This document shows positions 1-64,000 of a stretch of 64,000 nucleotides of DNA, in pieces. This stretch comes from Aurantiochytrium sp. KH105 (taxonomy: Eukaryota > Sar > Bigyra > Thraustochytrida > Thraustochytriidae). The notes beneath the pieces are model-generated. The model was not told the DNA's origin and did no database searches. It worked only from the letters and a program-made list of their open reading frames with translations. Position 1 is the stretch's first letter; every line of letters starts with the position of its first letter. A program made the translations under genes and the position numbers. Location: contig BGKB01000082.1 of the NCBI GenBank assembly GCA_003116975.1, forward strand, positions 132,275 through 196,274, written 5' to 3'.

Positions 1-326
1 GCTATGACAGCAGTCTCGGCCGTGACTATGTCGCGTTAGTTTGGACTGTCCCTGCCATCGCAAGTTCACCGGGGATCGTCGCCGGTGTGCTGGATGCGGT
101 TTGCAGGGCATGGCTCACCGCGACGCGTCCGACGTTCTCGATGCCAAATCTAGTCAAGTCGTCTGTCCTCCAGTCTCAAAACCATATTTCATTTTGCGAT
201 TCTCACCCTTTGAGAGAGACTTGGAGATCAGGGCTGCAATCATTGCTTGCCTTCGCTTTTGCTAGCTTCAAGAACAAATGTACCAGCCTCAGGGCTCGGA
301 CTCTCAGAACAACATGGAAAAGAAGA
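1..326. other. 3' flank of the tyrosyl-tRNA synthetase gene, no gene seen
   Basis: Open frames here are short and do not resemble known proteins. The stretch probably holds the 3' untranslated region of the minus-strand synthetase and the flank of whatever lies left of the window. Confidence 0.5.
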
Positions 327-2585
327 TCACTTTTTAGAGGCACGCTTAATAAAGTTCTGCACGAGCTTCTTGGACTTGTCGACGGACTTGAAGCCGGCAG
401 CAAGAGACTTGTAGGTGGCCTCGGCAGCGCGCGTGACAGCGGCCTTGAGGTCGGCAGGATGAATTTCTTCGGCGGCAAAACTCGCAGCCAAGTCGTCGGC
501 GCTCTCAAAGGTCTTGGAACCGCCCGACTGAACGACCAAATCAACCTTTTCGCCCTGGTGGAGCACGAGATCCTGCAGCAAAAGAAGGGGGGGATTCCAG
601 TCCGTATTTTTCGGCTCGCAAAAGGCCTGCTTGAGCTTCTTCTTGACGTCCGGCTGAAAGTCGTCAAAAACTTCAAGTTGGGTCGTGTTCGCAGCGTCGA
701 GTGCAGAAGTGATTGAGGTAACCTCGGGCACTGCGGTGACTTGAGGCGGGGCAAAGGCGTCAGCCTGGGAAGCGCACGACTCAATGTAGGTCGCCGCAAG
801 TTCGTGGAGGCTCTTGCGCTGCGGGTTCGACTCATACACGACACGAGGTGCAAGGGAAAGCACGCTTCCGACATGCATGAGCGCGGCGAGGACCGGGCCA
901 GCCTGCGTCTCGTCCGGGTTGATGGCCTCCAAGACGTCTTGGAGCTGAAAATGACGGCCCACGTTGATGACGCTGACCCAGTAGTCGCTCGGGTCCATCA
1001 GCATGACCTCGCTCTGGCGAAGGACCTCGACGCCCTCGAGCGCGCCTAGGGCGCCAAGGGCAGACACGAAAACATCGTAATAGGCCGCAACACACTCGGT
1101 AGCCTTGAGCTTTTTGTCGCCTGCAAAGGTGTTGCACGCCACAGCGTCGAGGTCCGGGACATAGAGAACGACCCGGCCACCCGAGGCATCCTTGCAAGCG
1201 GCACGGAGACTAGCGCGAGTGCCGAGGACGTCGCCGAGAGACATGTGTGGAACGCCAAGGGGCGGAAGCGGCGCAAAGACGGCAGAAATCTCGCCAGGCG
1301 CAGCGACCTTGGTGTTGCGCTTCAGCCGCGTGGGTGGCTTGGCGCTTTCGCGCTTGTACTGGCGGACAAGCGCAAGAATTTCACGAGCGTGGTCATTTGT
1401 CTCAAAGTGGTCGCGGACGGGCTGCATGAGGCGGTTCACGCAGTCTGCGATACTCTTTTTCATGTCGTCTTCCGAGAGGGAGCCTCCCAAGAACGCCTCC
1501 TTGACAGCAGCAAAGGTTTCGTACGTCTTGCCGCCTGCCTCAAAGACGGACCCGGGCTGACTCATGACAATGTGTTCGACGTAGTCGAGGCAAGGGTTCT
1601 TGAGGACTCCGTCCTCCTCGGGCTCCTTGGGGCAGTACGCGATTCTCATCTTGCGCTCGACTTCATCGGGCGGGTCCTCCATGAAGATGGCACTGTCTGG
1701 GTTCGATTTGCTCATCTTGGCCTGACCCTGCGCGAGGCCGTAGAGCATGTGATGCGAGAGAATGACGGGCTTGAGTTTGCGTCCGATCGAGTCGCAGTAT
1801 TCGCGCGCGAGCATGTTCACCTTGCGCTGGTCCATGCCGAGCTGGCAAATGTCCGCCTTGAGAAAGAAGATGTCGGTACACTGCATGAGCGGGTACATGA
1901 TTTGTGCAGCTGTGAGGTTGTTCTCGAGACGGCCCATGATCTGACAGCACTTTTTGATGCGGGCCAGCGTGAAGCGCTTGGCAATGTCGAGCATCTGGTC
2001 CCAGTACGGCTTGGCATTCTGGATAATGTCGTCCGATGCCCAGTGAAACTTGACATTGGCCAAGTCCATGCCAGCGCCCTTCCAGACCTCGATAAAGTAT
2101 TCGCCGACGACCTTGATCTTGTCCAGATCGCCGCCCATTTTGTCATTCATCAGCGCAAACCAGTCTGCGATCCAGAACACAAAGGTGCCGCCCGACGTCG
2201 TGCACTTGTTCACATTGAGCGCCTTGAAGATGCCCTGGGCAATGTGCATTCTGCCAGAGGGCTCGAAGCCGTCGTACATGCGAAAGCTCGCCTGTTTGGT
2301 CAGCAGCGTGCGCAGATCGTCCTCGGTGACGCATTCCTCGCCAATGCTCTTGACGAGCTCGAACCTCCTCTCCAGCTCCTCGGGCGACACCGCGGGGGCC
2401 GCTGCGCCTGTGCTCGCCGCCCCCTTCTTCTTGGCGTCATCGCCCTTGCCGCCCTTCTTCTTCTGCGCCTTGTCGTCCTTCTTCTTCGGCTTGCCGGCCT
2501 CCCCCGGGGAGCCCGCCGCCGCCGCCGCTCCCGCGGGCTGCGCCGCCGCGCGGAAGAGCGCGAGCCGCACGTCGCCGTCCTCCAT
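327..2585 (-). CDS. Double-length (pseudo-dimeric) tyrosyl-tRNA synthetase, cytosolic type
   Basis: 752 residues, intronless. It charges tRNA-Tyr in cytosolic translation. Residues 1-70 are a Lys-rich extension (KPKKK, KKKGGKG), common in eukaryotic synthetases. Residues 75-400 are a complete class I TyrRS core: EPSGRMHIAQG is the HIGH-type motif and AKMSKSNPDSAIF the KMSKS loop. Residues 430-752 are a second, degenerate copy of the same fold: YWVSVINVGRHFQLQDV mirrors YWDQMLDIAKRFTLARI of the first half, and the final 110 residues mirror the first-half anticodon-binding region. In the second copy the HIGH site reads PHMSLG and no KMSKS is visible, so it is probably non-catalytic. This matches the tandem pseudo-dimer TyrRS described in Leishmania and other trypanosomatids. 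Usual TyrRS forms a homodimer of about 350-500-residue chains. The start is the only Met upstream of the Lys-rich arm. Identity is secure; asymmetry of the halves is inferred. Confidence 0.95.
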   Translation of the reverse strand: MEDGDVRLALFRAAAQPAGAAAAAGSPGEAGKPKKKDDKAQKKKGGKGDDAKKKGAASTGAAAPAVSPEELERRFELVKSIGEECVTEDDLRTLLTKQASFRMYDGFEPSGRMHIAQGIFKALNVNKCTTSGGTFVFWIADWFALMNDKMGGDLDKIKVVGEYFIEVWKGAGMDLANVKFHWASDDIIQNAKPYWDQMLDIAKRFTLARIKKCCQIMGRLENNLTAAQIMYPLMQCTDIFFLKADICQLGMDQRKVNMLAREYCDSIGRKLKPVILSHHMLYGLAQGQAKMSKSNPDSAIFMEDPPDEVERKMRIAYCPKEPEEDGVLKNPCLDYVEHIVMSQPGSVFEAGGKTYETFAAVKEAFLGGSLSEDDMKKSIADCVNRLMQPVRDHFETNDHAREILALVRQYKRESAKPPTRLKRNTKVAAPGEISAVFAPLPPLGVPHMSLGDVLGTRASLRAACKDASGGRVVLYVPDLDAVACNTFAGDKKLKATECVAAYYDVFVSALGALGALEGVEVLRQSEVMLMDPSDYWVSVINVGRHFQLQDVLEAINPDETQAGPVLAALMHVGSVLSLAPRVVYESNPQRKSLHELAATYIESCASQADAFAPPQVTAVPEVTSITSALDAANTTQLEVFDDFQPDVKKKLKQAFCEPKNTDWNPPLLLLQDLVLHQGEKVDLVVQSGGSKTFESADDLAASFAAEEIHPADLKAAVTRAAEATYKSLAAGFKSVDKSKKLVQNFIKRASKK

Positions 2586-2703
2586 CCTCCCCCCCGCGCG
2601 CGCGCGCCCAAGCTTCCCGCGCCCGCTCGCCCGACAGGCCGCTGCTCGAGCGCGTCCAAGCTGGCGTCCGAAGCGGCTTTGCTCTGCTCGCTCTGCCCGC
2701 TCT

Positions 2704-2776
2704 GCTTGCTTTGCTGGTTGTTGTTTTGCTTTGCTTTGCTTTGCTCTGCTTCGCTTCGCTTGGCTGCTTTGTTTGG
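2704..2776. repeat. (TTGCT)n pentanucleotide-rich array in the TyrRS leader
   Basis: Repeated TTTGC/TTGCT units with a few variants (CTTCG). Read on the TyrRS coding strand this is an AAGCA-type array beginning about 120 bases before the ATG. The same pentamer, in coding-strand sense, occurs before the gene at 16641. Confidence 0.85.
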
Positions 2777-2840
2777 CTTTCGCTGGCAGCCACGAGAAGA
2801 GAGACGCGGCGTAGACATACTAGAGAGAGGCCAGGCCGAC

Positions 2841-2922
2841 CTGCGCAACCCTTTCTGCTGCGCAACCCTTTCTGGCCCCACCTGCGCAACCCCTTTTGCG
2901 CGCAGACCTGCGCAACGCTTTT
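2841..2922. repeat. Four spaced copies of CTGCGCAAC
   Basis: CTGCGCAAC occurs at 2841, 2858, 2882 and 2908, each followed by a C/T-rich run (CCTTT, CCCCTTTT, GCTTTT). Copies 1 and 2 are nearly identical 17-mers. The spacing and placement between divergent genes would suit a promoter-bound factor site, but this is not shown. Confidence 0.7.
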
Positions 2923-3251
2923 CCCCGCCGGGCTGAGCGCAGTGCGCTGCGCGACGCGGAGGGGCGGAGGAGAGATGGCACGCCTGCGAGGGCGCGCGGG
3001 CGCGCGGGGAAGACGCGACGGGCGGGCGGCGAGCTCGCGAGCAGGCTCTGGCTGGAAAGAGGCCTGCCCTGCGAGAGCGCCTGGAGACACGCGAGATGAG
3101 ATGTTTACCTGGACGCAGATTCTGGATGATGGGCATGTGAGGGCGAGGGCGCGCACGCCGCGGCAGCAGAACACGAATAAGAAGAGCGGGCGACGCGCGC
3201 GAGCGGCGGCGGCGACACGGAGACGCGGACGAGAACGAGGCGGGAGAGAGG

Positions 3252-4610
3252 ATGCTCGCGAGAAGCTCGCGCCGGGTCGGCGCGATCGCGCTCCGCTGCG
3301 GCGCGCGGGGACTCGCGACCGGCAGCGAAGGCGAGCGGCCCTGGGCAAAGGCGCTCGACGAGGAGACCTTTGGCAGGCTCCGCACCCTGCTGGCCGCGCC
3401 GAGCCCCGTGGGCCTCGAGGGCGCCATGACGCAGGGTGTGCTCGAGCCGCGGCTGCGTGCGATCATCCCGTCGGCTTGGAAGGTGCACAAGTTCCGCAGC
3501 CAGGCAGCCATGGTGGTCGATACCGACCCCGAGGCCAGCGATGACAAACTCACCGTCATGGTGGTTGGCCACGCCGACAAGATCCGCATGCAGGTGAAAA
3601 AGATCGCAAACGACGGCAAGGTTTTCATCGACAGCGACAGTCATCTCGCGCTCACGCTCCTGGGCCGCGACGTCGCCATCTTTTCCGAGGACGCCGAGAC
3701 GCCCGGCGAGTACCGCGTGATCCGAGGAGGCACCGTTGAGGCGCTCGGCGCCATCCACTTTGCTGAAGCCAACATTCGCACCGGTCAGCGTGGTATCAAG
3801 GCCGAGCAGCTCTACGTGGAGCTCGGTATTCACGGCAAAAACAAGAAAAAGCAAGTCACCGAGGGACTCGGTCTGCGCCCTGGCGATAGCATCATCATGG
3901 AAAAGCCAATTCGCCGCGGCGTCGGCCGCAACACCTTTACGGGCGCCTACTTGGACAACGGACTTGGTTGCTGGGTGGCGGCTGAGGCCTGCGAGCAAAT
4001 GGCCCAAGACCCAGCCTTTGCCGAGACTCTCGAAAATGTCCGCGTCCTGTTCGCCTTTGCCACGCACGAAGAAATTGGCCGCTTTGGCAGCCGCGTGCTC
4101 GCACAGACCTTCAAGCCCGACGTTCTCATTGCAGTTGATGTCAATCATGACTACGTGGCTGCCCCCGGCATTGCAAGCAAGCAAATGCCAGACCTCGCCA
4201 TGGGAGAAGGCCCCACGCTCAGTGTTGGCTCCATTACCTCGGCGCACCTCAATGCCACCATTCAACGTGCCGCCCGTCGCGCCGACATTCCTCTGCAGAT
4301 TGATGTCGTCGGCCGCGATACGGGCACGGATGCCATGGCTGGCGTTCTCGCTTCCGTCGATGCTGCCAGCACCTCAATTGGCATCCCCATTCGAAACATG
4401 CACACCGTCAGTGAAACTGGATGCACGGATGATCTTGTCGCAGCCACGCACCTCTTTGTTGAGACTGTGCGCGAGCTTGGTCGCCAAGAGGCCGACGGGG
4501 TCGCCTTTGCGCATCCCAACCTCACCGATGCAAAGGAGATCACCTCCATCCCTGCTCATCTTTTTGACGACGAGGATGCCGACGGCGAAGATAGCAAGTC
4601 GGACAACTAG
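3252..4610 (+). CDS. M42/M20-clan metallo-aminopeptidase, probably mitochondrial
   Basis: 452 residues, intronless. The fold follows peptidase family M42, co-catalytic two-metal aminopeptidases that trim short peptides. Likely metal or catalytic positions are His107 in GHADKI, bridging Asp235 in AYLDNGLG, Glu273-Glu274 in THEEIG, Asp296 in AVDVNHD and His384 in NMHTVSE, in the family order. The first 25 residues are Arg/Ala rich with no acidic residue (RRVGAIALRCGARGLATG), a typical mitochondrial presequence, followed by an acidic turn. The C-terminus ends in an acidic tail (DDEDADGEDSKSD). The start is the first Met and gives a credible presequence. M42 enzymes are best known from prokaryotes. 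Substrate and oligomeric state cannot be read from sequence. Exact subfamily could be argued; metallopeptidase identity is solid. Confidence 0.88.
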   Translation: MLARSSRRVGAIALRCGARGLATGSEGERPWAKALDEETFGRLRTLLAAPSPVGLEGAMTQGVLEPRLRAIIPSAWKVHKFRSQAAMVVDTDPEASDDKLTVMVVGHADKIRMQVKKIANDGKVFIDSDSHLALTLLGRDVAIFSEDAETPGEYRVIRGGTVEALGAIHFAEANIRTGQRGIKAEQLYVELGIHGKNKKKQVTEGLGLRPGDSIIMEKPIRRGVGRNTFTGAYLDNGLGCWVAAEACEQMAQDPAFAETLENVRVLFAFATHEEIGRFGSRVLAQTFKPDVLIAVDVNHDYVAAPGIASKQMPDLAMGEGPTLSVGSITSAHLNATIQRAARRADIPLQIDVVGRDTGTDAMAGVLASVDAASTSIGIPIRNMHTVSETGCTDDLVAATHLFVETVRELGRQEADGVAFAHPNLTDAKEITSIPAHLFDDEDADGEDSKSDN

Positions 4611-5362
4611 ATTGCCCAAGTTATCCTTGTATTACAACTTTGTATTGCGTCCCTGTCCCCCCTTTCTCTCTCACACGGAAGTTTTTTTGCGAAAAGCGCC
4701 TCGGACATGCCAATAGAAAGCTCGTTTCATAGCTGGGCGAGCGGCATGTGTCAGGGCGTTTCGCGCGAGAAGGCGATTGGCCCAAGTTTCATGGCCTCTT
4801 TCGACCGATACGCACTTCCAACATTAGCAGACAAAGAACATGCCGAGCGTGGTGAGCAGACCTTGCGGGACCCAAGTCATCCTCCCGACAAGGCTAATTG
4901 CCACGCCACATTTTGATCCCTGTGCAATGGAGACAGCATCCTGACAGAAATTCTACGAAGTGCTTGGAGAGTCTTGGGATAACTTGGAAGGAACACTGCT
5001 GGAAGATGCGAGCCACATTTTCCAAGCATCACAATTTCGACTCATCACATGAACCACGTTCACGCCAACTTGATCCATTTGTACATAATGTTTTGGAACC
5101 CGGGTGATCTCAAGGTCGTATACGGGGTATACGGGGAGAGTTTATGCTCAGGTGATCCATCCAAGCTTGCGCTGATAATGTTTGGGTTCTCGGCTTCGTC
5201 GCAACTTTGAGTTGCAATCATTTGCAAGGGAGTAACATAGACTGAAATGAAATGGAATTGATCTGGATAGAATTGAGTTGAACTGGAATTGAATCGAATT
5301 TTTAGCGTAACGTAGCGTAGCGTAGTACGTAAAGGGTTCCCATTTAGGAACTCATGAGGCAC
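4611..5362. other. Intergenic region, no gene seen
   Basis: Convergent 3' ends lie at both sides (plus gene ending 4610, minus gene ending 5363). Around 5230-5325 there are low-complexity runs: variants of GGAATTGA and then short GCGTA units. Nothing protein-like or RNA-like is convincing. Confidence 0.5.
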
Positions 5363-6508
5363 TTACATGTCCGGGGCATCCGCTTGCGACGAGCGACGCG
5401 TGATGGATCGAATGCGAGCGCTGAGACGTTGTACCGATTTCGCAAGACTGTGCCGACGATTGATCCTGCGCTCGAAAACCCAGACCTTGGTATCGCCACG
5501 ATCCGCTTCGTCGCTGTACTCACTCCGACACCACACAATGTGAGTTTTGTCGCCAATACCAGCAACGAGAATGAGGTCGTGACGGTGTACATCATCGAGG
5601 GAAACGGCAGACGATGTGTCTTCGAGGTAGATATCCAACTTGAAGGAATGGTGTAAGGGTTGGCCCGCACTAATTACGAAAGGACCATCCTCACTTTCGG
5701 TTCGATTCCAGTAGGACTTGAGTTTCAAATCATCGCTCTTGTTGTACGATGATACGGTTACCTTGGAGTCGTAAAGAAAAATCTCGACGCAGTTGTCATC
5801 CGGGCCACGGCCAGCGTTTGCCAAAGCATGAGCAGCGATAAAGCCAATCGAGACGGCAGTGCTTGTGGCAGCACCAATGGCAGCTCCTGCGGGGCCGGCA
5901 ACGGCGCCCACTGCCGCGCCCATTGCCGCACCTGTCACAAGGTCAGTGGCAGTCGAAACTCGTTCAGTGGTCGTTCCGTCAACACCTTGAGCCGAAAGGA
6001 CTTCCCGCTGAACCAAGCCCGCAAACATTTTCGCTACGTATTTAGGACCGGATGCGGCTGTATATACTGTCCCCGCGGCAGAGATAAGTCTGTGCGGATC
6101 ACTCGCATCGACCCGAATTCTTTCGAAGGCCTCCTCCGGACTGACTTCACCTCCTTGCACAGTATGGCCGTACTTTCCTTGGTGGGCCTCGGCCCAAACA
6201 GCCTCGCGTTCCTCGTGATCGGGAGTGATGAGAAGGAGCAGAGGATACTGCTGGATTCTGTATGTAGGCAGTAGTTCGCGAGCCTGCGCAAGACTGTCAT
6301 CTCCTTCATGAAGAGTGCTCATGCCGCCACCCATCTTGAATAGACTTGCTTGTTGTTTCTTTGCGCGCGGACCAGGTAGGAAATCCCGATTTGCTTTCAG
6401 TCGATTTGGATTTGCTTTCGCTCGCGAAGGCCCGGCCATGCCTTTGCTGTAGAATAGGGGATGCCCACTAAGTCTAGAGAGAGGAAAGGAGGCGAAAACA
6501 TTGTACAC
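5363..6508 (-). CDS. Unrecognised protein with a central glycine-zipper segment
   Basis: 381 residues in the longest frame. I do not recognise the family. Visible: a central Gly/Ala-rich stretch (GAAMGAAVGAVAGPAGAAIG) with small residues at every fourth position, a glycine-zipper pattern seen in membrane-inserting helices, followed by a hydrophobic run SIGFIAAHALANAG. The C-terminal half is beta-rich and polar, ending in a basic Ser/Arg tail. A second possible start is Met59 (base 6334), which begins MGGGMST and fits the N-myristoylation pattern Gly2 with Ser6; the 58 residues upstream are basic and featureless, so the shorter 323-residue form is a serious alternative. The codon pattern through the main part and absence of stops over 1.1 kb support coding. 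The gene stands alone with a 2.7 kb gene-free stretch upstream. Membrane association is inferred. Confidence 0.7.
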   Translation of the reverse strand: MYNVFASFPLSRLSGHPLFYSKGMAGPSRAKANPNRLKANRDFLPGPRAKKQQASLFKMGGGMSTLHEGDDSLAQARELLPTYRIQQYPLLLLITPDHEEREAVWAEAHQGKYGHTVQGGEVSPEEAFERIRVDASDPHRLISAAGTVYTAASGPKYVAKMFAGLVQREVLSAQGVDGTTTERVSTATDLVTGAAMGAAVGAVAGPAGAAIGAATSTAVSIGFIAAHALANAGRGPDDNCVEIFLYDSKVTVSSYNKSDDLKLKSYWNRTESEDGPFVISAGQPLHHSFKLDIYLEDTSSAVSLDDVHRHDLILVAGIGDKTHIVWCRSEYSDEADRGDTKVWVFERRINRRHSLAKSVQRLSARIRSITRRSSQADAPDM

Positions 6509-6641
6509 CGCACGGAGGAAAAGGTGGACTTCTAGCTTTCGTCACAGAGAGCAAACTTGGAACGAAGGTCTCTGCTCAAAAGGATTTCTTGGTGGCCGTC
6601 CTCATGCACCTCTAAATTTCTTCTCAAGAGCTCATTCGGCA

Positions 6642-6811
6642 TCCCTCCCAACCCTCTGGACACCCGAGAAAGCTGATTCGACGCGGCAAACTTGGATGGA
6701 GCGCTGCTTTGTCAACCACGCAAATTATTTCCCCTCTAATCCTCTCTAAGAACGGGTGTGCAGCCTCTCGACCCTTGGACATTTGAGAGAGTAGATTCGA
6801 TGCAGCAAACT
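6642..6811. repeat. Diverged direct repeat pair
   Basis: Two related stretches, about 6645-6694 and 6764-6811, share the order CCCTCTGGACA/CCCTTGGACATT, GAGA, GATTCGA, GCAGCAAACTT/GCGGCAAACTT. They look like old copies of one sequence. Boundaries are approximate. Confidence 0.5.
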
Positions 6812-7241
6812 TTATACCACGCAAAACTTTGAATGAAGAGGACAAGAGTCTGCAGGCGCACACTCTTCACGAGCCAATCAGCCAGGCAGCCAGCCTGGCG
6901 AGCGCGTGCGCCACCACTCTCTCCTGCAGGTCTCTGTCCCATTTACATTTGCACAGCTCTTGCCGCGACTCATCAGCTTGCTTGAGGACATTCCTCCGAG
7001 GCAACCGACCTTCCAGCATTCAGATTTAGTTGCACAAAGCCAGGTCGCAGCTCTACCCCGCGATCCGGCCGCCGAGAGGTACGCAAGTCGTTCTCCAGCA
7101 GCTTTTAGCCGCAGCAGCTGCAGCTGCCGGACGGGCCAGCCTGGATCTCTGGTGTGACTATAATGCCCCCTCCGAGTCCGCGATTCAAAGACTCTCTTTC
7201 TGTCTCTTTGCATTCTCATTCTCTTTCTTTGCGCGTGCAGT

Positions 7242-7428
7242 ATTGTATACACCGTAGCCTTAGTTAGATATTTTTGAGTAGCTCACTGACGTGAGTGCGA
7301 GGTGTGCAAGTGCAGGTGTGTGACTGCAAAGTTTGCAGCTATTGTATACTTCGTAGCCTAGTGAATATTTTTGAGTAGCTCACTGACGTGAGTGCGAGGT
7401 GTGCACGTGCAGGTGTGCGAGTGCAAAG
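7242..7428. repeat. Tandem duplication, about 99-base period
   Basis: Unit 1 (7242-7331) and unit 2 (7341-7428) share TTGTATAC, CGTAGCCT, ATATTTTTGAGTAGCTCACT and GACGTGAGTGCGAGGTGTGC in the same order with a few substitutions and indels. No coding potential is seen in either unit. Confidence 0.85.
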
Positions 7429-7430
7429 CC

Positions 7431-7447
7431 GCGGGCCTTCGGCCCGC
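7431..7447. other. GC-rich perfect hairpin
   Basis: GCGGGCC-TTC-GGCCCGC: a 7-base-pair stem and three-base loop immediately after the tandem duplication. It would be stable in RNA. Function unknown. Confidence 0.6.
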
Positions 7448-9178
7448 AAAATGCCCCAGTGGCGAGTTCCGTCCGGCGAGTTCCGTCTGCAATAAACGAA
7501 GCGGAAACCCGTGGCGTTTCGCCTCCATGATAAGCTACATAGCTGTAAGTGATTTCTGGATTGGCCTGCGACTGGCACTGGTGGTTCATCGCATTCAGAG
7601 GAAATTTAAGAGATGGAATCTTGCAGGGGAATGCAGCACGCGGCCAGACTGCACGGTCTGACTACACTTTGCCTGGAATGGCTGCCGTCTATCGACGTGC
7701 CAGCAGCGATGAAGTGAAAGAGATGTCGGCAGGTTTGGCCTGATTCTTCGATCCGTGCACATGTACCGTGCTGTGGTGCGATGCCATCGGTCCTGTATCC
7801 TATGGCCCCGCGCGCCGAACCTAATTCGGGCTGACTGTATGTGGCGGTAGCAGAATATGTTCTGCATACTCCGACAACTGCAACGGGCTGTTGACGACAC
7901 GGAAATTTTAGGTCCGGTGGAAGGCGGGGATTGTTTCTGTTGCGACCGCCTACTCGTGACACGCTTGGCTGGACAGCAGAGCAGCCCCCAGCCCCCCTTC
8001 TCCCCTTACTTTGCGCGCGCCCACGTCCATCCGTCGATCTCATCAGGCGCCGCCGCATCTACAACCGCTAGCGACCTCCAGCTACCAGCCAGCTGGGGCC
8101 GCGGCCACACCAGTCTGGCCGCTGCCGCATGCAGTTGTAGCTTCCCAAAGAACAACTTGAAGAAAGTGTGGGGACGCTCCTTCCGCTGCTGCGGTACTTT
8201 GAGCGAAATTAAGTGTACGTTATTACATTTGCACAAACTTTGAAGCATGCAACTCCAAGGGGGCCGGCTCTACTTTGTGCCCGAGTTATCTATGGTGACG
8301 CGTCACGGAGAGTAAGAGGGTGCAGGCTGCAAGACTGGCGGAGGCAGCAAGACTGGCGGATGTATTTCCTTAAATGAAGGAGTCGACCTCGAGCGGTTCT
8401 GCGATCTTCAGTCCGGGAAAGGTTCGAAAAAAAGGGGGGTTGTGCCAGCGGAGGGAAAAAGGAAGGAGGGGGCGTCCCGTCCCCTCACGAGCCATTCGTT
8501 TTCTCGGTCGAGCTGCACAGGCTCGCGCGAGCCATGCTGAATTCGACTTCCCTTCCTTCAAGAAATGAGAGATGTCTATCGTCCACTGGTCGACCTACTC
8601 CTCCCGCACGAGTATTTGTCCCCGCTCTCTCCTGCTTGCACAATAGTCTTCGTACCGTACGGTATACATACCTTACGAAAGATGCAAGAGGCCTTCACCT
8701 CCTTTGAACAAAGCTCTTAACGAGACGACTGCTCCAACACTCATTATTTGAAAGAAGTGAAGAGGAACTGCGCGAGTGCAAGAATTTACAGTAAGGCGGA
8801 CAAAGTGGTGAGCAATAGATTGAACGCTATTTCACCAAGCTCGGGGCACGCGGAAGATTCAAGCCCAACAGCGAGCTCAAGAGCGGGTGCAGCCTGGTGG
8901 GGAGTTTGTTGTCGATTTTTTCGCGGATAACTGTTTGGGGAAAACAGCAAGGAGCAGCGACTGCCAATTCCGCAAGGGGCTTAAATTAAAAAAATAGGCC
9001 CAGTCCCTAAGCCTCCAAATATAGGTCTAGTTCTTAGGCGTCTATTCACTTCCAGATGGCGAGCTTGATGGTTGGCCAGGCAATCCTCTAACCCCGAGCA
9101 CATTGCTACACCAACAGCCTTACTACCCACGATAAAGGCGCCCAAAAATTCGAACGTGCAATACCCCGAGCACTCGCC

Positions 9179-10588
9179 ATGAGCGTCTCTCACTCGGAAG
9201 AACTCATCGATCCGGAGTACGATGGCGGTGTTCGTCAAGTGAAGAACCCATCGCAAAAGTTCATCAAGCTCTGGGAAAACTGCCAGGATGTTGTACACAT
9301 TGACCTTGTGTATGTTCGTTACATCGCGGCGGTGGACAATATCCAGCAGACATTTGACGTGGCTATCGGTCTGGAAATGTCATGGCTCGCCTCGGAGGAA
9401 GACTGCCAAAGGTACTATGCCAACGCACCAAAGGCGAAGGCCGAGTACGTCCCTGACTTTGTGCCCAACTTTGAGTTTCCCAATGCCAAAGCGGAGAAAC
9501 GCGAAATCCGAGGCCATGCTGACGGAAACAAGTTCAAGATTATCGAAGAAGAAGAAGACGGAAAGCATTACAACTGCATGCGCCCGCTCGTTTACCTTAC
9601 GTGTATGGAGCGCTACGAGCTTCAGAGCTTTCCATTTGATGTTCAGGAGCTCACCGTGACAATGGACACGCCCTTTTACGACATGTCCGTGAAAAGAACA
9701 ATGTATGTCCCTCCGCGCAAAGCCTTTCACGTGGACAGAGATTCATCAAAGTACGCACCCGTCGTCCAAGAGGGCACGCGCAGGGACGGCGAGGTACTCA
9801 TCATGTGCCGCGCATTTAGTGCCATTCCGCAATTTCGTGCACGTCGGGTGATGATGGAGTTCGCTGCACGCTCGAATCCAGGTGAAGAGGATGATGAGAA
9901 GGCATACCAGTACGGGCAGCTCGTCATCCGCTTCCAGCTCGTGCGCCGGTTTGAAGGCTACATCTGGCGCATTGCCCTCCTTAGCGTGCTTCTCGCTGTC
10001 ACGGCACTCACCTGCTTTGCACTCGACATTGATCACTGGGCAGAGCGCCAAAGCTTGCTCATGACCCTCATTCTTGCGAGCGTCGCCTTTCAATATGTTG
10101 TGCAGAGTGAGCTTCCAGCCGTTCCTTATGTGGTCTTGCTCGAGAAGCTTACGATTTCGACATTTGTTTCCAACATCCTCCTACTTTGCCTGACAAGCTT
10201 GCTGAGCTCAGAGGTTCTCATCACGGACGCTGCGACGCGCAGGGACATGGACACTTACCTTGCAGTTGGTTACATAGCCGTCCTTTTCACTTTTGTCGGA
10301 GGTTTCTTCCTCTATGGAATATATCGCAGACACCAGGAGTTGCGCAAGCTTGATATGGGCACAATTGGACTTCGTAAGAAGAACTATGTGGAGAAGGAGG
10401 ACTCATACATCACCATCACGGGGATGGACCTGCTAGACGAGTCCCGTAAACTCGATGTGAAGGGGCAGAACGGCTTTCTCAGCTTTGCGGCCTGCGATAA
10501 GGATCAAAAGAAGCACGACAAAAAGGAGAGCGTTGAAGACATGTCTGACCAAGAAGAAGAAGAAGAAGAAGAAGACTACGAAGCGTGA
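9179..10588 (+). CDS. Pentameric ligand-gated ion channel (Cys-loop superfamily, lacking the loop cysteines)
   Basis: 469 residues. Residues 35-255 follow the beta-rich extracellular ligand-binding domain of pentameric ligand-gated channels, including the diagnostic FPFD of the central loop at 151-154. The two cysteines that flank this loop in animal receptors are absent (a Cys lies two places too early; the distal position is Leu), as in prokaryotic and some protist members. Four membrane helices follow: about 262-282 (M1), 288-310 (M2), 330-350 (M3) and 362-385 (M4), with the M2-M3 link LPAVPYVVLLEKL typical of the family. The M3-M4 loop is only about 10 residues, bacterial style. After M4 comes an 80-residue charged tail ending in poly-Glu, unusual since the family's C-terminus is normally short. 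No signal peptide is visible from this ATG, so an upstream exon may be missing. The ligand is unknown. Confidence 0.87.
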   Translation: MSVSHSEELIDPEYDGGVRQVKNPSQKFIKLWENCQDVVHIDLVYVRYIAAVDNIQQTFDVAIGLEMSWLASEEDCQRYYANAPKAKAEYVPDFVPNFEFPNAKAEKREIRGHADGNKFKIIEEEEDGKHYNCMRPLVYLTCMERYELQSFPFDVQELTVTMDTPFYDMSVKRTMYVPPRKAFHVDRDSSKYAPVVQEGTRRDGEVLIMCRAFSAIPQFRARRVMMEFAARSNPGEEDDEKAYQYGQLVIRFQLVRRFEGYIWRIALLSVLLAVTALTCFALDIDHWAERQSLLMTLILASVAFQYVVQSELPAVPYVVLLEKLTISTFVSNILLLCLTSLLSSEVLITDAATRRDMDTYLAVGYIAVLFTFVGGFFLYGIYRRHQELRKLDMGTIGLRKKNYVEKEDSYITITGMDLLDESRKLDVKGQNGFLSFAACDKDQKKHDKKESVEDMSDQEEEEEEEDYEA

Positions 10589-10760
10589 AAACGTCATCTT
10601 CGGACCCGAGTGTCCTTGCCCTGCACAAAGCTTTCCATCGCAGACCCTTCTTTTCCCTCCCCCCGCTTCCTAGTCCTGGTGCAATCTCGCCAATTCATCC
10701 GAGCAAAGTAACTTTCACATGACACAAATTTTCTAATCGTCTTCCGTCTCTTTTTCGATG

Positions 10761-13178
10761 CTATAAACGCCGTCTCAATTCCGCGGCGGCAGCAAAGCGC
10801 GCGCGCCGAGCCTCAATGGTCGACTCGTCTCCCCTGGACGACTCGTCTTCCCTAGACGACTCGTCTGGGCGAGCATCGTCCACAAGGGAATCGGCCGCAC
10901 AATCCTTTGACGCTGACGAACCATCGTCGCTAACATCTGCATCCTCTGCAGTGTTTTCGGCGGTTACAGGCTCGGCGACTTGCACAGTGCTATTATTTTG
11001 AGCGTCTGGCTCGGCTTCAGCTTCGACTTCGTTGTGTTCGTAATCCACAGTTTCGGAGACAACGGAAAATGCATCCTCGGCACAGACCTCCAAAAGTTCT
11101 TTAATATCCGCACGAGGAATCACATCATGAAGACAAAAGTAGACGCGACAGGTTGGACATTGTCCCTGCCACGAAGGATCTACTTCGTCGTCACGCATGA
11201 CAAGCTCCATGCGCGTCCGATTCCTCGCAAACCACCATTTGATGAGACACGTTTCACACCATGCAGGCTCACACGGGCAGTCGGCGCGTTCCTCGCAAGT
11301 ATCGCACGATTTGCGAATGAGGACATTTGGCGCGTTGCCGCAAGCACCCAAACACTCTTGCGCGAGATTAAACTCATCGCGACGAAAGCTGCGTCCTTGA
11401 AGAGCGCTCTCGCAGAGCATCTCGTTGAAACGGGTATGAAAGTTTGCCTCTCTACGACTCACAACAATCTCTTCCCGTTTGCGCACGCTCTCCACAAAGG
11501 TAGAACGCAAGGTCTCGAACTGACCTCGCGGAAGTGAGACATCGAAAGCATACATTGCTCGTGAGCGTTCAGCACCCACGCCCAAAATCGAGCTCCTGCT
11601 CTCAATGCGCATCGTGACAATCTCCACGAGCTCGCCCTTGATCCAGCGCCCCGACACCTGCAAGTCGGCCACTCGGGCGTCTTCAATGGCCACAACGTCG
11701 AGTCCAAAGTAGGATGTACAAATGAGCCAGTTCGGTGTCACGACTACGATGCGCGCGTTCCATGCGAGCACTAGCGTTGAAGGGTCGAGAATCTCACGGT
11801 CCATCTCGGCAATGATGCCGGCATGCAACGCTTCTGGGCCATGCGCGGCGGCCAGGCGCAGAGCGACAGGATCGAATCCACGAAAAAGGAGTGCCCCCCT
11901 GTACAGCAAGTACGCTGCAGTGGCGCTCAAAGCAGCCGCGCACAAGTAGACGGATGCAGGCGAAAAGGTTTGGTCCACGTAGAATGCGGGTTTCCTGTCC
12001 TTTTGATCCGAACTCCACAGCCACATCGTTGAGCGTTGACGAGCTCCCTTCCCAGCGCTAGCCAACGCAGCCGACGAGAGCTCCTTTGTAGTCTTTTCCA
12101 CGCGACGTACGATGCCACACGGTGACTTGAGCTCGCTGCTGAATCCCGGGAAGGCGCTGTCCTGGGTCCCCGGCACCTTGACCAGCACCTGTGTTGGACC
12201 TCGAGGATCATCGGCGAGATCGACGCTTTGCGCGATAAAATGCGCACGGTGCTCGCGGCCTTTGATCGGACCCGTGCTCCAAGTCGGAGACGCCACCATG
12301 GCGGGAAGCAAAACATATGTCTTGGCGCTTGGTCGATCGCGCATGCTTACATCCAATGGTGCCGGACCCCTCACCACATCCCACAGAAAGGGTCCCATGA
12401 TTGATAACACCAATAACGCATAGAGAAGGCCAAAAATATAGACGCCGGAAAGTCGTTTGCGCACGAGGTCTCGATGCGCACGAACGAGCCCTAGAGCACG
12501 CGCATTCTCGGCCGCTGTTCTAGGCGGCTCGACGCGAACCTTGTGCAACTCGATGACGCCCTGGAGACATCTAATCCAGCCATTGATGGAAAGTTGCGCA
12601 AAGATTCCGCCGATAGGAGCCCCTCCGAGGTCAAGGGCAAAGTACTGTCCACCAGAGCCTCCATAGGCTGGCGACATGCGACCTCGATTTGTGACGAACT
12701 GGATCTGGTCTAGGTACGCTCCTTGCTGGCCCCGAACTTCGACGATGTATTCGTCATCTTCGAGCTCAAAAGGAGGGAATTCCGTGCCGCCAGTTCCGCC
12801 AAAGGTGACGCCCTCTGGCACATCCGAATATACAAAAGTGACACCATCAACGAGAGCTCCAGCACGCACAATCACGCTTGTCACCCTGCGCTGACTAGCG
12901 CGTTGCGCGTCATCTTCGACCTCCTCTTCGCCGCGCGTGGCACCCTCGATCTGCCCATCGCGCTCGCTATTCTGCCGCGCGCCCGCAAAAGGCACATGCG
13001 AAGGCGGCACCGAGCGCGAGGACCAGCGGTGTTGCAGCGCAGCGATGTAGCCTGAGAGGTAGAACATGACCAGACTCACGCCCACAAAGAGCATTGTGGC
13101 CTGCTGCACGAGGTCGAGACGGTCGTCCAGCGTCAACACCTCGTCGAGATCTTGACGCCCCATCATCCCCTCGGGCAT
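10761..13178 (-). CDS. Jacalin-type lectin fused to a TMEM129-like ER E3 ubiquitin ligase
   Basis: 805 residues, intronless. Membrane helices are predicted at about 26-48, 243-268 and 408-432. Between the first two, residues 99-214 read as a jacalin-related beta-prism lectin: VIVRAGALVDGVTF, GGTGG, LEDDEYIVEVRGQQGAYLDQIQF and YGGSGGQYF are the family's conserved strands. The C-terminal half follows TMEM129, an ER-resident ubiquitin ligase of ER-associated degradation, with its atypical RING: Cys609, Cys613, Cys625, Cys628, Cys634, Cys636, WCETC (641/644), then CPTC (674/677) and FCLHD (682-685). The last 100 residues are acidic and disordered, with repeated DESSR units. A lectin facing the ER lumen could bind glycans on misfolded proteins while the RING ubiquitinates them in the cytosol; this is inference. 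TMEM129 itself lacks a lectin. The start is the first Met; Met5 and Met6 are alternatives. Confidence 0.85.
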   Translation of the reverse strand: MPEGMMGRQDLDEVLTLDDRLDLVQQATMLFVGVSLVMFYLSGYIAALQHRWSSRSVPPSHVPFAGARQNSERDGQIEGATRGEEEVEDDAQRASQRRVTSVIVRAGALVDGVTFVYSDVPEGVTFGGTGGTEFPPFELEDDEYIVEVRGQQGAYLDQIQFVTNRGRMSPAYGGSGGQYFALDLGGAPIGGIFAQLSINGWIRCLQGVIELHKVRVEPPRTAAENARALGLVRAHRDLVRKRLSGVYIFGLLYALLVLSIMGPFLWDVVRGPAPLDVSMRDRPSAKTYVLLPAMVASPTWSTGPIKGREHRAHFIAQSVDLADDPRGPTQVLVKVPGTQDSAFPGFSSELKSPCGIVRRVEKTTKELSSAALASAGKGARQRSTMWLWSSDQKDRKPAFYVDQTFSPASVYLCAAALSATAAYLLYRGALLFRGFDPVALRLAAAHGPEALHAGIIAEMDREILDPSTLVLAWNARIVVVTPNWLICTSYFGLDVVAIEDARVADLQVSGRWIKGELVEIVTMRIESRSSILGVGAERSRAMYAFDVSLPRGQFETLRSTFVESVRKREEIVVSRREANFHTRFNEMLCESALQGRSFRRDEFNLAQECLGACGNAPNVLIRKSCDTCEERADCPCEPAWCETCLIKWWFARNRTRMELVMRDDEVDPSWQGQCPTCRVYFCLHDVIPRADIKELLEVCAEDAFSVVSETVDYEHNEVEAEAEPDAQNNSTVQVAEPVTAENTAEDADVSDDGSSASKDCAADSLVDDARPDESSREDESSRGDESTIEARRARFAAAAELRRRL

Positions 13179-13937
13179 CAGATACCGTCCTCTCCCGTCC
13201 TCGTCGTACTATTCCGCCCGTGACAATCAATCGCGATTCTGGCTGCTGCAGAGCGCTTCTGCAGCTGCAAATTCCCTCTCCCGCGCCTGGCTCCGGCGGC
13301 GCGGGACAGAGCCCGCGTGTGTCACAACACTGCGTTTCCTCTCCGCAGGCTCGTACGCGGCCTCCTCGAGCGACTTCTGCAGGACCCGAGACCTTCCTGC
13401 GCGCCTGCTTCAGAGCGCCTTCCTCTGCGCGGCAGCGAGCCGCGCGGGCGGGCGCGCGAGCTGACGAGCGCGCGCGAAGGCTCGCGCCGCCGGCGGAGCT
13501 TGGCCCTCCGGAGCGGCCGCGTGCGTCCGCGCGCACGCGGGCGTCGCGGCGGCGTCAGGGTCGCGAGGATCGGGCTTTGCTTTGCGGAAAAGGAGGGGAA
13601 TCATCGCGCCGCGCAAGCGGGCTATGCGCGCCGCGCAAGTGGGCTATGCGCGCCGCGCAAGTGCGCAATGGCGCCTTTACCCACTTGCGCCGCGGCGGTG
13701 GGACGCGCGCGCGGCAAGATATGGCAAGTGGGCTATGCGCCCGGCGCAAGTGAAGAATCCGCAGAGAGGCGAGTCTGCGACGTGCCGGGCGGGCGGGGAG
13801 CGAACGAGGGGAGCGAGAAATGGGGTTTAGGGAGGCGGCAAGTAGGAAAAGGGGCGCCGGAAGTGAAGAATGGCGGCAAAGTGGAAATTGGGCGCGGCAA
13901 CGATGAAAAGAAGAGCAAAAAACGAATCCCGAGCGCG
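13179..13937. promoter_or_regulatory. Divergent intergenic region before the cyclophilin gene
   Basis: GC-rich leader region between divergent genes. Open frames run through it in several phases but have low-complexity Arg/Ala/Ser content. It includes the 22-base tandem repeat at 13605-13670 and related GCGCAAGTG units on both strands to about 13752. Confidence 0.5.
13605..13670. repeat. Three 22-base tandem units, core CGCGCCGCGCAAGTGGGCTA
   Basis: Units start at 13605, 13627 and 13649; the first two differ at one base and the third has diverged at its end. Related pieces occur inverted at about 13679 and direct at about 13726 and 13742. All lie upstream of the cyclophilin ATG. Confidence 0.85.
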
Positions 13938-14822
13938 ATGAGGTCGGGACGAAGAAGAAGCCCCTCGCGCGTGGCGATCGCGGCGGTCCTCTTCGCGGCG
14001 GCGATAGCAGCAGCAGCATCGCTGGTGACGCTGGCAAACGCTGATGGAAGCGTGCGTGGACCTGTGCAGGAACGCGAACCGGTCGTCCTCGAACACGAGC
14101 CGCACGTGGTCGTGGAGTGCGAGCTGCGTCGCAAGGGCGTCTTCAAGGTGGTCGTCGTCCCGTCGTGGGCGCCCGTGGGTGCAGAGAGGTTTCTGAATCT
14201 CGTCGACGAGGGATTCTTCGATGGAGCGCCCTTGTTCCGTGCCGTGCGCGGCTTTCTCGTGCAGTTTGGCCTCTCGAGTGATCCCGAAGCCAACAACCGC
14301 TGGGGACACCTGACGCTTCCGGACGATCCAAAGCAAGGCGTCAGGATACGTCGCGGTACGCTCGCCTTTGCAGGCAGCGGCAAGAACTCCCGTGCGACCC
14401 AGATGTTCATTGCGCTCACCGACAAGGCTTGGCCGCGTCTGGGAAGCGAGCCATGGGAGACTCCCTTTGCCTATGTGCCTGCAGAGGATTATCAGGCCGT
14501 TGTGTCACTGCTCAACACCGAATACGGCGACATCAAACCCTTTAACAAGCAAGGTGTGGACCCGGGCAAAATCTGGCGACATGGCATGTCATACCTTGAG
14601 GATGGCTTTCCTAATCTCGACTATCTCGCTTATTGCAGACGTCTTCCAAAACACCATCTTGGCTTTGCCGATTCGATCATGCAAGCGCAAGAAGACTTTG
14701 CCAACGCTGCTCCTGACGACGCGAGCACACGACTCCTATACGTGCTCGCCATTCTGCTCGCCATCATGACCTGCTATATGTGTGTCTCGCTGGTTTATCG
14801 GCCTGCAGTCAAGCGCGCCTAG
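13938..14822 (+). CDS. Membrane-anchored secretory-pathway cyclophilin-like protein
   Basis: 294 residues from the chosen ATG. Residues 12-35 are a hydrophobic signal or anchor segment (VAIAAVLFAAAIAAAASLV). Residues 60-250 follow the cyclophilin fold of peptidyl-prolyl isomerases: APVGAERFLNLVDEGFFDG, then LFRAVRGFLVQFG and FAGSGKNSRATQMFIAL, equivalent to the family's FHRVI..F..Q.GD and ANAGPNTNGSQFFI. Several catalytic positions are changed (the usual GD, MAN and the cyclosporin-binding Trp), so activity may be weak or absent. A second hydrophobic helix near the C-terminus (LLYVLAILLAIMTCYMCVSL) would anchor it with a short cytosolic tail. The frame stays open 207 codons further upstream, but that part is GC-rich repeat-like sequence; this ATG gives a clean signal segment. 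It is divergent from the lectin-ligase gene, which may also act in the ER. Confidence 0.85.
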   Translation: MRSGRRRSPSRVAIAAVLFAAAIAAAASLVTLANADGSVRGPVQEREPVVLEHEPHVVVECELRRKGVFKVVVVPSWAPVGAERFLNLVDEGFFDGAPLFRAVRGFLVQFGLSSDPEANNRWGHLTLPDDPKQGVRIRRGTLAFAGSGKNSRATQMFIALTDKAWPRLGSEPWETPFAYVPAEDYQAVVSLLNTEYGDIKPFNKQGVDPGKIWRHGMSYLEDGFPNLDYLAYCRRLPKHHLGFADSIMQAQEDFANAAPDDASTRLLYVLAILLAIMTCYMCVSLVYRPAVKRA

Positions 14823-15016
14823 CGTCTTTTCGCCGAGCTCTCAGCTACACACGGATTTGCTTCGAAATTTTGTAATGTTCATGAACGCTATTATGTTTTT
14901 GATGAAAAAGGATTTGCTCGCGATTCGATTGATTGACGTAAAATAAAAGACTTAGGAGAAAAAGTCCGCGCGTTTTCGAAGGTCCTCTCTGATAGCATCA
15001 GTCTGAGTACTCGCTC
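14823..15016. other. 3' flank of the cyclophilin gene
   Basis: A/T-rich 3' untranslated-type sequence leading into a tandem duplication. No gene seen. Confidence 0.4.
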
Positions 15017-15423
15017 TTCTACATGCATGAACTTTACTCCACGAGCCATTGCATTGTTAATGCGCCGCCTTCTAAATGTCATCATGCACGCCTTGTCTTG
15101 CTTGTCTTCGTCATTGCTGGCCATGGCACAACCAAGCACCCTTGCACGTATGGGGTGAGAAATCGAAGTGCAAGGCTCTCACCAAATGTATTCCAGACAA
15201 TGATACCCAGCGCTCTTCCACATGCACGAAGTCTACTCCACGGACAACCGGAATATTGATGTACCGCCTCGTAATGCTCATCATGCACGCCTTGTCTTGG
15301 TGTCTTCTTCATTGCCATGAGAAGCTGGCAATGGCACAGCCAGCAATCCTTGCACGTATGGGGTGAGAAATCGAAGTGCAAGGCCTACACAAATTATCCC
15401 CCAGGCGATCATCCCCAGCGCCC
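15017..15423. repeat. Tandem duplication covering the 3' end of the minus-strand gene at 15281
   Basis: Copy A (about 15017-15215) and copy B (about 15216-15423) share, in order, CTTC-ACATGCA, TACTCCACG, CATCATGCACGCCTTGTCTT, CTTGCACGTATGGGGTGAGA and CCCAGCGC. They are offset by 199 bases at the left and 208 further right, so small indels have accumulated. Copy B contains the real 3' end of the gene; copy A is the spare. Confidence 0.9.
15082..15219 (-). pseudogene. Duplicated 3'-terminal fragment of the 15281-15958 gene
   Basis: Read on the minus strand this encodes GRALGI, then LALRFLTPYVQG, and ends TKTSKTRRA followed by a stop, closely matching the last 45 residues of the neighbouring gene (GRALGM, LALRFLTPYVQG, DTKTRRA). 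It has no start of its own and lies just downstream of the intact gene's stop. It is a host gene fragment made by local tandem duplication. It could still serve as 3' untranslated sequence or, by read-through or splicing, an alternative tail. Confidence 0.75.
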
Positions 15424-15958
15424 TGCCAGGAATAACGCCCGCATAGAGCGGATCAAGCGCAATATTGAAGGTCACCACATCATCTCGTGTGGCGCCCGGG
15501 GCCAGTATGCCCTCTGCCTCGACACGAACAGTCAAGACGGGACTATGCAAGACAGTTGCATCGCTTTCGCCAGAGATCACGCGGCCTTGGTCATCGGTAT
15601 GCACATGGAAGCGCTCCGTGTTTAACCGTCGGCGGCGCAGCTCATCTCTGGGCCCAGGATCACGTTGTGCGTCTCCCAAACTAGTTTCTTTCCCTGACGC
15701 CGCGTCGTGCAGAGAAAAGAAAAATCCCGCCGGCGTCGTCGATAAGTACGAGACCCGGGCCTCGTACTTGGCCGACCTTGCCAGCGGCGTCGCGAGCGCA
15801 AAGTGCGTCTCCCCTCCAAGGCGACACGCTGCGCCTACGATCTCCTCGCCCTCCCGGAGAAGCTTGCCTCGGTCGGTCTCGCCCGCCGCCACGAGCCCGA
15901 GGGCGACCGCGGCGAGAACCGCGAGCGCAGCCACGCCCTGCCTGCGACGCGTCGCCAT
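15281..15958 (-). CDS. Small type I membrane protein of unknown function
   Basis: 225 residues from the chosen ATG at 15958. Residues 2-25 form a signal peptide (Arg-rich start, then VAALAVLAAVALGLVAAG). The lumenal part of about 160 residues looks beta-rich (FALATPLARSAKYEARVSYL, GFFFSLHD) with a basic RRRR site. A membrane helix follows near residue 190 (ALGMIAWGIICVGLALRFL), then a short basic cytosolic tail ending KTRRA. I do not recognise the family; small lumenal beta-domain membrane proteins of the ER or Golgi have this layout. A Met 22 codons upstream is possible, but the chosen start places the Arg-rich segment directly before the hydrophobic core. The 3' end is tandemly duplicated downstream. 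Confidence 0.75.
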   Translation of the reverse strand: MATRRRQGVAALAVLAAVALGLVAAGETDRGKLLREGEEIVGAACRLGGETHFALATPLARSAKYEARVSYLSTTPAGFFFSLHDAASGKETSLGDAQRDPGPRDELRRRRLNTERFHVHTDDQGRVISGESDATVLHSPVLTVRVEAEGILAPGATRDDVVTFNIALDPLYAGVIPGRALGMIAWGIICVGLALRFLTPYVQGLLAVPLPASHGNEEDTKTRRA

Positions 15959-16202
15959 GCTTCGCTCGGTCTTGGCGCTCTGGGTCGCGACGCGCACGAG
16001 CTCCCCAAGAAAAAAGACCCACAAGCGACGCCCTCAAGAGCCAAGACAAGAGCGGAAAGCACAAGCACAAGCACAACGGGTGATCACATTATGGGTGTTC
16101 ATGCCCTTTGTGAGTCTGGCGCATTCTAGAGCGACGTGAACGTTGTTGCCGACGTGCTCCCGTGCTCCCCGCAAGCCTGTGCTCGAGGTTAGTGAATCCC
16201 AC

Positions 16203-16247
16203 ATCCCATCCCATCCCAGCCCATCCCATCCCATCCCATCCCATCCT
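16203..16247. repeat. (ATCCC)n pentanucleotide array
   Basis: Nine near-perfect CATCC/ATCCC units with one variant (AGCCC), in the leader region about 400 bases before the ATG at 16641. Confidence 0.9.
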
Positions 16248-16462
16248 TTCCACGCTTCGCCGTGCGAGATGTGGCATGCAACAACCAACATCCGGGGCCG
16301 CGTCCCCGCCAGAAAAAAACCCTCGTCTTCGTCTTCGTCCTCGTCGCCATCGAAGTCTTCCTCGTCGCGGCTAAAGACGCATGTTCGTTCCTCCAGGATC
16401 TCCTCGCAATCGCCGCCTCTCCGGGTCTCCTTTCTATCCGACGATGATGGTCCCGCGAGCGA

Positions 16463-16500
16463 GCAAGCAAAGCAAAGCAAAGCAAAGCAACGCAAAGCAA
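16463..16500. repeat. (AGCAA)n pentanucleotide array
   Basis: Six to seven AGCAA units with one variant, about 140 bases before the ATG at 16641. This is the same coding-strand pentamer as in the TyrRS leader. Confidence 0.9.
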
Positions 16501-16640
16501 GACCCCAACCGCGAGGCCACGCGCGGCGCGAGGGCTCGGCCAGCAGCCGCGGCGCGCGAGTCTGGCGCGGCCTGGGCTGGGCTGGGCTGGGCGGCGCGGC
16601 GTGCGCGGCGCGGCGTGCGAGGCGCGTCTGGCGAGGCGAG

Positions 16641-19052
16641 ATGGCGTCGCTCAGGACCCGCAAGCAAGCCGACGCCGAGGAGTGGATGCCCGGCGGCAGG
16701 AGGACGTCCGGGGAGGCGGCGGCAGCGGCGGCGACGGGCGAGGCGCAGAGGGCGAGACCCGGGTCGAGAAGGAGCCCGAGGCTGAACGCTGAGGAAACCT
16801 CGCTCAAGCACAAGATGCTCATCGTCGCCGCCGTCATGGCCCTTGTGGTGCTGGGATTCGTTGGGCATCGCGGGCAGCAAGAGCATGTCGCCGGAGGAGA
16901 AGCACTCATCGTGGGCGAGGCATCGAGCGAGGCAAACAGCAACGTGCAAGCAGCAGAGACGCGCGCAACGCCCATGCTGCGACCCGGGTCTCAAGCCCCA
17001 GAAACGACCTTTGATGAGCACGAGGATCCACACGTCCCGGAAACAGAAAACTTTCTCGAAGAAAATGGTGACGAAGAACAACAACAGAAAGAAACCGAAA
17101 CGGTCGATGAACACGAAGAAGAGGAAGAACAGCAACCAGAAGTAGGAGAGTTCTCGCATCTTCAAAAGCCCGTCGCTGTCCCGAACGCCAACGCAAAGGT
17201 CAAGGTCATCAAGGTGTGCGTGCAGGGCCCGAATCCGCGCGTCTCGTCGCTCTTCGTTCGCAATGGCTTGGGACTCTTTGGGAGCCAACTCGAGTTCGTC
17301 ATGGCGCCCATGCTACGTGATCAGTTGTCGCAGTTCGTAGCGAGCGGGGCCATTCGTGCAGCCGCTGTTCCAGCCGCTGAAACGTGCGATCCTTCGTGGC
17401 CGCGGCTCAACTTGGCCTTCCAAAAAGGCCTCACGGCCCGTACGCTTGCAACGCCTGGACAAACCACTTTCGTCGTTGGCGATGAGTACTGCAAGTGCCC
17501 ATCAGACCTGTGCGGCGGGACCTCCCCCAAGGTCCCCATGCGACAATATCATACAACGAACCTGTCATCTGACTACCTGCCGCTTGGCGCGCGTTTCGAG
17601 TTCGAGCCCGTGAGCAGCGATGAAATCGTTGTTGCGGCCGCCCGCACGCATGTTTACAATTTTGCAGGAGCTCTCACGAGCACCTCGCGCAAGCAGCTCA
17701 ACACGATACTGGAGAATGCCAAGAACAACCCGGCCAGTCCTCTTTCGCGAGGTTTCGTAAATGTGGCGCCCGCGTGGAAAAAGGATGCCATGGCCGACAC
17801 CTATGTCTCGCCCACAGCTTATCGAGCAGCCCTTTTGGACTCAATGTTCACACTGTGCCCGGCTGGCACCAATCCCGAGGCCTTTCGCATTTACGAGGCG
17901 ATCGAGAGTGGCTCGATCCCCGTCCTTGTTCAGGACGCAGAATATGCCGCGCATCCCTGCAAGGATGCCTTTAAACCCATCTTGGACAGTGGAGCGCCCG
18001 TAGTGGTTATGGGCGACTGGTCTGAGTTGGAGGAAACGCTGACGCGCCTTTTACCGAAGGTCAATGCGATGCAAGAGCGACTGTTACAGTGGCGTCAAAA
18101 GTTCTGGACAAAGGTGGCCCGGCAAGTTGATTGCGCTATTCTAGGGCGACACAGCCGTGACACCGGACACTCGTATGACAGGCTGGCCTCGTGCTCAGAC
18201 CTAGAGGATGACGTGCCTGCTTCCTCGGCTACGACAAAGGCAGCCTCTCCGACACTTTCTCAGTCTGATGTCCTTGCCATGACGCCATTGACCCTTCCAG
18301 TCGTCGGATCTCAGCACTCCATCCCGCTCATTACTGGTTGCGGTCGCAGCGGAACGCTTTCGCTCATGGAATACTTGCGTTCCATCAACGTCCAGGCCGT
18401 GCATGAACAAGTCGCAACGGCGCACGTAAGTGTATCGTGGCTCTACGCTGCCGAGAGCGATGTGTATCCATTCGAGCTGAAAAATTCACTCGTCTTGCGG
18501 AAAAAGCTCAAGGCCTCGCTGCCGCCCGGAAAACCGCTCTTTGGACCCGTCGTGCACCTTACGCGCCATCCACTCAAGGTCATGAGCAGCACAAGACGCT
18601 GCTTTTGCGGCAAGGGCGACCGCACCCTTGCTCGCGGCGCCAAAAATGATAAGCGGAGCTGGGTCTTTGCGGAGCGCTTCCTTCCTCGCATGCGCGCGGA
18701 TCTTCCTTACGAGAGTCTCGAGCGCTCCGCCGTGTACTGGCTGGAGTGGAACAAGATGATTGAAGAGAACTTTCCGGAAAGAACGCACGTGCGACTTGAG
18801 GACGTTGATCCCGGTGTTCTCGTGCGCTCACTCGGACTCACCTCAATCGATACCTCGTCGTTGCCACGCACCATGCCCCGCGCAAAGTTTCACACATCTC
18901 CGGACAAGGAAAAGGTCAAGCTCCCCGACGTGACCTGGACGGAACTTTATAACATGGATCCTGACATGACCCGGGAGGTTTTCGAGCTTGCTCGACACTA
19001 TGGCTACGAGCTTGACACGACCCTCAAAGACAATCTAGCGCAGGGCAAGTAA
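16641..19052 (+). CDS. Golgi-type fusion: exostosin-like (GT47) glycosyltransferase plus sulfotransferase
   Basis: 803 residues. Type II membrane layout: basic cytosolic start, membrane anchor at 59-75 (MLIVAAVMALVVLGFVG), an acidic stem to about 180, then two catalytic modules. Residues 190-510 resemble exostosin-family GT47, most like RXYLT1/TMEM5; residues from about 402 (FTLCPAGTNPEAFRIYEAI, then GSIPV) are the donor-binding signature. Residues 555-803 are a sulfotransferase: GCGRSGT at 566-572 is the 5'-phosphosulfate loop for PAPS, and HLTRHPLKVMSS from 639 carries the Arg and Ser of the 3'-phosphate site. One protein could therefore add a sugar and a sulfate to the same glycan in the Golgi; that coupling is inference. 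The chosen ATG is the first after a repeat-filled leader and gives a short cytosolic tail. Acceptor is unknown. Confidence 0.87.
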   Translation: MASLRTRKQADAEEWMPGGRRTSGEAAAAAATGEAQRARPGSRRSPRLNAEETSLKHKMLIVAAVMALVVLGFVGHRGQQEHVAGGEALIVGEASSEANSNVQAAETRATPMLRPGSQAPETTFDEHEDPHVPETENFLEENGDEEQQQKETETVDEHEEEEEQQPEVGEFSHLQKPVAVPNANAKVKVIKVCVQGPNPRVSSLFVRNGLGLFGSQLEFVMAPMLRDQLSQFVASGAIRAAAVPAAETCDPSWPRLNLAFQKGLTARTLATPGQTTFVVGDEYCKCPSDLCGGTSPKVPMRQYHTTNLSSDYLPLGARFEFEPVSSDEIVVAAARTHVYNFAGALTSTSRKQLNTILENAKNNPASPLSRGFVNVAPAWKKDAMADTYVSPTAYRAALLDSMFTLCPAGTNPEAFRIYEAIESGSIPVLVQDAEYAAHPCKDAFKPILDSGAPVVVMGDWSELEETLTRLLPKVNAMQERLLQWRQKFWTKVARQVDCAILGRHSRDTGHSYDRLASCSDLEDDVPASSATTKAASPTLSQSDVLAMTPLTLPVVGSQHSIPLITGCGRSGTLSLMEYLRSINVQAVHEQVATAHVSVSWLYAAESDVYPFELKNSLVLRKKLKASLPPGKPLFGPVVHLTRHPLKVMSSTRRCFCGKGDRTLARGAKNDKRSWVFAERFLPRMRADLPYESLERSAVYWLEWNKMIEENFPERTHVRLEDVDPGVLVRSLGLTSIDTSSLPRTMPRAKFHTSPDKEKVKLPDVTWTELYNMDPDMTREVFELARHYGYELDTTLKDNLAQGK

Positions 19053-19332
19053 ACGCTCGTTTTACATTTATTAGATCATAGGCGAATCCTTCGGGTTTTC
19101 ATTGTTTTGACGGTTCTTGGTTGTAACGCGACCCACCACGACCTTGTCTTGCTTCCTTGCGCATAATCCTAGAAAAAAAAATGGGGCTCTTTGATTTTGC
19201 TTTGACTTGAGCTTCGGTCGCTTTGTGAAATAGGACAAAAGTTATCAAAATCACGCGCTTCCTCCTCTTCGTTTTGACAAAAAAAATCTAATAATTCAAG
19301 TTGGGAGGCATGTGAATGGGCTTGGCGCAATT

Positions 19333-21102
19333 CTAGTCGGCGCGACCTAAATAATTTGCGAAAGTCTGCTGGTGCACTGTTCGGAGCTCCTTTTGTAATC
19401 CGCGCAGCGAATCATGCAAACGAGCTAGCTCCTCTTCTTTTGGAAGCAACGAATCGGGCACTTCCTGATCTGCAATCTGAACGAGTCCAGGATACGTTGT
19501 GAGAGCTCTAATGCCCCGCTCGCTGCAGGGATGCTCGTACCAGCATAACAGAATCCATGCGCCACTCGAGGGTGAAAGGCCATAAACAAATCCAGGACCT
19601 CCTTCGGGCTTTAGCGTTCCATTGAGCGAAGACCATGAATGCAAAATGTGAACCTCATCATGAAGAATGGCTTTACGCACGTGCTCCATCGTCGCCATAA
19701 CTGTTGTGAGTTTGGTGCGAAGCGAAAGGCTTGGGGATCGAAGCGTTTCTTCAATGCGCTCCTGTGCAAGACGATACCGGGACCAGTCGCGCTGAATATC
19801 GCGCGAGCTCGATGCCTCATTCTCCTGCGCAAGAAATTGTCGTGCCTCTTGATGGAGCCTTGCATTAGCCTCGCGTCGAACCTGTTGCCGACGGCGCGCC
19901 TCGAGACGAGGAAGTACATAGCGGTCCATGAGAACCGCGGGCAGCGCAACATATCGTACAATGAGAACAGACAAGATCATGTGCACCACGGCGCCCAGGC
20001 CGATCGCATTTGCAATCATGTATGGATAGACGGCGTCAATAAAGAGCGCTGGAGTCGCAGTATGCACCACCAATGCGACAAAGTAGGTATCTGATAGCTC
20101 CGCAAAAATGCCGTCTGCTCCTTGATTTTCTGCGAGCGCAGTTCGATACTCCTCAGCAAGCCAAAGCTGCTGCTCTTGCGCCTCAGCGCGCGAAAGGAAA
20201 TGCATTTCGTTTACGGGCCGACTCCCCAGAGCAAAGTGGGAGCGCACGTCCCAGAAACGAAAGCTGGCGGCCACGAGACCTTTGCGGACAAGCACGTAAA
20301 TGATTGTCGAGGTGATGAGGAGGTCAAAGCTCATGACAATGCTAATGAGGAATCCACATGTCATGGTCGCGAGTCCGATCGGAATAAAAAAGGCGTGCTG
20401 TGCCCAGGGATCCTTTTGCAATCTCGTACGGAGGGATTGAACCGCATCAAAGACGCTGCGTTGCGACACTCGCGCCATGTTTGGCTTCTCGTCTTCCGAT
20501 CGTTCGCGCGCCGCCAGAAGCATCGATTCCACTAGACTTGCCACGGGGACGATGTCGAGCAAATAAGCTTCGCTGCGCCCCAGCGATAAAAAGACGGCGT
20601 CATGATCAAAGAGCAGACCGTTCGAAGTGTCAATACCCTGGGCTGCAAGGGCCGCGCGCATGCGAGGGGCCGTGACTACGTCGAGAGCGCGATCGAGATG
20701 TTCGTTTCGCTCCAAAAGGACGATCAAAGGTGCTACGAGCGTCCAGACCTCTTCTGGATACACTGCGCCATGACTCAGATAGGCCGAAAAGAGCGCCAGG
20801 CCATCGCCGACGCACCTTGGCAAATTGAGCACAATCGGGGCTGGCATGGTAAAGTAAAACCTGCCGCTCCGCACCTGAATCTGAAGCTCTGCAGGGAAGG
20901 CGGCCGCCGTCTCCCGCGCGCACTCCTCAATGCTCAGGCTCGCAAAGGTTTCTTGGTGGCGCAGCACAAAGCTCGCCCCGCGCACAATCTCGTACACGAC
21001 GAGGAGCGACATGAGAAACGAGAGCGCGTTCGCGAAGCGCGTCCGGTGCAGCGTCGCATAGAACCTCGGCGAGCACGCCCGCGCGAGCCTGCGCACCGTC
21101 AT
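19333..21102 (-). CDS. Polytopic membrane protein of unknown family
   Basis: 589 residues, intronless. A basic N-terminus precedes a membrane helix at about 25-45 (ALSFLMSLLVVYEIV). A soluble, probably lumenal or periplasm-side domain of about 190 residues follows, then hydrophobic segments near 240-270 (HAFFIPIGLATMTCGFLISI, SFDLLITSTIIYVLV) and 340-390 (YFVALVVHTATPALFIDA, IGLGAVVHMILSVLIVRYVAL). The C-terminal 190 residues are soluble with Arg/Gln-rich predicted coiled coil (LEARRRQQVRREANARLHQE) and a more globular end. No catalytic motif is evident and I do not recognise the family. It is divergent from the kinase gene at 21442 across about 340 bases. Confidence 0.75.
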   Translation of the reverse strand: MTVRRLARACSPRFYATLHRTRFANALSFLMSLLVVYEIVRGASFVLRHQETFASLSIEECARETAAAFPAELQIQVRSGRFYFTMPAPIVLNLPRCVGDGLALFSAYLSHGAVYPEEVWTLVAPLIVLLERNEHLDRALDVVTAPRMRAALAAQGIDTSNGLLFDHDAVFLSLGRSEAYLLDIVPVASLVESMLLAARERSEDEKPNMARVSQRSVFDAVQSLRTRLQKDPWAQHAFFIPIGLATMTCGFLISIVMSFDLLITSTIIYVLVRKGLVAASFRFWDVRSHFALGSRPVNEMHFLSRAEAQEQQLWLAEEYRTALAENQGADGIFAELSDTYFVALVVHTATPALFIDAVYPYMIANAIGLGAVVHMILSVLIVRYVALPAVLMDRYVLPRLEARRRQQVRREANARLHQEARQFLAQENEASSSRDIQRDWSRYRLAQERIEETLRSPSLSLRTKLTTVMATMEHVRKAILHDEVHILHSWSSLNGTLKPEGGPGFVYGLSPSSGAWILLCWYEHPCSERGIRALTTYPGLVQIADQEVPDSLLPKEEELARLHDSLRGLQKELRTVHQQTFANYLGRAD

Positions 21103-21441
21103 CGTGACCCACCGTGCGCCCTCAGGCTCGCACGCGAGGCAACGATCGAGGTTCTGCTTTCACCCAAGGCCACCTTCATCTCGCTCCAACACATCGACGA
21201 CCTTGCTTGGGGACTCAAAAAGCGAGCAGCATAGCCCGCGCAGTATCCTTTGATCGCTCAAAGGATCAGCATTTTGTGGACAGAGACGACATCGTCGCAA
21301 CGCCGGCGGCATGCACGCCCACCTCTTGCGAGAGAAAGGCGACCCCGTGGTGACGCTCAAGGCGAGGCACTTCATGGTGGCGCTCGGCGACCTCGCCAAG
21401 TCGCGCCAAACCCAGATTTCCGAGCTAGCGAGGGCGCGACC
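21103..21441. promoter_or_regulatory. Divergent promoter region with a start-overlapping upstream ORF
   Basis: About 340 bases serve two divergent genes. On the plus strand a 52-codon frame starts with ATG at 21311 and ends with a stop at 21467-21469, out of frame with and overlapping the kinase ATG at 21442. If transcription starts upstream of 21311, it would interfere with kinase translation. Confidence 0.45.
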
Positions 21442-22197
21442 ATGGACGCCGGCAAGGTCTCCGCGCTAGCGGCCGAGCTCGCGGCCCGCGCCAAGGCCTG
21501 GGAGGCGGCGCAAACGCAGGACTCCGCGCAGACCGCTGCGCGCAGACCTTACCTCGTGGGGGTCGCAGGTGTGCCCGGCGCAGGCAAATCGACGCTGGCA
21601 ATGGCCTGCGCGGCAGCACTGCGTGAAGAGCTGGGCGTAGGCGCGCTGGCGGTGCCCATGGACGGCTACCACTACAGCAAGGCGGAGCTGGACAAGTTTG
21701 AGGACCCGGAGGAGGCGCATTTTCGGCGCGGAGCAGCTTTTACCTTCAACGGGCCCAAGTTTCTTGCCGATCTGCAGGCGCTCGTCCAGAATCCTGAAAA
21801 GGAGCACAAATTCCCCGCCTGGTCTCACGAGATTGGCGATCCCATTGAGGATGGCATCGTCGTCGATTCTAAACGTGATCGTATTGTTATTGTTGAGGGC
21901 AATTACTTGCTCCTCGATACACTGGAGCCCTGGCCCGAGTTCCGCAAAATCTTCGACGAGACTTGGTTCATCAAGGTAGATATTGAAACGGCCGTGCATC
22001 GAACCGCTATTCGCAATGCAGCTGCCTTTGGTTGGACCCTCGAGCGAACTATGGCACGCACACGCGCAACAGACGAGGTCAACATGCGCCAGATTGTGGC
22101 CGCAAATCCGGAAAAGATCGCCACGCTCATCATCGAGAACCCCGACCGAGAAGCAGCTGCTTCGACACCAGATGTGAAGAAAGCAGCTTGTGATTAG
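21442..22197 (+). CDS. P-loop kinase of the uridine kinase/pantothenate kinase-like family (YFH7-like)
   Basis: 251 residues. Walker A GVPGAGKST at 43-51 lies in a strand-loop-helix. Next come VPMDGYHYSKAELD (the Asp-Gly-Tyr/Phe-His substrate-side motif), RRGAAFTFNGPKF, then PAWSHEIGDPIEDGI and VIVEGNYLLLD, in the order seen in the phosphoribulokinase/uridine kinase group and in particular in bacterial nucleoside-kinase-like proteins and yeast YFH7. RTAIRNAAAFGW is the likely lid arginine region. It should phosphorylate a small metabolite, but substrate cannot be predicted. The frame stays open 64 codons upstream without homology; this ATG gives the normal family length. Confidence 0.85.
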   Translation: MDAGKVSALAAELAARAKAWEAAQTQDSAQTAARRPYLVGVAGVPGAGKSTLAMACAAALREELGVGALAVPMDGYHYSKAELDKFEDPEEAHFRRGAAFTFNGPKFLADLQALVQNPEKEHKFPAWSHEIGDPIEDGIVVDSKRDRIVIVEGNYLLLDTLEPWPEFRKIFDETWFIKVDIETAVHRTAIRNAAAFGWTLERTMARTRATDEVNMRQIVAANPEKIATLIIENPDREAAASTPDVKKAACD

Positions 22198-22835
22198 CAC
22201 GACCTATCCAGAGAAAATTATGCGCGCGAAAGACCAACCGTTACGAGCCTGGGCCCCGAAAAAGAAATAGCGTTCGTTTTGTAATTTCGCACGAACTCGC
22301 AAAAGGAAAAACCACTCCGATACCAAGCGCGCACAAGCTCGGCTCAGGGCCAAAACAGGTCCGCAAAGACGGCTTCGAGCAGCCTTGCACTCGTCGTCTC
22401 GGGCGCGATATCTCCGAAGTTGAGCAAGAGGCGCCTGGGAAAGGGTAAAGGCGACGTAGTTTCCTATTTAGGTAAATGTAAAAAGAAAATTGTAGGAGTC
22501 CGATTCGCAACACTGACTGTGAATTTAAGTTGAGAAGAGCCTTGTCAAAGACTCAGTAGCAAGATGGACAGCAAGCTTGGCAAGAAGGAACTCGCTTTGG
22601 AAAACTTGAAACGCGATGTCTCGCTCACTTTGTAGACCCAAGAAAAAACGAAGCAAGAAAATCGCAAAATGGATAAGTGGTGAACTTCCAAGGCTCGGCT
22701 TCACATCTAGGGCGCGTCGATCCGGTGCGACTTTCAACGGGCCAGAGAAGAACTAAGCGCTGCCGGACGCGACGATGCGCGTCCATCACCTTACAAGTCC
22801 TGCCTGGTGGTGTACGTACATGATCTGCACACGCT
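22198..22835. other. Convergent intergenic region, no gene seen
   Basis: Holds the 3' ends of two converging genes. Several open frames under 90 codons occur on both strands, none with recognisable content. Confidence 0.5.
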
Positions 22836-24935
<2,100 letters not shown>

Positions 24936-25916
24936 ATGATGCAGCAAGGGCAGGAGCAAGAGCAAGAGCGCAAGGAGGAGCTTGGCAATGGGCAGGGCAC
25001 GCAGCTTGAACGGAAACTGGAAGAAGAGTGCGTTGTGGAGGAAATCTGTGAAGAGATTCTCCCGGATGGGACGCAACAGTTCACAGATCCTGTGAGCGGC
25101 GCGAAGCGCGAGCTGGAGGACGTACAGCTGCCGCCAGGATGGACCTGGAGGTCAAATTGGAAGTGCGACGCGCAAACGGACTCGCATGGTTTGAGACGCT
25201 GGCGACGAATGCGTGAAGCGCCCGCGAAGGCACGCATCAGCGCCGGAAAAGATCCAAGCGCGGTCCAAAGTCAGCTACTTTCGCTGCAGCAGCTGCTTTG
25301 CTCTGACACCGAGCATCTCGAAGCGCTTACGGCCCGCATCGGTGGTAATCTCGACTCGGAAGACTTGCGCTCGCGAATTAGGTTACACTGTGCGCTCGCA
25401 GACGTCCACCTCTCCGCCGGCCCAGCGCTTCAACATGCGCTTGCTGTCTTTGAGCACGACGTCAAGGATCCCACGCGCCGTGCGGCACTTGCCCAAACCC
25501 GTGTCATGCTCGAGAAAGATCTGGCACGTCAACGTGCCAAGCTTGAAACCGCGCTCTGGAGCGTTCGAGACCGCATTCGGGTGATTCCTTCGCCGCGTCC
25601 CATCAACGTCAAGAGTGTGCAGCAAATTCACGAAAATATTCATTTACCCTCGACGGCATCAGACCGCGCGACGCGGGATCAAGAGCTGGCATCGGAGATG
25701 CTCTTACAGTCGACCATGGATGTCAATGCCGAATTCTATCGCGAGCGCGAGACAGATATTCGGGACATCGCGCATGACGTCGCGTTGACCTCTGAAATCA
25801 TGTCTACCGCTGCCAAGGGCATCTGCCAGCAGGGCGAAATGGTGGATCGCGTTGATGAGAATCTTTCCTCGGCTCAAGACGACGCCGACGCCGACGCCTC
25901 GTGCGTTTGCTCCTAA
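24936..25916 (+). CDS. Qa-SNARE (syntaxin-like) without a membrane helix, ending in a CaaX-like box
   Basis: 326 residues. The C-terminal SNARE helix, about 262-312, begins at FYRERETDIRDIAHDV and runs through GICQQGEMVDRVDENL; Gln299 in QQGEMVDRV aligns with the zero-layer Gln of syntaxin-1 (SQGEMIDRI). SNAREs of this type drive membrane fusion. Instead of the usual C-terminal membrane helix the protein ends after about ten residues in CVCS, which fits a CaaX prenylation box and recalls lipid-anchored Ykt6. N-terminal: acidic/Gln-rich region, then LPPGWTWRSNWKCDAQTDSHG and RWRRMRE at about 66-94, resembling a partial dysferlin-type (DysF) Trp/Arg motif. The middle 110-250 is helical, as a syntaxin regulatory bundle would be. 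Start: the first of two adjacent ATG codons. SNARE call is strong, prenylation inferred, DysF tentative. Confidence 0.85.
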   Translation: MMQQGQEQEQERKEELGNGQGTQLERKLEEECVVEEICEEILPDGTQQFTDPVSGAKRELEDVQLPPGWTWRSNWKCDAQTDSHGLRRWRRMREAPAKARISAGKDPSAVQSQLLSLQQLLCSDTEHLEALTARIGGNLDSEDLRSRIRLHCALADVHLSAGPALQHALAVFEHDVKDPTRRAALAQTRVMLEKDLARQRAKLETALWSVRDRIRVIPSPRPINVKSVQQIHENIHLPSTASDRATRDQELASEMLLQSTMDVNAEFYRERETDIRDIAHDVALTSEIMSTAAKGICQQGEMVDRVDENLSSAQDDADADASCVCS

Positions 25917-26495
25917 CAAAAGAATAGAGTAGGACTCGCAAGCATTCGTATCCTAGGATCCCAGCGTGGAAGAAAAAGGGGGAAGGAAATCAACACATTG
26001 CGAAATTATACGAAACGAACAAGCAAACACACAAAGAAACAAACAAGGGGGGAAACGAAAACAAACGAGTAGAGAAAGTAACGACCAAGCTGGCAAACGA
26101 GCAAGTCATCGAACCGACGCCGTCTTTGCTTCTTCGAAAGAGAAAAAAAAAAAAAACATCTTTGACAGTCAGGTAGGATCCCCTTTCGCCTGCAGTTGAA
26201 GACACAACGTAACATGACAAGTGGAAATACATTTCTTATTTTTCTTTCTTTGCTTCTTTCGGTGCGCGTCAGATGTATCCTGGTGTTTGTTTCCCTTGGA
26301 AGGGAGACTCTTAAAAAAAAAACGTGAAAGCACGTTGGAGAATGTCGAGAACGATTTTCAAACTTTGCATCGGTTGACGTTGCCGTCAACAGCAAAAGTG
26401 TAGACTGGAGCTTTTGCTCAGACGGTGGTGCATTTCGGCCAAAATAACGTGATGAGAGCATGTCGAGCCACACCTTGCGCTGTGCGCCGATTGGC
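25917..26495. other. Convergent intergenic region with an A-rich tract and a hairpin
   Basis: Purine-rich AAAC/GAAAC repeats span 26010-26080. A perfect inverted repeat GTTGACG-TTGC-CGTCAAC lies at 26373-26390, about 105 bases past the minus-strand gene's stop, and could form a 3' untranslated-region hairpin. No gene seen. Confidence 0.5.
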
Positions 26496-28446
26496 CTAAA
26501 ATTCATCCTCAGAGGGTGCACGCCAGTAAAGGTGATTCTCGAGGGTGAAAGGACGAAGCAGCCCCCGTGACACGAGCATGTCGAGCATGAGCTCGAGTCT
26601 TGCCTGTCCATACTTGGGCAGACGCTGTCGCAGTTCTGCAAGACAAAATGCCTCATGCGTAGCAAATTGACTGTAAACAGCAGTGACTTGCGCGGCCCCT
26701 TCGCCAGACTGAAAGAGATGAGGAAAAAGTTTCAAGTCAAAGGCTGGCGGCGGTCCATCATTCACCATGTCCTCCTCCGCATTCATGTTGAGCAGCTCTT
26801 CCTCCGAGTCGTGCTCAGACCTGCCGTCGTGCCCAAATCCGATGTTCTCGGACGAATCACCGCCACCAAATACGCCCGTCTCGCCCGTCTCCGCTGCATA
26901 CTGCATGAGAGAGCGACGCCGTCTGCGCGCAACGGAACGTGAAATGGGTGTTCCTGTGACGGCGGCGAGTCTGCGGTCGGTGAGCTTGGCGCTCGGAGCC
27001 GTTTTGGTCGAGGGACTCTGTGCCAAGCCTTGTGCGTTTGCGGTGGGCTGCATTTGCACGTTCTCCGTGTCCTCGTGCAAGTCCTCGTAATCAATAGAAT
27101 GCGAACGCCTTGGCGTTCCAAGCAATTCTTCTTCCGCTTCGCCTTCCTCTTCTTTGTCTCTTTCGTCGCAGCGACCTTGATCATTTTTGCTATCCGTGTG
27201 CAAAAGAGCATCGGTCATGAAGGGGGAGAGCGGCACTGGCGTGGCCGGATTTGATGAGGCGTCGGATGTGTTTGCCTCCGCGTTTGCGTCGAGAGCCGGC
27301 GACAAGCTCGAGCCCAAAATCATGTTCGTCACATGCCGTGCCGGCGTCCCGTACTCGAGGAGCTGCCGGGACTTGACTGCCGAAGAAGGACCATAGTCTC
27401 CATCTTGCGGAGTCCCAGGAGTCGCAGCACTTATTTCACTCAAATCCAAAATGTTCGCGCCCTCTTCCGCAAAGGCAGTAGCATGATGGTTAGAAGGGGT
27501 ACGCGCTGCTTGAGGCGTCTTAAAATCCATAATCAAAGACTCATTCGCATTGCCATTTTCGCTGTCGTCATGCCCATCCTCATCTTGAAGCGGAGAGGCC
27601 GATGCTGAGCGCATCTTACGAAACATGGGCGTTTTCGCAAATGATTTGGAAAATACAGGCAGTGTCGGCGTCGGTGGGTTCTGACTCGACAGATCAGACG
27701 CAGCCGACTCGTCATGAGCATTCATTTCGCGCTGCGGGTTCCAGGCACGTCCAGCACGACGCGCGGGTTTAACAGCTGTCCTCGGCCTTGCGCGTTCTTT
27801 GCCGGATTCTTCATCCGCTTCGTCATCCACGATCTCGTCGTCCACGCCGGCCGGCGTCGAGCTTACATCGCGAACGTGGTCAAAAAAGTGGCACCACACC
27901 GCAGCGCCGTCTGCAACGTCTTGCATTGCCTTGTCAAAGGCTCTCACATGCTGGAGGAGCCCCGTTGCCGCATCGAGCGCCTATTGCAATGGGAGAAAAC
28001 AAAAACATCACGTCAGTGGCGTTGCGTTGCGTACGAATTTTGACCTTTTGTTACACATCTTCACGGCAAGAAGACACCTTTGGTGCACCACGTACCTTGA
28101 CAAAGTTGGCGTCGATTTCCTGAAGCTTCGCGGCGACCTCTTCGCCCTGCATGGCGGACGAGCCCACCTGGTCCTCGTTCTCAAAACCGCCGTTCGGGGT
28201 AGCACCTCGAAAACGTGCAACTCACGTGCGCGCGCGCTTCCTCGAGTATCTTTTCCACCTCTTCTACCCAGCGACTTTCGCGTGTCTGCGCTACCTTGTC
28301 CTTCGTCTCGCTGCTGTCCTCGCGAGCGACGTAGGACTAGCGCGAACTCGCTCGCGCAGAAGGACTTTTGCTGCAAGCGGTTATACATCAAACTGGGTTA
28401 CAGTAACTCGTTGACGAAACGACGGAAAACCGCCATTTCCGTGCAT
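26496..28446 (-). CDS. Four-exon gene: Thr-Pro-rich protein with coiled-coil N-terminus and winged-helix-like C-terminus
   Basis: Proposed exons (minus strand): 28446-28402, 28336-28226, 28179-28096 and 27980-26496, giving 574 residues. All three introns are phase 0 with GT-AG ends: 65, 46 and 115 bases. The 115-base intron has a clear GTACGT donor and a pyrimidine tract before TTGCAATAG. Joined, exons 2-4 read continuously (WVEEVEKILEEARAH, then EVAAKLQEIDANFVK, then ALDAATGLLQHVRAFDKAM), a predicted coiled coil. The middle 300 residues are disordered with at least eight Thr-Pro or Ser-Pro sites (KTPMFRK, FKTPQAARTP, ATPGTP, YGTPARH, LGTPRRS), typical of cyclin-dependent kinase targets. The last 90 residues (FPHLFQSGEG to YWRAP) look like a winged helix. 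A cell-cycle or kinetochore role in the manner of Ska3 is only a guess. Exon 1 is the least certain part. Confidence 0.65.
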
Positions 28447-28855
28447 ATAGATCCGGTTAACCCGCCTCAATGCAACTGGAGTGTGAGTGACCGCACTTGA
28501 GACGAAGGCATTGCGATGCCTCTGGCACTTTCTTGCACGGTACAAGACTTGAGACGATGGATGGTAAGTCTTTTTTGGCTGTCTTTCTTAGCTACGCCGG
28601 GCTCACTCATCTGGCTTTCGGTGCAAGAAACAATCATTCACGCCGTGCGGACAACTTTGGGTCGCGGGAAAACGAAAAGGTCGCGGGGAGACCGGGAGGG
28701 GGCTTTGGGGAGGGAGGCCACGTGGCTCCCAAGGGTTCGCGTAGCTCGTGAGAGACGCGGCAAGAAAAGCAAATTCCATGAGGGAAATCGAAAAAGACAA
28801 CTAGCAGAAGCAGTCGATTCGAAGCGATACACGCGGGCTTCGCGCGTAAGGCAGC
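28447..28855. promoter_or_regulatory. Divergent intergenic region
   Basis: About 410 bases between the spliced minus-strand gene and the ankyrin-FN3 gene. Another ATG frame for an alternative first exon of the minus gene exists near 28520. No separate gene is supported. Confidence 0.4.
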
Positions 28856-30781
28856 ATGTTTCAACAACCTAGCTCGATCTATGCCCCAGGGTTTCCCGGG
28901 AGACCCATGAAGGGCAAGCCAGGGGACACATTGATGAATGCTTGCTTCGATCGCGATGTTGATGCCTTCCGAGATGCCCTCAACCAAGAACTCTCCGATC
29001 GCGAGGCAGAACAAGAGACCTTGGCCCATCTCACCGAAAATCACGTCGACGAACACGGAAATACCTTTGTGCACGTCGCTGTGTACCGAGGAGCAACAAA
29101 AATCATCCGACATATTCTACAGTCTTGCCCTGCAGCCCGAGCATGGATACAAAGCAAAAATCATCATGGAATCACACCTTTACACTACTCGTGCCGACGA
29201 AACCGAACCCAGATCACAAAGACCCTTCTGCAGCATGGGGCCAACGCGCGAGCGAGAGATCTGAATGGCAATACGCCACTTCACTTTGCCGTGGAGGCAG
29301 GAAGCCTGGAGGTGGTCGAGTTTTTCCTCGAGCACAAATTGCCCTTTGACATGAGCAATGCCGGAGGCGTGACGCCTCTTCTCATTGCGTGTCGCGACAA
29401 TCTTCGCAAAATCGCATTCATTCTGGCAAGTGCAGGCGCCGACATCTGCAAGGCGAACACGACGGGCAACTCGCCACTGCAGGTTGCAGCCAAACAGGGC
29501 TGGGGTGAAGACCTTCGACGCGCAGGTGCCGTTCCCGAACAGCCAGAACCTCCAGAAATGCTCCGCATGGATGACGAAAGCGCAATGTTCTCGTGGACGG
29601 CGCCGGCCGGACGCAGCGCACCCGTGCAGCATTTTCGTCTCCAAGCCAAAAAAATCGATCGTCTTAATCCCGATGCACCTTGGGAAACGGTCGCCGACTG
29701 CATCAAGGAGCGGCGGCACACCTTTTACACGTGCACAGCTCACTGCAGCACGTATTCACGCGACCCTCGACCCGAGGACCTCGCACCAAGCGAAGTCTAT
29801 GCGGTGAGAGTGCTAGCATATAGTATTGTGGGATGGAGTGAACCGAGCGAGCAAAGTCGCATGTTTGTCACCTCTCCGGCAGCGCCAAGCAGACCCGAGC
29901 CTCCGTCCATTCTCCGCACAACGCGCACAAGCCTGACGGTTCGCTGGGAGCTTCCCGAGGCCAACGGGGCGCCCATCGACCGCTCCGAGCTTCAGTGGAG
30001 ACTTGCGCATACCCCATACGTGACCTGGAGTAGCGTACCTGACAAACTTGAAGTGGAAAGGCCCGCCTGCTCCGACGAGGAGCCTTCTTCTTCCGAATCA
30101 GACACGGACGAAGAAGAGGATCCTCTGAAGCGAATCCAGGTCCAGGAATACACGCTCAAAGGGCTCAGCCGCGAAGCCGGATATGTTTTCCGCGTGCGCT
30201 GTCATAATCTCATGGGCTGGAGCTACTACAGCGTACCGAGCATCAAGGCTTGCACAAGCTCGCGCGACCCACGAGGAAGGCGGCACGGTCTTGGCGCCCA
30301 TCAGACCGACTCTGTTCGCAGAAGCTTTCGAGGAACGGCGTCGCATGCTCAAGCTCGCTTCATGGCCATTTCGCTGGCTCGTGAGGACGATGACCACAAA
30401 TCCAAGCTTACCGCCGAAATTATTGCCCATCAGGATCTCGAACGTCGCCAAAAGGCTGCTGTGCTCAAGTTGCAAACATTTTGGCGCGGTAGGCGTGCTG
30501 CATGGAAGTATCACAATTATCTCAGGGACCGTGTCGTTCGCAAGAGCTTCCTTGTAGAGTACAATCTGGAACAGTCCTTTATTGAAGAGTGGCGACTTCA
30601 CCTCATGCGTTTCGTCATCGAAGCGCACGATTTGGAGGCTCGGAAACAAATGGAACTCGATGCGCGCCGACAGAGAAAGATGGCGCGTGCAATACGACGA
30701 GAGAAACGGCAGCTCACGCGCAAAATTCGCGCAGACCGACGCAAGCAGCAATCCGAGGAAAAGTCCAAAAACCTAGCCTAG
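28856..30781 (+). CDS. Ankyrin-repeat, fibronectin type III and IQ-motif scaffold protein
   Basis: 641 residues, intronless. Residues about 65-230 hold four to five ankyrin repeats (DEHGNTFVHVAVYRGATKII, HGITPLHYSCRRNRTQITKT, NGNTPLHFAVEAGSLEVVEF, GGVTPLLIACRDNLRKIAFI, GNSPLQVAAKQGW). Two fibronectin type III domains follow, about 232-345 (from PEQPEPPEML to the GWSEPSEQSRMF end) and 348-485 (from PSRPEPPSIL to GWSYYSVPSIKA), the second interrupted by an acidic Ser/Glu insert. Near 535-555 is an IQ-like calmodulin-binding helix (AVLKLQTFWRGRRAAWKYHN). The last 100 residues are a basic coiled coil (ARRQRKMARAIRREKRQ). It should be an intracellular scaffold; with IQ and coiled coil, a cytoskeletal or flagellar role is possible but unproven. 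It ends 23 bases before the converging MAP10-like gene. Confidence 0.85.
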   Translation: MFQQPSSIYAPGFPGRPMKGKPGDTLMNACFDRDVDAFRDALNQELSDREAEQETLAHLTENHVDEHGNTFVHVAVYRGATKIIRHILQSCPAARAWIQSKNHHGITPLHYSCRRNRTQITKTLLQHGANARARDLNGNTPLHFAVEAGSLEVVEFFLEHKLPFDMSNAGGVTPLLIACRDNLRKIAFILASAGADICKANTTGNSPLQVAAKQGWGEDLRRAGAVPEQPEPPEMLRMDDESAMFSWTAPAGRSAPVQHFRLQAKKIDRLNPDAPWETVADCIKERRHTFYTCTAHCSTYSRDPRPEDLAPSEVYAVRVLAYSIVGWSEPSEQSRMFVTSPAAPSRPEPPSILRTTRTSLTVRWELPEANGAPIDRSELQWRLAHTPYVTWSSVPDKLEVERPACSDEEPSSSESDTDEEEDPLKRIQVQEYTLKGLSREAGYVFRVRCHNLMGWSYYSVPSIKACTSSRDPRGRRHGLGAHQTDSVRRSFRGTASHAQARFMAISLAREDDDHKSKLTAEIIAHQDLERRQKAAVLKLQTFWRGRRAAWKYHNYLRDRVVRKSFLVEYNLEQSFIEEWRLHLMRFVIEAHDLEARKQMELDARRQRKMARAIRREKRQLTRKIRADRRKQQSEEKSKNLA

Positions 30782-30804
30782 CACTAATGTATTGATGTAA
30801 AAAA

Positions 30805-33339
30805 CTAAAACACTGCCGAGGCGAGTGAGGCGTTGCCGCCGTCGAACGATTGGTACCGACTCGAAGCGAGATCATGCTCCGGAGGCGGAACTGGGTCCAT
30901 CACAAAGTGATCAATTGAAACGAGACTCGGGGTCCTTGGCTTGGCGCGGCGAAGTGGGCCTCGAGGCTTTGCTCGTTCACGCCGGTGCACGGAGGCGCGA
31001 CTATTATGGCTTGGCGTTCCCGTATCGCCAAACTCTGAGCTCTCGCGCGACTCCCGCTGGCGAGGGCGGAGCGGGTGATTCGATGTTGTCGACTCTCGCG
31101 CCCCCGTTGCTGTCGATTTCATCTCCCCGCGGGCTCGTTGCGGCGCCAAAACTGCGGGTGAGGAGAGAATCGGGGTCAGTGGCGCGTACATATGTTGATC
31201 CCTCTCTTTCGCGCTTTTGGGTGTGAGTGGCGTTGGCGTCGGGGGAACCACTGTCTCGGTCAAAGGAGGCGGAGGTAGCGGCGGAGACGGCGGGGGCGGG
31301 GGTACCTCGTGTTCTTGCGAATCATGCAACACATTTGGGGGTTGCATAGGATCGTCTACTGTGACCGCAGAGAGATAGCTTCGGTCTAGCTGAAATGCTG
31401 GGCGCGGCGAAAGCTCGCCGCGAAGCATGAGCTCTAGCTGCTCTTGGCGAGCTCGAGCCTCTCGCTCAGCCATGTCTTGCCCGGTATCTTGAACGAGAGC
31501 GGACTGCACCAGAGACTCGAGACGAAGGTTGCTGCTATCGTGCGATTGCCTTGCCGCATGAGCCTTGCGGCGTTCGAGGAGATATCGCCGTTCCTCTGGC
31601 GCGCGCTCGTTCAGCGCGCGCGACCGTGCAAGGTCCGCTGTTAATTGCACCACACCCACTGCATCGTTCTCGGTGGAGACACCACTTGCCTGGAAGCGGC
31701 GTCGTGTCGCCTGCTCCCTCAAAATCTGTGTTCGAGTTTTGCGCACGCGCAGGATGCGGCGCTTGTGTCCGTGCGTTGGTGGCATTCCCTCTCTGATAAC
31801 CGGTGCCGGTGCTACAGAATCGCCGCGGGCCGAACGTTTGTGATCCTCTGCTCCTACGCTCTCTTCATCGCTTGAGCGCTCGCGACTTTTGTGCGTTCGA
31901 TGCCCCTTGTTTCGTGCACTTTTCGCAGATTGACGACCGCGCGAGTGGCGCCCTTGCTTTTGCTTGAGTTGGTGTTGTGCGGGGTCGTCCAATTGCGACG
32001 GCAGTAATTTGAGGTGAGCCGCGAGGGCACGCAAAAGGTCATGTGGTGCTGACTCATCGCCCCAAGCCATTGTTGTGTGCGTGAGTTCGTCCTCGGAGCC
32101 ATCAAGGGAAGCAAAGTCCGAGTCAGAAGCCCCATCCGACTCGTCCTCCTGTTCACCCCTTCCACCCAGAGAATTACAAAAATACATGGCAGGTGGAAGA
32201 CACGAGGCCTCGTCCTCACCTGGTCTGGGAAGCCAGCCTGAAGAACTTTTGCCTGCCCTTGGACTTGACTGAGACGCACGCTTTGTTTTATCCTGGGCGA
32301 GCATCCGTTTACGGTGCATCGCCCGCCGTTGCAAGCGTTCAATCTTGCAGAGTCTCTTCTCGACGGCACTCATTGTTTCGAGAAGAGCAGTGGGGACCGG
32401 AGCGGGAAGACCTGTTTGGCCCATGCGGATGTCCATTGCGCTCTCCATTTCATTGGCTGGGCTAGGTTGCTGATCTGCCGGCGCAGATGCGAGCCCAAGA
32501 TGAGGCAAGAGGCCATCACCAAAGCTGCAAACACGGACCCGAGCGGCCACACGAGCAACCTCATTTCCCATGAGATCATAGAGCGGAAAGGTACCCAATT
32601 TCCAACCCCATGTGGACGCCATCGAAGGAAGAACACAACCTTCGGACCCAACGTTGTGCAAGCCAACGAGGCCCGACAGATCCAATGCGGTACTACCAAC
32701 GAGCACGCCGTGGTGCAAATCGGGAGACGCCGCGGTGGAGACGCCCTTGGATATCTGTGCATTCGTATCTCTAGCTTCAGGCAAGCGAAGCAACATAAGA
32801 TACATTGGTGCTGACTGCAGACCAGCAATGGCCTCTTCAAAGGGAAGCTCGAACAAGCATGACTTGCCACTTTGAAAGTTCTCCGGGGTCGATCCCGCTC
32901 GCTCGATCAGCACCGTCGGAAAGTCAAGTAGACGGAAGGCAACAGCCATACGGTTTGCGTGGGCGGTCTCGTTTTGACCATCCACATCGTTATGGCTTGC
33001 CGGCATTGCTGTGATCTCGAGGGACTCGACAAAGACTTGCAACGCGAACACATCACTCGTGTCATCCCCGGCAGGGCTTGCACCTTTTCGGCCTCCCATG
33101 GCGGCCTCGTCCAGAGGTTCGGCCTCGTAATCATCTTCGTCCAGCGCAGCGAACAGTTTCTCTGCGCGAGGTTCTTTGGCCAGCATATCCGTCATGCGTC
33201 CGAGTTTGAGGGAGGCATCGATTTCCGCCAGTGCGCGGGCCTCATCGCCTGCCTCATTGGACCCTTCTGGGTCCAGCAGTGTTTCTACCTTTTCGAGAAG
33301 TGCTCGCCGCGCAGCCCTTCGTTCGGCATTTTCCGCCAT
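30805..33339 (-). CDS. MAP10-like microtubule-associated protein
   Basis: 844 residues from the chosen ATG at 33339. After a helical N-terminus (MAENAERRAARRALLEKVE) residues about 90-300 match the N-terminal C2-like domain of vertebrate MAP10: VFALQVFVESLEITA, RMAVAFRLLDFPTVLIER, FQSGKSCLFELPF, MYLMLLRLP, VLVGSTALDLSGLV and a final LLPHLGL. MAP10 associates with microtubules and spindle or midbody in animals. The rest is long, charged and probably disordered, with predicted helices (LCKIERLQRRAMHRKRML), basic patches (RRILRVRKTRTQILREQATR) and a proline run near residue 690. The frame is open 49 codons upstream, but that stretch is hydrophobic and unlike the family. Converges with the ankyrin-FN3 gene. 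Confidence 0.8.
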   Translation of the reverse strand: MAENAERRAARRALLEKVETLLDPEGSNEAGDEARALAEIDASLKLGRMTDMLAKEPRAEKLFAALDEDDYEAEPLDEAAMGGRKGASPAGDDTSDVFALQVFVESLEITAMPASHNDVDGQNETAHANRMAVAFRLLDFPTVLIERAGSTPENFQSGKSCLFELPFEEAIAGLQSAPMYLMLLRLPEARDTNAQISKGVSTAASPDLHHGVLVGSTALDLSGLVGLHNVGSEGCVLPSMASTWGWKLGTFPLYDLMGNEVARVAARVRVCSFGDGLLPHLGLASAPADQQPSPANEMESAMDIRMGQTGLPAPVPTALLETMSAVEKRLCKIERLQRRAMHRKRMLAQDKTKRASQSSPRAGKSSSGWLPRPGEDEASCLPPAMYFCNSLGGRGEQEDESDGASDSDFASLDGSEDELTHTTMAWGDESAPHDLLRALAAHLKLLPSQLDDPAQHQLKQKQGRHSRGRQSAKSARNKGHRTHKSRERSSDEESVGAEDHKRSARGDSVAPAPVIREGMPPTHGHKRRILRVRKTRTQILREQATRRRFQASGVSTENDAVGVVQLTADLARSRALNERAPEERRYLLERRKAHAARQSHDSSNLRLESLVQSALVQDTGQDMAEREARARQEQLELMLRGELSPRPAFQLDRSYLSAVTVDDPMQPPNVLHDSQEHEVPPPPPSPPLPPPPLTETVVPPTPTPLTPKSAKERDQHMYAPLTPILSSPAVLAPQRARGEMKSTATGARESTTSNHPLRPRQRESRESSEFGDTGTPSHNSRASVHRRERAKPRGPLRRAKPRTPSLVSIDHFVMDPVPPPEHDLASSRYQSFDGGNASLASAVF

Positions 33340-33759
33340 ACTGCACTGCACTGCGCGTTTTTGTCGTGGTTCTTTGTTGCTAATTGCTCCCTCCCCTGGC
33401 TCGTCTCCGAACCAGCGATACGAGCGAAGAGGGACCTGCAAAGTTGGCCAAACGAGAACGAGAAGACCCAGGCCGGTCAAGCGCAAGCCTTCGCGCTCGC
33501 TTCGCTCGCCAGCCGCGCGGAGACGTCGCGGTTCCAGGTCCTCCCCGTCGGCGCGGTTTTCGCGCGCAGGCAGCCCAGACCCGACCGCGCCGCTTCTTCA
33601 ATCCCGCGACCGCCGGCCGCGCCAGCCGCGCTCGCGCCCCCTCGCGCCCGCGGCGGCCGGCCTCCGGCCGCGCGCGTCCGGCCTCCCGCCGCGGGCCGCA
33701 GCGCGCTCGGGGTCGTCGGGGTCGCGCTCGGGCTCGTCGGGGTCCGCGTCCCGCGGTTA
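33340..33759. promoter_or_regulatory. GC-rich region between MAP10-like gene and transposon
   Basis: Leader and promoter sequence of the MAP10-like gene. Very C/G rich at 33560-33750 with repeated TCGGGGTCG-type units. No gene seen. Confidence 0.4.
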
Positions 33760-33901
33760 GGCGTCTGTGCGAGGGGCCTTGAGAGGAAATCGACCAGAGC
33801 TGCAACTTAACCGTAGCGGGCTGTCGTGCGTACGCGGGCGCAGAAGCAGCAAGCGCGCGGGAGTCGGAGCGGAGAAGCCAGACGCATACTCTCGTGTCGT
33901 C

Positions 33902-36361
33902 ATGGGCGTTACGGGGCTGCTCGAGCAACTACGCTCGAAGCGACGCAACGTCCAGCTCTACGAACTCTTGCGCGACAAGGATGTTGGGATTGACGCCTTG
34001 GTCTGGCTGCACATGTACGTGAGCGTGCAGCATGAAGAGGTCTCAAAGGGCAACTTCACTAGCATCGTGCAGGGTTTTATTGGGCGGCTTAAGAAGCTGA
34101 AAACATGGGGCGCTCGCCCTATCGTCGTCTTCGATGGCGTTTCAAACGAAATGAAGGCAAGCACGAACTCGGCAAGAAGCAACAAACGCGATAAAATGGT
34201 CCAAGGTTTGATGGAAGACCTACAAGCTTGCCTCAACGCCGGCGAGGAGCCTTCGACCGCGCTCATGGAAAAGATCTCAAAGGCAAACGCTGGCGTCACC
34301 CGTGATCTTGTTTACGCGGTCATCAGGCAGTTGCGAGTGGAGGGATACCCCTATGTGGTGGCACCCTACGAGGCAGATCACACGCTTGTGGCGTTGCTCC
34401 ATGAAGGTTTCATCCAATACATTATCTCAGTTGACTCAGGCATGCTCGTTCACCACGGCGGAAATGTCGTTGTCATCCCAACGGGCTTTTGGCAGGATGG
34501 TTTGGGCATTCTCTACGACCCAGCGGCAAATGCTGCGCCAGCAGATGAATCAAACGCGCCCTGCGACCGTCCACGTGACTTGGGTCTTATCATTGACAGA
34601 GTTGTAGGACAGCACGCATGCGAGCCGCGTGAAGCGGCGGCCGCTGTGTGCCTTGCGTACGCGTTACTCGTCGATTCGGATTACCACAACCTGAAAGGCG
34701 TTGGGCAAGAAACGGCACTGTTCGTCATGGAGCTGCTCTTACATCGCGGGGTCACGCTGGAAAGCTGGAAAGACCCTGATCAGCTCGCGGACATTCTCTG
34801 CAACAATTACGCGAAGCAACGACGCAAAGAGGATGTTGTCTCGGACATGAAAAGGGCGAAGGGCGGTCTTCTTGGGGGCATCGCGCTGCACCTTGCGAAG
34901 CGCGAGATCAATTATCTCGATGAGAAGGTGGCGATTGACACAGGATGCATTGAACGTTTCGGCAAAACAAGCTTCGACCGCGAGCAGGTGGACCTCATCG
35001 CCCTGGGCCTGCTTTGCATGCGTGATGGATGTGGATGCCAGAGGGAGAAGCCAAAACATCATGACGTTGGTCGGGGTTATTCTGTGATCCAGCCTCAGGA
35101 CACGGTCCACCCTGTGCAGCTCACAGAAGACCTTATTATCGGGGCCAAGATGTGTGAGGAACATGTTGACACAGCATCGCTTGCCCAGTTGGCCCGCTGG
35201 CTCCGCACTCGCGGGCAATTTGCGTCTGGCAAGAAAAAGCATAAGCTTCGTGCGAGTGTGCGTGCCCAAATGGCTGCTGAAGCAGTAGCAAAGAAAGAGA
35301 ATCGCCAGCTTACCAATCTGCGGTGCCCAGAGGGCCTCAGCGTACTGCAGCTGCTGAGGAACTGCGGACGGAATGCAGACCTTCCACTGATAGACAACGC
35401 CGAAGCCAAGGCTGCACTTGCCGCCATCCCGTCAGACCGCTGGATCACCTATATCGGCGAAATGCAAGAGCGAGCGCCGCTGGTCTCGGAACAGTTGTTG
35501 CAGAAACATTTCAAGGACGTATGTACGAAGAAAGGTGTTTTTCGAAAAGGTTACAAGCGCATTTGCTTCCGCACACATCTTCGCGGGTTCGCAGCCTACT
35601 TCGTACCGAATGGAGACAAGCCTGCCAAAGAGTGCTGGTTCAGACTTCACTGCCCAAGGTCAATGGTCAATGCCACCTATCCTGTCTTTGTGCGTTGTTC
35701 CATCGAATGGCATGAAGCGATGGACGGACGGCCTCCGTACGTGACAAAAGTCTGTGACCAGATGTGCGCCTGCCCCGCCGCCCGAGTTGATCAGGGATGC
35801 GTGCACGTGTGTGCTTTGCTACAAGCCGTGCAGAATCTTCGTCGCCGAGACCCGCGCGACAACTGTCCAACGAGTATGCGCTGTGAATGGAACACGGCAC
35901 GTGCTAAAGTCGAGGAGGACCTGGTGAACAATGAGATCTCTTATCTCGTCTTTGAGAAGGCTGATCCTTCCCAACAAGAACAGAGAAAGAAGCACAACCC
36001 AGTGTGCATGTCAAATGATCTTGGTCGTGGAGCCTACGACCCCTGCCCCCCTGCTGTAGTCAATTCCGTCCTGCGGGATTTGCAAATGCGAGAGAAGTCC
36101 ACATTGATTCCTAAAATCTTCGAGCTCATTGAAGTTTGCGCGCAAGGTACTGAGGAAGGTGAAACGGGCATGTCGGTTATGTACACGAAGGAACATGCGG
36201 CGAAAACTCGCTATGATCTCTGGTACAACTACGCGACTGCCGAGCTACAACGGACAGGTCTCGACAAAATCTCTACTGAGCTCTCTGAGGCTTGGGAGTC
36301 GGAACTCTGCGCTGATGATGCGGAGGCTGATCCTTATGAAGATAATGACGACAGCGTTTGA
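33902..36361 (+). CDS. XPG/FEN1-type nuclease domain protein with SWIM zinc finger, transposon-encoded
   Basis: 819 residues from ATG 33902. The start MGVTGLLEQL is the standard beginning of XPG/FEN1 nucleases. Matching metal positions: Asp31 (GIDALVWLH), Asp78 (PIVVFDG), Glu157 and Asp159 (VAPYEADHTLVALL), Asp178 (IISVDSGML), and the DSDY of LLVDSDYHNLKGVG, which begins the helix-two-turn-helix. Where FEN1 has a second Asp after Asp179, this protein has Gly180. Near 620-640 is a SWIM finger, CAC then CVH (CxC-x8-CxH), followed by CPTSMRCEW, the same follow-on seen in SWIM-YqaJ proteins of ISL2EU transposons. No YqaJ domain is visible. The C-terminal 150 residues are unassigned and end acidic. 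The upstream open frame (45 codons) lacks homology. Role in transposition (flap or branch cleavage, or repair of the donor site) is inference. It lies tail to tail with the transposase. Confidence 0.82.
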   Translation: MGVTGLLEQLRSKRRNVQLYELLRDKDVGIDALVWLHMYVSVQHEEVSKGNFTSIVQGFIGRLKKLKTWGARPIVVFDGVSNEMKASTNSARSNKRDKMVQGLMEDLQACLNAGEEPSTALMEKISKANAGVTRDLVYAVIRQLRVEGYPYVVAPYEADHTLVALLHEGFIQYIISVDSGMLVHHGGNVVVIPTGFWQDGLGILYDPAANAAPADESNAPCDRPRDLGLIIDRVVGQHACEPREAAAAVCLAYALLVDSDYHNLKGVGQETALFVMELLLHRGVTLESWKDPDQLADILCNNYAKQRRKEDVVSDMKRAKGGLLGGIALHLAKREINYLDEKVAIDTGCIERFGKTSFDREQVDLIALGLLCMRDGCGCQREKPKHHDVGRGYSVIQPQDTVHPVQLTEDLIIGAKMCEEHVDTASLAQLARWLRTRGQFASGKKKHKLRASVRAQMAAEAVAKKENRQLTNLRCPEGLSVLQLLRNCGRNADLPLIDNAEAKAALAAIPSDRWITYIGEMQERAPLVSEQLLQKHFKDVCTKKGVFRKGYKRICFRTHLRGFAAYFVPNGDKPAKECWFRLHCPRSMVNATYPVFVRCSIEWHEAMDGRPPYVTKVCDQMCACPAARVDQGCVHVCALLQAVQNLRRRDPRDNCPTSMRCEWNTARAKVEEDLVNNEISYLVFEKADPSQQEQRKKHNPVCMSNDLGRGAYDPCPPAVVNSVLRDLQMREKSTLIPKIFELIEVCAQGTEEGETGMSVMYTKEHAAKTRYDLWYNYATAELQRTGLDKISTELSEAWESELCADDAEADPYEDNDDSV

Positions 36362-36379
36362 AACAAGAAGATTCAGTGC

Positions 36380-38380
36380 TTACTTTTTTGCAGGTGCCGT
36401 GATGGGCGGGCAATTTAGACTCACTAGGCAGCACGCGACCTTGAAAGCGGCAGTTATCATATCCACCTGCTGGATCGGGACCTTTTGGGTGAGCCAATGG
36501 TAGTCTTTGACACGATTTATTGCTCTCTCTACGTGAATCCGAAAGTTTGCAATTTTCCGTGTGTCGTTTCCCTCCTCTCGTGTAAGCGTGTGCTGCCCCT
36601 TGAGTCGGTTTGGTGGCATGTACAGATGTGCACCCTTTCGCTTGGCCAGCTCATCGAAGATTATGAAACCTTTGTCAGCCATGATGCTTTGACCCGGGTG
36701 TGCGCAGACTTCGTAGAAACCCGATCGCTCTGTCAGTTTGGGGTCTGATATACGTCCTGGATAGGCAGCAGACTGCCATGCAATAGTACCACAAGCACTC
36801 AGACCAATCAGCAACTTGGCTGTATTGCGCGCCTTGGATTCGCTCCAAGTTGCACTCTGAGCCATTGGGTTGTCTGGTACTTGAATTTCGAGCTCAGTGG
36901 CATCAAGAATCCAGCTGACCGTATGGTGACCAAATCGCTCAGAGACGTCTTTGGGGCACGTAACATCCAGCATACACGGCAACGGAGTTGGAAACATGCG
37001 CGAGAAAGTATGATGCAGAAGATGGATGCCGAATTCAAAGGTTCGCGATATCGTGGATTGGTGGACATCAAACAACGAACCCATCACGAACTGACTCAAA
37101 TTAAGGCGCAGGATCATCAGCGTAATGAGAAGTTTGTCCTCAAGCAAAAGAGGAGCCTTCCGGTGAGAGGGCGATCTGCTTGACGGAGTTGAAAGACTGT
37201 CCTCGGCTTCGGACCTGTTGAGCTTTTTCTCCAGTCCTTGTTCAGACTTCGCGAACCCCTCGTCCTCACGAAAGCTCTGCCACTTGGCTGCAGCTGCACT
37301 GCGCTCTTTCGCGTGACAGCCACCGAAATCATAGACTGCAGACACTATTTCGTCGAAAGCAGGTACGCTGCTGACGCCAGTGTAGAATCGAAGTATTCTA
37401 GCGAAGCGCGGGATCGACTTGAAAGATGCCCACCTTAGAGGAACTTGAGAAGAAGACGTTCTTGTGACCGCTTCTCGCAAAATGGCGTAATAATCTTTCG
37501 CCTCTTTGGCCTTCGCCCGCGCTTCTGTCTTGGCCTGTTTGGAAGCGCTGAGGGCAGCGTCTCGTTCTTCACGGAACCTAATCGAATCGCTGAGGGCAGC
37601 GTCTCGTTCTTCACGGAGCTTCTGAAGTTCAGCTTCCAGCTTTTCTTTGTCCCTTTGAAGTCCACTAATCATGAATTCCGTAAGAGTTGCCAACTTCTTA
37701 GTGACAGTGTCATGGCATGCATTCGAGGTTTCAACAAAGAGAGCTTTCGAACGTTTCTTAGCAGAGCTGGCCTCATGTGACAGTCGATTGATTTCATTCT
37801 TTGCCACATCACTCCTCTGGTTTGCAACTTCAAGCTTCGCGTCAAGCTTTCGCGCCTTCTGGGTGCGCTCATAAGCAGCGTCACTCTCTGCATGGCGGGC
37901 ACGCGATGTTCGACGGCGTTTTGTCTGACTGCGCTCAGGCGAAGCGATGTGGCTTGTGAGTCTGCGCTCCGCTATCGACTTTGGTGTGAGCTTATCGCTC
38001 GCCAGTACCCATTTGCTAGTCTTCCATTCAGCCCTCTCACCAGCCGGTGGAGGAGACATTGCCGTTTCTGCAGCTATCACTTGGGTCATATCGGACTTCA
38101 AGACCCAATCGTTCGTCTTGCGCGTGTCGAATTCAAAGGAATTGGGATGAAAATGATGCCAGCGGAAGCGGCTTCTTGCTCTTGTCCCTGTAGCAACATT
38201 CTGCCGCAATCTGTTGAAGATTACATCTCGCGCCTTGCTCTCGCGAAGTGCTGCTGCATCTGTTCTCGTGTGACGGTTGCTTCTGTAAATCTCGGAAGTG
38301 CGGAAAGGACCTTGTTTATTCTGGCACCATTTCAGTGTGCATGAACATTTCGCATTGCTAGGCGATTTCCCAGCCGACAT
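36380..38380 (-). CDS. DDE_Tnp_4-type transposase
   Basis: 666 residues from ATG 38380 (the frame extends 11 codons further without an ATG). The N-terminus has a Cys/His cluster (CSCTLKWC, later RWHHFHP) that may be a degenerate THAP-like DNA-binding zinc fold. Residues 190-320 are a long coiled coil with duplicated REERDAALS units. A helix-turn-helix (LLITLMILRLNLSQFVMGSL, then DVHQSTISRTF) precedes the catalytic domain. The DDE triad is Asp493 (WILDATELEI), Asp569 (IMADKGF) and Glu618 (HVERAINRVK), with the family's usual GLSACGTIAW and YPGRISD between. This is the PIF/Harbinger and ISL2EU-like superfamily. The frame is intact, so the transposase may be active. Confidence 0.92.
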   Translation of the reverse strand: MSAGKSPSNAKCSCTLKWCQNKQGPFRTSEIYRSNRHTRTDAAALRESKARDVIFNRLRQNVATGTRARSRFRWHHFHPNSFEFDTRKTNDWVLKSDMTQVIAAETAMSPPPAGERAEWKTSKWVLASDKLTPKSIAERRLTSHIASPERSQTKRRRTSRARHAESDAAYERTQKARKLDAKLEVANQRSDVAKNEINRLSHEASSAKKRSKALFVETSNACHDTVTKKLATLTEFMISGLQRDKEKLEAELQKLREERDAALSDSIRFREERDAALSASKQAKTEARAKAKEAKDYYAILREAVTRTSSSQVPLRWASFKSIPRFARILRFYTGVSSVPAFDEIVSAVYDFGGCHAKERSAAAAKWQSFREDEGFAKSEQGLEKKLNRSEAEDSLSTPSSRSPSHRKAPLLLEDKLLITLMILRLNLSQFVMGSLFDVHQSTISRTFEFGIHLLHHTFSRMFPTPLPCMLDVTCPKDVSERFGHHTVSWILDATELEIQVPDNPMAQSATWSESKARNTAKLLIGLSACGTIAWQSAAYPGRISDPKLTERSGFYEVCAHPGQSIMADKGFIIFDELAKRKGAHLYMPPNRLKGQHTLTREEGNDTRKIANFRIHVERAINRVKDYHWLTQKVPIQQVDMITAAFKVACCLVSLNCPPITAPAKK

Positions 38381-38428
38381 TTGCTCTGCAAGCGCGCCCG
38401 ACGTTTGGCCCACGACGCGCGCACAACC

Positions 38429-39062
38429 TAACCACCACCACGGAGTTAGACTCCGTCGAACGTCGAAAACGTTGTGTATACGCTTGGGGCAGCTGTGAGA
38501 GCTCGCGGCGCACTAGCCTGCTCAGCGTGCTTCCCACCTCGCTCGCGACCCTCCCCCCGGCGCGCAGACCCCGACAGGTCGACTTCGCGCGAGGGAATCG
38601 ACTCTGCACAGGGTGAGCAAGGGTCCCCAAACCATGCCCGCGCAGGGTACTACATACACACACATCGGCTTCGGTCGAAGTACTAGTAGGCTTGGCGCGA
38701 ATAGGGCCCTTTCGCGATGCGTTTGTCTGGCTGATAGCGAGCGCGGTGGGCACACGCGGCGGGCGCGCCGATGCAGGAGGGCGCGGAGGACCTCGCCGAG
38801 GACGGCGGGCTGGGCTTCGGGCGGGCGCCTCGCGGGGAGCGGCAGACGCGCATCGCGGGGAGCGGAGAGGCGCAGCGCGGGCCGGGGAAGAGGAAGAGAG
38901 GGGAGCGCGGCCTCGAGCGCGGCGGAGGAGCTGCACCGCAGAGACTCGCTCGGGCGCGGGAGGCGCGAGGCCCGGAGACCTCGCTCGGCCTCAGGCCGCG
39001 CCGCGGGAGGGCGAGGGAGAGAGAGCGCGCGCGGAGGAGAGGCGTGGCGGGGAGGCGGGACG
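38429..39062. other. Region between the transposon end and the phosphatase gene
   Basis: Contains a perfect inverted repeat ACGGAGT-TAG-ACTCCGT at 38440-38456, just outside the proposed transposon end, then a GC-rich leader before the phosphatase ATG. Open frames across 38600-39060 are Arg/Ala/Gly low complexity and are not accepted as coding. Confidence 0.45.
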
Positions 39063-39614
39063 ATGGGCGAGGTGCCGAAGTGCGTGGTCTTTGACCTGGA
39101 CAATCTGACTTGGTACCCGGAAATGTATCACCTTTGGGGGAGAAAGTCAGGAAGCCCCTTCAGAGCGTTGCCAAACGGCAACGTTGCCGACCGGGGCGGC
39201 ACGGAGGTGTACCTAATGGGCGCCATTCGCGATATTCTCAAGGACTTGGACGCGAATGAAAAGTGGCAACACACAACGGTGGCCGTTGCCTCAACCTGCG
39301 ACGAGCCCGAGTGGGCGCGCGAGTGCATGCAGAAAATAATTGTGGACGCCGCGTCGGAGCGCCCGCTTGAGGAGTACGTGGCCGTGTCGGAAATTCACAA
39401 GGGCAGCAAGAGTGGCCATTTTCATACCATCGCCTCGCAAACTGGAGTCAAGTTCGAAGAGATGGTCTTCTTTGACGATCAGCGGTACAATTGCGACGTT
39501 GTGAGCAAGCTCGGGGTCACGTGCTACCTGGTGCCCACAGGGGGTGTGACGCAACGCGTGTGGAATACAATGCTTGAGACCTTTCCTTCGCCGGGCAATA
39601 CAATTTCCTGCTGA
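39063..39614 (+). CDS. MDP-1-like HAD-superfamily phosphatase
   Basis: 183 residues from ATG 39063, the normal size for magnesium-dependent phosphatase 1. Motif I is CVVFDLDNLTWYPEMY; MDP-1 usually reads FDLDYTLW, so the Asp-x-Asp pair is kept but Thr and Leu are exchanged. Motif II is VAVASTCDEPEWA, motif III Lys is in EIHKGSKSGHF and motif IV is MVFFDDQRYNC. MDP-1 enzymes dephosphorylate protein tyrosine or fructosamine-type substrates in vitro; the natural substrate is not settled. The upstream frame is open for 150 codons but is repeat-like GC sequence, so translation most likely begins here. Confidence 0.88.
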   Translation: MGEVPKCVVFDLDNLTWYPEMYHLWGRKSGSPFRALPNGNVADRGGTEVYLMGAIRDILKDLDANEKWQHTTVAVASTCDEPEWARECMQKIIVDAASERPLEEYVAVSEIHKGSKSGHFHTIASQTGVKFEEMVFFDDQRYNCDVVSKLGVTCYLVPTGGVTQRVWNTMLETFPSPGNTISC

Positions 39615-39741
39615 TGAGCAGTCAGCAAGGATACTAGTAAAGCGCTGTTGCTATCACTGCCTCTTGAGAAATAACACCAAGTTGGCCATACACCGATCGG
39701 GGTGCACAATCTTTATAACAACATTGTTTTTCTTTTTCAAT
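39615..39741. other. 3' flank of the phosphatase gene
   Basis: Untranslated-type sequence running into a tandem repeat. No gene seen. Confidence 0.4.
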
Positions 39742-39903
39742 TCATTGGTCTACGTTCGTTCGTTCGTTCGTTCGATCGATCGTCGTCTTCCTTTGTGACT
39801 TGTTCCGTGCGGAGAAAAACAAATCATTGGTCTACGTTCGTTCGTTCGTTCGTTCGTTCGATCGTCGTCTTCCTTTGTGACTTGTTCCGTGCGGAGAAAA
39901 AGA
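39742..39903. repeat. 82-base tandem duplication containing (GTTC)n
   Basis: Copies start at 39742 and 39824 (TCATTGGTCTACGTTCGTTC). They are almost identical, differing mainly in the number of GTTC/GATC units. The nearly perfect match suggests a recent duplication. It lies in the convergent gap between the phosphatase and the giant gene. Confidence 0.95.
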
Positions 39904-39932
39904 GCAGCGTCTTGGTGCACTAGCAACGGTGC

Positions 39933-42900
39933 CTAGAGCTGCTCCGGGGGCTGCTGGTCGGCCAGGGGAATGCAGCGAAAGAGATGTGTCTTCATATCCT
40001 CGAGCGTGCGCACCTTGCGCCAGTAGTCGGTTCCGCTCGGCACCCAGAATTGCATGAGCTCTTCCAACGAGTAGACCGTTCCGTCGAGCTCGACAGGATC
40101 CGCAAGTTCGTCTCCAGCGAGATCAGTACGCCCCAGAGACACACGACGATTCTTCGTGGGAAGGTCTTTCCAAACCACGTCTCGAGCAAATTCGAGACGC
40201 AGCTGGCGTTCCCATTCGCCCCACTGCGCGAGCCACGCCTCAAAGTCCTCCTCCGAAATGGCGCGGATCGTGCGACACACATTGAAGATCTCCGACGTAG
40301 GAATGTCAATGTACGATCCGTAGCGCATCACGCGCGAGGATACAGGGAGGTTCAAAGGGACCCGAAGATCGATCTCGTACCTCAAAAATACGCAGACGTC
40401 ATCGGTACTACTGTAGCCACCGCGCTTCGCGATCGAGCGAGCCGCGGCCTCATGGACGTATCCAAGACGCATGAGGCGCCGACCGAGCTCGCGGAGCTTC
40501 GTGCGGTCTCCACGTGCACGCGCAATTTCGCAGACAACGTGCATTTGGTTCAGCGCCCAGATTGGCTTGTCTTCGCACGTGTCGATGCTGGAAGTCATGC
40601 AAATAACGAGCTCTTCGCGCGTTCCAGGGTCGTTCACGAGCAGCTGAATGATCTCCATCACTCGCTCAGCAAGGCCGCGTCGCATGTTCCGCTGCCGAAA
40701 CTCGCTAGCTGTACGAAGCTTACTGAGGAAGCGTACAACACTGCGCACGTACGCAGCTTCGACACAGGGCTTGATGTCGAGAATGGGAGGAGGCTTGCTC
40801 GATTTGCCAACATTTGGTTGACTTCCGCGGCTGCTGCTGCTCTGCCTCGCCGCGCTCTCACCTGTATCAGCGCCGGCAGGCTGCTCTGATTCCGGATCCT
40901 CGGCAGATTCTTGAGCGGCCTCCTGAGCGGCCTCCCGATCGGCAATGATCTTGATGGCTTCTTCGCTCAGCGGTCTGCCGTCCTTTGTGACCCACCCAGC
41001 AACAGTACTCCAGAAGCGCACAGCATCGTCCAAATCGCCGATGGAGTCGTCCGAGTCATAATCATCATCAGAATCATCCTCGTCACTATCCTCGCCGTAG
41101 TCGTTGCGAGATTCTCGATCGTCACGTGTCACGATGTACTCCATCGCCTCCTCCCGCAGACCGTGATCTTCGGTGCTGTTAAAGTAAAAGTCGACGCCCT
41201 CGCGACCGCTTTGGCGCCAGAGCGCGACCGTTTCTGAATCATCCGTCACCCCTGTGTTGGCCACGTGAACGGCATGGGTAAATCGAACCGGTTTCTCTGG
41301 CATCTTGATCTGTTCAATCTCTGCAATCGCGTCGCTTTCTGCAATTTCAGCGCTCGCGACTTTTTGCAAAATCTCTGCTATCATGGCCTCCTGTTCCGGT
41401 GTGAGGTCTACTTGCGAACTTGCAAACGACGCAGCGCTTACATTCGATGTTGCAGACGCTGCAGACGGACGCCTAGACGGCGCGAGGGAAGAAGAAGAGG
41501 ACGATCCTCCCCGAAGGCGCCTTCCAACGCTGCCAAGCGCGCTTCGCGCGAGGCGCGACGAAAGGCTCGAGCCCGAGCCTCGACGGCGAGTCGCGCCGGC
41601 CGTCTGCGAAACCTGCGAGGCAGACCTCGATGGTCGCGAAGTCAATGACCTACGTGCAGACCGGGAAAGTCGGCCACTATGCACAGATGGTGTCGTCTCG
41701 AAATCGGCCTCCCCATCGCCTTCATCGTCGGCGTCGCTACCAAGGTCGACATCGTCGTCGTCGGTGGTGGCAGCAGCAGCAGGATCTTTTGTTTCTTCGA
41801 TGATGGGCTCGAGATCCTTGCGCGCTTCTTCTTGAGCAGCTACACGAGCCTTGCGCTTGATTTCTTGGATCTCAAGTCTGCCTTGCGCAGCGGCGGTGGC
41901 AGCTTCGTCACGCTTCGCTTGCGCTTGCTGCCGAGCCTCATTGGCCTCCTCCCAGAGTGCGCGTGCTTCTTTAGCTTTGTCGACTGCATCGGCCATGAAA
42001 TTGAGCAAGGACTGCGGAAGGCTTTCAATCATGACTGAACCATTGATCATCAGGTCATGGCCTACCTGGACATCGTCAGGAAGAGACCTGATCTCGCCAC
42101 AGCCAACGACGCTAAGCGTTCCGGGAACTTTGAGACCGCGTGGGATCTCCTTCAGCTTGACGCAGTCGACCAAATGCAGGGAGACACCAGTTCTTTCTTC
42201 GCTGCTTGCCTCGGAAGAGGTCGGGAGATCGTCGAAAGTGCGGAGAGGTTCCTCTTCGGGCTCCTCCATGTCGCTCTCCGAGCTGCTAGATGAGGAAGAG
42301 CTGCTGCTGTCGCTGCTGTCGCTGCTGTCGTTACTGTCGCTCCTGCTCCTATTTCCGTGGTGGCGGCGATGACTGCGGCCAGCGCCTCCTTCGGCGGGTT
42401 CTGCAAGGCTGTACTCGGTGACGATGCGCGATTCGACGCTGGAACGGCTTCGCGTGAACATCGGACGCATGACCTTGGACGCCATCGTGCCCATGCGGCT
42501 CATCTTGCGCACGGGTGTGGCATTTGCGTTGGAGAGCACAGGAGGCGCCGAAAGACTCCAGTTGGTCGGCAGCGTTTCCAGCTCAGGGCACTCGAAAATA
42601 GTGAGCGACCCGCGCACATGGAAATCAGGCGAGATCTTACGCATCTTTAGGCACTGATACACGATCGCCGACCCGTACACTTCAAAAGGGGGCAAAGTCT
42701 CGAAGTCGTCCGCCATTGCAAGAATTAGCGAACCGTAGACGGTCAGCTTGCGCGGCATTTCCGAAAGACTGCTGCAGCCGAGAAGATTGAAAAATCCCTC
42801 TCCGTCTGCGTTCGAAATCTTCGTGAGTGCAGGGTAGCCCACAGTGATGCGCGTCTTTGCAAGTGACTTCAACGCCATACAATAATGCATGTCAATGGCT

Positions 42901-45900
42901 TCGTAGCAGACGAGCTCCTGCGGCATCTCACGCAGCGACGTGCAATGCTGCATATGGAGACAGCCTTTCGGAATGCGACCGCTCTCTCGGTGATGGACGA
43001 GTCCGGGATCCGGAATGCCAATTTCGAGGCGTTGTGCCCCCAGCTTTTCTAGAGACGTACAGTGCGACAAATGCAGATCTCCGTAGACGCGCTCAAGGTA
43101 GACCTCGCGCAAGCGCGGGCACCGACGAAAGTTTGCCTTGCCTCCAGATACCTCGGCGTTCGCCTCGGACTTGACCTGACCTACGATCGTGCCAGGACGA
43201 ACCTTGACAAGTTCTGGCATTCCCGTGGCAACGAGATTGCCGAGAACACGGATCGGTGGAAGCTCGACAATGTTTGACCCAGAAAGCGTGAGATCGCCGA
43301 GAACCTCGGTCATGCCAAAGAACTCAAGCGCCGTGCAGCCGGTGAGATCAACATCACCTCGCGCCTTAGAGTCCACAACAATGAAACCGTTCTTCCATCG
43401 CCCGCGCACGCGTCCTACACGCAAGCCGCGTGGAACAATACGGAGCGCCTTGCAGTTGCGCGCTTCAAGGTTTGCGAGATGGGCATTGGACGGTATACTT
43501 GTCAACGAATGGCAGTTGGAAATATCGAGCTTCAGTTGACCTTTCGAGTTTGCGAGCGCCTGATCGGGCAAGAACAGGAGATTGCGACAGCCAGAGAGGC
43601 GTAATTCCTCAAGATTCGGCGGAAGGACGTCCGGGATCGTTTTAAGCTCGAGCGAATCACTCAGATTCAGCGAGCAGAGATTTGTCAGCTTGACTAGCAG
43701 CGGGCTCAGCACACTTGAGTCCTGGAACAGCACGTTGCACTGCGTAATTTCCAAAGCGCGAAGCGAGTCCAGATCCTCGTCGGGAACGTCGAGTGTGGTG
43801 AGGTTAGAAAGCTCCTGGAGACGCATTGACGACTTTGCGCCCACCACGGAGCAAACCTCGAGCATAGGTAGATTGCTGAGGTTGACGGTACCGTTCACGC
43901 GAAAGGGAGGGCCAATTTGCTGCATCCTCTGACAGTCTCGTACCACGAGCTTGCCTAAAGTGCGAGATCCTTCAAACGTGACGGCCTCGAGTATGTTGCA
44001 CAACATGAGAGTCACTTCGACCTTGGGTCCCACGCTGGCGCTCTCGGTCGCCAGCTCTTTTAGGCTGGCAAGACTTTCGAGTTCTAGCCTGCCCTTCTCG
44101 ACGAACAAATGCGTCGCTAGCGACTCGAGTTGTGTGCAATGGTCGACTACCAAGGCACCATCGATGGTCAGCCCACCTGCAGCAACTTTGGTGAGGAATT
44201 GGCATCCGGAGATTTGCAGTCGACCGTGCATGGCCACCTCCGGTGAGGAAGTCCAAAGCTCGTTGACGTTCCTGCACCCGTTGATGTACACTGACACGGA
44301 CGATGACTCGTCTGAAGTATCATTGTCATTGTCTGCAGAGTTGAGCGCAAGGGCCTTGGGATCAAGTTGAATGCCGTCGAGCGAAGAAAAGCCCCTACAG
44401 CTTGAGACGCTCAAGCGGGAGCTCACCGTGACGCCAGCCATGGATGCCAGAGAGTGGCAAGAGGTCAAGTTGAGGTTGCGAACAGTAAGACCGTCCAAAT
44501 CATGCAGTGCGGGACCCGCGCGAACCTTTTCTTGCTCCTTTTGGAGTTTCAATCGCCGTTTCGTTCTCTGCTCGAGACGGCCCAGGTACTTTATCCACTT
44601 CGCCCGTTTCCTGCGCCGATTCTCTCTGTACGCCTGTTTTTCTCGTGCCTCGCGTCGTTCGCTTCTCTCCTGACGCCGTTTCGCTCGATTTTCGCGACGT
44701 TCCGCTCGACCTTCCGTCTCAGACCCAGAGGAATCCTCTGAGACGTAGTCGCGTGCGTCAAATGCGGTTGCTGCCGTGCGGATTCGATCAAAGGCCCAGT
44801 AGGACCAGATTTGGATTTCGCGCGCTTGATCACTAGTCATTGCCCGGCAGGTCTCGAGCGTACGAAGAGTGTCGCTTTCGATGAGCCTATCCAGGAGATT
44901 TTCGTAGCTCTCGTCCTCTTCAATCAATGGGGCCATGAAGCAGCGCAACACTTCAATTTCCCGACGGCCCTCGGGACTATCGCGCGGAGGCACTCTTAGG
45001 TCCACCTCGCCTTCGGGGAGCTCGAGCTTATCGAAGGCGCTCACAACGGCTTGTCTGTGTCTTTCAAGAATCAAGTCATAGCCATTAGCCAGGCCCTCGA
45101 CCGTCAGCGCCCGAGCGGCCCGAATTGTGCGAACTCCCTGATCATAGAACATGTCAAAATAAGAAGCCAGGCCTTCAAAGCGAAGGGCGCGCAGAATTGC
45201 CTTTTCTTGGTCATTCAGCGGTCTGCGTCGCCACGCCCCGGGATAACGATCCGGATTGCCGAACTCGGCATCCGAAAGGTTCTCATCGATGTTGTCATCA
45301 CCAAAGCCTGCAGAAGCCGCCTCGGCCGATAAGAGGCGACGCGTTAGTCTCACAGTGGTCATTCGATCCATGCCCCAGAGGGGGCTTCCGGACTCTGCCA
45401 TGATCGCAAGCAGCTTAGCCTTGCAATCATCAATGGAAGAAGTCCCCTCGTCCTTCATTGTCTCCCAGTATCGCGCCATGCCGAGGCGAGCAAGTATGCG
45501 TAAGAGAGGTGGATCGCGCTCGGTGCGGGCAACTGCATTGCGGATAGCAAGCATAATTTCGGTCCGCTCGCGAAAGCTTGTCACTCCGAGCTCCCAGAGA
45601 TCAGCGTGCGAGAGCTGGCTAGCAGCTCGCAAAGCGTTCGGTTTGCGCCCTTGTACTTTGCCGAGGAGCGCAGGGGCGCACTCGCCCCAACCTGCTGTTT
45701 CTAAAATGTGCTTGACATGAGAAGCAGAGCCGTAGCGGGGCTGTGAACGACGCCGCATTGCTGATGCGGAGGACAGTTGCGATGCGCGCCGGCGGTTCGA
45801 GGCGGCTGACGTTTGCGACCGACGACGCGTTGCAGACGAAGCGGTCGAGCGCCGACGCGATGACCGTGAGCGAGATGTCTCGCGTGGCATGGGAGGGGAA

Positions 45901-48900
45901 TCATCTTCAGCATTGCTGAGCGACGTGTCCTCCTCGTCATCAACTTGAGAAATTTCTTTTTCCGCGATCTTTGCAGCCTCTTGGGCGGTGTCCTCATCGG
46001 ACCAGGACGATGCGCAGGAACTCGACCCGCCCGAGTCGTAACCGTTCATAATTACCATATCAGAACCCATCGTCAAGCGGGTGTGGGGCAGCGCCTTGAG
46101 AATCCGCAGACTGTCTTCGGTCGAGATGCCAAACTCTCGAAGCTGCGTGATGTTCGTCGACTTGAGTCTTTCAATACTCCTTACGCCACAACGCACAATA
46201 ACGTCGTGGTATTGCTCTGCATCGACTGACTTGAGAAATTCGCGAACGGCAAGGGGTCCGTCCCACATGTTGAGAACAATTTCCTTTTGCAGGGCTCCTA
46301 TGAAAGACGCCGTCGAGCCCGAGTCAGAACTGGATGCGCGAGCGCGTTGCGCCCCCATCATCGGCATTTGATGCAGGCAAGCCAGGAGACTATCATTCTG
46401 GGCGCCAAAGATCTCGGCAAGCGCGTCGGCAGAAATTGCATGAAGTTGCGCGACCGTGTGATAGCCTTGCTCAAAGAGGGCTGGTGCAACGTGAGCAAAG
46501 CCAGCGCTTGCTAATTTGGCAAAGATAAAGTCCCTTTCGTCGCCCTCAGCCCTCTCACACAATACCTGCGAACTCGCGTCGCTAGCATTGTCTTCGCTGG
46601 GCAATCTGGACGTTCGCCGTTCACTTGCCTGAGAACCTCGCCGAGAAGAAGAGGCTCGACTGCTCCTTTCGCTCTCCCTCTTTCCCTTTTTCTTTTCCTT
46701 CTTCTTCTTCTTCTTCTTCTCTTTGACGAGAGGCTCGCTGCCCTCTTCGGCAAAGTCCGCGGGGAGGTCAGCGGCGCGAAAGGCCTCAATGATCTCGGCA
46801 CGAGCCGCGTACGAGGCCACTTTACATCGCCTCAGAGAATCGTGATCGAGGTTTTTTAACTTCACCGTTGCGCAAAGCCGAGCTTGCGTCATTTCCTCGT
46901 ACAAGGGGCCCTGGTCGATGCTTGCAAGGACCTGATACACTGGCGAGGCCAACTTCGCGCGTACGCTCTCATCTTGGGCCTCTTGATTTTGACGCTCTGC
47001 TTCGTCGACGAGCTCCTGTGCATCGTCGATAGCCTCTTGAGAGCCTTGCGACTCTGCTTGCGCCTGAAGCTCGAGAGCAGCTGCCGCATGGACAGCAGCA
47101 ATAATGCGCTGCCGCTTCTCGAAACGCACGTAGCCAAGCTCGCGCAAACTCTGGTGAGACATCGACCATGCTGCCTGGGCTGCGGTGTAGATGTTTCTCG
47201 ATGCCAACCTGTCGGCAAGATTTGGCTCATCAATTTCATTAAGTGCCTGCTTAAGCGCAGAACTTGGCGTGCGCGCTGGCCCAGCTTCAACTTCACGAGC
47301 AATTCTACGCAGAGCAGCTATGATAGGTTTTCGCGTCTTCTTAAATCGCATACCAAGAGCCTTCATCTGTTTGTTGTTGACCTCGAGGCACGTGTCGACG
47401 TTATCGTATCCCCCCCTTTTCAACTTTTCATACCATTCCATCAGATTCTCACGACGCAGCGCTCTGCGCAAGCGCTTGCGGAAAATCCGTCGCGCTTTCT
47501 TATCATTGGCCGCGTTTGGATCGGTTTCGTCGCCACTACTCTCCTTGTCAACATCACTGTAGTCTTCCTCTTCGCTGCTGTCCTCTTCGCTGCTGTCCTC
47601 TTCGCCACTGCTCGAGCCGCGGCCAGAATACCTGCTTCTACGAACTCTGCTTCCAGAGCTGCATTGCGTGCGCCTCGTTTCGGAACGGCGCGTCGAAGAA
47701 TCTTCGCTATCATCATCACTAGATGTTGCACGATGCCCCTCCCCCTCCCAAAAATTGCGGTCGCGCATGACCGCGCACACTCGTAATCGCGTGGAAAACA
47801 AGAAGATGCCTGCCTCGCGCAATTGCTGATGTGTGATATCTTGACAGGCTTCAAATGAATCAAAGCCTCTACTTTCCAGGTGACGAAGAATACTCTCATC
47901 CAGGGAAAGGTGTTGAAGAGCTTGACGCAAGGTGCAAACTGGTCTGCCAGTGCTCTCTCGTGCCGGTGCTGGTACTGGTTGCCGTCGATCAGGGTGCGAC
48001 CATGCTTCACGAGAGTTCAACATCGTCAAAAGTCTGTCGCGGTCAATGAAGCGATGTACGCCCCATTCACGCAACTGCCCGTGCGTCATGGTGCGGCAAG
48101 TCGAGTATGTCAACCGATTGGCTGCGGTAAAGCTTGGCAGCAGGTCCTCGCGATTGACGGCTCGGAGGATCCCCACAAGACCAGCTTCAATAACTTCTTC
48201 CCCAGCGTCCTTATCTTCTTCCTCAGGCTCGTCAGGCTCAGCGTCGGCATTTGCAAACGCCTCGAGGACTCGCTCACGATCCAGAAAAAGCCGCACCCTC
48301 AAGCTATTGTGCAGAAAAAAGTGCGAGAGGAGACTTTTGCAGACACTCACCGAAGTAAGCCCCTGGCTTTTGAAGGCCGGCCACAGGGTGTCTTCCATTT
48401 CGATGCTTGAAAGAATTTTGCGCACGGTAGTAGCATTTGACGTGTATGACAACGCCAGAACTTTCTTACGATCCTTTTCATCTTCCTCGTCCTCGCTTTC
48501 GGTTGGGGTGTCGCTCTCGTGCACGCTGTACTCAGACACTGACGAGAGGCTGGATTGATCAAGAGCGTCATCAAAAACGTTCCAGCCTGAAGGGACGCAC
48601 TCGACCAGCTCGATACGACCGAGCTCAGCGGTTCCTGACTGCGAGAGCCCTCCTGAAAGAGGCGAGTTTCGGATTTCCACGTCGACACGGTTGGGGTTCG
48701 CGGTCTCCAGGTGTCCGGCGAGGAATTCCAGGGAGGGGCAACTGAAGATGTGCACTGCGAGGTCAACATTAGCCTGCGGTTGAAGATGAAGGTGGCCCTC
48801 CGTGATGCAAGCAAACTGTCGGCAAGATCGGACACTCAGAGGCCCGGTCAAGTGCAACGAGCCTGCGCTGCTAGAGAGCGACTTGAGGGCCGGGCAATCG

Positions 48901-50525
48901 TCCAGATTTGCTCCGGCGATGGTGACTTCGCCTTTCGACAAAGCGCGGAGAGCTTTACAATTGCTAATTGACAAAGACCGTGAGCACTCGAGCGAGGAGG
49001 TCGCCACGGTCTTGAGCTTTGCGCAGCGCTCGAGCGTGAGCCCCGAAATGCTTACATTGTCGCCTAGAGACCGGAGCTCGTCGCATCCTCGAATGTAGAC
49101 GCTGTGCGATGCACTGATCAGATCCGGCGCGAGCTCTTCGATGTCATTCAAGCTTGACAAATGCAGATCTGAGGTCACGCAGGTACTCTCGAGCCAGTCA
49201 GCTGCGCCTTTGACGCCTTCGAGATTGAGATTCTTGACTATCCACGCCACCTCGGCGGGGTTCACATTCGGCATGGAAGCGTCGCGGATCTTAACGGAGC
49301 ACTTTGTACGGATACGCTCGGGCAGACCCGGAATGTCGCTCAGCTCCCCGTTCATGTTGAGCCAAAAGTCTTTTTTGAGCCGGAGACCGCGAACTTGTGG
49401 CGGCCCCTCGCGAGCCTCGAGTTCGGCGATACGATCTTGGCGGGCCTTGAGAAGACGTGCGCGACGGCGGGCATTTCGGCGCTCCACGCGCTCGCGCTCC
49501 AAGCGAGCACGAACGCGTTCTGGAGCGCGTGTGTCCTCGAAGGCGGAAATGATAGCGTGGCGAGCAACAAAAGTAGTCACACCGGCAGCGCGGAGGGGCA
49601 CATGCGTCAAGGTGCCGCACCGCGAGAGTGTTGTCCACCCATTTTCTTCGAAAAGCGGAAACATATCTTCCATACCAATACCGCGCAAGAGTTGGCGAAT
49701 CATAAACGGCTCGTTTGACTCAGGATCGGTACTCAGCTCGCCAGACTCGTCGTCACTGATGTCTTCGGGATCAAAGTTCTGACCGGGATCACTGTGAACG
49801 GCACTGGAGGCATCGAGATTTTCAAATGCGGCGATGATGCGTTCGCGCATGGAGAACAGCGGAACGCCTGCAGCGCGCAGATCAGAGTGAGACACATTGC
49901 GAAGTCGATCGAGCGTCACAAGATTCTCGCGCTCAAAGGATGGGATAAAGTCTTCATGTCCAATGTTACGAAGGACGTTCGCGATGGTCACCATCTCATC
50001 GTTTCTGTCGAGGTCGTCGACGTCCGAGTCGTAGTCAGACCCGTAGTCGAGGGCTGGCTCTGCAGCGTAGAGAGCTTTCTTGACTTGATCTATGCCATCG
50101 ACGTTTGCGCTTTCAACTCTGTCGGCCCAGTCTTCGATGTAAGCTCGTGTCGCTGCATCGCAGCGAGAGCGGTCTTTCTTCTTGGACCTTTTCCGCCTCG
50201 GCCGTCTGCCCCTTGATCGTGGCGCGCTGCCCGAGGATCCTGACGTGTCGCTGTCGGAGAACAAGGGCGAGGACTCTTGCGAGGAGCTGCTGTCACTGGT
50301 TGCGCTGTCCCGCTCGCGCCTGAGCAGGCGATTCGCGGCTTCTTCGTCGTCTTCGTCGTCCGAGCGGTCCGAGTCGCGGCGCACCACGACGTCTTCGCCG
50401 TCTTCGGGGCCCAGGCCTGCCTCCGCGAGGCTTGCCGCCAGGGCTGCTGCGAAGGCGTCTTCGTCGCTCTGGCCATCCTGCTGCTCGCGCAGCGCCCGCA
50501 AGAGGTAGCTCTCGTTCTCGCTCAT
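39933..50525 (-). CDS. Giant intronless protein: SAM-like repeats, leucine-rich blocks and a NEL-type E3 ubiquitin ligase domain
   Basis: 3530 residues. Acidic, Ser-rich N-terminus with a basic patch (RRPRRKRSKKKDR). About 14 degenerate SAM-like helical units of roughly 55 residues begin near 175, 275, 697, 782, 865, 1015, 1088, 1195, 1332, 1428, 1603, 1675, 1775 and 1855; the pattern is LRxIG-x-ED-x10-F, then LTHxxLRAxGV and RxRIIxAF. Leucine-rich blocks lie at about 395-655, 2005-2660 and 2775-2842, with units such as SLHLVDCVKLKEIPRGLKVP, the short style of bacterial effectors. A coiled coil follows (2842-2910), then Ser-rich linkers. Residues about 3245-3450 match the NEL ligase domain: VVRFLSKLRTASEFR, then DTCEDKP with Cys3317 and Asp3319 as the catalytic CxD, TDDVCVFLRYEIDLRVPLNL, and FEAWLAQWGEWERQL. 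The last 80 residues contain ADPVELDGTVYSLEELM, weakly U-box-like. It probably ubiquitinates targets captured by the repeats. Targets and regulation are unknown. Confidence 0.9.
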   Translation of the reverse strand: MSENESYLLRALREQQDGQSDEDAFAAALAASLAEAGLGPEDGEDVVVRRDSDRSDDEDDEEAANRLLRRERDSATSDSSSSQESSPLFSDSDTSGSSGSAPRSRGRRPRRKRSKKKDRSRCDAATRAYIEDWADRVESANVDGIDQVKKALYAAEPALDYGSDYDSDVDDLDRNDEMVTIANVLRNIGHEDFIPSFERENLVTLDRLRNVSHSDLRAAGVPLFSMRERIIAAFENLDASSAVHSDPGQNFDPEDISDDESGELSTDPESNEPFMIRQLLRGIGMEDMFPLFEENGWTTLSRCGTLTHVPLRAAGVTTFVARHAIISAFEDTRAPERVRARLERERVERRNARRRARLLKARQDRIAELEAREGPPQVRGLRLKKDFWLNMNGELSDIPGLPERIRTKCSVKIRDASMPNVNPAEVAWIVKNLNLEGVKGAADWLESTCVTSDLHLSSLNDIEELAPDLISASHSVYIRGCDELRSLGDNVSISGLTLERCAKLKTVATSSLECSRSLSISNCKALRALSKGEVTIAGANLDDCPALKSLSSSAGSLHLTGPLSVRSCRQFACITEGHLHLQPQANVDLAVHIFSCPSLEFLAGHLETANPNRVDVEIRNSPLSGGLSQSGTAELGRIELVECVPSGWNVFDDALDQSSLSSVSEYSVHESDTPTESEDEEDEKDRKKVLALSYTSNATTVRKILSSIEMEDTLWPAFKSQGLTSVSVCKSLLSHFFLHNSLRVRLFLDRERVLEAFANADAEPDEPEEEDKDAGEEVIEAGLVGILRAVNREDLLPSFTAANRLTYSTCRTMTHGQLREWGVHRFIDRDRLLTMLNSREAWSHPDRRQPVPAPARESTGRPVCTLRQALQHLSLDESILRHLESRGFDSFEACQDITHQQLREAGIFLFSTRLRVCAVMRDRNFWEGEGHRATSSDDDSEDSSTRRSETRRTQCSSGSRVRRSRYSGRGSSSGEEDSSEEDSSEEEDYSDVDKESSGDETDPNAANDKKARRIFRKRLRRALRRENLMEWYEKLKRGGYDNVDTCLEVNNKQMKALGMRFKKTRKPIIAALRRIAREVEAGPARTPSSALKQALNEIDEPNLADRLASRNIYTAAQAAWSMSHQSLRELGYVRFEKRQRIIAAVHAAAALELQAQAESQGSQEAIDDAQELVDEAERQNQEAQDESVRAKLASPVYQVLASIDQGPLYEEMTQARLCATVKLKNLDHDSLRRCKVASYAARAEIIEAFRAADLPADFAEEGSEPLVKEKKKKKKKEKKKGKRESERSSRASSSRRGSQASERRTSRLPSEDNASDASSQVLCERAEGDERDFIFAKLASAGFAHVAPALFEQGYHTVAQLHAISADALAEIFGAQNDSLLACLHQMPMMGAQRARASSSDSGSTASFIGALQKEIVLNMWDGPLAVREFLKSVDAEQYHDVIVRCGVRSIERLKSTNITQLREFGISTEDSLRILKALPHTRLTMGSDMVIMNGYDSGGSSSCASSWSDEDTAQEAAKIAEKEISQVDDEEDTSLSNAEDDSPPMPRETSRSRSSRRRSTASSATRRRSQTSAASNRRRASQLSSASAMRRRSQPRYGSASHVKHILETAGWGECAPALLGKVQGRKPNALRAASQLSHADLWELGVTSFRERTEIMLAIRNAVARTERDPPLLRILARLGMARYWETMKDEGTSSIDDCKAKLLAIMAESGSPLWGMDRMTTVRLTRRLLSAEAASAGFGDDNIDENLSDAEFGNPDRYPGAWRRRPLNDQEKAILRALRFEGLASYFDMFYDQGVRTIRAARALTVEGLANGYDLILERHRQAVVSAFDKLELPEGEVDLRVPPRDSPEGRREIEVLRCFMAPLIEEDESYENLLDRLIESDTLRTLETCRAMTSDQAREIQIWSYWAFDRIRTAATAFDARDYVSEDSSGSETEGRAERRENRAKRRQERSERREAREKQAYRENRRRKRAKWIKYLGRLEQRTKRRLKLQKEQEKVRAGPALHDLDGLTVRNLNLTSCHSLASMAGVTVSSRLSVSSCRGFSSLDGIQLDPKALALNSADNDNDTSDESSSVSVYINGCRNVNELWTSSPEVAMHGRLQISGCQFLTKVAAGGLTIDGALVVDHCTQLESLATHLFVEKGRLELESLASLKELATESASVGPKVEVTLMLCNILEAVTFEGSRTLGKLVVRDCQRMQQIGPPFRVNGTVNLSNLPMLEVCSVVGAKSSMRLQELSNLTTLDVPDEDLDSLRALEITQCNVLFQDSSVLSPLLVKLTNLCSLNLSDSLELKTIPDVLPPNLEELRLSGCRNLLFLPDQALANSKGQLKLDISNCHSLTSIPSNAHLANLEARNCKALRIVPRGLRVGRVRGRWKNGFIVVDSKARGDVDLTGCTALEFFGMTEVLGDLTLSGSNIVELPPIRVLGNLVATGMPELVKVRPGTIVGQVKSEANAEVSGGKANFRRCPRLREVYLERVYGDLHLSHCTSLEKLGAQRLEIGIPDPGLVHHRESGRIPKGCLHMQHCTSLREMPQELVCYEAIDMHYCMALKSLAKTRITVGYPALTKISNADGEGFFNLLGCSSLSEMPRKLTVYGSLILAMADDFETLPPFEVYGSAIVYQCLKMRKISPDFHVRGSLTIFECPELETLPTNWSLSAPPVLSNANATPVRKMSRMGTMASKVMRPMFTRSRSSVESRIVTEYSLAEPAEGGAGRSHRRHHGNRSRSDSNDSSDSSDSSSSSSSSSSESDMEEPEEEPLRTFDDLPTSSEASSEERTGVSLHLVDCVKLKEIPRGLKVPGTLSVVGCGEIRSLPDDVQVGHDLMINGSVMIESLPQSLLNFMADAVDKAKEARALWEEANEARQQAQAKRDEAATAAAQGRLEIQEIKRKARVAAQEEARKDLEPIIEETKDPAAAATTDDDDVDLGSDADDEGDGEADFETTPSVHSGRLSRSARRSLTSRPSRSASQVSQTAGATRRRGSGSSLSSRLARSALGSVGRRLRGGSSSSSSLAPSRRPSAASATSNVSAASFASSQVDLTPEQEAMIAEILQKVASAEIAESDAIAEIEQIKMPEKPVRFTHAVHVANTGVTDDSETVALWRQSGREGVDFYFNSTEDHGLREEAMEYIVTRDDRESRNDYGEDSDEDDSDDDYDSDDSIGDLDDAVRFWSTVAGWVTKDGRPLSEEAIKIIADREAAQEAAQESAEDPESEQPAGADTGESAARQSSSSRGSQPNVGKSSKPPPILDIKPCVEAAYVRSVVRFLSKLRTASEFRQRNMRRGLAERVMEIIQLLVNDPGTREELVICMTSSIDTCEDKPIWALNQMHVVCEIARARGDRTKLRELGRRLMRLGYVHEAAARSIAKRGGYSSTDDVCVFLRYEIDLRVPLNLPVSSRVMRYGSYIDIPTSEIFNVCRTIRAISEEDFEAWLAQWGEWERQLRLEFARDVVWKDLPTKNRRVSLGRTDLAGDELADPVELDGTVYSLEELMQFWVPSGTDYWRKVRTLEDMKTHLFRCIPLADQQPPEQL
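40175..40795 (-). other. NEL-type E3 ligase domain within the giant gene
   Basis: Encodes residues about 3245-3450. Order of conserved elements as in IpaH and SspH: FLSKLRTASEFR, EELVICMTSSIDTCEDKP (catalytic Cys codon at 40575-40577), ALNQMHVVCEIARARGD, then LRELGRRLMRLGYVHEAA, DDVCVFLRYEIDLRVPLNLP, and a C-terminal helix pair ending near WLAQWGEWERQL. In bacteria this fold forms a thioester with ubiquitin through that Cys. Confidence 0.82.
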
Positions 50526-50544
50526 CCTGTGCGCGCACGCGTCT

Positions 50545-50575
<31 letters not shown>

Positions 50576-50744
50576 ACTGCGGCGGCGACGACGACGAGAC
50601 GCTGCCAGTCGCCTCACCTCGCCCCGCCTCGCGTCGTCTCGACCGCGAGCAGCAGCAGCAGCAGCAGCTTGCGCTGCACGTGCAGCACGTGTTCTCCAGC
50701 CGCTCCTCCTCTCTCTTCTGCACCGCCGGCGAGACGCGGACGCG

Positions 50745-50790
50745 GGGGGAAGGGGAAGGGAGGGGAGGGGAGGGGAGGGTGGAGGGGAAA
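50745..50790. repeat. (GGGGA)n pentanucleotide array
   Basis: About eight GGGGA/GGGAA units in the leader region of the giant gene, with CCCCT in that gene's coding sense. Confidence 0.85.
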
Positions 50791-50984
50791 GAGGCGCGCG
50801 AGGGCGCCTTCGCGACGCGCGTGGGTGGCCTCGCGCGTGCACCTGCTGTCTGCTGGGGTCGGTCGACGGCCGACGGATGGGTGGTGAAGGATCCAAGTTG
50901 GTCTTCGTCTCGTTGAGTGATGCTCTCCGATTTTTCAAAACCTCGCTCGCTCGCGCAGCCGCAGCAGGGCCAGGCCAGGCCAGG

Positions 50985-51017
50985 CGGCGCGGCGCGGCGC
51001 GGCGCGGCGCGGCGCGG
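50985..51017. repeat. (GGCGC)n pentanucleotide array
   Basis: Six perfect GGCGC units, preceded by three GGCCA units at about 50968-50982. Confidence 0.9.
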
Positions 51018-51969
51018 CTGCCGCTCCGCGCTCGCGCTCCGGCCCGCGCGCGCAGGCGCGCTGCAGGCACGCAGGGAGGCAGCGAGGGAGGCCGGCAGAG
51101 GCAGGCACGCGTCTGCTGCTGCTCTGCTCTTTCCTATTCGGGTTCTGCACGCGCCGCGGCAACGCAGAGAGGGGCAGAGGGGGAGGAGCAGAATGTATGC
51201 GCTCGCGGTAGCCGCGCGCTAGGGGGTGCTAGCCGCCGGGGTGTGCGCACGTCCCGACTCGAATCGAAGCGCGAGGCCGCGACGGCGACGATAGCGACGG
51301 CGACGGCGATGGCGATGACGGCGAGCGGAGGCGAGCGGAGGCGAGAGCCCGCGAGAAAGGGGGGGGGAGGGAGGGAGGCGGGCCGGCGTCTCCGTCGCCG
51401 CGCGCGGAGGAGCGGCGAGGGAGAACGGCGGGAAACGAGCCAGCGTGAACACGCAGTGGGCTCACGCTTGTGCGGCTCCAAGTGGCCGGCCAGCACGGAA
51501 GGCAAAGTGTGGTTTTATGGCCAGGCTTTTTATTACAGTATAGGCCTAGTACAAAAGGATGAATGAAGACCTGGTCGTGAGGAGGTCGTGAAAGAGATGA
51601 TGATGTGCTTGAGATGAAAGGACTTGGGAGGAAAGATCTTGAAGGGGACACGCGAGGAGGCGCGCTTGTTCGTATTTACATTCGCGAAGAAGCACCATCT
51701 TTGCCAGGGTTTCGACTTGCCTGCCAGTCTCTGCCTCTGCCTGCCAGCCTATCATGGGCATGTTTCAAAATGACGGTCATCGTCACGAACCACGATGGGA
51801 CGGCCGGGCGCTTCCAATGGCACTGGAACCATTCTGTCACGGGTGCGATGGGCATTGAGAATAGGTCCACGGCGTCTTTGCATCTGAGCCCCTGCCAGCC
51901 AGACATTCTCAGTCGTCCGGGTTAGTTACTTACTACTAGGCCTACTACCCATCATCAACTTCAAGCTGG

Positions 51970-53244
51970 ATGCTCTTGATGATGACCGGTCACGAAGAAG
52001 AACAAGAAGAAGCTTGCCGAAAACAAACGGAAAAGATCAAAACACGATCATCGCCAGCGCCGAGGATGGGCGCGGCGACATGGATCGAGGCGGCAGCGCA
52101 GAGCCGCCCGTGCCTGGTGGGCGCGGGCTTTATTCTGTGCGTCGTGCTCATCTGGGTGCATAAAGCCTTCGAGCGTTGGCTCTTTGGCCATGGCGTCCTC
52201 GAGGGGCAGAGGCGCAGCCCACCGCTCGGACAGTTCGTGAACACAGCTCGCGGCCGCGTGCACTATCTTTTTCTCGACAAGCACAGCGATTGCCGCGACG
52301 ACCTTGTACGCACGGGTCCTATCGCCGCAGCAGAAACAAGTCGGACACCAACGCAGGCGCCAAACGCCGCTGGGACCACCTATGGAGCCTTCGATGCTCC
52401 TTTGCTTGATGCGGAAGCAGCGACGACGCCGATGCAGCAGACACGACATGGCGAAAGGCTCGAGTACGGTGGCGTCCATGGCGAGCTCGTGGTGATTCTG
52501 CATGGCTTTGCTGGGTCGAGCGACCCTTTTATAAACGACGAACGATCCGGCTATGCCAGCTTTCTCAATGCCAACGGGTATGCCGTGCTAGCCCCAGACC
52601 TTTATGGCCACGGCCACTCGGATGGCCCAGACACAACATATAGCAGCGAGCTTTTTGCGGAGCAGCTCGCAGAACTCTGCCTCGTCTTTGGGATCTCCAA
52701 GCCGTTTGATCTTTTTGGATTCTCCATGGGCGGCTCTGTTGCGCTTATTTTTGCACATCGCTATCCACACCTTGTACGTCGCCTTGTGCTCCAGGCCCCG
52801 CACATTGTGGAGTCGCCGCTACGGCCGAGTTTACAGGTCGCATTACGCATTCCCTTCTTCCGTGAACTTGTAGCATACATAATCATCTCCTTTATTGGGG
52901 AGAATCGCGGAAATCCAGCGGCCGTGCGCGCAAGTTATCGACTTCTTTTGACTAACCTCCACGGCGGCGGCCGCTGGACGAGTCCGGGTCGCGGCGGGTC
53001 TACCAAAGAAATGCTTCGCGCGGTTGAAAAAGAAGACCGAATCCAAGTCTTTATGCTTTGGGGTGAAAAGGACTCGACAGTCGGTATAACGCAGTCCCGC
53101 AAGGCGCTTCGTCTCGCGCCTCGAAGTCAGCTGGTCACGCATCGCCATGCGGATCACATGACTTTTGCAGACGGTGATCCCGAGGTCCGTGCCTTCTTCC
53201 GCACCCAACTCCTTTCGTTTTTGCGAGCTCCCGACCGCACTTGA
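51970..53244 (+). CDS. Membrane-anchored alpha/beta hydrolase
   Basis: 424 residues. A polar N-terminus precedes one membrane helix at about 49-66 (LVGAGFILCVVLIWVHKAF). The catalytic domain starts near 165: oxyanion region VILHGFAGSSD, nucleophile elbow GFSMGGS with Ser252, acid Asp368 in WGEKDSTVG and His396 in HADHMTF, a complete Ser-Asp-His triad in the right order. The layout resembles monoacylglycerol lipase and ABHD6-type serine hydrolases, which cleave acyl esters at membranes, but the substrate cannot be fixed. About 95 residues between anchor and core are low complexity (TSRTPTQAPNAAG). The ATG at 51970 is the first in frame; Met4 or Met5 would also work. Confidence 0.88.
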   Translation: MLLMMTGHEEEQEEACRKQTEKIKTRSSPAPRMGAATWIEAAAQSRPCLVGAGFILCVVLIWVHKAFERWLFGHGVLEGQRRSPPLGQFVNTARGRVHYLFLDKHSDCRDDLVRTGPIAAAETSRTPTQAPNAAGTTYGAFDAPLLDAEAATTPMQQTRHGERLEYGGVHGELVVILHGFAGSSDPFINDERSGYASFLNANGYAVLAPDLYGHGHSDGPDTTYSSELFAEQLAELCLVFGISKPFDLFGFSMGGSVALIFAHRYPHLVRRLVLQAPHIVESPLRPSLQVALRIPFFRELVAYIIISFIGENRGNPAAVRASYRLLLTNLHGGGRWTSPGRGGSTKEMLRAVEKEDRIQVFMLWGEKDSTVGITQSRKALRLAPRSQLVTHRHADHMTFADGDPEVRAFFRTQLLSFLRAPDRT

Positions 53245-53560
53245 TTGATAAATGTCCACCTAACTTTATAGAGCAAATCGACGTCTTCGTGGCGGACCGT
53301 TTTCACCGCAATCACTCTGCGCGAGGTCCTGCCCAGCGCTGGCAGTCTGCCGCCTAACCTGGGGCTCGCATCTGCAAACCCTCAAGTGTGTGTGTGTGTG
53401 CGGCGCATGCAATGCACACGTCACAACACACACACACACATCCTTGCTCACTGTCAGCTGCAGATGGACTTTCTTTCTCCCTCTGTCTCTCTCTCTCTGG
53501 GCACGTGCATGCCACAAAGCGCACGGCAAAGCAAAAGCGAAATCCAGCGCGAGCGGCACC
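53245..53560. promoter_or_regulatory. Leader region of the TIR-like gene with dinucleotide inverted repeat
   Basis: Includes (GT)8 and (AC)8 runs, listed separately, and a CT-rich tract at 53471-53498 shortly before the ATG at 53561. Confidence 0.45.
53385..53442. repeat. Inverted (GT)n ... (AC)n pair
   Basis: A run of GTGTGTGTGTGTGTG at 53386-53400 is followed after about 25 bases by ACACACACACACACA up to 53441. The spacer carries further complementary pieces (GTGTGC and GCACAC). Transcribed, this would fold into a long hairpin some 120 bases before the start codon. Confidence 0.85.
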
Positions 53561-56227
53561 ATGAGCGAGCGGCAGGTGACGGTGGCGTGGGAGGATGACT
53601 TTGCGGACGCCGTGGGCAGCGCAGCTCAGCTGACGCCCCAACAGCGCCGAGATGCAGGCGCGCAAGAGGCCGTACGACGTGAACTCGAGGCGCGCATCAG
53701 TGACGAGGAATCAGGCGACGAAAGCAAGCGGGACGCGAAGTTGATGAGTACGGCCAGCATCGTCGGCACACTCGCGTTCTGGTCACCCGAGGAACGCGAC
53801 GAGCTCCTCGATATCGCTAGAGAAGCTGCACAGGTTGCTTGGACACATAAATATCAGGTGCAGTACCTTGCTGACGCTGCAGTCCGCTGGCCCGAAGTCC
53901 TCGACGAGTCCTGGATTGACGAGGTGAGCTCGCATGTCGACGAGATTGTCGCCCGGAGCGCTTCTGCATCGGGCTCCGAATTAGCACGTTTTGCCCAGAC
54001 GCTCTCGTTTCTATGTGCCTGGTTCAAGACTGAGAACGTGATTTGCCCCGATCTTGATCTCGAGGGCCTTTTTCAGATCCATCATGGCGGTATTCAGTGC
54101 GGTGCCATCGACTTGTTCGAGTATCTGCCCTCTGCAGCACAGCAGCGCTACGCAAGTGCTCTCGCCAAGGTCTTTTTCGAAAAATTGCATTGCTTTCCCA
54201 AAGCATGGTTTCTCTTGACGGTCACGCTTGATGTCGAGACAGCTGCAAGCGTGTGCACTCCCGACCAAGCCATCCGGCGCGCATGCGAGGTTCTCACTGC
54301 TGAAGATGACCCCGAGATCGAGGGATACTACGACCGTCGCCATAGTCGGGACGAGGGCGTCAAATCCATCTTTGACGCCTACAGCTCGCTCGATCCGGAA
54401 ATCTATGTCGGTCTTCCCAAGCTCGTCGACGCTGTCTTAAAATGGTTCAAAACTCGCAACCCCACAAACGAGCTCAGCTATTCAGATCGAGCGTTCTACA
54501 ACGCACTGGCTTGGGCCATCGGTGGGAGTCGCGACAAAGACAAAGCTTTCAAGCAACCCTGGACGGATTTCCTCGTGCAACAGCTCGGCAACGAGAATCA
54601 CCAACTAGCCTTTATTCGTTACGCGACCGAAGCGCTCGCTTCGGGGTGCGACCTTGAGGGCGGCGAGGTCAATCTGACAAAGGTCCGTGCCGCCGCCGTT
54701 GCCTGCTCTGATCCCGAGCGCGCCCGATACTTTGGCAGATTCCTTCCCCAGGCATTCACCAAGGACTCCAAGGCTTTTAGCAAGATGCTTGCGGAATCAT
54801 CGCCGCTCGCTACTCGCGTCTGCGTGCTGGAAGCTCTTCTCACGCTACCCCCGGCAGATTTTCTCCGGCTCATGCCGAAAATTCTCGCTCCATTCCCTGC
54901 GCCCTGGAAGGCTCTCTCGCAACGCGCAATTGCGCGGAAAATGAGCGACGGCGCCTTCGAGGAGATCTCATGGAAGGGCGTCTCCTTTCAATTGCTTTTG
55001 GAGCTCACCTACGACCCTGCGTATTACCATGGCATGACCACTGCAGATATGTTGGAGACCGTCGTCAAGCCGGTGAGTCTGGGCTACGGATCCGCTGCAG
55101 ACGCCCCCTTTGTGCGCCGACGCTGTCCCGTGGGCGGCTACGGTGTCAATCAAACGGACTTTGGGATGATCCGGCCGCTCAGTTCGGCCTACGCCACCGA
55201 GTTCGTCTCGCATTCCTGGAGATATACCTTTGCCATGGTGATGGACATGCTTCAGTTTGGGAGCAATGCAGACTTGGATGCTTATTATTGGTTCGATCTT
55301 CTTGTGGTTGACCAGCACGACGCACCATCGCGCCCGGCAACGTGGTGGGATACAACGTTTCGCAACGCTGTTGGCTCCTTTGGACACCTCTCGCTCGCGG
55401 TTGATTTCTGGAAGATGCCGACGACGCTCACGCGCATCTGGTGCATTTGGGAAATTTATTCGAGTCTCGACCTTGCAGGCGAAGTGGAGCTCTGTTTCCC
55501 TTGGCGCGAAGAGCGAGAGGGAGCTCGTGCAGCCGTTAGCGATGTTTCGCAGGTCGCGGCCTTGCTCGACGACATTGACGTTGCCTCCGCGGACGCCACC
55601 TATGCTGCAGACAAGACGCGCATCCTTGATGCCATTAACGCGTCAGAATCAGCATCGGTTGACATTGTCAACCAGCGCATTCGTGCTTTCTTTGCATCGT
55701 GCCTGCTTGGATACGCTGCCTACTACGGCCCCGCAGAGGTTGTGTATGAGGTACTACGATATGAACCTCGTCTTGACATGGGTCAAAAACTCTCCCTGGA
55801 TGGAATGACCCGTCCTATTCAGCTTCCCGCTCAGGCCGCACTTGAGTGGGCGTCCCCAGACCTCATTGACAGTCTTCTCGATGTGGACAAGGTCCCTCAC
55901 GCCTTGCGCGAGTATTTCATGGGTCGTGCGCTCTTTGCATATTTTCGCGCCGAGAATGAGAAAGAGCGTACTCGCTATCGTGACATTATTGAGCTCGTCG
56001 CGATGACAAAGGAGGTCTCTCTTTCACTGGACGAATTCTTGAGTGACAAAGGCTACCTCAACCCCACGGAGGAAATGCTGGAGCCCTTGCGCGCCATTGC
56101 CGCTGCTGTGCCTGTGCAGGAGGCCGCTTCCACAAAACTAACCAAGTCGAAAATGTCTTTGCGCCTGTCTCGACCGGCAGTCGGCGGCGTCAAGGCCAAG
56201 AACAAGGCAAATTGTCTTTTGCAATAA
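53561..56227 (+). CDS. Protein with helical N-terminal region, TIR-like domain and a CaaX-like end
   Basis: 888 residues from ATG 53561. Residues 1-530 are alpha-helical and resemble no family I know. Residues about 545-660 contain EFVSHSWRYTFAMVMDMLQ, YYWFDLLVVDQHD and a final TRIWCIWEIYSS. This SHSW, W-x-D-x3-x-NQH/DQH and LTR-WC-WE pattern marks a TIR-like fold widespread in algae, oomycetes and other protists, often fused to repeat domains; its function is not established. The next 180 residues are helical. The C-terminus is basic (KLTKSKMSLRLSRP, KAKNK) and ends CLLQ, fitting a CaaX prenylation box with an upstream polybasic stretch, so membrane attachment is likely. The frame extends upstream through dinucleotide repeats, which are not counted. 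Enzyme activity is unknown. Confidence 0.78.
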   Translation: MSERQVTVAWEDDFADAVGSAAQLTPQQRRDAGAQEAVRRELEARISDEESGDESKRDAKLMSTASIVGTLAFWSPEERDELLDIAREAAQVAWTHKYQVQYLADAAVRWPEVLDESWIDEVSSHVDEIVARSASASGSELARFAQTLSFLCAWFKTENVICPDLDLEGLFQIHHGGIQCGAIDLFEYLPSAAQQRYASALAKVFFEKLHCFPKAWFLLTVTLDVETAASVCTPDQAIRRACEVLTAEDDPEIEGYYDRRHSRDEGVKSIFDAYSSLDPEIYVGLPKLVDAVLKWFKTRNPTNELSYSDRAFYNALAWAIGGSRDKDKAFKQPWTDFLVQQLGNENHQLAFIRYATEALASGCDLEGGEVNLTKVRAAAVACSDPERARYFGRFLPQAFTKDSKAFSKMLAESSPLATRVCVLEALLTLPPADFLRLMPKILAPFPAPWKALSQRAIARKMSDGAFEEISWKGVSFQLLLELTYDPAYYHGMTTADMLETVVKPVSLGYGSAADAPFVRRRCPVGGYGVNQTDFGMIRPLSSAYATEFVSHSWRYTFAMVMDMLQFGSNADLDAYYWFDLLVVDQHDAPSRPATWWDTTFRNAVGSFGHLSLAVDFWKMPTTLTRIWCIWEIYSSLDLAGEVELCFPWREEREGARAAVSDVSQVAALLDDIDVASADATYAADKTRILDAINASESASVDIVNQRIRAFFASCLLGYAAYYGPAEVVYEVLRYEPRLDMGQKLSLDGMTRPIQLPAQAALEWASPDLIDSLLDVDKVPHALREYFMGRALFAYFRAENEKERTRYRDIIELVAMTKEVSLSLDEFLSDKGYLNPTEEMLEPLRAIAAAVPVQEAASTKLTKSKMSLRLSRPAVGGVKAKNKANCLLQ

Positions 56228-56749
56228 TCACGAGCCAATGGCCCAAGGACGATATTTTGTTGCTGTTTATCTTGAACGAGCTCCGAGGTCGCACCCCCAG
56301 AGACGGACTCTGTGTCCCTCCCGGATCGGCCACTGCCATCAGCATCCTCGAGCTCCTTTCTCTTCCTTCTCTTCCTTCTCTTCGCTTGGCTGCCTGTTCC
56401 TTGGGTCTGCTTTGCTTGCTTGATTACTTGCTTGATTGCTTCACCGCGGCGGCGAGGCGCGTGCGTGGCCTCGCCGCCCGAGACGCCCGCGTCGCACGCC
56501 CGCATCATCAGCTGCAGAGGATGCTCTCGCTCGAGGCGCCGTGAGCGAGCTAGATCGGACCCGTGCGGGTTCGGAGCGCAGCTGTGCTGTGCGATAGTAA
56601 CACGGTAGGACTGTGCAGGTCCGCCCGGGTCGAGACTCGCTTCGCTTCGGATTCGGCGGCCGGACCACTGCAGGCAGCTGCCGCGCGAGGCGAGCCCGAG
56701 TCGACGATGGCGGCAGCGGCAGCAAAAGGACAACGCGGGGAAGAACACG
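56228..56749. promoter_or_regulatory. Leader region of the acyl-CoA synthetase gene
   Basis: Contains CTTCCTTCT/CTTCTCTTCC repeats at 56360-56390 and two copies of CTTGCTTGATT at about 56415-56440. The upstream part is the 3' flank of the preceding gene. No gene seen. Confidence 0.4.
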
Positions 56750-58693
56750 ATGGACACGACGAAAGCTCTCAAGCTCGCGGCGGGCGCCGGCCTGGGCGTG
56801 CTGGCGGCCAAGACGCTGGACGAGAAACTCTGCATCTCGAGCGACCTCGCGCAGATTGAGACGCTCAAAAAGTATGCGCTGCTCGAGCAGCTGCCCGAGG
56901 ACGCTACCGTGGCTGATGTCTGGGAAGCCACGGTCGCCGCCACGCCGGACAAGGTTGCGGTCATCTTCGCCGAAAGCGGAGAGAAGATGAGCTTTCGCGA
57001 GGTCGACGCCATGGCGAACCGCGTTGCCGCCGCGCTGCGTGCGCAAGGTCTCGGTGCCGACGCTGTGGTGGCTCTCTTTGCCAACAACTGCATCGAGTAC
57101 GTGTACCTTTTTCTGGGCATTGCCAAGGCCGGCATGGTCGCAGCGGTCATCAACAGCAACAACAAGGCCAAACCTCTCTTGCACAGCCTCGAGGTCGCCT
57201 CCTGCAGCGCCATCGTTTATGCCGCCGAGCTCGAGGAGCAGCTCGAAGAAATCGCCGAGGACCTGGCGCAAGCAGCGTACTTTCGCATCGCCCTGTCCTT
57301 TGATGAACCGTCACGCGGAACCCAGGCGCGGGGCATTCCCGTGCTCGAGAGCCGTCGGCTCGAGGACGTTCTCCCCGGACCGGACTCGGACATCAACTCG
57401 TCGCCAGCCTTCCGTGCCTGGCGCGCACATAGCAGCAAGCTTCACCCGTGTTCGTACATTTACACGAGTGGAACCACTGGACTCCCCAAGGCCTGCGTCG
57501 TGACCAACTATCGTCTTTTACTCATGTTTCTGCGCATGAAGCTGTACAATGTAGGCCCGGACGATATTACGTACACGTGCCTCCCGCTCTACCACTCGAG
57601 CGGATTGGGTATTGGCCTCGGCAACGCCATTCTCCAGGGTTCAACAATTGTCTTGTCGCGAAAGTTCTCCGCCTCTCGCTTCTTCAAGCATTGTGCAGAG
57701 CACAATGTGACCGCCGTGCAGTACATTGGCGAGGTCTGCCGATACCTTTTGCACTCGCCCGCCTCACCGTGGGACCGCAAGCACAAGGTGCGTGTGGCCA
57801 TTGGCAATGGGCTTCGCAAGGAGATCTGGGTGGCCTTTCAAGAGCGCTTCCAGATTCCGGAGATTGGCGAATTCTATGGCGCCACGGAAGGCAACCTTTC
57901 CTTTACAAACCATTGCCGTGGTGTTCTCGATGGCAATCACAGAGACGTTGGCATTGTCGCGCGAGTCGGCCCTCTTCTCAAGGAACGCAAGCAGTTCAAG
58001 ATTGTTCGCCACGACGTCGCCACAGAGCAGCCCGTCAGAGACCCGACCACTGGATACTGCGTCGAATGTGCGCGGGGCGAGCCTGGCGAGCTCCTCGGTC
58101 CCATCGATCCGGCGCGCAAGGCAACCATATTTATGGGATACACGGGGAAAGAGGCGACCGACAAGAAGATCCTCAAGAACGTGCTCAAGGAAGGAGATTG
58201 CTACTTTCGCACGGGTGATCTCATCCGTCATGACCTCGATGGTAGTGTCGTCTTTGTGGATCGCGTGGGCGACACTTTTCGATACAAGGGCGAGAACGTG
58301 GCGACCGGCGAGGTAAGTCAGGTTGTCAGTACTTTTCCAGGTATGGTGGAGGCAAACGTTTATGGTGTTCAGGTTCCTGGGAGCCTCGATGGTCGCGCAT
58401 GCATGGCCGCCGTGGTGCTCGACCCGACAAAGCCAAACGTAGACTGGGCTGCTTTCTCCGACCACGTACACCATTCGCTTGCGACGTATGCCGTCCCGCA
58501 CTTTGTCCGTATCCTTTCACGCATGGACCTCACGGGGACTCTCAAGCATCGCAAGGTCGACCTTGCCAAGGAGGGAATCGACCCGACAATCATTTCCGAT
58601 TCGCTTTGGTACCTCGACACTTCGACACGGAGCTACAAGCCTCTTGATGCCAAGAGCTATGCGGACATTGTTGCTGGCAAGGCGCGTCTCTAG
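56750..58693 (+). CDS. Very-long-chain acyl-CoA synthetase / fatty acid transport protein (SLC27/FATP type)
   Basis: 647 residues, normal family length. It activates long and very-long-chain fatty acids to CoA thioesters through an acyl-AMP, coupling uptake to metabolism. A hydrophobic N-terminal segment (ALKLAAGAGLGVLAAKTL) should anchor it to the ER or peroxisomal membrane. The ATP/AMP signature YIYTSGTTGLPKA is at about 235-247; FYGATEGN and YFRTGDLI follow, and VGDTFRYKGENVATGEV is the FATP/VLACS hallmark that separates it from ordinary long-chain synthetases. The last 90 residues include LTGTLKHRKVDLAKEG, with the family's C-terminal Lys region. Intronless. A gene of this type fits an oil-accumulating protist, but that link is inference. 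Confidence 0.95.
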   Translation: MDTTKALKLAAGAGLGVLAAKTLDEKLCISSDLAQIETLKKYALLEQLPEDATVADVWEATVAATPDKVAVIFAESGEKMSFREVDAMANRVAAALRAQGLGADAVVALFANNCIEYVYLFLGIAKAGMVAAVINSNNKAKPLLHSLEVASCSAIVYAAELEEQLEEIAEDLAQAAYFRIALSFDEPSRGTQARGIPVLESRRLEDVLPGPDSDINSSPAFRAWRAHSSKLHPCSYIYTSGTTGLPKACVVTNYRLLLMFLRMKLYNVGPDDITYTCLPLYHSSGLGIGLGNAILQGSTIVLSRKFSASRFFKHCAEHNVTAVQYIGEVCRYLLHSPASPWDRKHKVRVAIGNGLRKEIWVAFQERFQIPEIGEFYGATEGNLSFTNHCRGVLDGNHRDVGIVARVGPLLKERKQFKIVRHDVATEQPVRDPTTGYCVECARGEPGELLGPIDPARKATIFMGYTGKEATDKKILKNVLKEGDCYFRTGDLIRHDLDGSVVFVDRVGDTFRYKGENVATGEVSQVVSTFPGMVEANVYGVQVPGSLDGRACMAAVVLDPTKPNVDWAAFSDHVHHSLATYAVPHFVRILSRMDLTGTLKHRKVDLAKEGIDPTIISDSLWYLDTSTRSYKPLDAKSYADIVAGKARL

Positions 58694-58902
58694 CAAGCTG
58701 GATGAAAGCGTAGGCTGCACAGCCTGACAAGCTCAAAAGTAAACATTTTCGGTTTCTTTCAAAGTTTTGTGTGTCGAAAGTATTCTTTCTTCCCGCCGCG
58801 TCGCGCTTTGGCGATATCGGGCTTAATTTGATGCAAAGCTTGTGGTTGTGACGAGACAATCAAGAATGCTTACATTTTCTTGCGATCCTACTTTTTAAAG
58901 AC

Positions 58903-60252
58903 TTAGGTACGGCAGGCCGTGCGATTCCAAATTGCGTTATCAACGATGGTGTAGTCTGGCATTACGGGGAAGGGCGTCTGACCAGGGAATTCAAAATAGC
59001 CAGCAGGATTACGAAGCCAGGTCCAGTTGGCCAAGTTGGCGTCAAGAATGTCAAAGGTGCCAAAGCCAAAGGAAGCGTCGCGCTCCAGAGACCATTCAGG
59101 TTGCTGGTAAAATTCGTTGGCCGTCTCTTCGCGGTTGCCTCCATCACCAATCGTAATGTGCACAGGGGCGCACTCGGTGACGGTATAGTTGTTCACCGGA
59201 GCCGTGCGCTCGTAGGCGTGAACGTGGCCCGAAAAGACAACGTCGACACCATACTCGACAAAGAGGGGTTCCATGGACACGCGCATTTCTTCGGCCTCTT
59301 GCTGATGGCTGACGTCGGAGCAGTACATGGGAGCGTGAAAGATGACAACAAGCCACGGGGTAAGCGCACGGTCAATAGTAGGCAGCGTCTCTTCAAGCCA
59401 GCGGTACTGAGGGCTATCCGTTCCAGTGTTGCAGTAGGAGCAGAGGCTGACGAGGGTCATGGGACCACGTTGCGTGGTGAACCACATGGGGCCCGTACCG
59501 GCATAACGCTGCTGGTACGCCATCCAGGCCTCTTGACTCGAAAGCTCGTGGTTGCCACCGGCCCACATGATTTCGGCCTTGCCAGTGAGGACCTGGGCAA
59601 GTCGACCAAAGGTATCCCAACGAGGCTGGTAGCCGTCGGCGTACGAGAGATCACCAGGCCAGATGATACTGCTGGCACCACTGGTCTCGAGTGCCTCTGC
59701 GGCCCGCGTCATGGTCATGTTGCTGTAATTGGTCTGGCCAACGTCAGCAAGAACGACAGCGGAAAAGACCTCGCTGGTGCCTGCGAGGGGCGGCGTGGTG
59801 AAGGAAAGAGTTTCGCTTGAAAGTGCCTGGTAGGAGTACTTTGTGGACGGACGAAGACCCTCGAGCTTGCACTTGTGCAGGTACGGAGACTGATAAATGT
59901 CGGACGGGTTGTGGTACGATCCCCCGGTGTTGAGATTCGCATACGTGGTGCTTGATCCAGTGCCAGTAATGGTTTCGTCGTCGGTCCAAGCGGAGCATGT
60001 GGTAGCGGGAGCGGCAAAGGTATTGTTGGTGGCAAATTGAACGTAGTAGTTCCATTTGCCATCAGAATTGCCAATGATGCGCAAGTTGATTTGCTGGGCA
60101 GCGTCATTGGCATCATCCTGAAGTAGGCGCATGTCAATGTCCTGGCCGGGGGCGGGACGAACCCAATTGTCTTTGCCGCCAATGCGGGCTTCGCTGGTGC
60201 CGACGGCAGCGAGAGCCACGGCCAGAAGCGAGAGCATTGATTCGAGGTGCAT
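58903..60252 (-). CDS. Secreted purple acid phosphatase
   Basis: 449 residues from the chosen ATG at 60252. Residues 1-22 are a signal peptide (MLSLLAVALAAVGTSEA). An N-terminal fibronectin-like domain (to about 165, ending in YSYQALSSETLSFTTPP) precedes a metallophosphoesterase domain with the five purple-acid-phosphatase motifs in order: VVLADVGQ, WPGDLSYADGY, GGNHE, IFHAPMYC and GHVHAYER. These hold the Fe(III)-metal(II) centre that hydrolyses phosphate esters at acid pH, outside the cell or in vacuoles. Several N-glycosylation sequons (NYS, NMT, NYT, NRT) suit a secreted enzyme. The frame runs 52 codons further upstream, but that part resembles the duplicated leader. Plant and oomycete enzymes of the same layout are well known. 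Confidence 0.95.
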   Translation of the reverse strand: MHLESMLSLLAVALAAVGTSEARIGGKDNWVRPAPGQDIDMRLLQDDANDAAQQINLRIIGNSDGKWNYYVQFATNNTFAAPATTCSAWTDDETITGTGSSTTYANLNTGGSYHNPSDIYQSPYLHKCKLEGLRPSTKYSYQALSSETLSFTTPPLAGTSEVFSAVVLADVGQTNYSNMTMTRAAEALETSGASSIIWPGDLSYADGYQPRWDTFGRLAQVLTGKAEIMWAGGNHELSSQEAWMAYQQRYAGTGPMWFTTQRGPMTLVSLCSYCNTGTDSPQYRWLEETLPTIDRALTPWLVVIFHAPMYCSDVSHQQEAEEMRVSMEPLFVEYGVDVVFSGHVHAYERTAPVNNYTVTECAPVHITIGDGGNREETANEFYQQPEWSLERDASFGFGTFDILDANLANWTWLRNPAGYFEFPGQTPFPVMPDYTIVDNAIWNRTACRT

Positions 60253-61577
60253 GATGAGTTCAAATTCTTCGATCGTCGGTCTGCAAGTTCTTGGCTTTGG
60301 GGTTTTGCTCTCCTCTTGTTTCGGATTTGCTTCGTGGACCGTGCCATCTGCTTCACGATATTTGAAAACAAACAAGATAATAGCGAGCGATGGCGGCGTT
60401 CCGTGCAATCTGCTTCACGATATCTGAAAACATCAAGATAATAGCGAGCGATGGCGGCGTTTCTGCATCTTTGCTTCCTGACCAAAAGCACGAGTCCACC
60501 CTCGATTCGACGCGCTCAGGGCACGTGCTTTCTGTGGCTGGTATGAGGGGAAACCACGCAAACCAAGCAGACTTGTGAATCTAGGGTGACGCTGATCGCG
60601 GCACACTGCGGTCTCGCGTGTCGCTCCGAACCCCTTCGGTGCAGTCACGCAAACTTCCACCTGCTAGTGCTTGCTCACCCGGCCGTCTGTCAGCTGGAGC
60701 TGTTCGGCGTGCTCTGACGCGGTCGCCTGCTCCACAAGTGGTAAGATACAAAGATCACAAGATCACAGCAATGTGTCCGTCCACTGCTCTGCAGGACCGG
60801 AAATTTGTAGCGAATGACTTCTCACAGTCAATTCGGCATGCGTAAGATTCGCAAGGTCTCCCAGGTCGTTGTCCTCGGCTGCGCCTGTTCATCCTGTCTT
60901 GGTTGAGATCATGGGAGACACGCACTCTATGGATTCGGCACCCTACAAGATTCACAGGCCAAGAAGGATCCCCAAGCTTGACTGTTGTCGAAAGCGCTGC
61001 TTCCCGAGGACGGAGTCGGAGTCGATGGCGGAGACAGAGACCACGACGGAGTCGATGGCGGAGACGGAGTAAGAGCTCGAGCTGGAGTTGGAGGCGACGG
61101 CGGCCAACCATTGTTGAAGTGCAGTGAGCGGAGGAGAGGTTCACGTGCTGCATTCGGTCTCGATTGCTTGAACGCGAAGAATCTGCGACGGACGAGCTCG
61201 TCATCGGACGCTGCACGGCCCAGGTCAGTCACAGTAATCTGCGCGAGCTCGCACGGCAGGCACGCGTCACGTCATGCTGCAAGCCGCACTCGCACGCTTC
61301 CCCGCGCCCAGCAGAAGCGAGGCGAACGGATCTTGAGAGCGCTCTCGATGCGGTTGATGGCGAAGCTGCAGCTGGCGCTCGAGCTGCGCGGAGAGCATAG
61401 CAGAAGAGGGAGGGAGGGAGGTATTCACGAGAAGAGCGCGCGGGGCAGCAGCGGTCGCAAGCGGTCGCGAGGAGGTCGCCACGAGCCTGCACGGCCCCGG
61501 GAGATCGACTGCAGAAAACGCTCGCGTGTGCCGCCTACACGTGAGGGCTGACTGGTGCGAAGAGGAACGGCGAAGAT
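60253..61577. promoter_or_regulatory. 1.3 kb divergent region
   Basis: Lies between the acid phosphatase and the first dehydrogenase gene. It holds the 62-base tandem repeat at 60348-60469, and two 33-base units built on GGAGTCGATGGCGGAGAC near 61015-61070. Frames of up to 190 codons near 61000-61550 are repeat-driven and not accepted as genes. Confidence 0.45.
60348..60469. repeat. 62-base tandem duplication in the phosphatase leader
   Basis: Copies begin at 60348 and 60410 with CTGCTTCACGATAT and contain AAGATAATAGCGAGCGATGG. They differ at a handful of positions. A third, weaker related piece starts near 60327 (TTTGCTTCGTGG). It lies just upstream of the acid phosphatase start, probably in its 5' leader. 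Confidence 0.9.
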
Positions 61578-62495
61578 ATGTCGCTCGCCAAGATCGCAGG
61601 CATGGCGGCCCTGGGCGGCGCCGTGGCCGCCGCGACGGCGGTGCAGGTGACCAAGCTGCGCGACGCAGCGAGTGAGCCGGAGTCTGGTCTCGCGCGCCGC
61701 GTGCAGCGCAAGAGGGTTTTTCTCGTGACGGGCGCCGCGAGTGGCATTGGGCTGCGCACGGTGCAAATGTTTTTGGCGAAGGGCTGGTTCGTCGGCGCCT
61801 TTGACATCAACGAAGACGCATTGGAAAAGGCGCTCGGAGACTCGGTCTCGCTCGTCAAAGGGGTCGTGGATGTATGCGATGCCGAGTCGTGCAAACGAGC
61901 CGTGCAAACGCTTTGCAGCGCAGCGCCGGGTGGCGCCGTGGATGTGCTGTTTAATTGCGCCGGGATCCTCTCCATTGGCGAGTTTGAGCGCATCCCGCTG
62001 GAGCGGCAGCAAAGTATCATAGATATCAACTGCAAGGGTGTTATCAATATGACAATGGCATGCTTGCCAGCGCTCAAGGAGTCTCGAGGTTGCATCGTTA
62101 GCATGGCGTCTCTTTCTGCTGTGGCCGGGGTCCCTTTCCACGCCACGTACGCTGCGTCCAAGGCTTTTGTCTTTTCATTCACGGAAGGTCTGCGCTCGGA
62201 GCTTGTCCAGTACGGTGTGCGTGTATGCGACGTCTCGGTCGACTATGTTTCATCGCCCATGACAGCCACGCAAAACTGGTCTCAAGGTACTTTTATGGCA
62301 AAAAAGAACTTTGCCACCACGGGTCAGGTTGCCTGCAAGGTTTGGGACGCCGTTAATCAGGCGACTCGCTTCAACGAGCATTTCTTCGTCGACGACGCCA
62401 CGCACTTTGCCTTCAGGATGGCGCCACTCTCGCGCGCGCTCGGTCTCTCGTACCATACCAAGGCTGTTGCTCAGTCCACGTCTGCCAAGCTCTAA
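61578..62495 (+). CDS. Membrane-anchored short-chain dehydrogenase/reductase, copy 1
   Basis: 305 residues. An Ala/Gly-rich hydrophobic N-terminus (AALGGAVAAATAV) is likely a membrane anchor. The Rossmann fold begins RVFLVTGAASGIG (TGAASGIG at 51-58, the NAD(P)-binding loop), then NCAG near 126, catalytic Ser in IVSMASLSA and Tyr191/Lys195 in YAASK. These are the classical SDR signatures. Asp rather than Arg after the second strand (GAFDINED) favours NAD(H). Substrate is unknown; retinol/steroid-type and lipid-linked SDRs share the layout. A close paralogue follows at 63506, so the pair arose by tandem duplication. Confidence 0.93.
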   Translation: MSLAKIAGMAALGGAVAAATAVQVTKLRDAASEPESGLARRVQRKRVFLVTGAASGIGLRTVQMFLAKGWFVGAFDINEDALEKALGDSVSLVKGVVDVCDAESCKRAVQTLCSAAPGGAVDVLFNCAGILSIGEFERIPLERQQSIIDINCKGVINMTMACLPALKESRGCIVSMASLSAVAGVPFHATYAASKAFVFSFTEGLRSELVQYGVRVCDVSVDYVSSPMTATQNWSQGTFMAKKNFATTGQVACKVWDAVNQATRFNEHFFVDDATHFAFRMAPLSRALGLSYHTKAVAQSTSAKL

Positions 62496-63505
62496 GAAGA
62501 AGCTGAGCGTTTGTGCGGACAACTCTGTCAATGTAAAGAAAGCAAGAAGTAAAGTAAGAAAGAGAAAAAGGACGAAAGAAAGGGAGGAAGGGAAGGTCAA
62601 GCTGGCTTGCCTCGAATTCGCCATTGAGCTTCTCAACCAATCTGCACCTATTCCCTTTATCAACTTGAAGCATCATTCTGAGCAATTCCGCTCCTCCACG
62701 GCAGCCAGATCCTCCTCCATTTGGACAGCCAACGTGTGTTCATCCTCTTGACCTGCGACCTCTTTTCTTCTCCGAACCCCTTCACTGCTCTTTTCCCCCC
62801 AACCTCGAAACCACCAAAATTCCTCCTCTCATGCTGCTTCTTCTGCTCAACGTATTTACCAACACGTACAAGCCGCCGGTGCGGTCATTCTGTCAGTCGG
62901 TCGGTCGGTCGGTCGGTCGGTCGGTCGGTCGGCCGGTCGGTCGATACGACCCCTGACTGACTTGGGGCCGCCGCCTTACCCGCTTCCCGCCACCGAGCTC
63001 CTCGCTCCCTGGGCCCGGTCGAAACGGCGCGGTACGAATCCCACCAATCGCACTTGTATACTACTATACTCGTGATACTATACCAGTCACAGTGAGAGTC
63101 TTTACGGGCAAGCAAGCAGCTAGCTGCCAGTGAGCCGCGCGCGCCCGGACCGTCTTGTCTTCTTCTGGCGACGCTTCCGGTCTCGATCCCGCTGTCAGTC
63201 CGCTGCGTGCCCCGGCCCGCGCTCGCCTCACTGCCCCCGCGACACGGCGACGTGCTGCAGAACGAGAACCCCATCTTCGCCGCGCCGCGCGCTTCGCCTT
63301 CGTCCTCGTCCCCGTCCTCGTCTTTGCCGTCTTCGTCTTCGTCGTCTTCGAGTTCGTCGTCTTCGTCTTCGTGGTCGCCGTCCTCGCGGAGTATCTTGGA
63401 TTCGTATCTTTGGCGGCGCGAAGGAAGAAAGAGATCGTCCCGGACGCGCAGAACCAGAACCAAAACTAGTACGGGAGGCAGCCCGAGAGACTCGGAGAGA
63501 GCATC
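62496..63505. promoter_or_regulatory. Region between the paired dehydrogenase genes
   Basis: Holds the (CGGT)n array at 62895-62943 and a CGTCTTCGT-rich hexamer run at about 63296-63385. No gene seen; a frame of 190 codons on the minus strand is repeat-driven. Confidence 0.45.
62895..62943. repeat. (CGGT)n tetranucleotide array
   Basis: About twelve CGGT units with one CGGC variant. Confidence 0.95.
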
Positions 63506-64000
63506 ATGACGCTCAAGCAGGTGGGCGCGGCGCTGCTGGTGGGCGGCGTGGCGGCGGCGGCGGCGGCCAAGGCCGCGAAGGCGCGCGACGCGCTGGGCGA
63601 GCCGGAGTCCGGGCTCGCGCGGCCCGTGGACCGCAAGCGGACAATCCTTGTGACTGGCGCCGCCAGCGGCATTGGGCTCAACACCGTGCGCCTGTTCCTG
63701 GCCAAGGGCTGGTTTGTGGGCGCCTTTGATCTCGACGAGGAGGCGTTGCGCAAGGCCCTCGGCGACCGCTCGGCGTCGTCGGTCGTCCTCGGCCGCGTCG
63801 ACGTCTGTGACGGTGCCTCGTGCAAGAGCGCCGTGGAGACCTTTTTGCGCGCGGCGCCTGGCGGTGCCATGGACGCGCTCTTCAACTGCGCAGGGATCCT
63901 CACGATCGAGGAGTTTGAGCGCATCCCGCTCGCGCGTCAGCAGCTCATCATTGATGTCAACTGCAAGGGGGTCATCAACATGACCTTACCTGCGCTGCCG
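63506..64000 (+). CDS. Membrane-anchored short-chain dehydrogenase/reductase, copy 2 (cut by window end)
   Basis: 165 codons are visible and the frame is open at the window edge. The N-terminus MTLKQVGAALLVGGVAAAAA is again a hydrophobic anchor. ILVTGAASGIG, FLAKGWFVGAFDLDEEAL, LFNCAG and FERIPLARQQLIIDVNCKGV follow, each nearly matching copy 1. The catalytic Tyr and Lys lie beyond the window. Same orientation and 1 kb downstream of copy 1, so a tandem duplication with both copies apparently kept functional. Confidence 0.9.
   Translation, partial: MTLKQVGAALLVGGVAAAAAAKAAKARDALGEPESGLARPVDRKRTILVTGAASGIGLNTVRLFLAKGWFVGAFDLDEEALRKALGDRSASSVVLGRVDVCDGASCKSAVETFLRAAPGGAMDALFNCAGILTIEEFERIPLARQQLIIDVNCKGVINMTLPALP

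Follow-up and report, generated by a model that had tools for sequence, protein, structure and literature searches.

A SAM–LRR–NEL giant and its gene family in a thraustochytrid point to a native E3 ubiquitin ligase of the NEL type

In published accounts, NEL ligases are injected by bacteria, which use them to take over the ubiquitin system of a host, and the title and abstract of the 2022 family review are concerned with bacteria (PMC9320238). What, then, is a NEL domain doing at the end of a giant open frame in the thraustochytrid Aurantiochytrium sp. KH105? The frame lies in the window, the whole 64,000-nucleotide stretch of DNA analyzed here, and a first-pass annotation had described it as intact over 10.6 kb. 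It is indeed free of interruptions (Table 1). On the evidence set out below, its product is very probably an E3 ubiquitin ligase of the NEL catalytic type that is native to the thraustochytrid. The U-box-like tail, the SAM array, the UIM-like motif and the 15 other NEL loci of the genome had all escaped the first-pass annotation.

Table 1. Features of the NEL giant, with positions in the window
Feature	Residues	Positions	Strand	Basis
Whole frame, SAM–LRR–NEL giant	3530 aa	39933..50525	(-)	Uninterrupted, ATG to stop
UIM-like motif, candidate ubiquitin-binding helix	20-36	50418..50468	(-)	Sub-cut-off Pfam UIM and consensus pattern
Array of 14 SAM repeats	180-1922	44760..49988	(-)	2 of 14 partial; broken by LRR-like block 1
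LRR-like block 1	about 390-640 (limits by eye)	48606..49358	(-)	3 pattern matches at residues 496-563
LRR-like block 2	about 2018-2812	42090..44474	(-)	13 pattern matches; LRR_EndoS
NEL domain	3262-3447	40185..40742	(-)	Pfam profile, PDB sequence matches, predicted fold
Catalytic Cys of CxD	3317	40575..40577	(-)	32/32 own NELs; 35/35 protist-type and 3/3 bacterial rows
Asp of CxD	3319	40569..40571	(-)	C-x-D column conserved
Counterpart, by position, of the second active-site Asp	3375	40401..40403	(-)	34/35 protist-type and 3/3 bacterial rows
C-terminal U-box-like domain	3462-3524	39954..40142	(-)	Predicted fold, DPV register, tail profile searches

The NEL domain had been proposed at residues ~3245-3450 from the order of its motifs and the CxD triplet (Cys3317-Glu3318-Asp3319), and the proposal holds. 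The Pfam NEL profile (PF14496) scores 95.5 bits (E 4e-27), over its cut-off of 24. Compared by sequence with PDB chains, the domain alone retrieves SlrP (4puf, E 6.7e-12), SspH1 (1.1e-8) and SspH2 (2.2e-8), then IpaH entries; rows at E ≤ 1 number 14, of which 12 belong to NEL ligases and two are weak matches. All 24 rows of a protist-type alignment (A1) match Pfam NEL, and the profile built from them returns 12 PDB sequences at E ≤ 10, every one a NEL ligase (best E 7.8e-26). The predicted structure has the NEL fold and agrees with NEL crystal structures, its cysteine lying in the conserved CxD. The NCBI NEL effector models score far under their cut-offs (at best 36.6 against 1113 bits), as is expected because these models are full-length. 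HECT (PF00632) is absent from the five Pfam families matched by the giant at E ≤ 1. The HECT and NEL folds are unrelated, and a cysteine-thioester mechanism would be expected for both.

The active site is conserved together with the fold. The CxD cysteine and the second Asp are common to the giant and the bacterial NEL effectors (SspH1, SspH2, SlrP, the IpaH family and NopM), and 16 positions, among them a pair of tryptophans and some of the leucine core, are retained in 90% or more of the 35 protist-type rows and in 3/3 bacterial rows. Around the cysteine, the typical protist motif is CxDKPxWALNQ, versus CEDR in the three bacterial rows. Asp3375 is taken, from its position, as the counterpart of Asp397, the second active-site Asp named for IpaH9.8 (PMC9320238).

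The giant is one member of a family. The genome (76.0 Mb, 367 contigs) contains at least 32 NEL matches, all 32 above the cut-off and none with internal stops. They form 16 pairs with DNA identities of 93-98%, which we interpret as 16 loci present in two haplotypes; the comparison extends over 6 to 18 kb including flanks in 10 pairs and over about 1.8 kb in the other six. The allele of the giant is found on G000:C94. The same genome has at least 44 HECT and at least 11 U-box matches, so that the gene numbers of NEL and HECT are of the same order. Like NEL, HECT is a multi-gene family here with some giant frames, and such frames are nothing unusual in this genome, with HECT frames of up to 7319 aa. 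Two NEL genes stand head to head in L009 (G000:C31), at 3281-5869 (-) and 6408-9401 (+), with ~0.5 to 0.7 kb between the open frames; the arrangement recurs in L010 (G000:C93) and hence in both haplotypes.

Pooling the 16 pairs gives dN/dS values of 0.064 for the NEL domain (154.5 silent and 33.5 replacement differences), of 0.137 for a stretch of up to 250 codons upstream and of 0.235 for the sequence after NEL, which is under less constraint. Of these three parts, NEL is under the strongest constraint, and purifying selection acts on it. These values bear on whether the domain could be a catalytically dead NEL fold retained as a protein-binding scaffold, a role that would suit the size of the giant and its many interaction modules, the more so as NEL activity is something we infer. 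With NEL showing the lowest dN/dS, C-x-D in the same column in 32/32 own NELs and the second Asp in 34/35 protist-type rows, we consider such a scaffold unlikely.

The allelic pairs also speak to the origin of the DNA. As NEL ligases are described from bacteria (PMC9320238), bacterial contamination or a chimeric contig might have put a bacterial NEL into a protist assembly, a case the first-pass annotation had itself raised. In addition to the two haplotypes, near-identical proteins occur in the public set of Hondaea fermentalgiana: each of the six among the hits agrees with one own allele at 98.6-99.8% where the two align, a closer agreement than that between the two own alleles. This would make the strain H. 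fermentalgiana or a very close relative of it. That set derives from a separate assembly, since two of its proteins, P0004 and P0010, lie on a 939,479-base contig, compared with contigs of 540,861 and 260,323 here. Furthermore, NEL is fused to SAM, SPRY and ARM-like modules, transcript models exist for relatives of the giant, and the single plasmid record found, from Serratia symbiotica, shares just 27% identity (E 5e-6). Pfam matches occur in 8/9 neighbor frames, including an XPG nuclease, MAP10_N and Tmpp129. The haplotypes, the Hondaea proteins, the transcript models and the neighbors rule out contamination or a chimera in practice, and we regard either as extremely improbable.

The GC content of the gene (0.54-0.58 in 2 kb steps) falls within the values seen elsewhere in the window, as had been stated, and most of the neighbors scanned carry known domains, some of them eukaryotic in kind. 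A transposase frame (DDE_Tnp_4 and HTH_Tnp_4, 36383-38413 (-)) lies ~1.5 kb past the stop of the giant. Elsewhere in the window, a jacalin-like lectin domain is joined in one frame (10764-13178 (-)) to a Tmpp129 domain, which we take to be a TMEM129-type E3, and ankyrin repeats share a frame with fibronectin type III (28856-30778 (+)). Scans for possible sources returned one patterned stretch and no relatives from viral contigs, and 86 patterned stretches and no relatives for a bacterial donor (A1 against genome contigs), a weak result as the patterns are protist-like. The 14 control genomes yielded no NEL, yet also no HECT and no U-box, and are uninformative on eukaryotes.

Upstream of NEL, the giant is dominated by SAM repeats. 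Pfam alone passes three SAM_2 stretches (92 bits); an iterated profile trained on the giant and its relative P0002 finds 14 repeats in each protein, each at E ≤ 2.8e-8 as computed within that two-protein set. With the giant, P0002 shares the N-terminus as well as the SAM array, NEL and the tail. In its first 60 aa the giant has UIM as the top Pfam family (14.4 bits against a cut-off of 21, E 0.034), followed by Imm5 (0.054), a family unrelated to UIM, and UIM_2 (0.18); the N-terminus of P0002 matches only UIM_2 (0.053) and UIM (0.063), both below cut-off. The strict UIM consensus occurs once each in the giant and P0002 and in none of the 27 other proteins compared, and the loose pattern is found 0.01 times per shuffled giant protein.

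Leucine-rich blocks had been said to precede NEL, and they do. The giant contains 17 LRR-like pattern matches, against a mean of 1.03 and a maximum of 6 among 500 shuffles; block 1 has three, block 2 has 13, and the remaining one falls inside NEL, so that 16/17 are upstream. LRR_EndoS is barely above its cut-off (28.9 versus 27.9 bits, best stretch 2210-2264). The repeats stop near residue 2812 and are followed by ~450 other residues before NEL. The order of LRR and NEL is that of bacterial effectors, whereas this gap is unlike bacterial LRR–NEL proteins.

Full-frame Pfam scans of 12/16 loci, the giant included, reveal varied front ends. SPRY and LRR are found upstream of NEL in C90, C156 and the relative P0003, and ARM-like repeats in C201 (Arm 18.5 bits, under the cut-off of 20.6). 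In the remaining scanned members, NEL is either the only match or is joined by LRR_EndoS or a single weak repeat family. A multi-gene eukaryotic family with SAM, SPRY or ARM-like front ends sets the protist NELs apart from the bacterial effectors. Multiplied and diverse front ends would also suit a secreted or injected weapon that the protist directs at the ubiquitin machinery of other eukaryotes and not at its own, much as bacterial NELs operate inside a foreign host (PMC9320238). A protein of 3530 aa with a SAM array and a UIM-like motif would seem, by its composition, to be intracellular, and we hold a weapon to be very unlikely.

In almost every family member, NEL is followed by the U-box-like tail. 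Its predicted fold, a beta-hairpin and helix, and its DPV register may correspond to those of U-box E3 ligases (UBE4B, Prp19, LubX, the AvrPtoB C-terminus; PF04564). Unlike these, the tail has no Pfam U-box match (0/23 tail rows at E ≤ 10). A comparison with the genome's own U-boxes by hhalign is in register but weak (probability 35%, 28 columns), and a PDB profile search with the tail places UBE4B at E 0.6, behind an unrelated row at 0.39. Loop 2 of the U-box carries an E2-contact proline; at this place most tail rows read Asp-hydrophobic-x-Asn, the majority sequence TGxDLxN having no proline, and 9/23, counted by eye, have a proline two residues past the Asn place. Save for one weak match, the tail-type domain occurs in the genome solely behind NEL, and it is absent from 3/3 bacterial NEL proteins examined. 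In a single NEL pair (L018/L019, on C97/C200) the tail is nearly unrecognizable (E 0.02-0.03).

The first-pass annotation had suggested looking for the domain in other protists, and such proteins exist. With the giant as query, a protein search that reached proteins of ~1900-6200 aa found two; a shorter relative retrieved 23, and a third search seven, of which three were new (P0027-P0029). These lists bear little on bacteria, as bacterial NELs (~27% identity) are beyond the reach of the word filter. Three of the 23 relatives are MMETSP transcript models labelled complete, which cover relatives and not the giant itself. Public records already carry NEL under other names, for example tubulin, LSm1, importin alpha and TAO1. 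The Hondaea proteins P0004 (tubulin) and P0010 (LSm1) seem to be gene models in which a NEL gene has been merged with its neighbor: in the own-genome frames Pfam finds only NEL, and P0010 ends within the tail. P0015 (1462 aa, named a PRP6 homolog) combines TPR-type and LRR-like repeats with NEL and tail, as a fusion or a real architecture. P0008 is named after bacterial SspH1 but has the protist tail and groups among protist-type rows, so that the name looks like annotation by similarity.

A tree of the domain against bacterial NELs was built from 38 rows (16 own, 19 other protist-type and three bacterial), after 22 of 60 rows had been dropped (one allele per pair, 16 in all, and six near-identical Hondaea proteins) and with P0027-P0029 left outside. 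In this unrooted tree, a 100/100 branch sets the bacterial three apart on long stems, and P0002 groups with the NEL of the window (100/99); 14/35 inner branches are unresolved. Own genes pair with genes from other sources (C82-P0002, C1-P0020, C190-P0018 and C4-P0006), suggesting that duplication probably predates those splits. The family is probably the product of one old gain, likely from bacteria, with subsequent duplication into 16 loci and exchange of front ends; a bacterial origin is the default, as NELs are described from several bacterial genera (PMC9320238). An ancient acquisition for the cell's own ubiquitin system, as first proposed, is the likeliest reading: the cross-source pairing supports its age and dN/dS its constraint, and its use in ubiquitination is presumed. 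More speculatively, and to our mind doubtful, NEL would be a further cysteine-type E3 class native to a eukaryotic lineage, with a tandem NEL/U-box-like ligase nearing HECT in gene number in thraustochytrids, and bacterial effectors would be stripped-down copies borrowed from protist hosts.

For a native ligase, we propose that an E2 of the cell passes ubiquitin to Cys3317 as a thioester, in an active site that Asp3319 and Asp3375 would shape. Ubiquitin would then move to a substrate held by the upstream LRR, SAM, SPRY, ARM-like or other modules. In the giant, the SAM array may serve assembly or anchoring and the UIM-like motif may hold ubiquitin, while the U-box-like tail could help E2 docking or steady the NEL domain. 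In bacterial NELs, the LRR blocks the cysteine until substrate binds, and UbcH5 is the favored E2 (PMC9320238); since the linker of the giant is long, autoinhibition of this kind is uncertain.

Effectors of the IpaH/SspH class are delivered by a T3SS. The gene of the giant is located in a eukaryotic genome, in two haplotypes, and we therefore file its product as a NEL-domain protein and not as an effector. A eukaryotic gene has been linked to NEL in print for green-algal NLR proteins (PMC7145615), compared here by their description; one passage of that paper bases the assignment on an LRR superfamily (SSF52075) said to be NEL-homologous. A Giardia inventory (PMC7029713) names PF14496 among its search models. 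The literature matches listed, with subscription papers outside their scope, include no report of NEL in thraustochytrids.

A eukaryote with 16 NEL loci, intact catalytic residues and strong constraint would turn NEL into a native E3 type, open to study in a free-living protist. Two testable questions follow: whether the NELs of bacteria and of hosts have a common origin and which way they were transferred, and whether cysteine-type and U-box-like folds can work within one enzyme. The LRR-, SPRY-, ARM- and SAM-fused NELs offer a natural set that may reveal how autoinhibition and substrate choice are governed.
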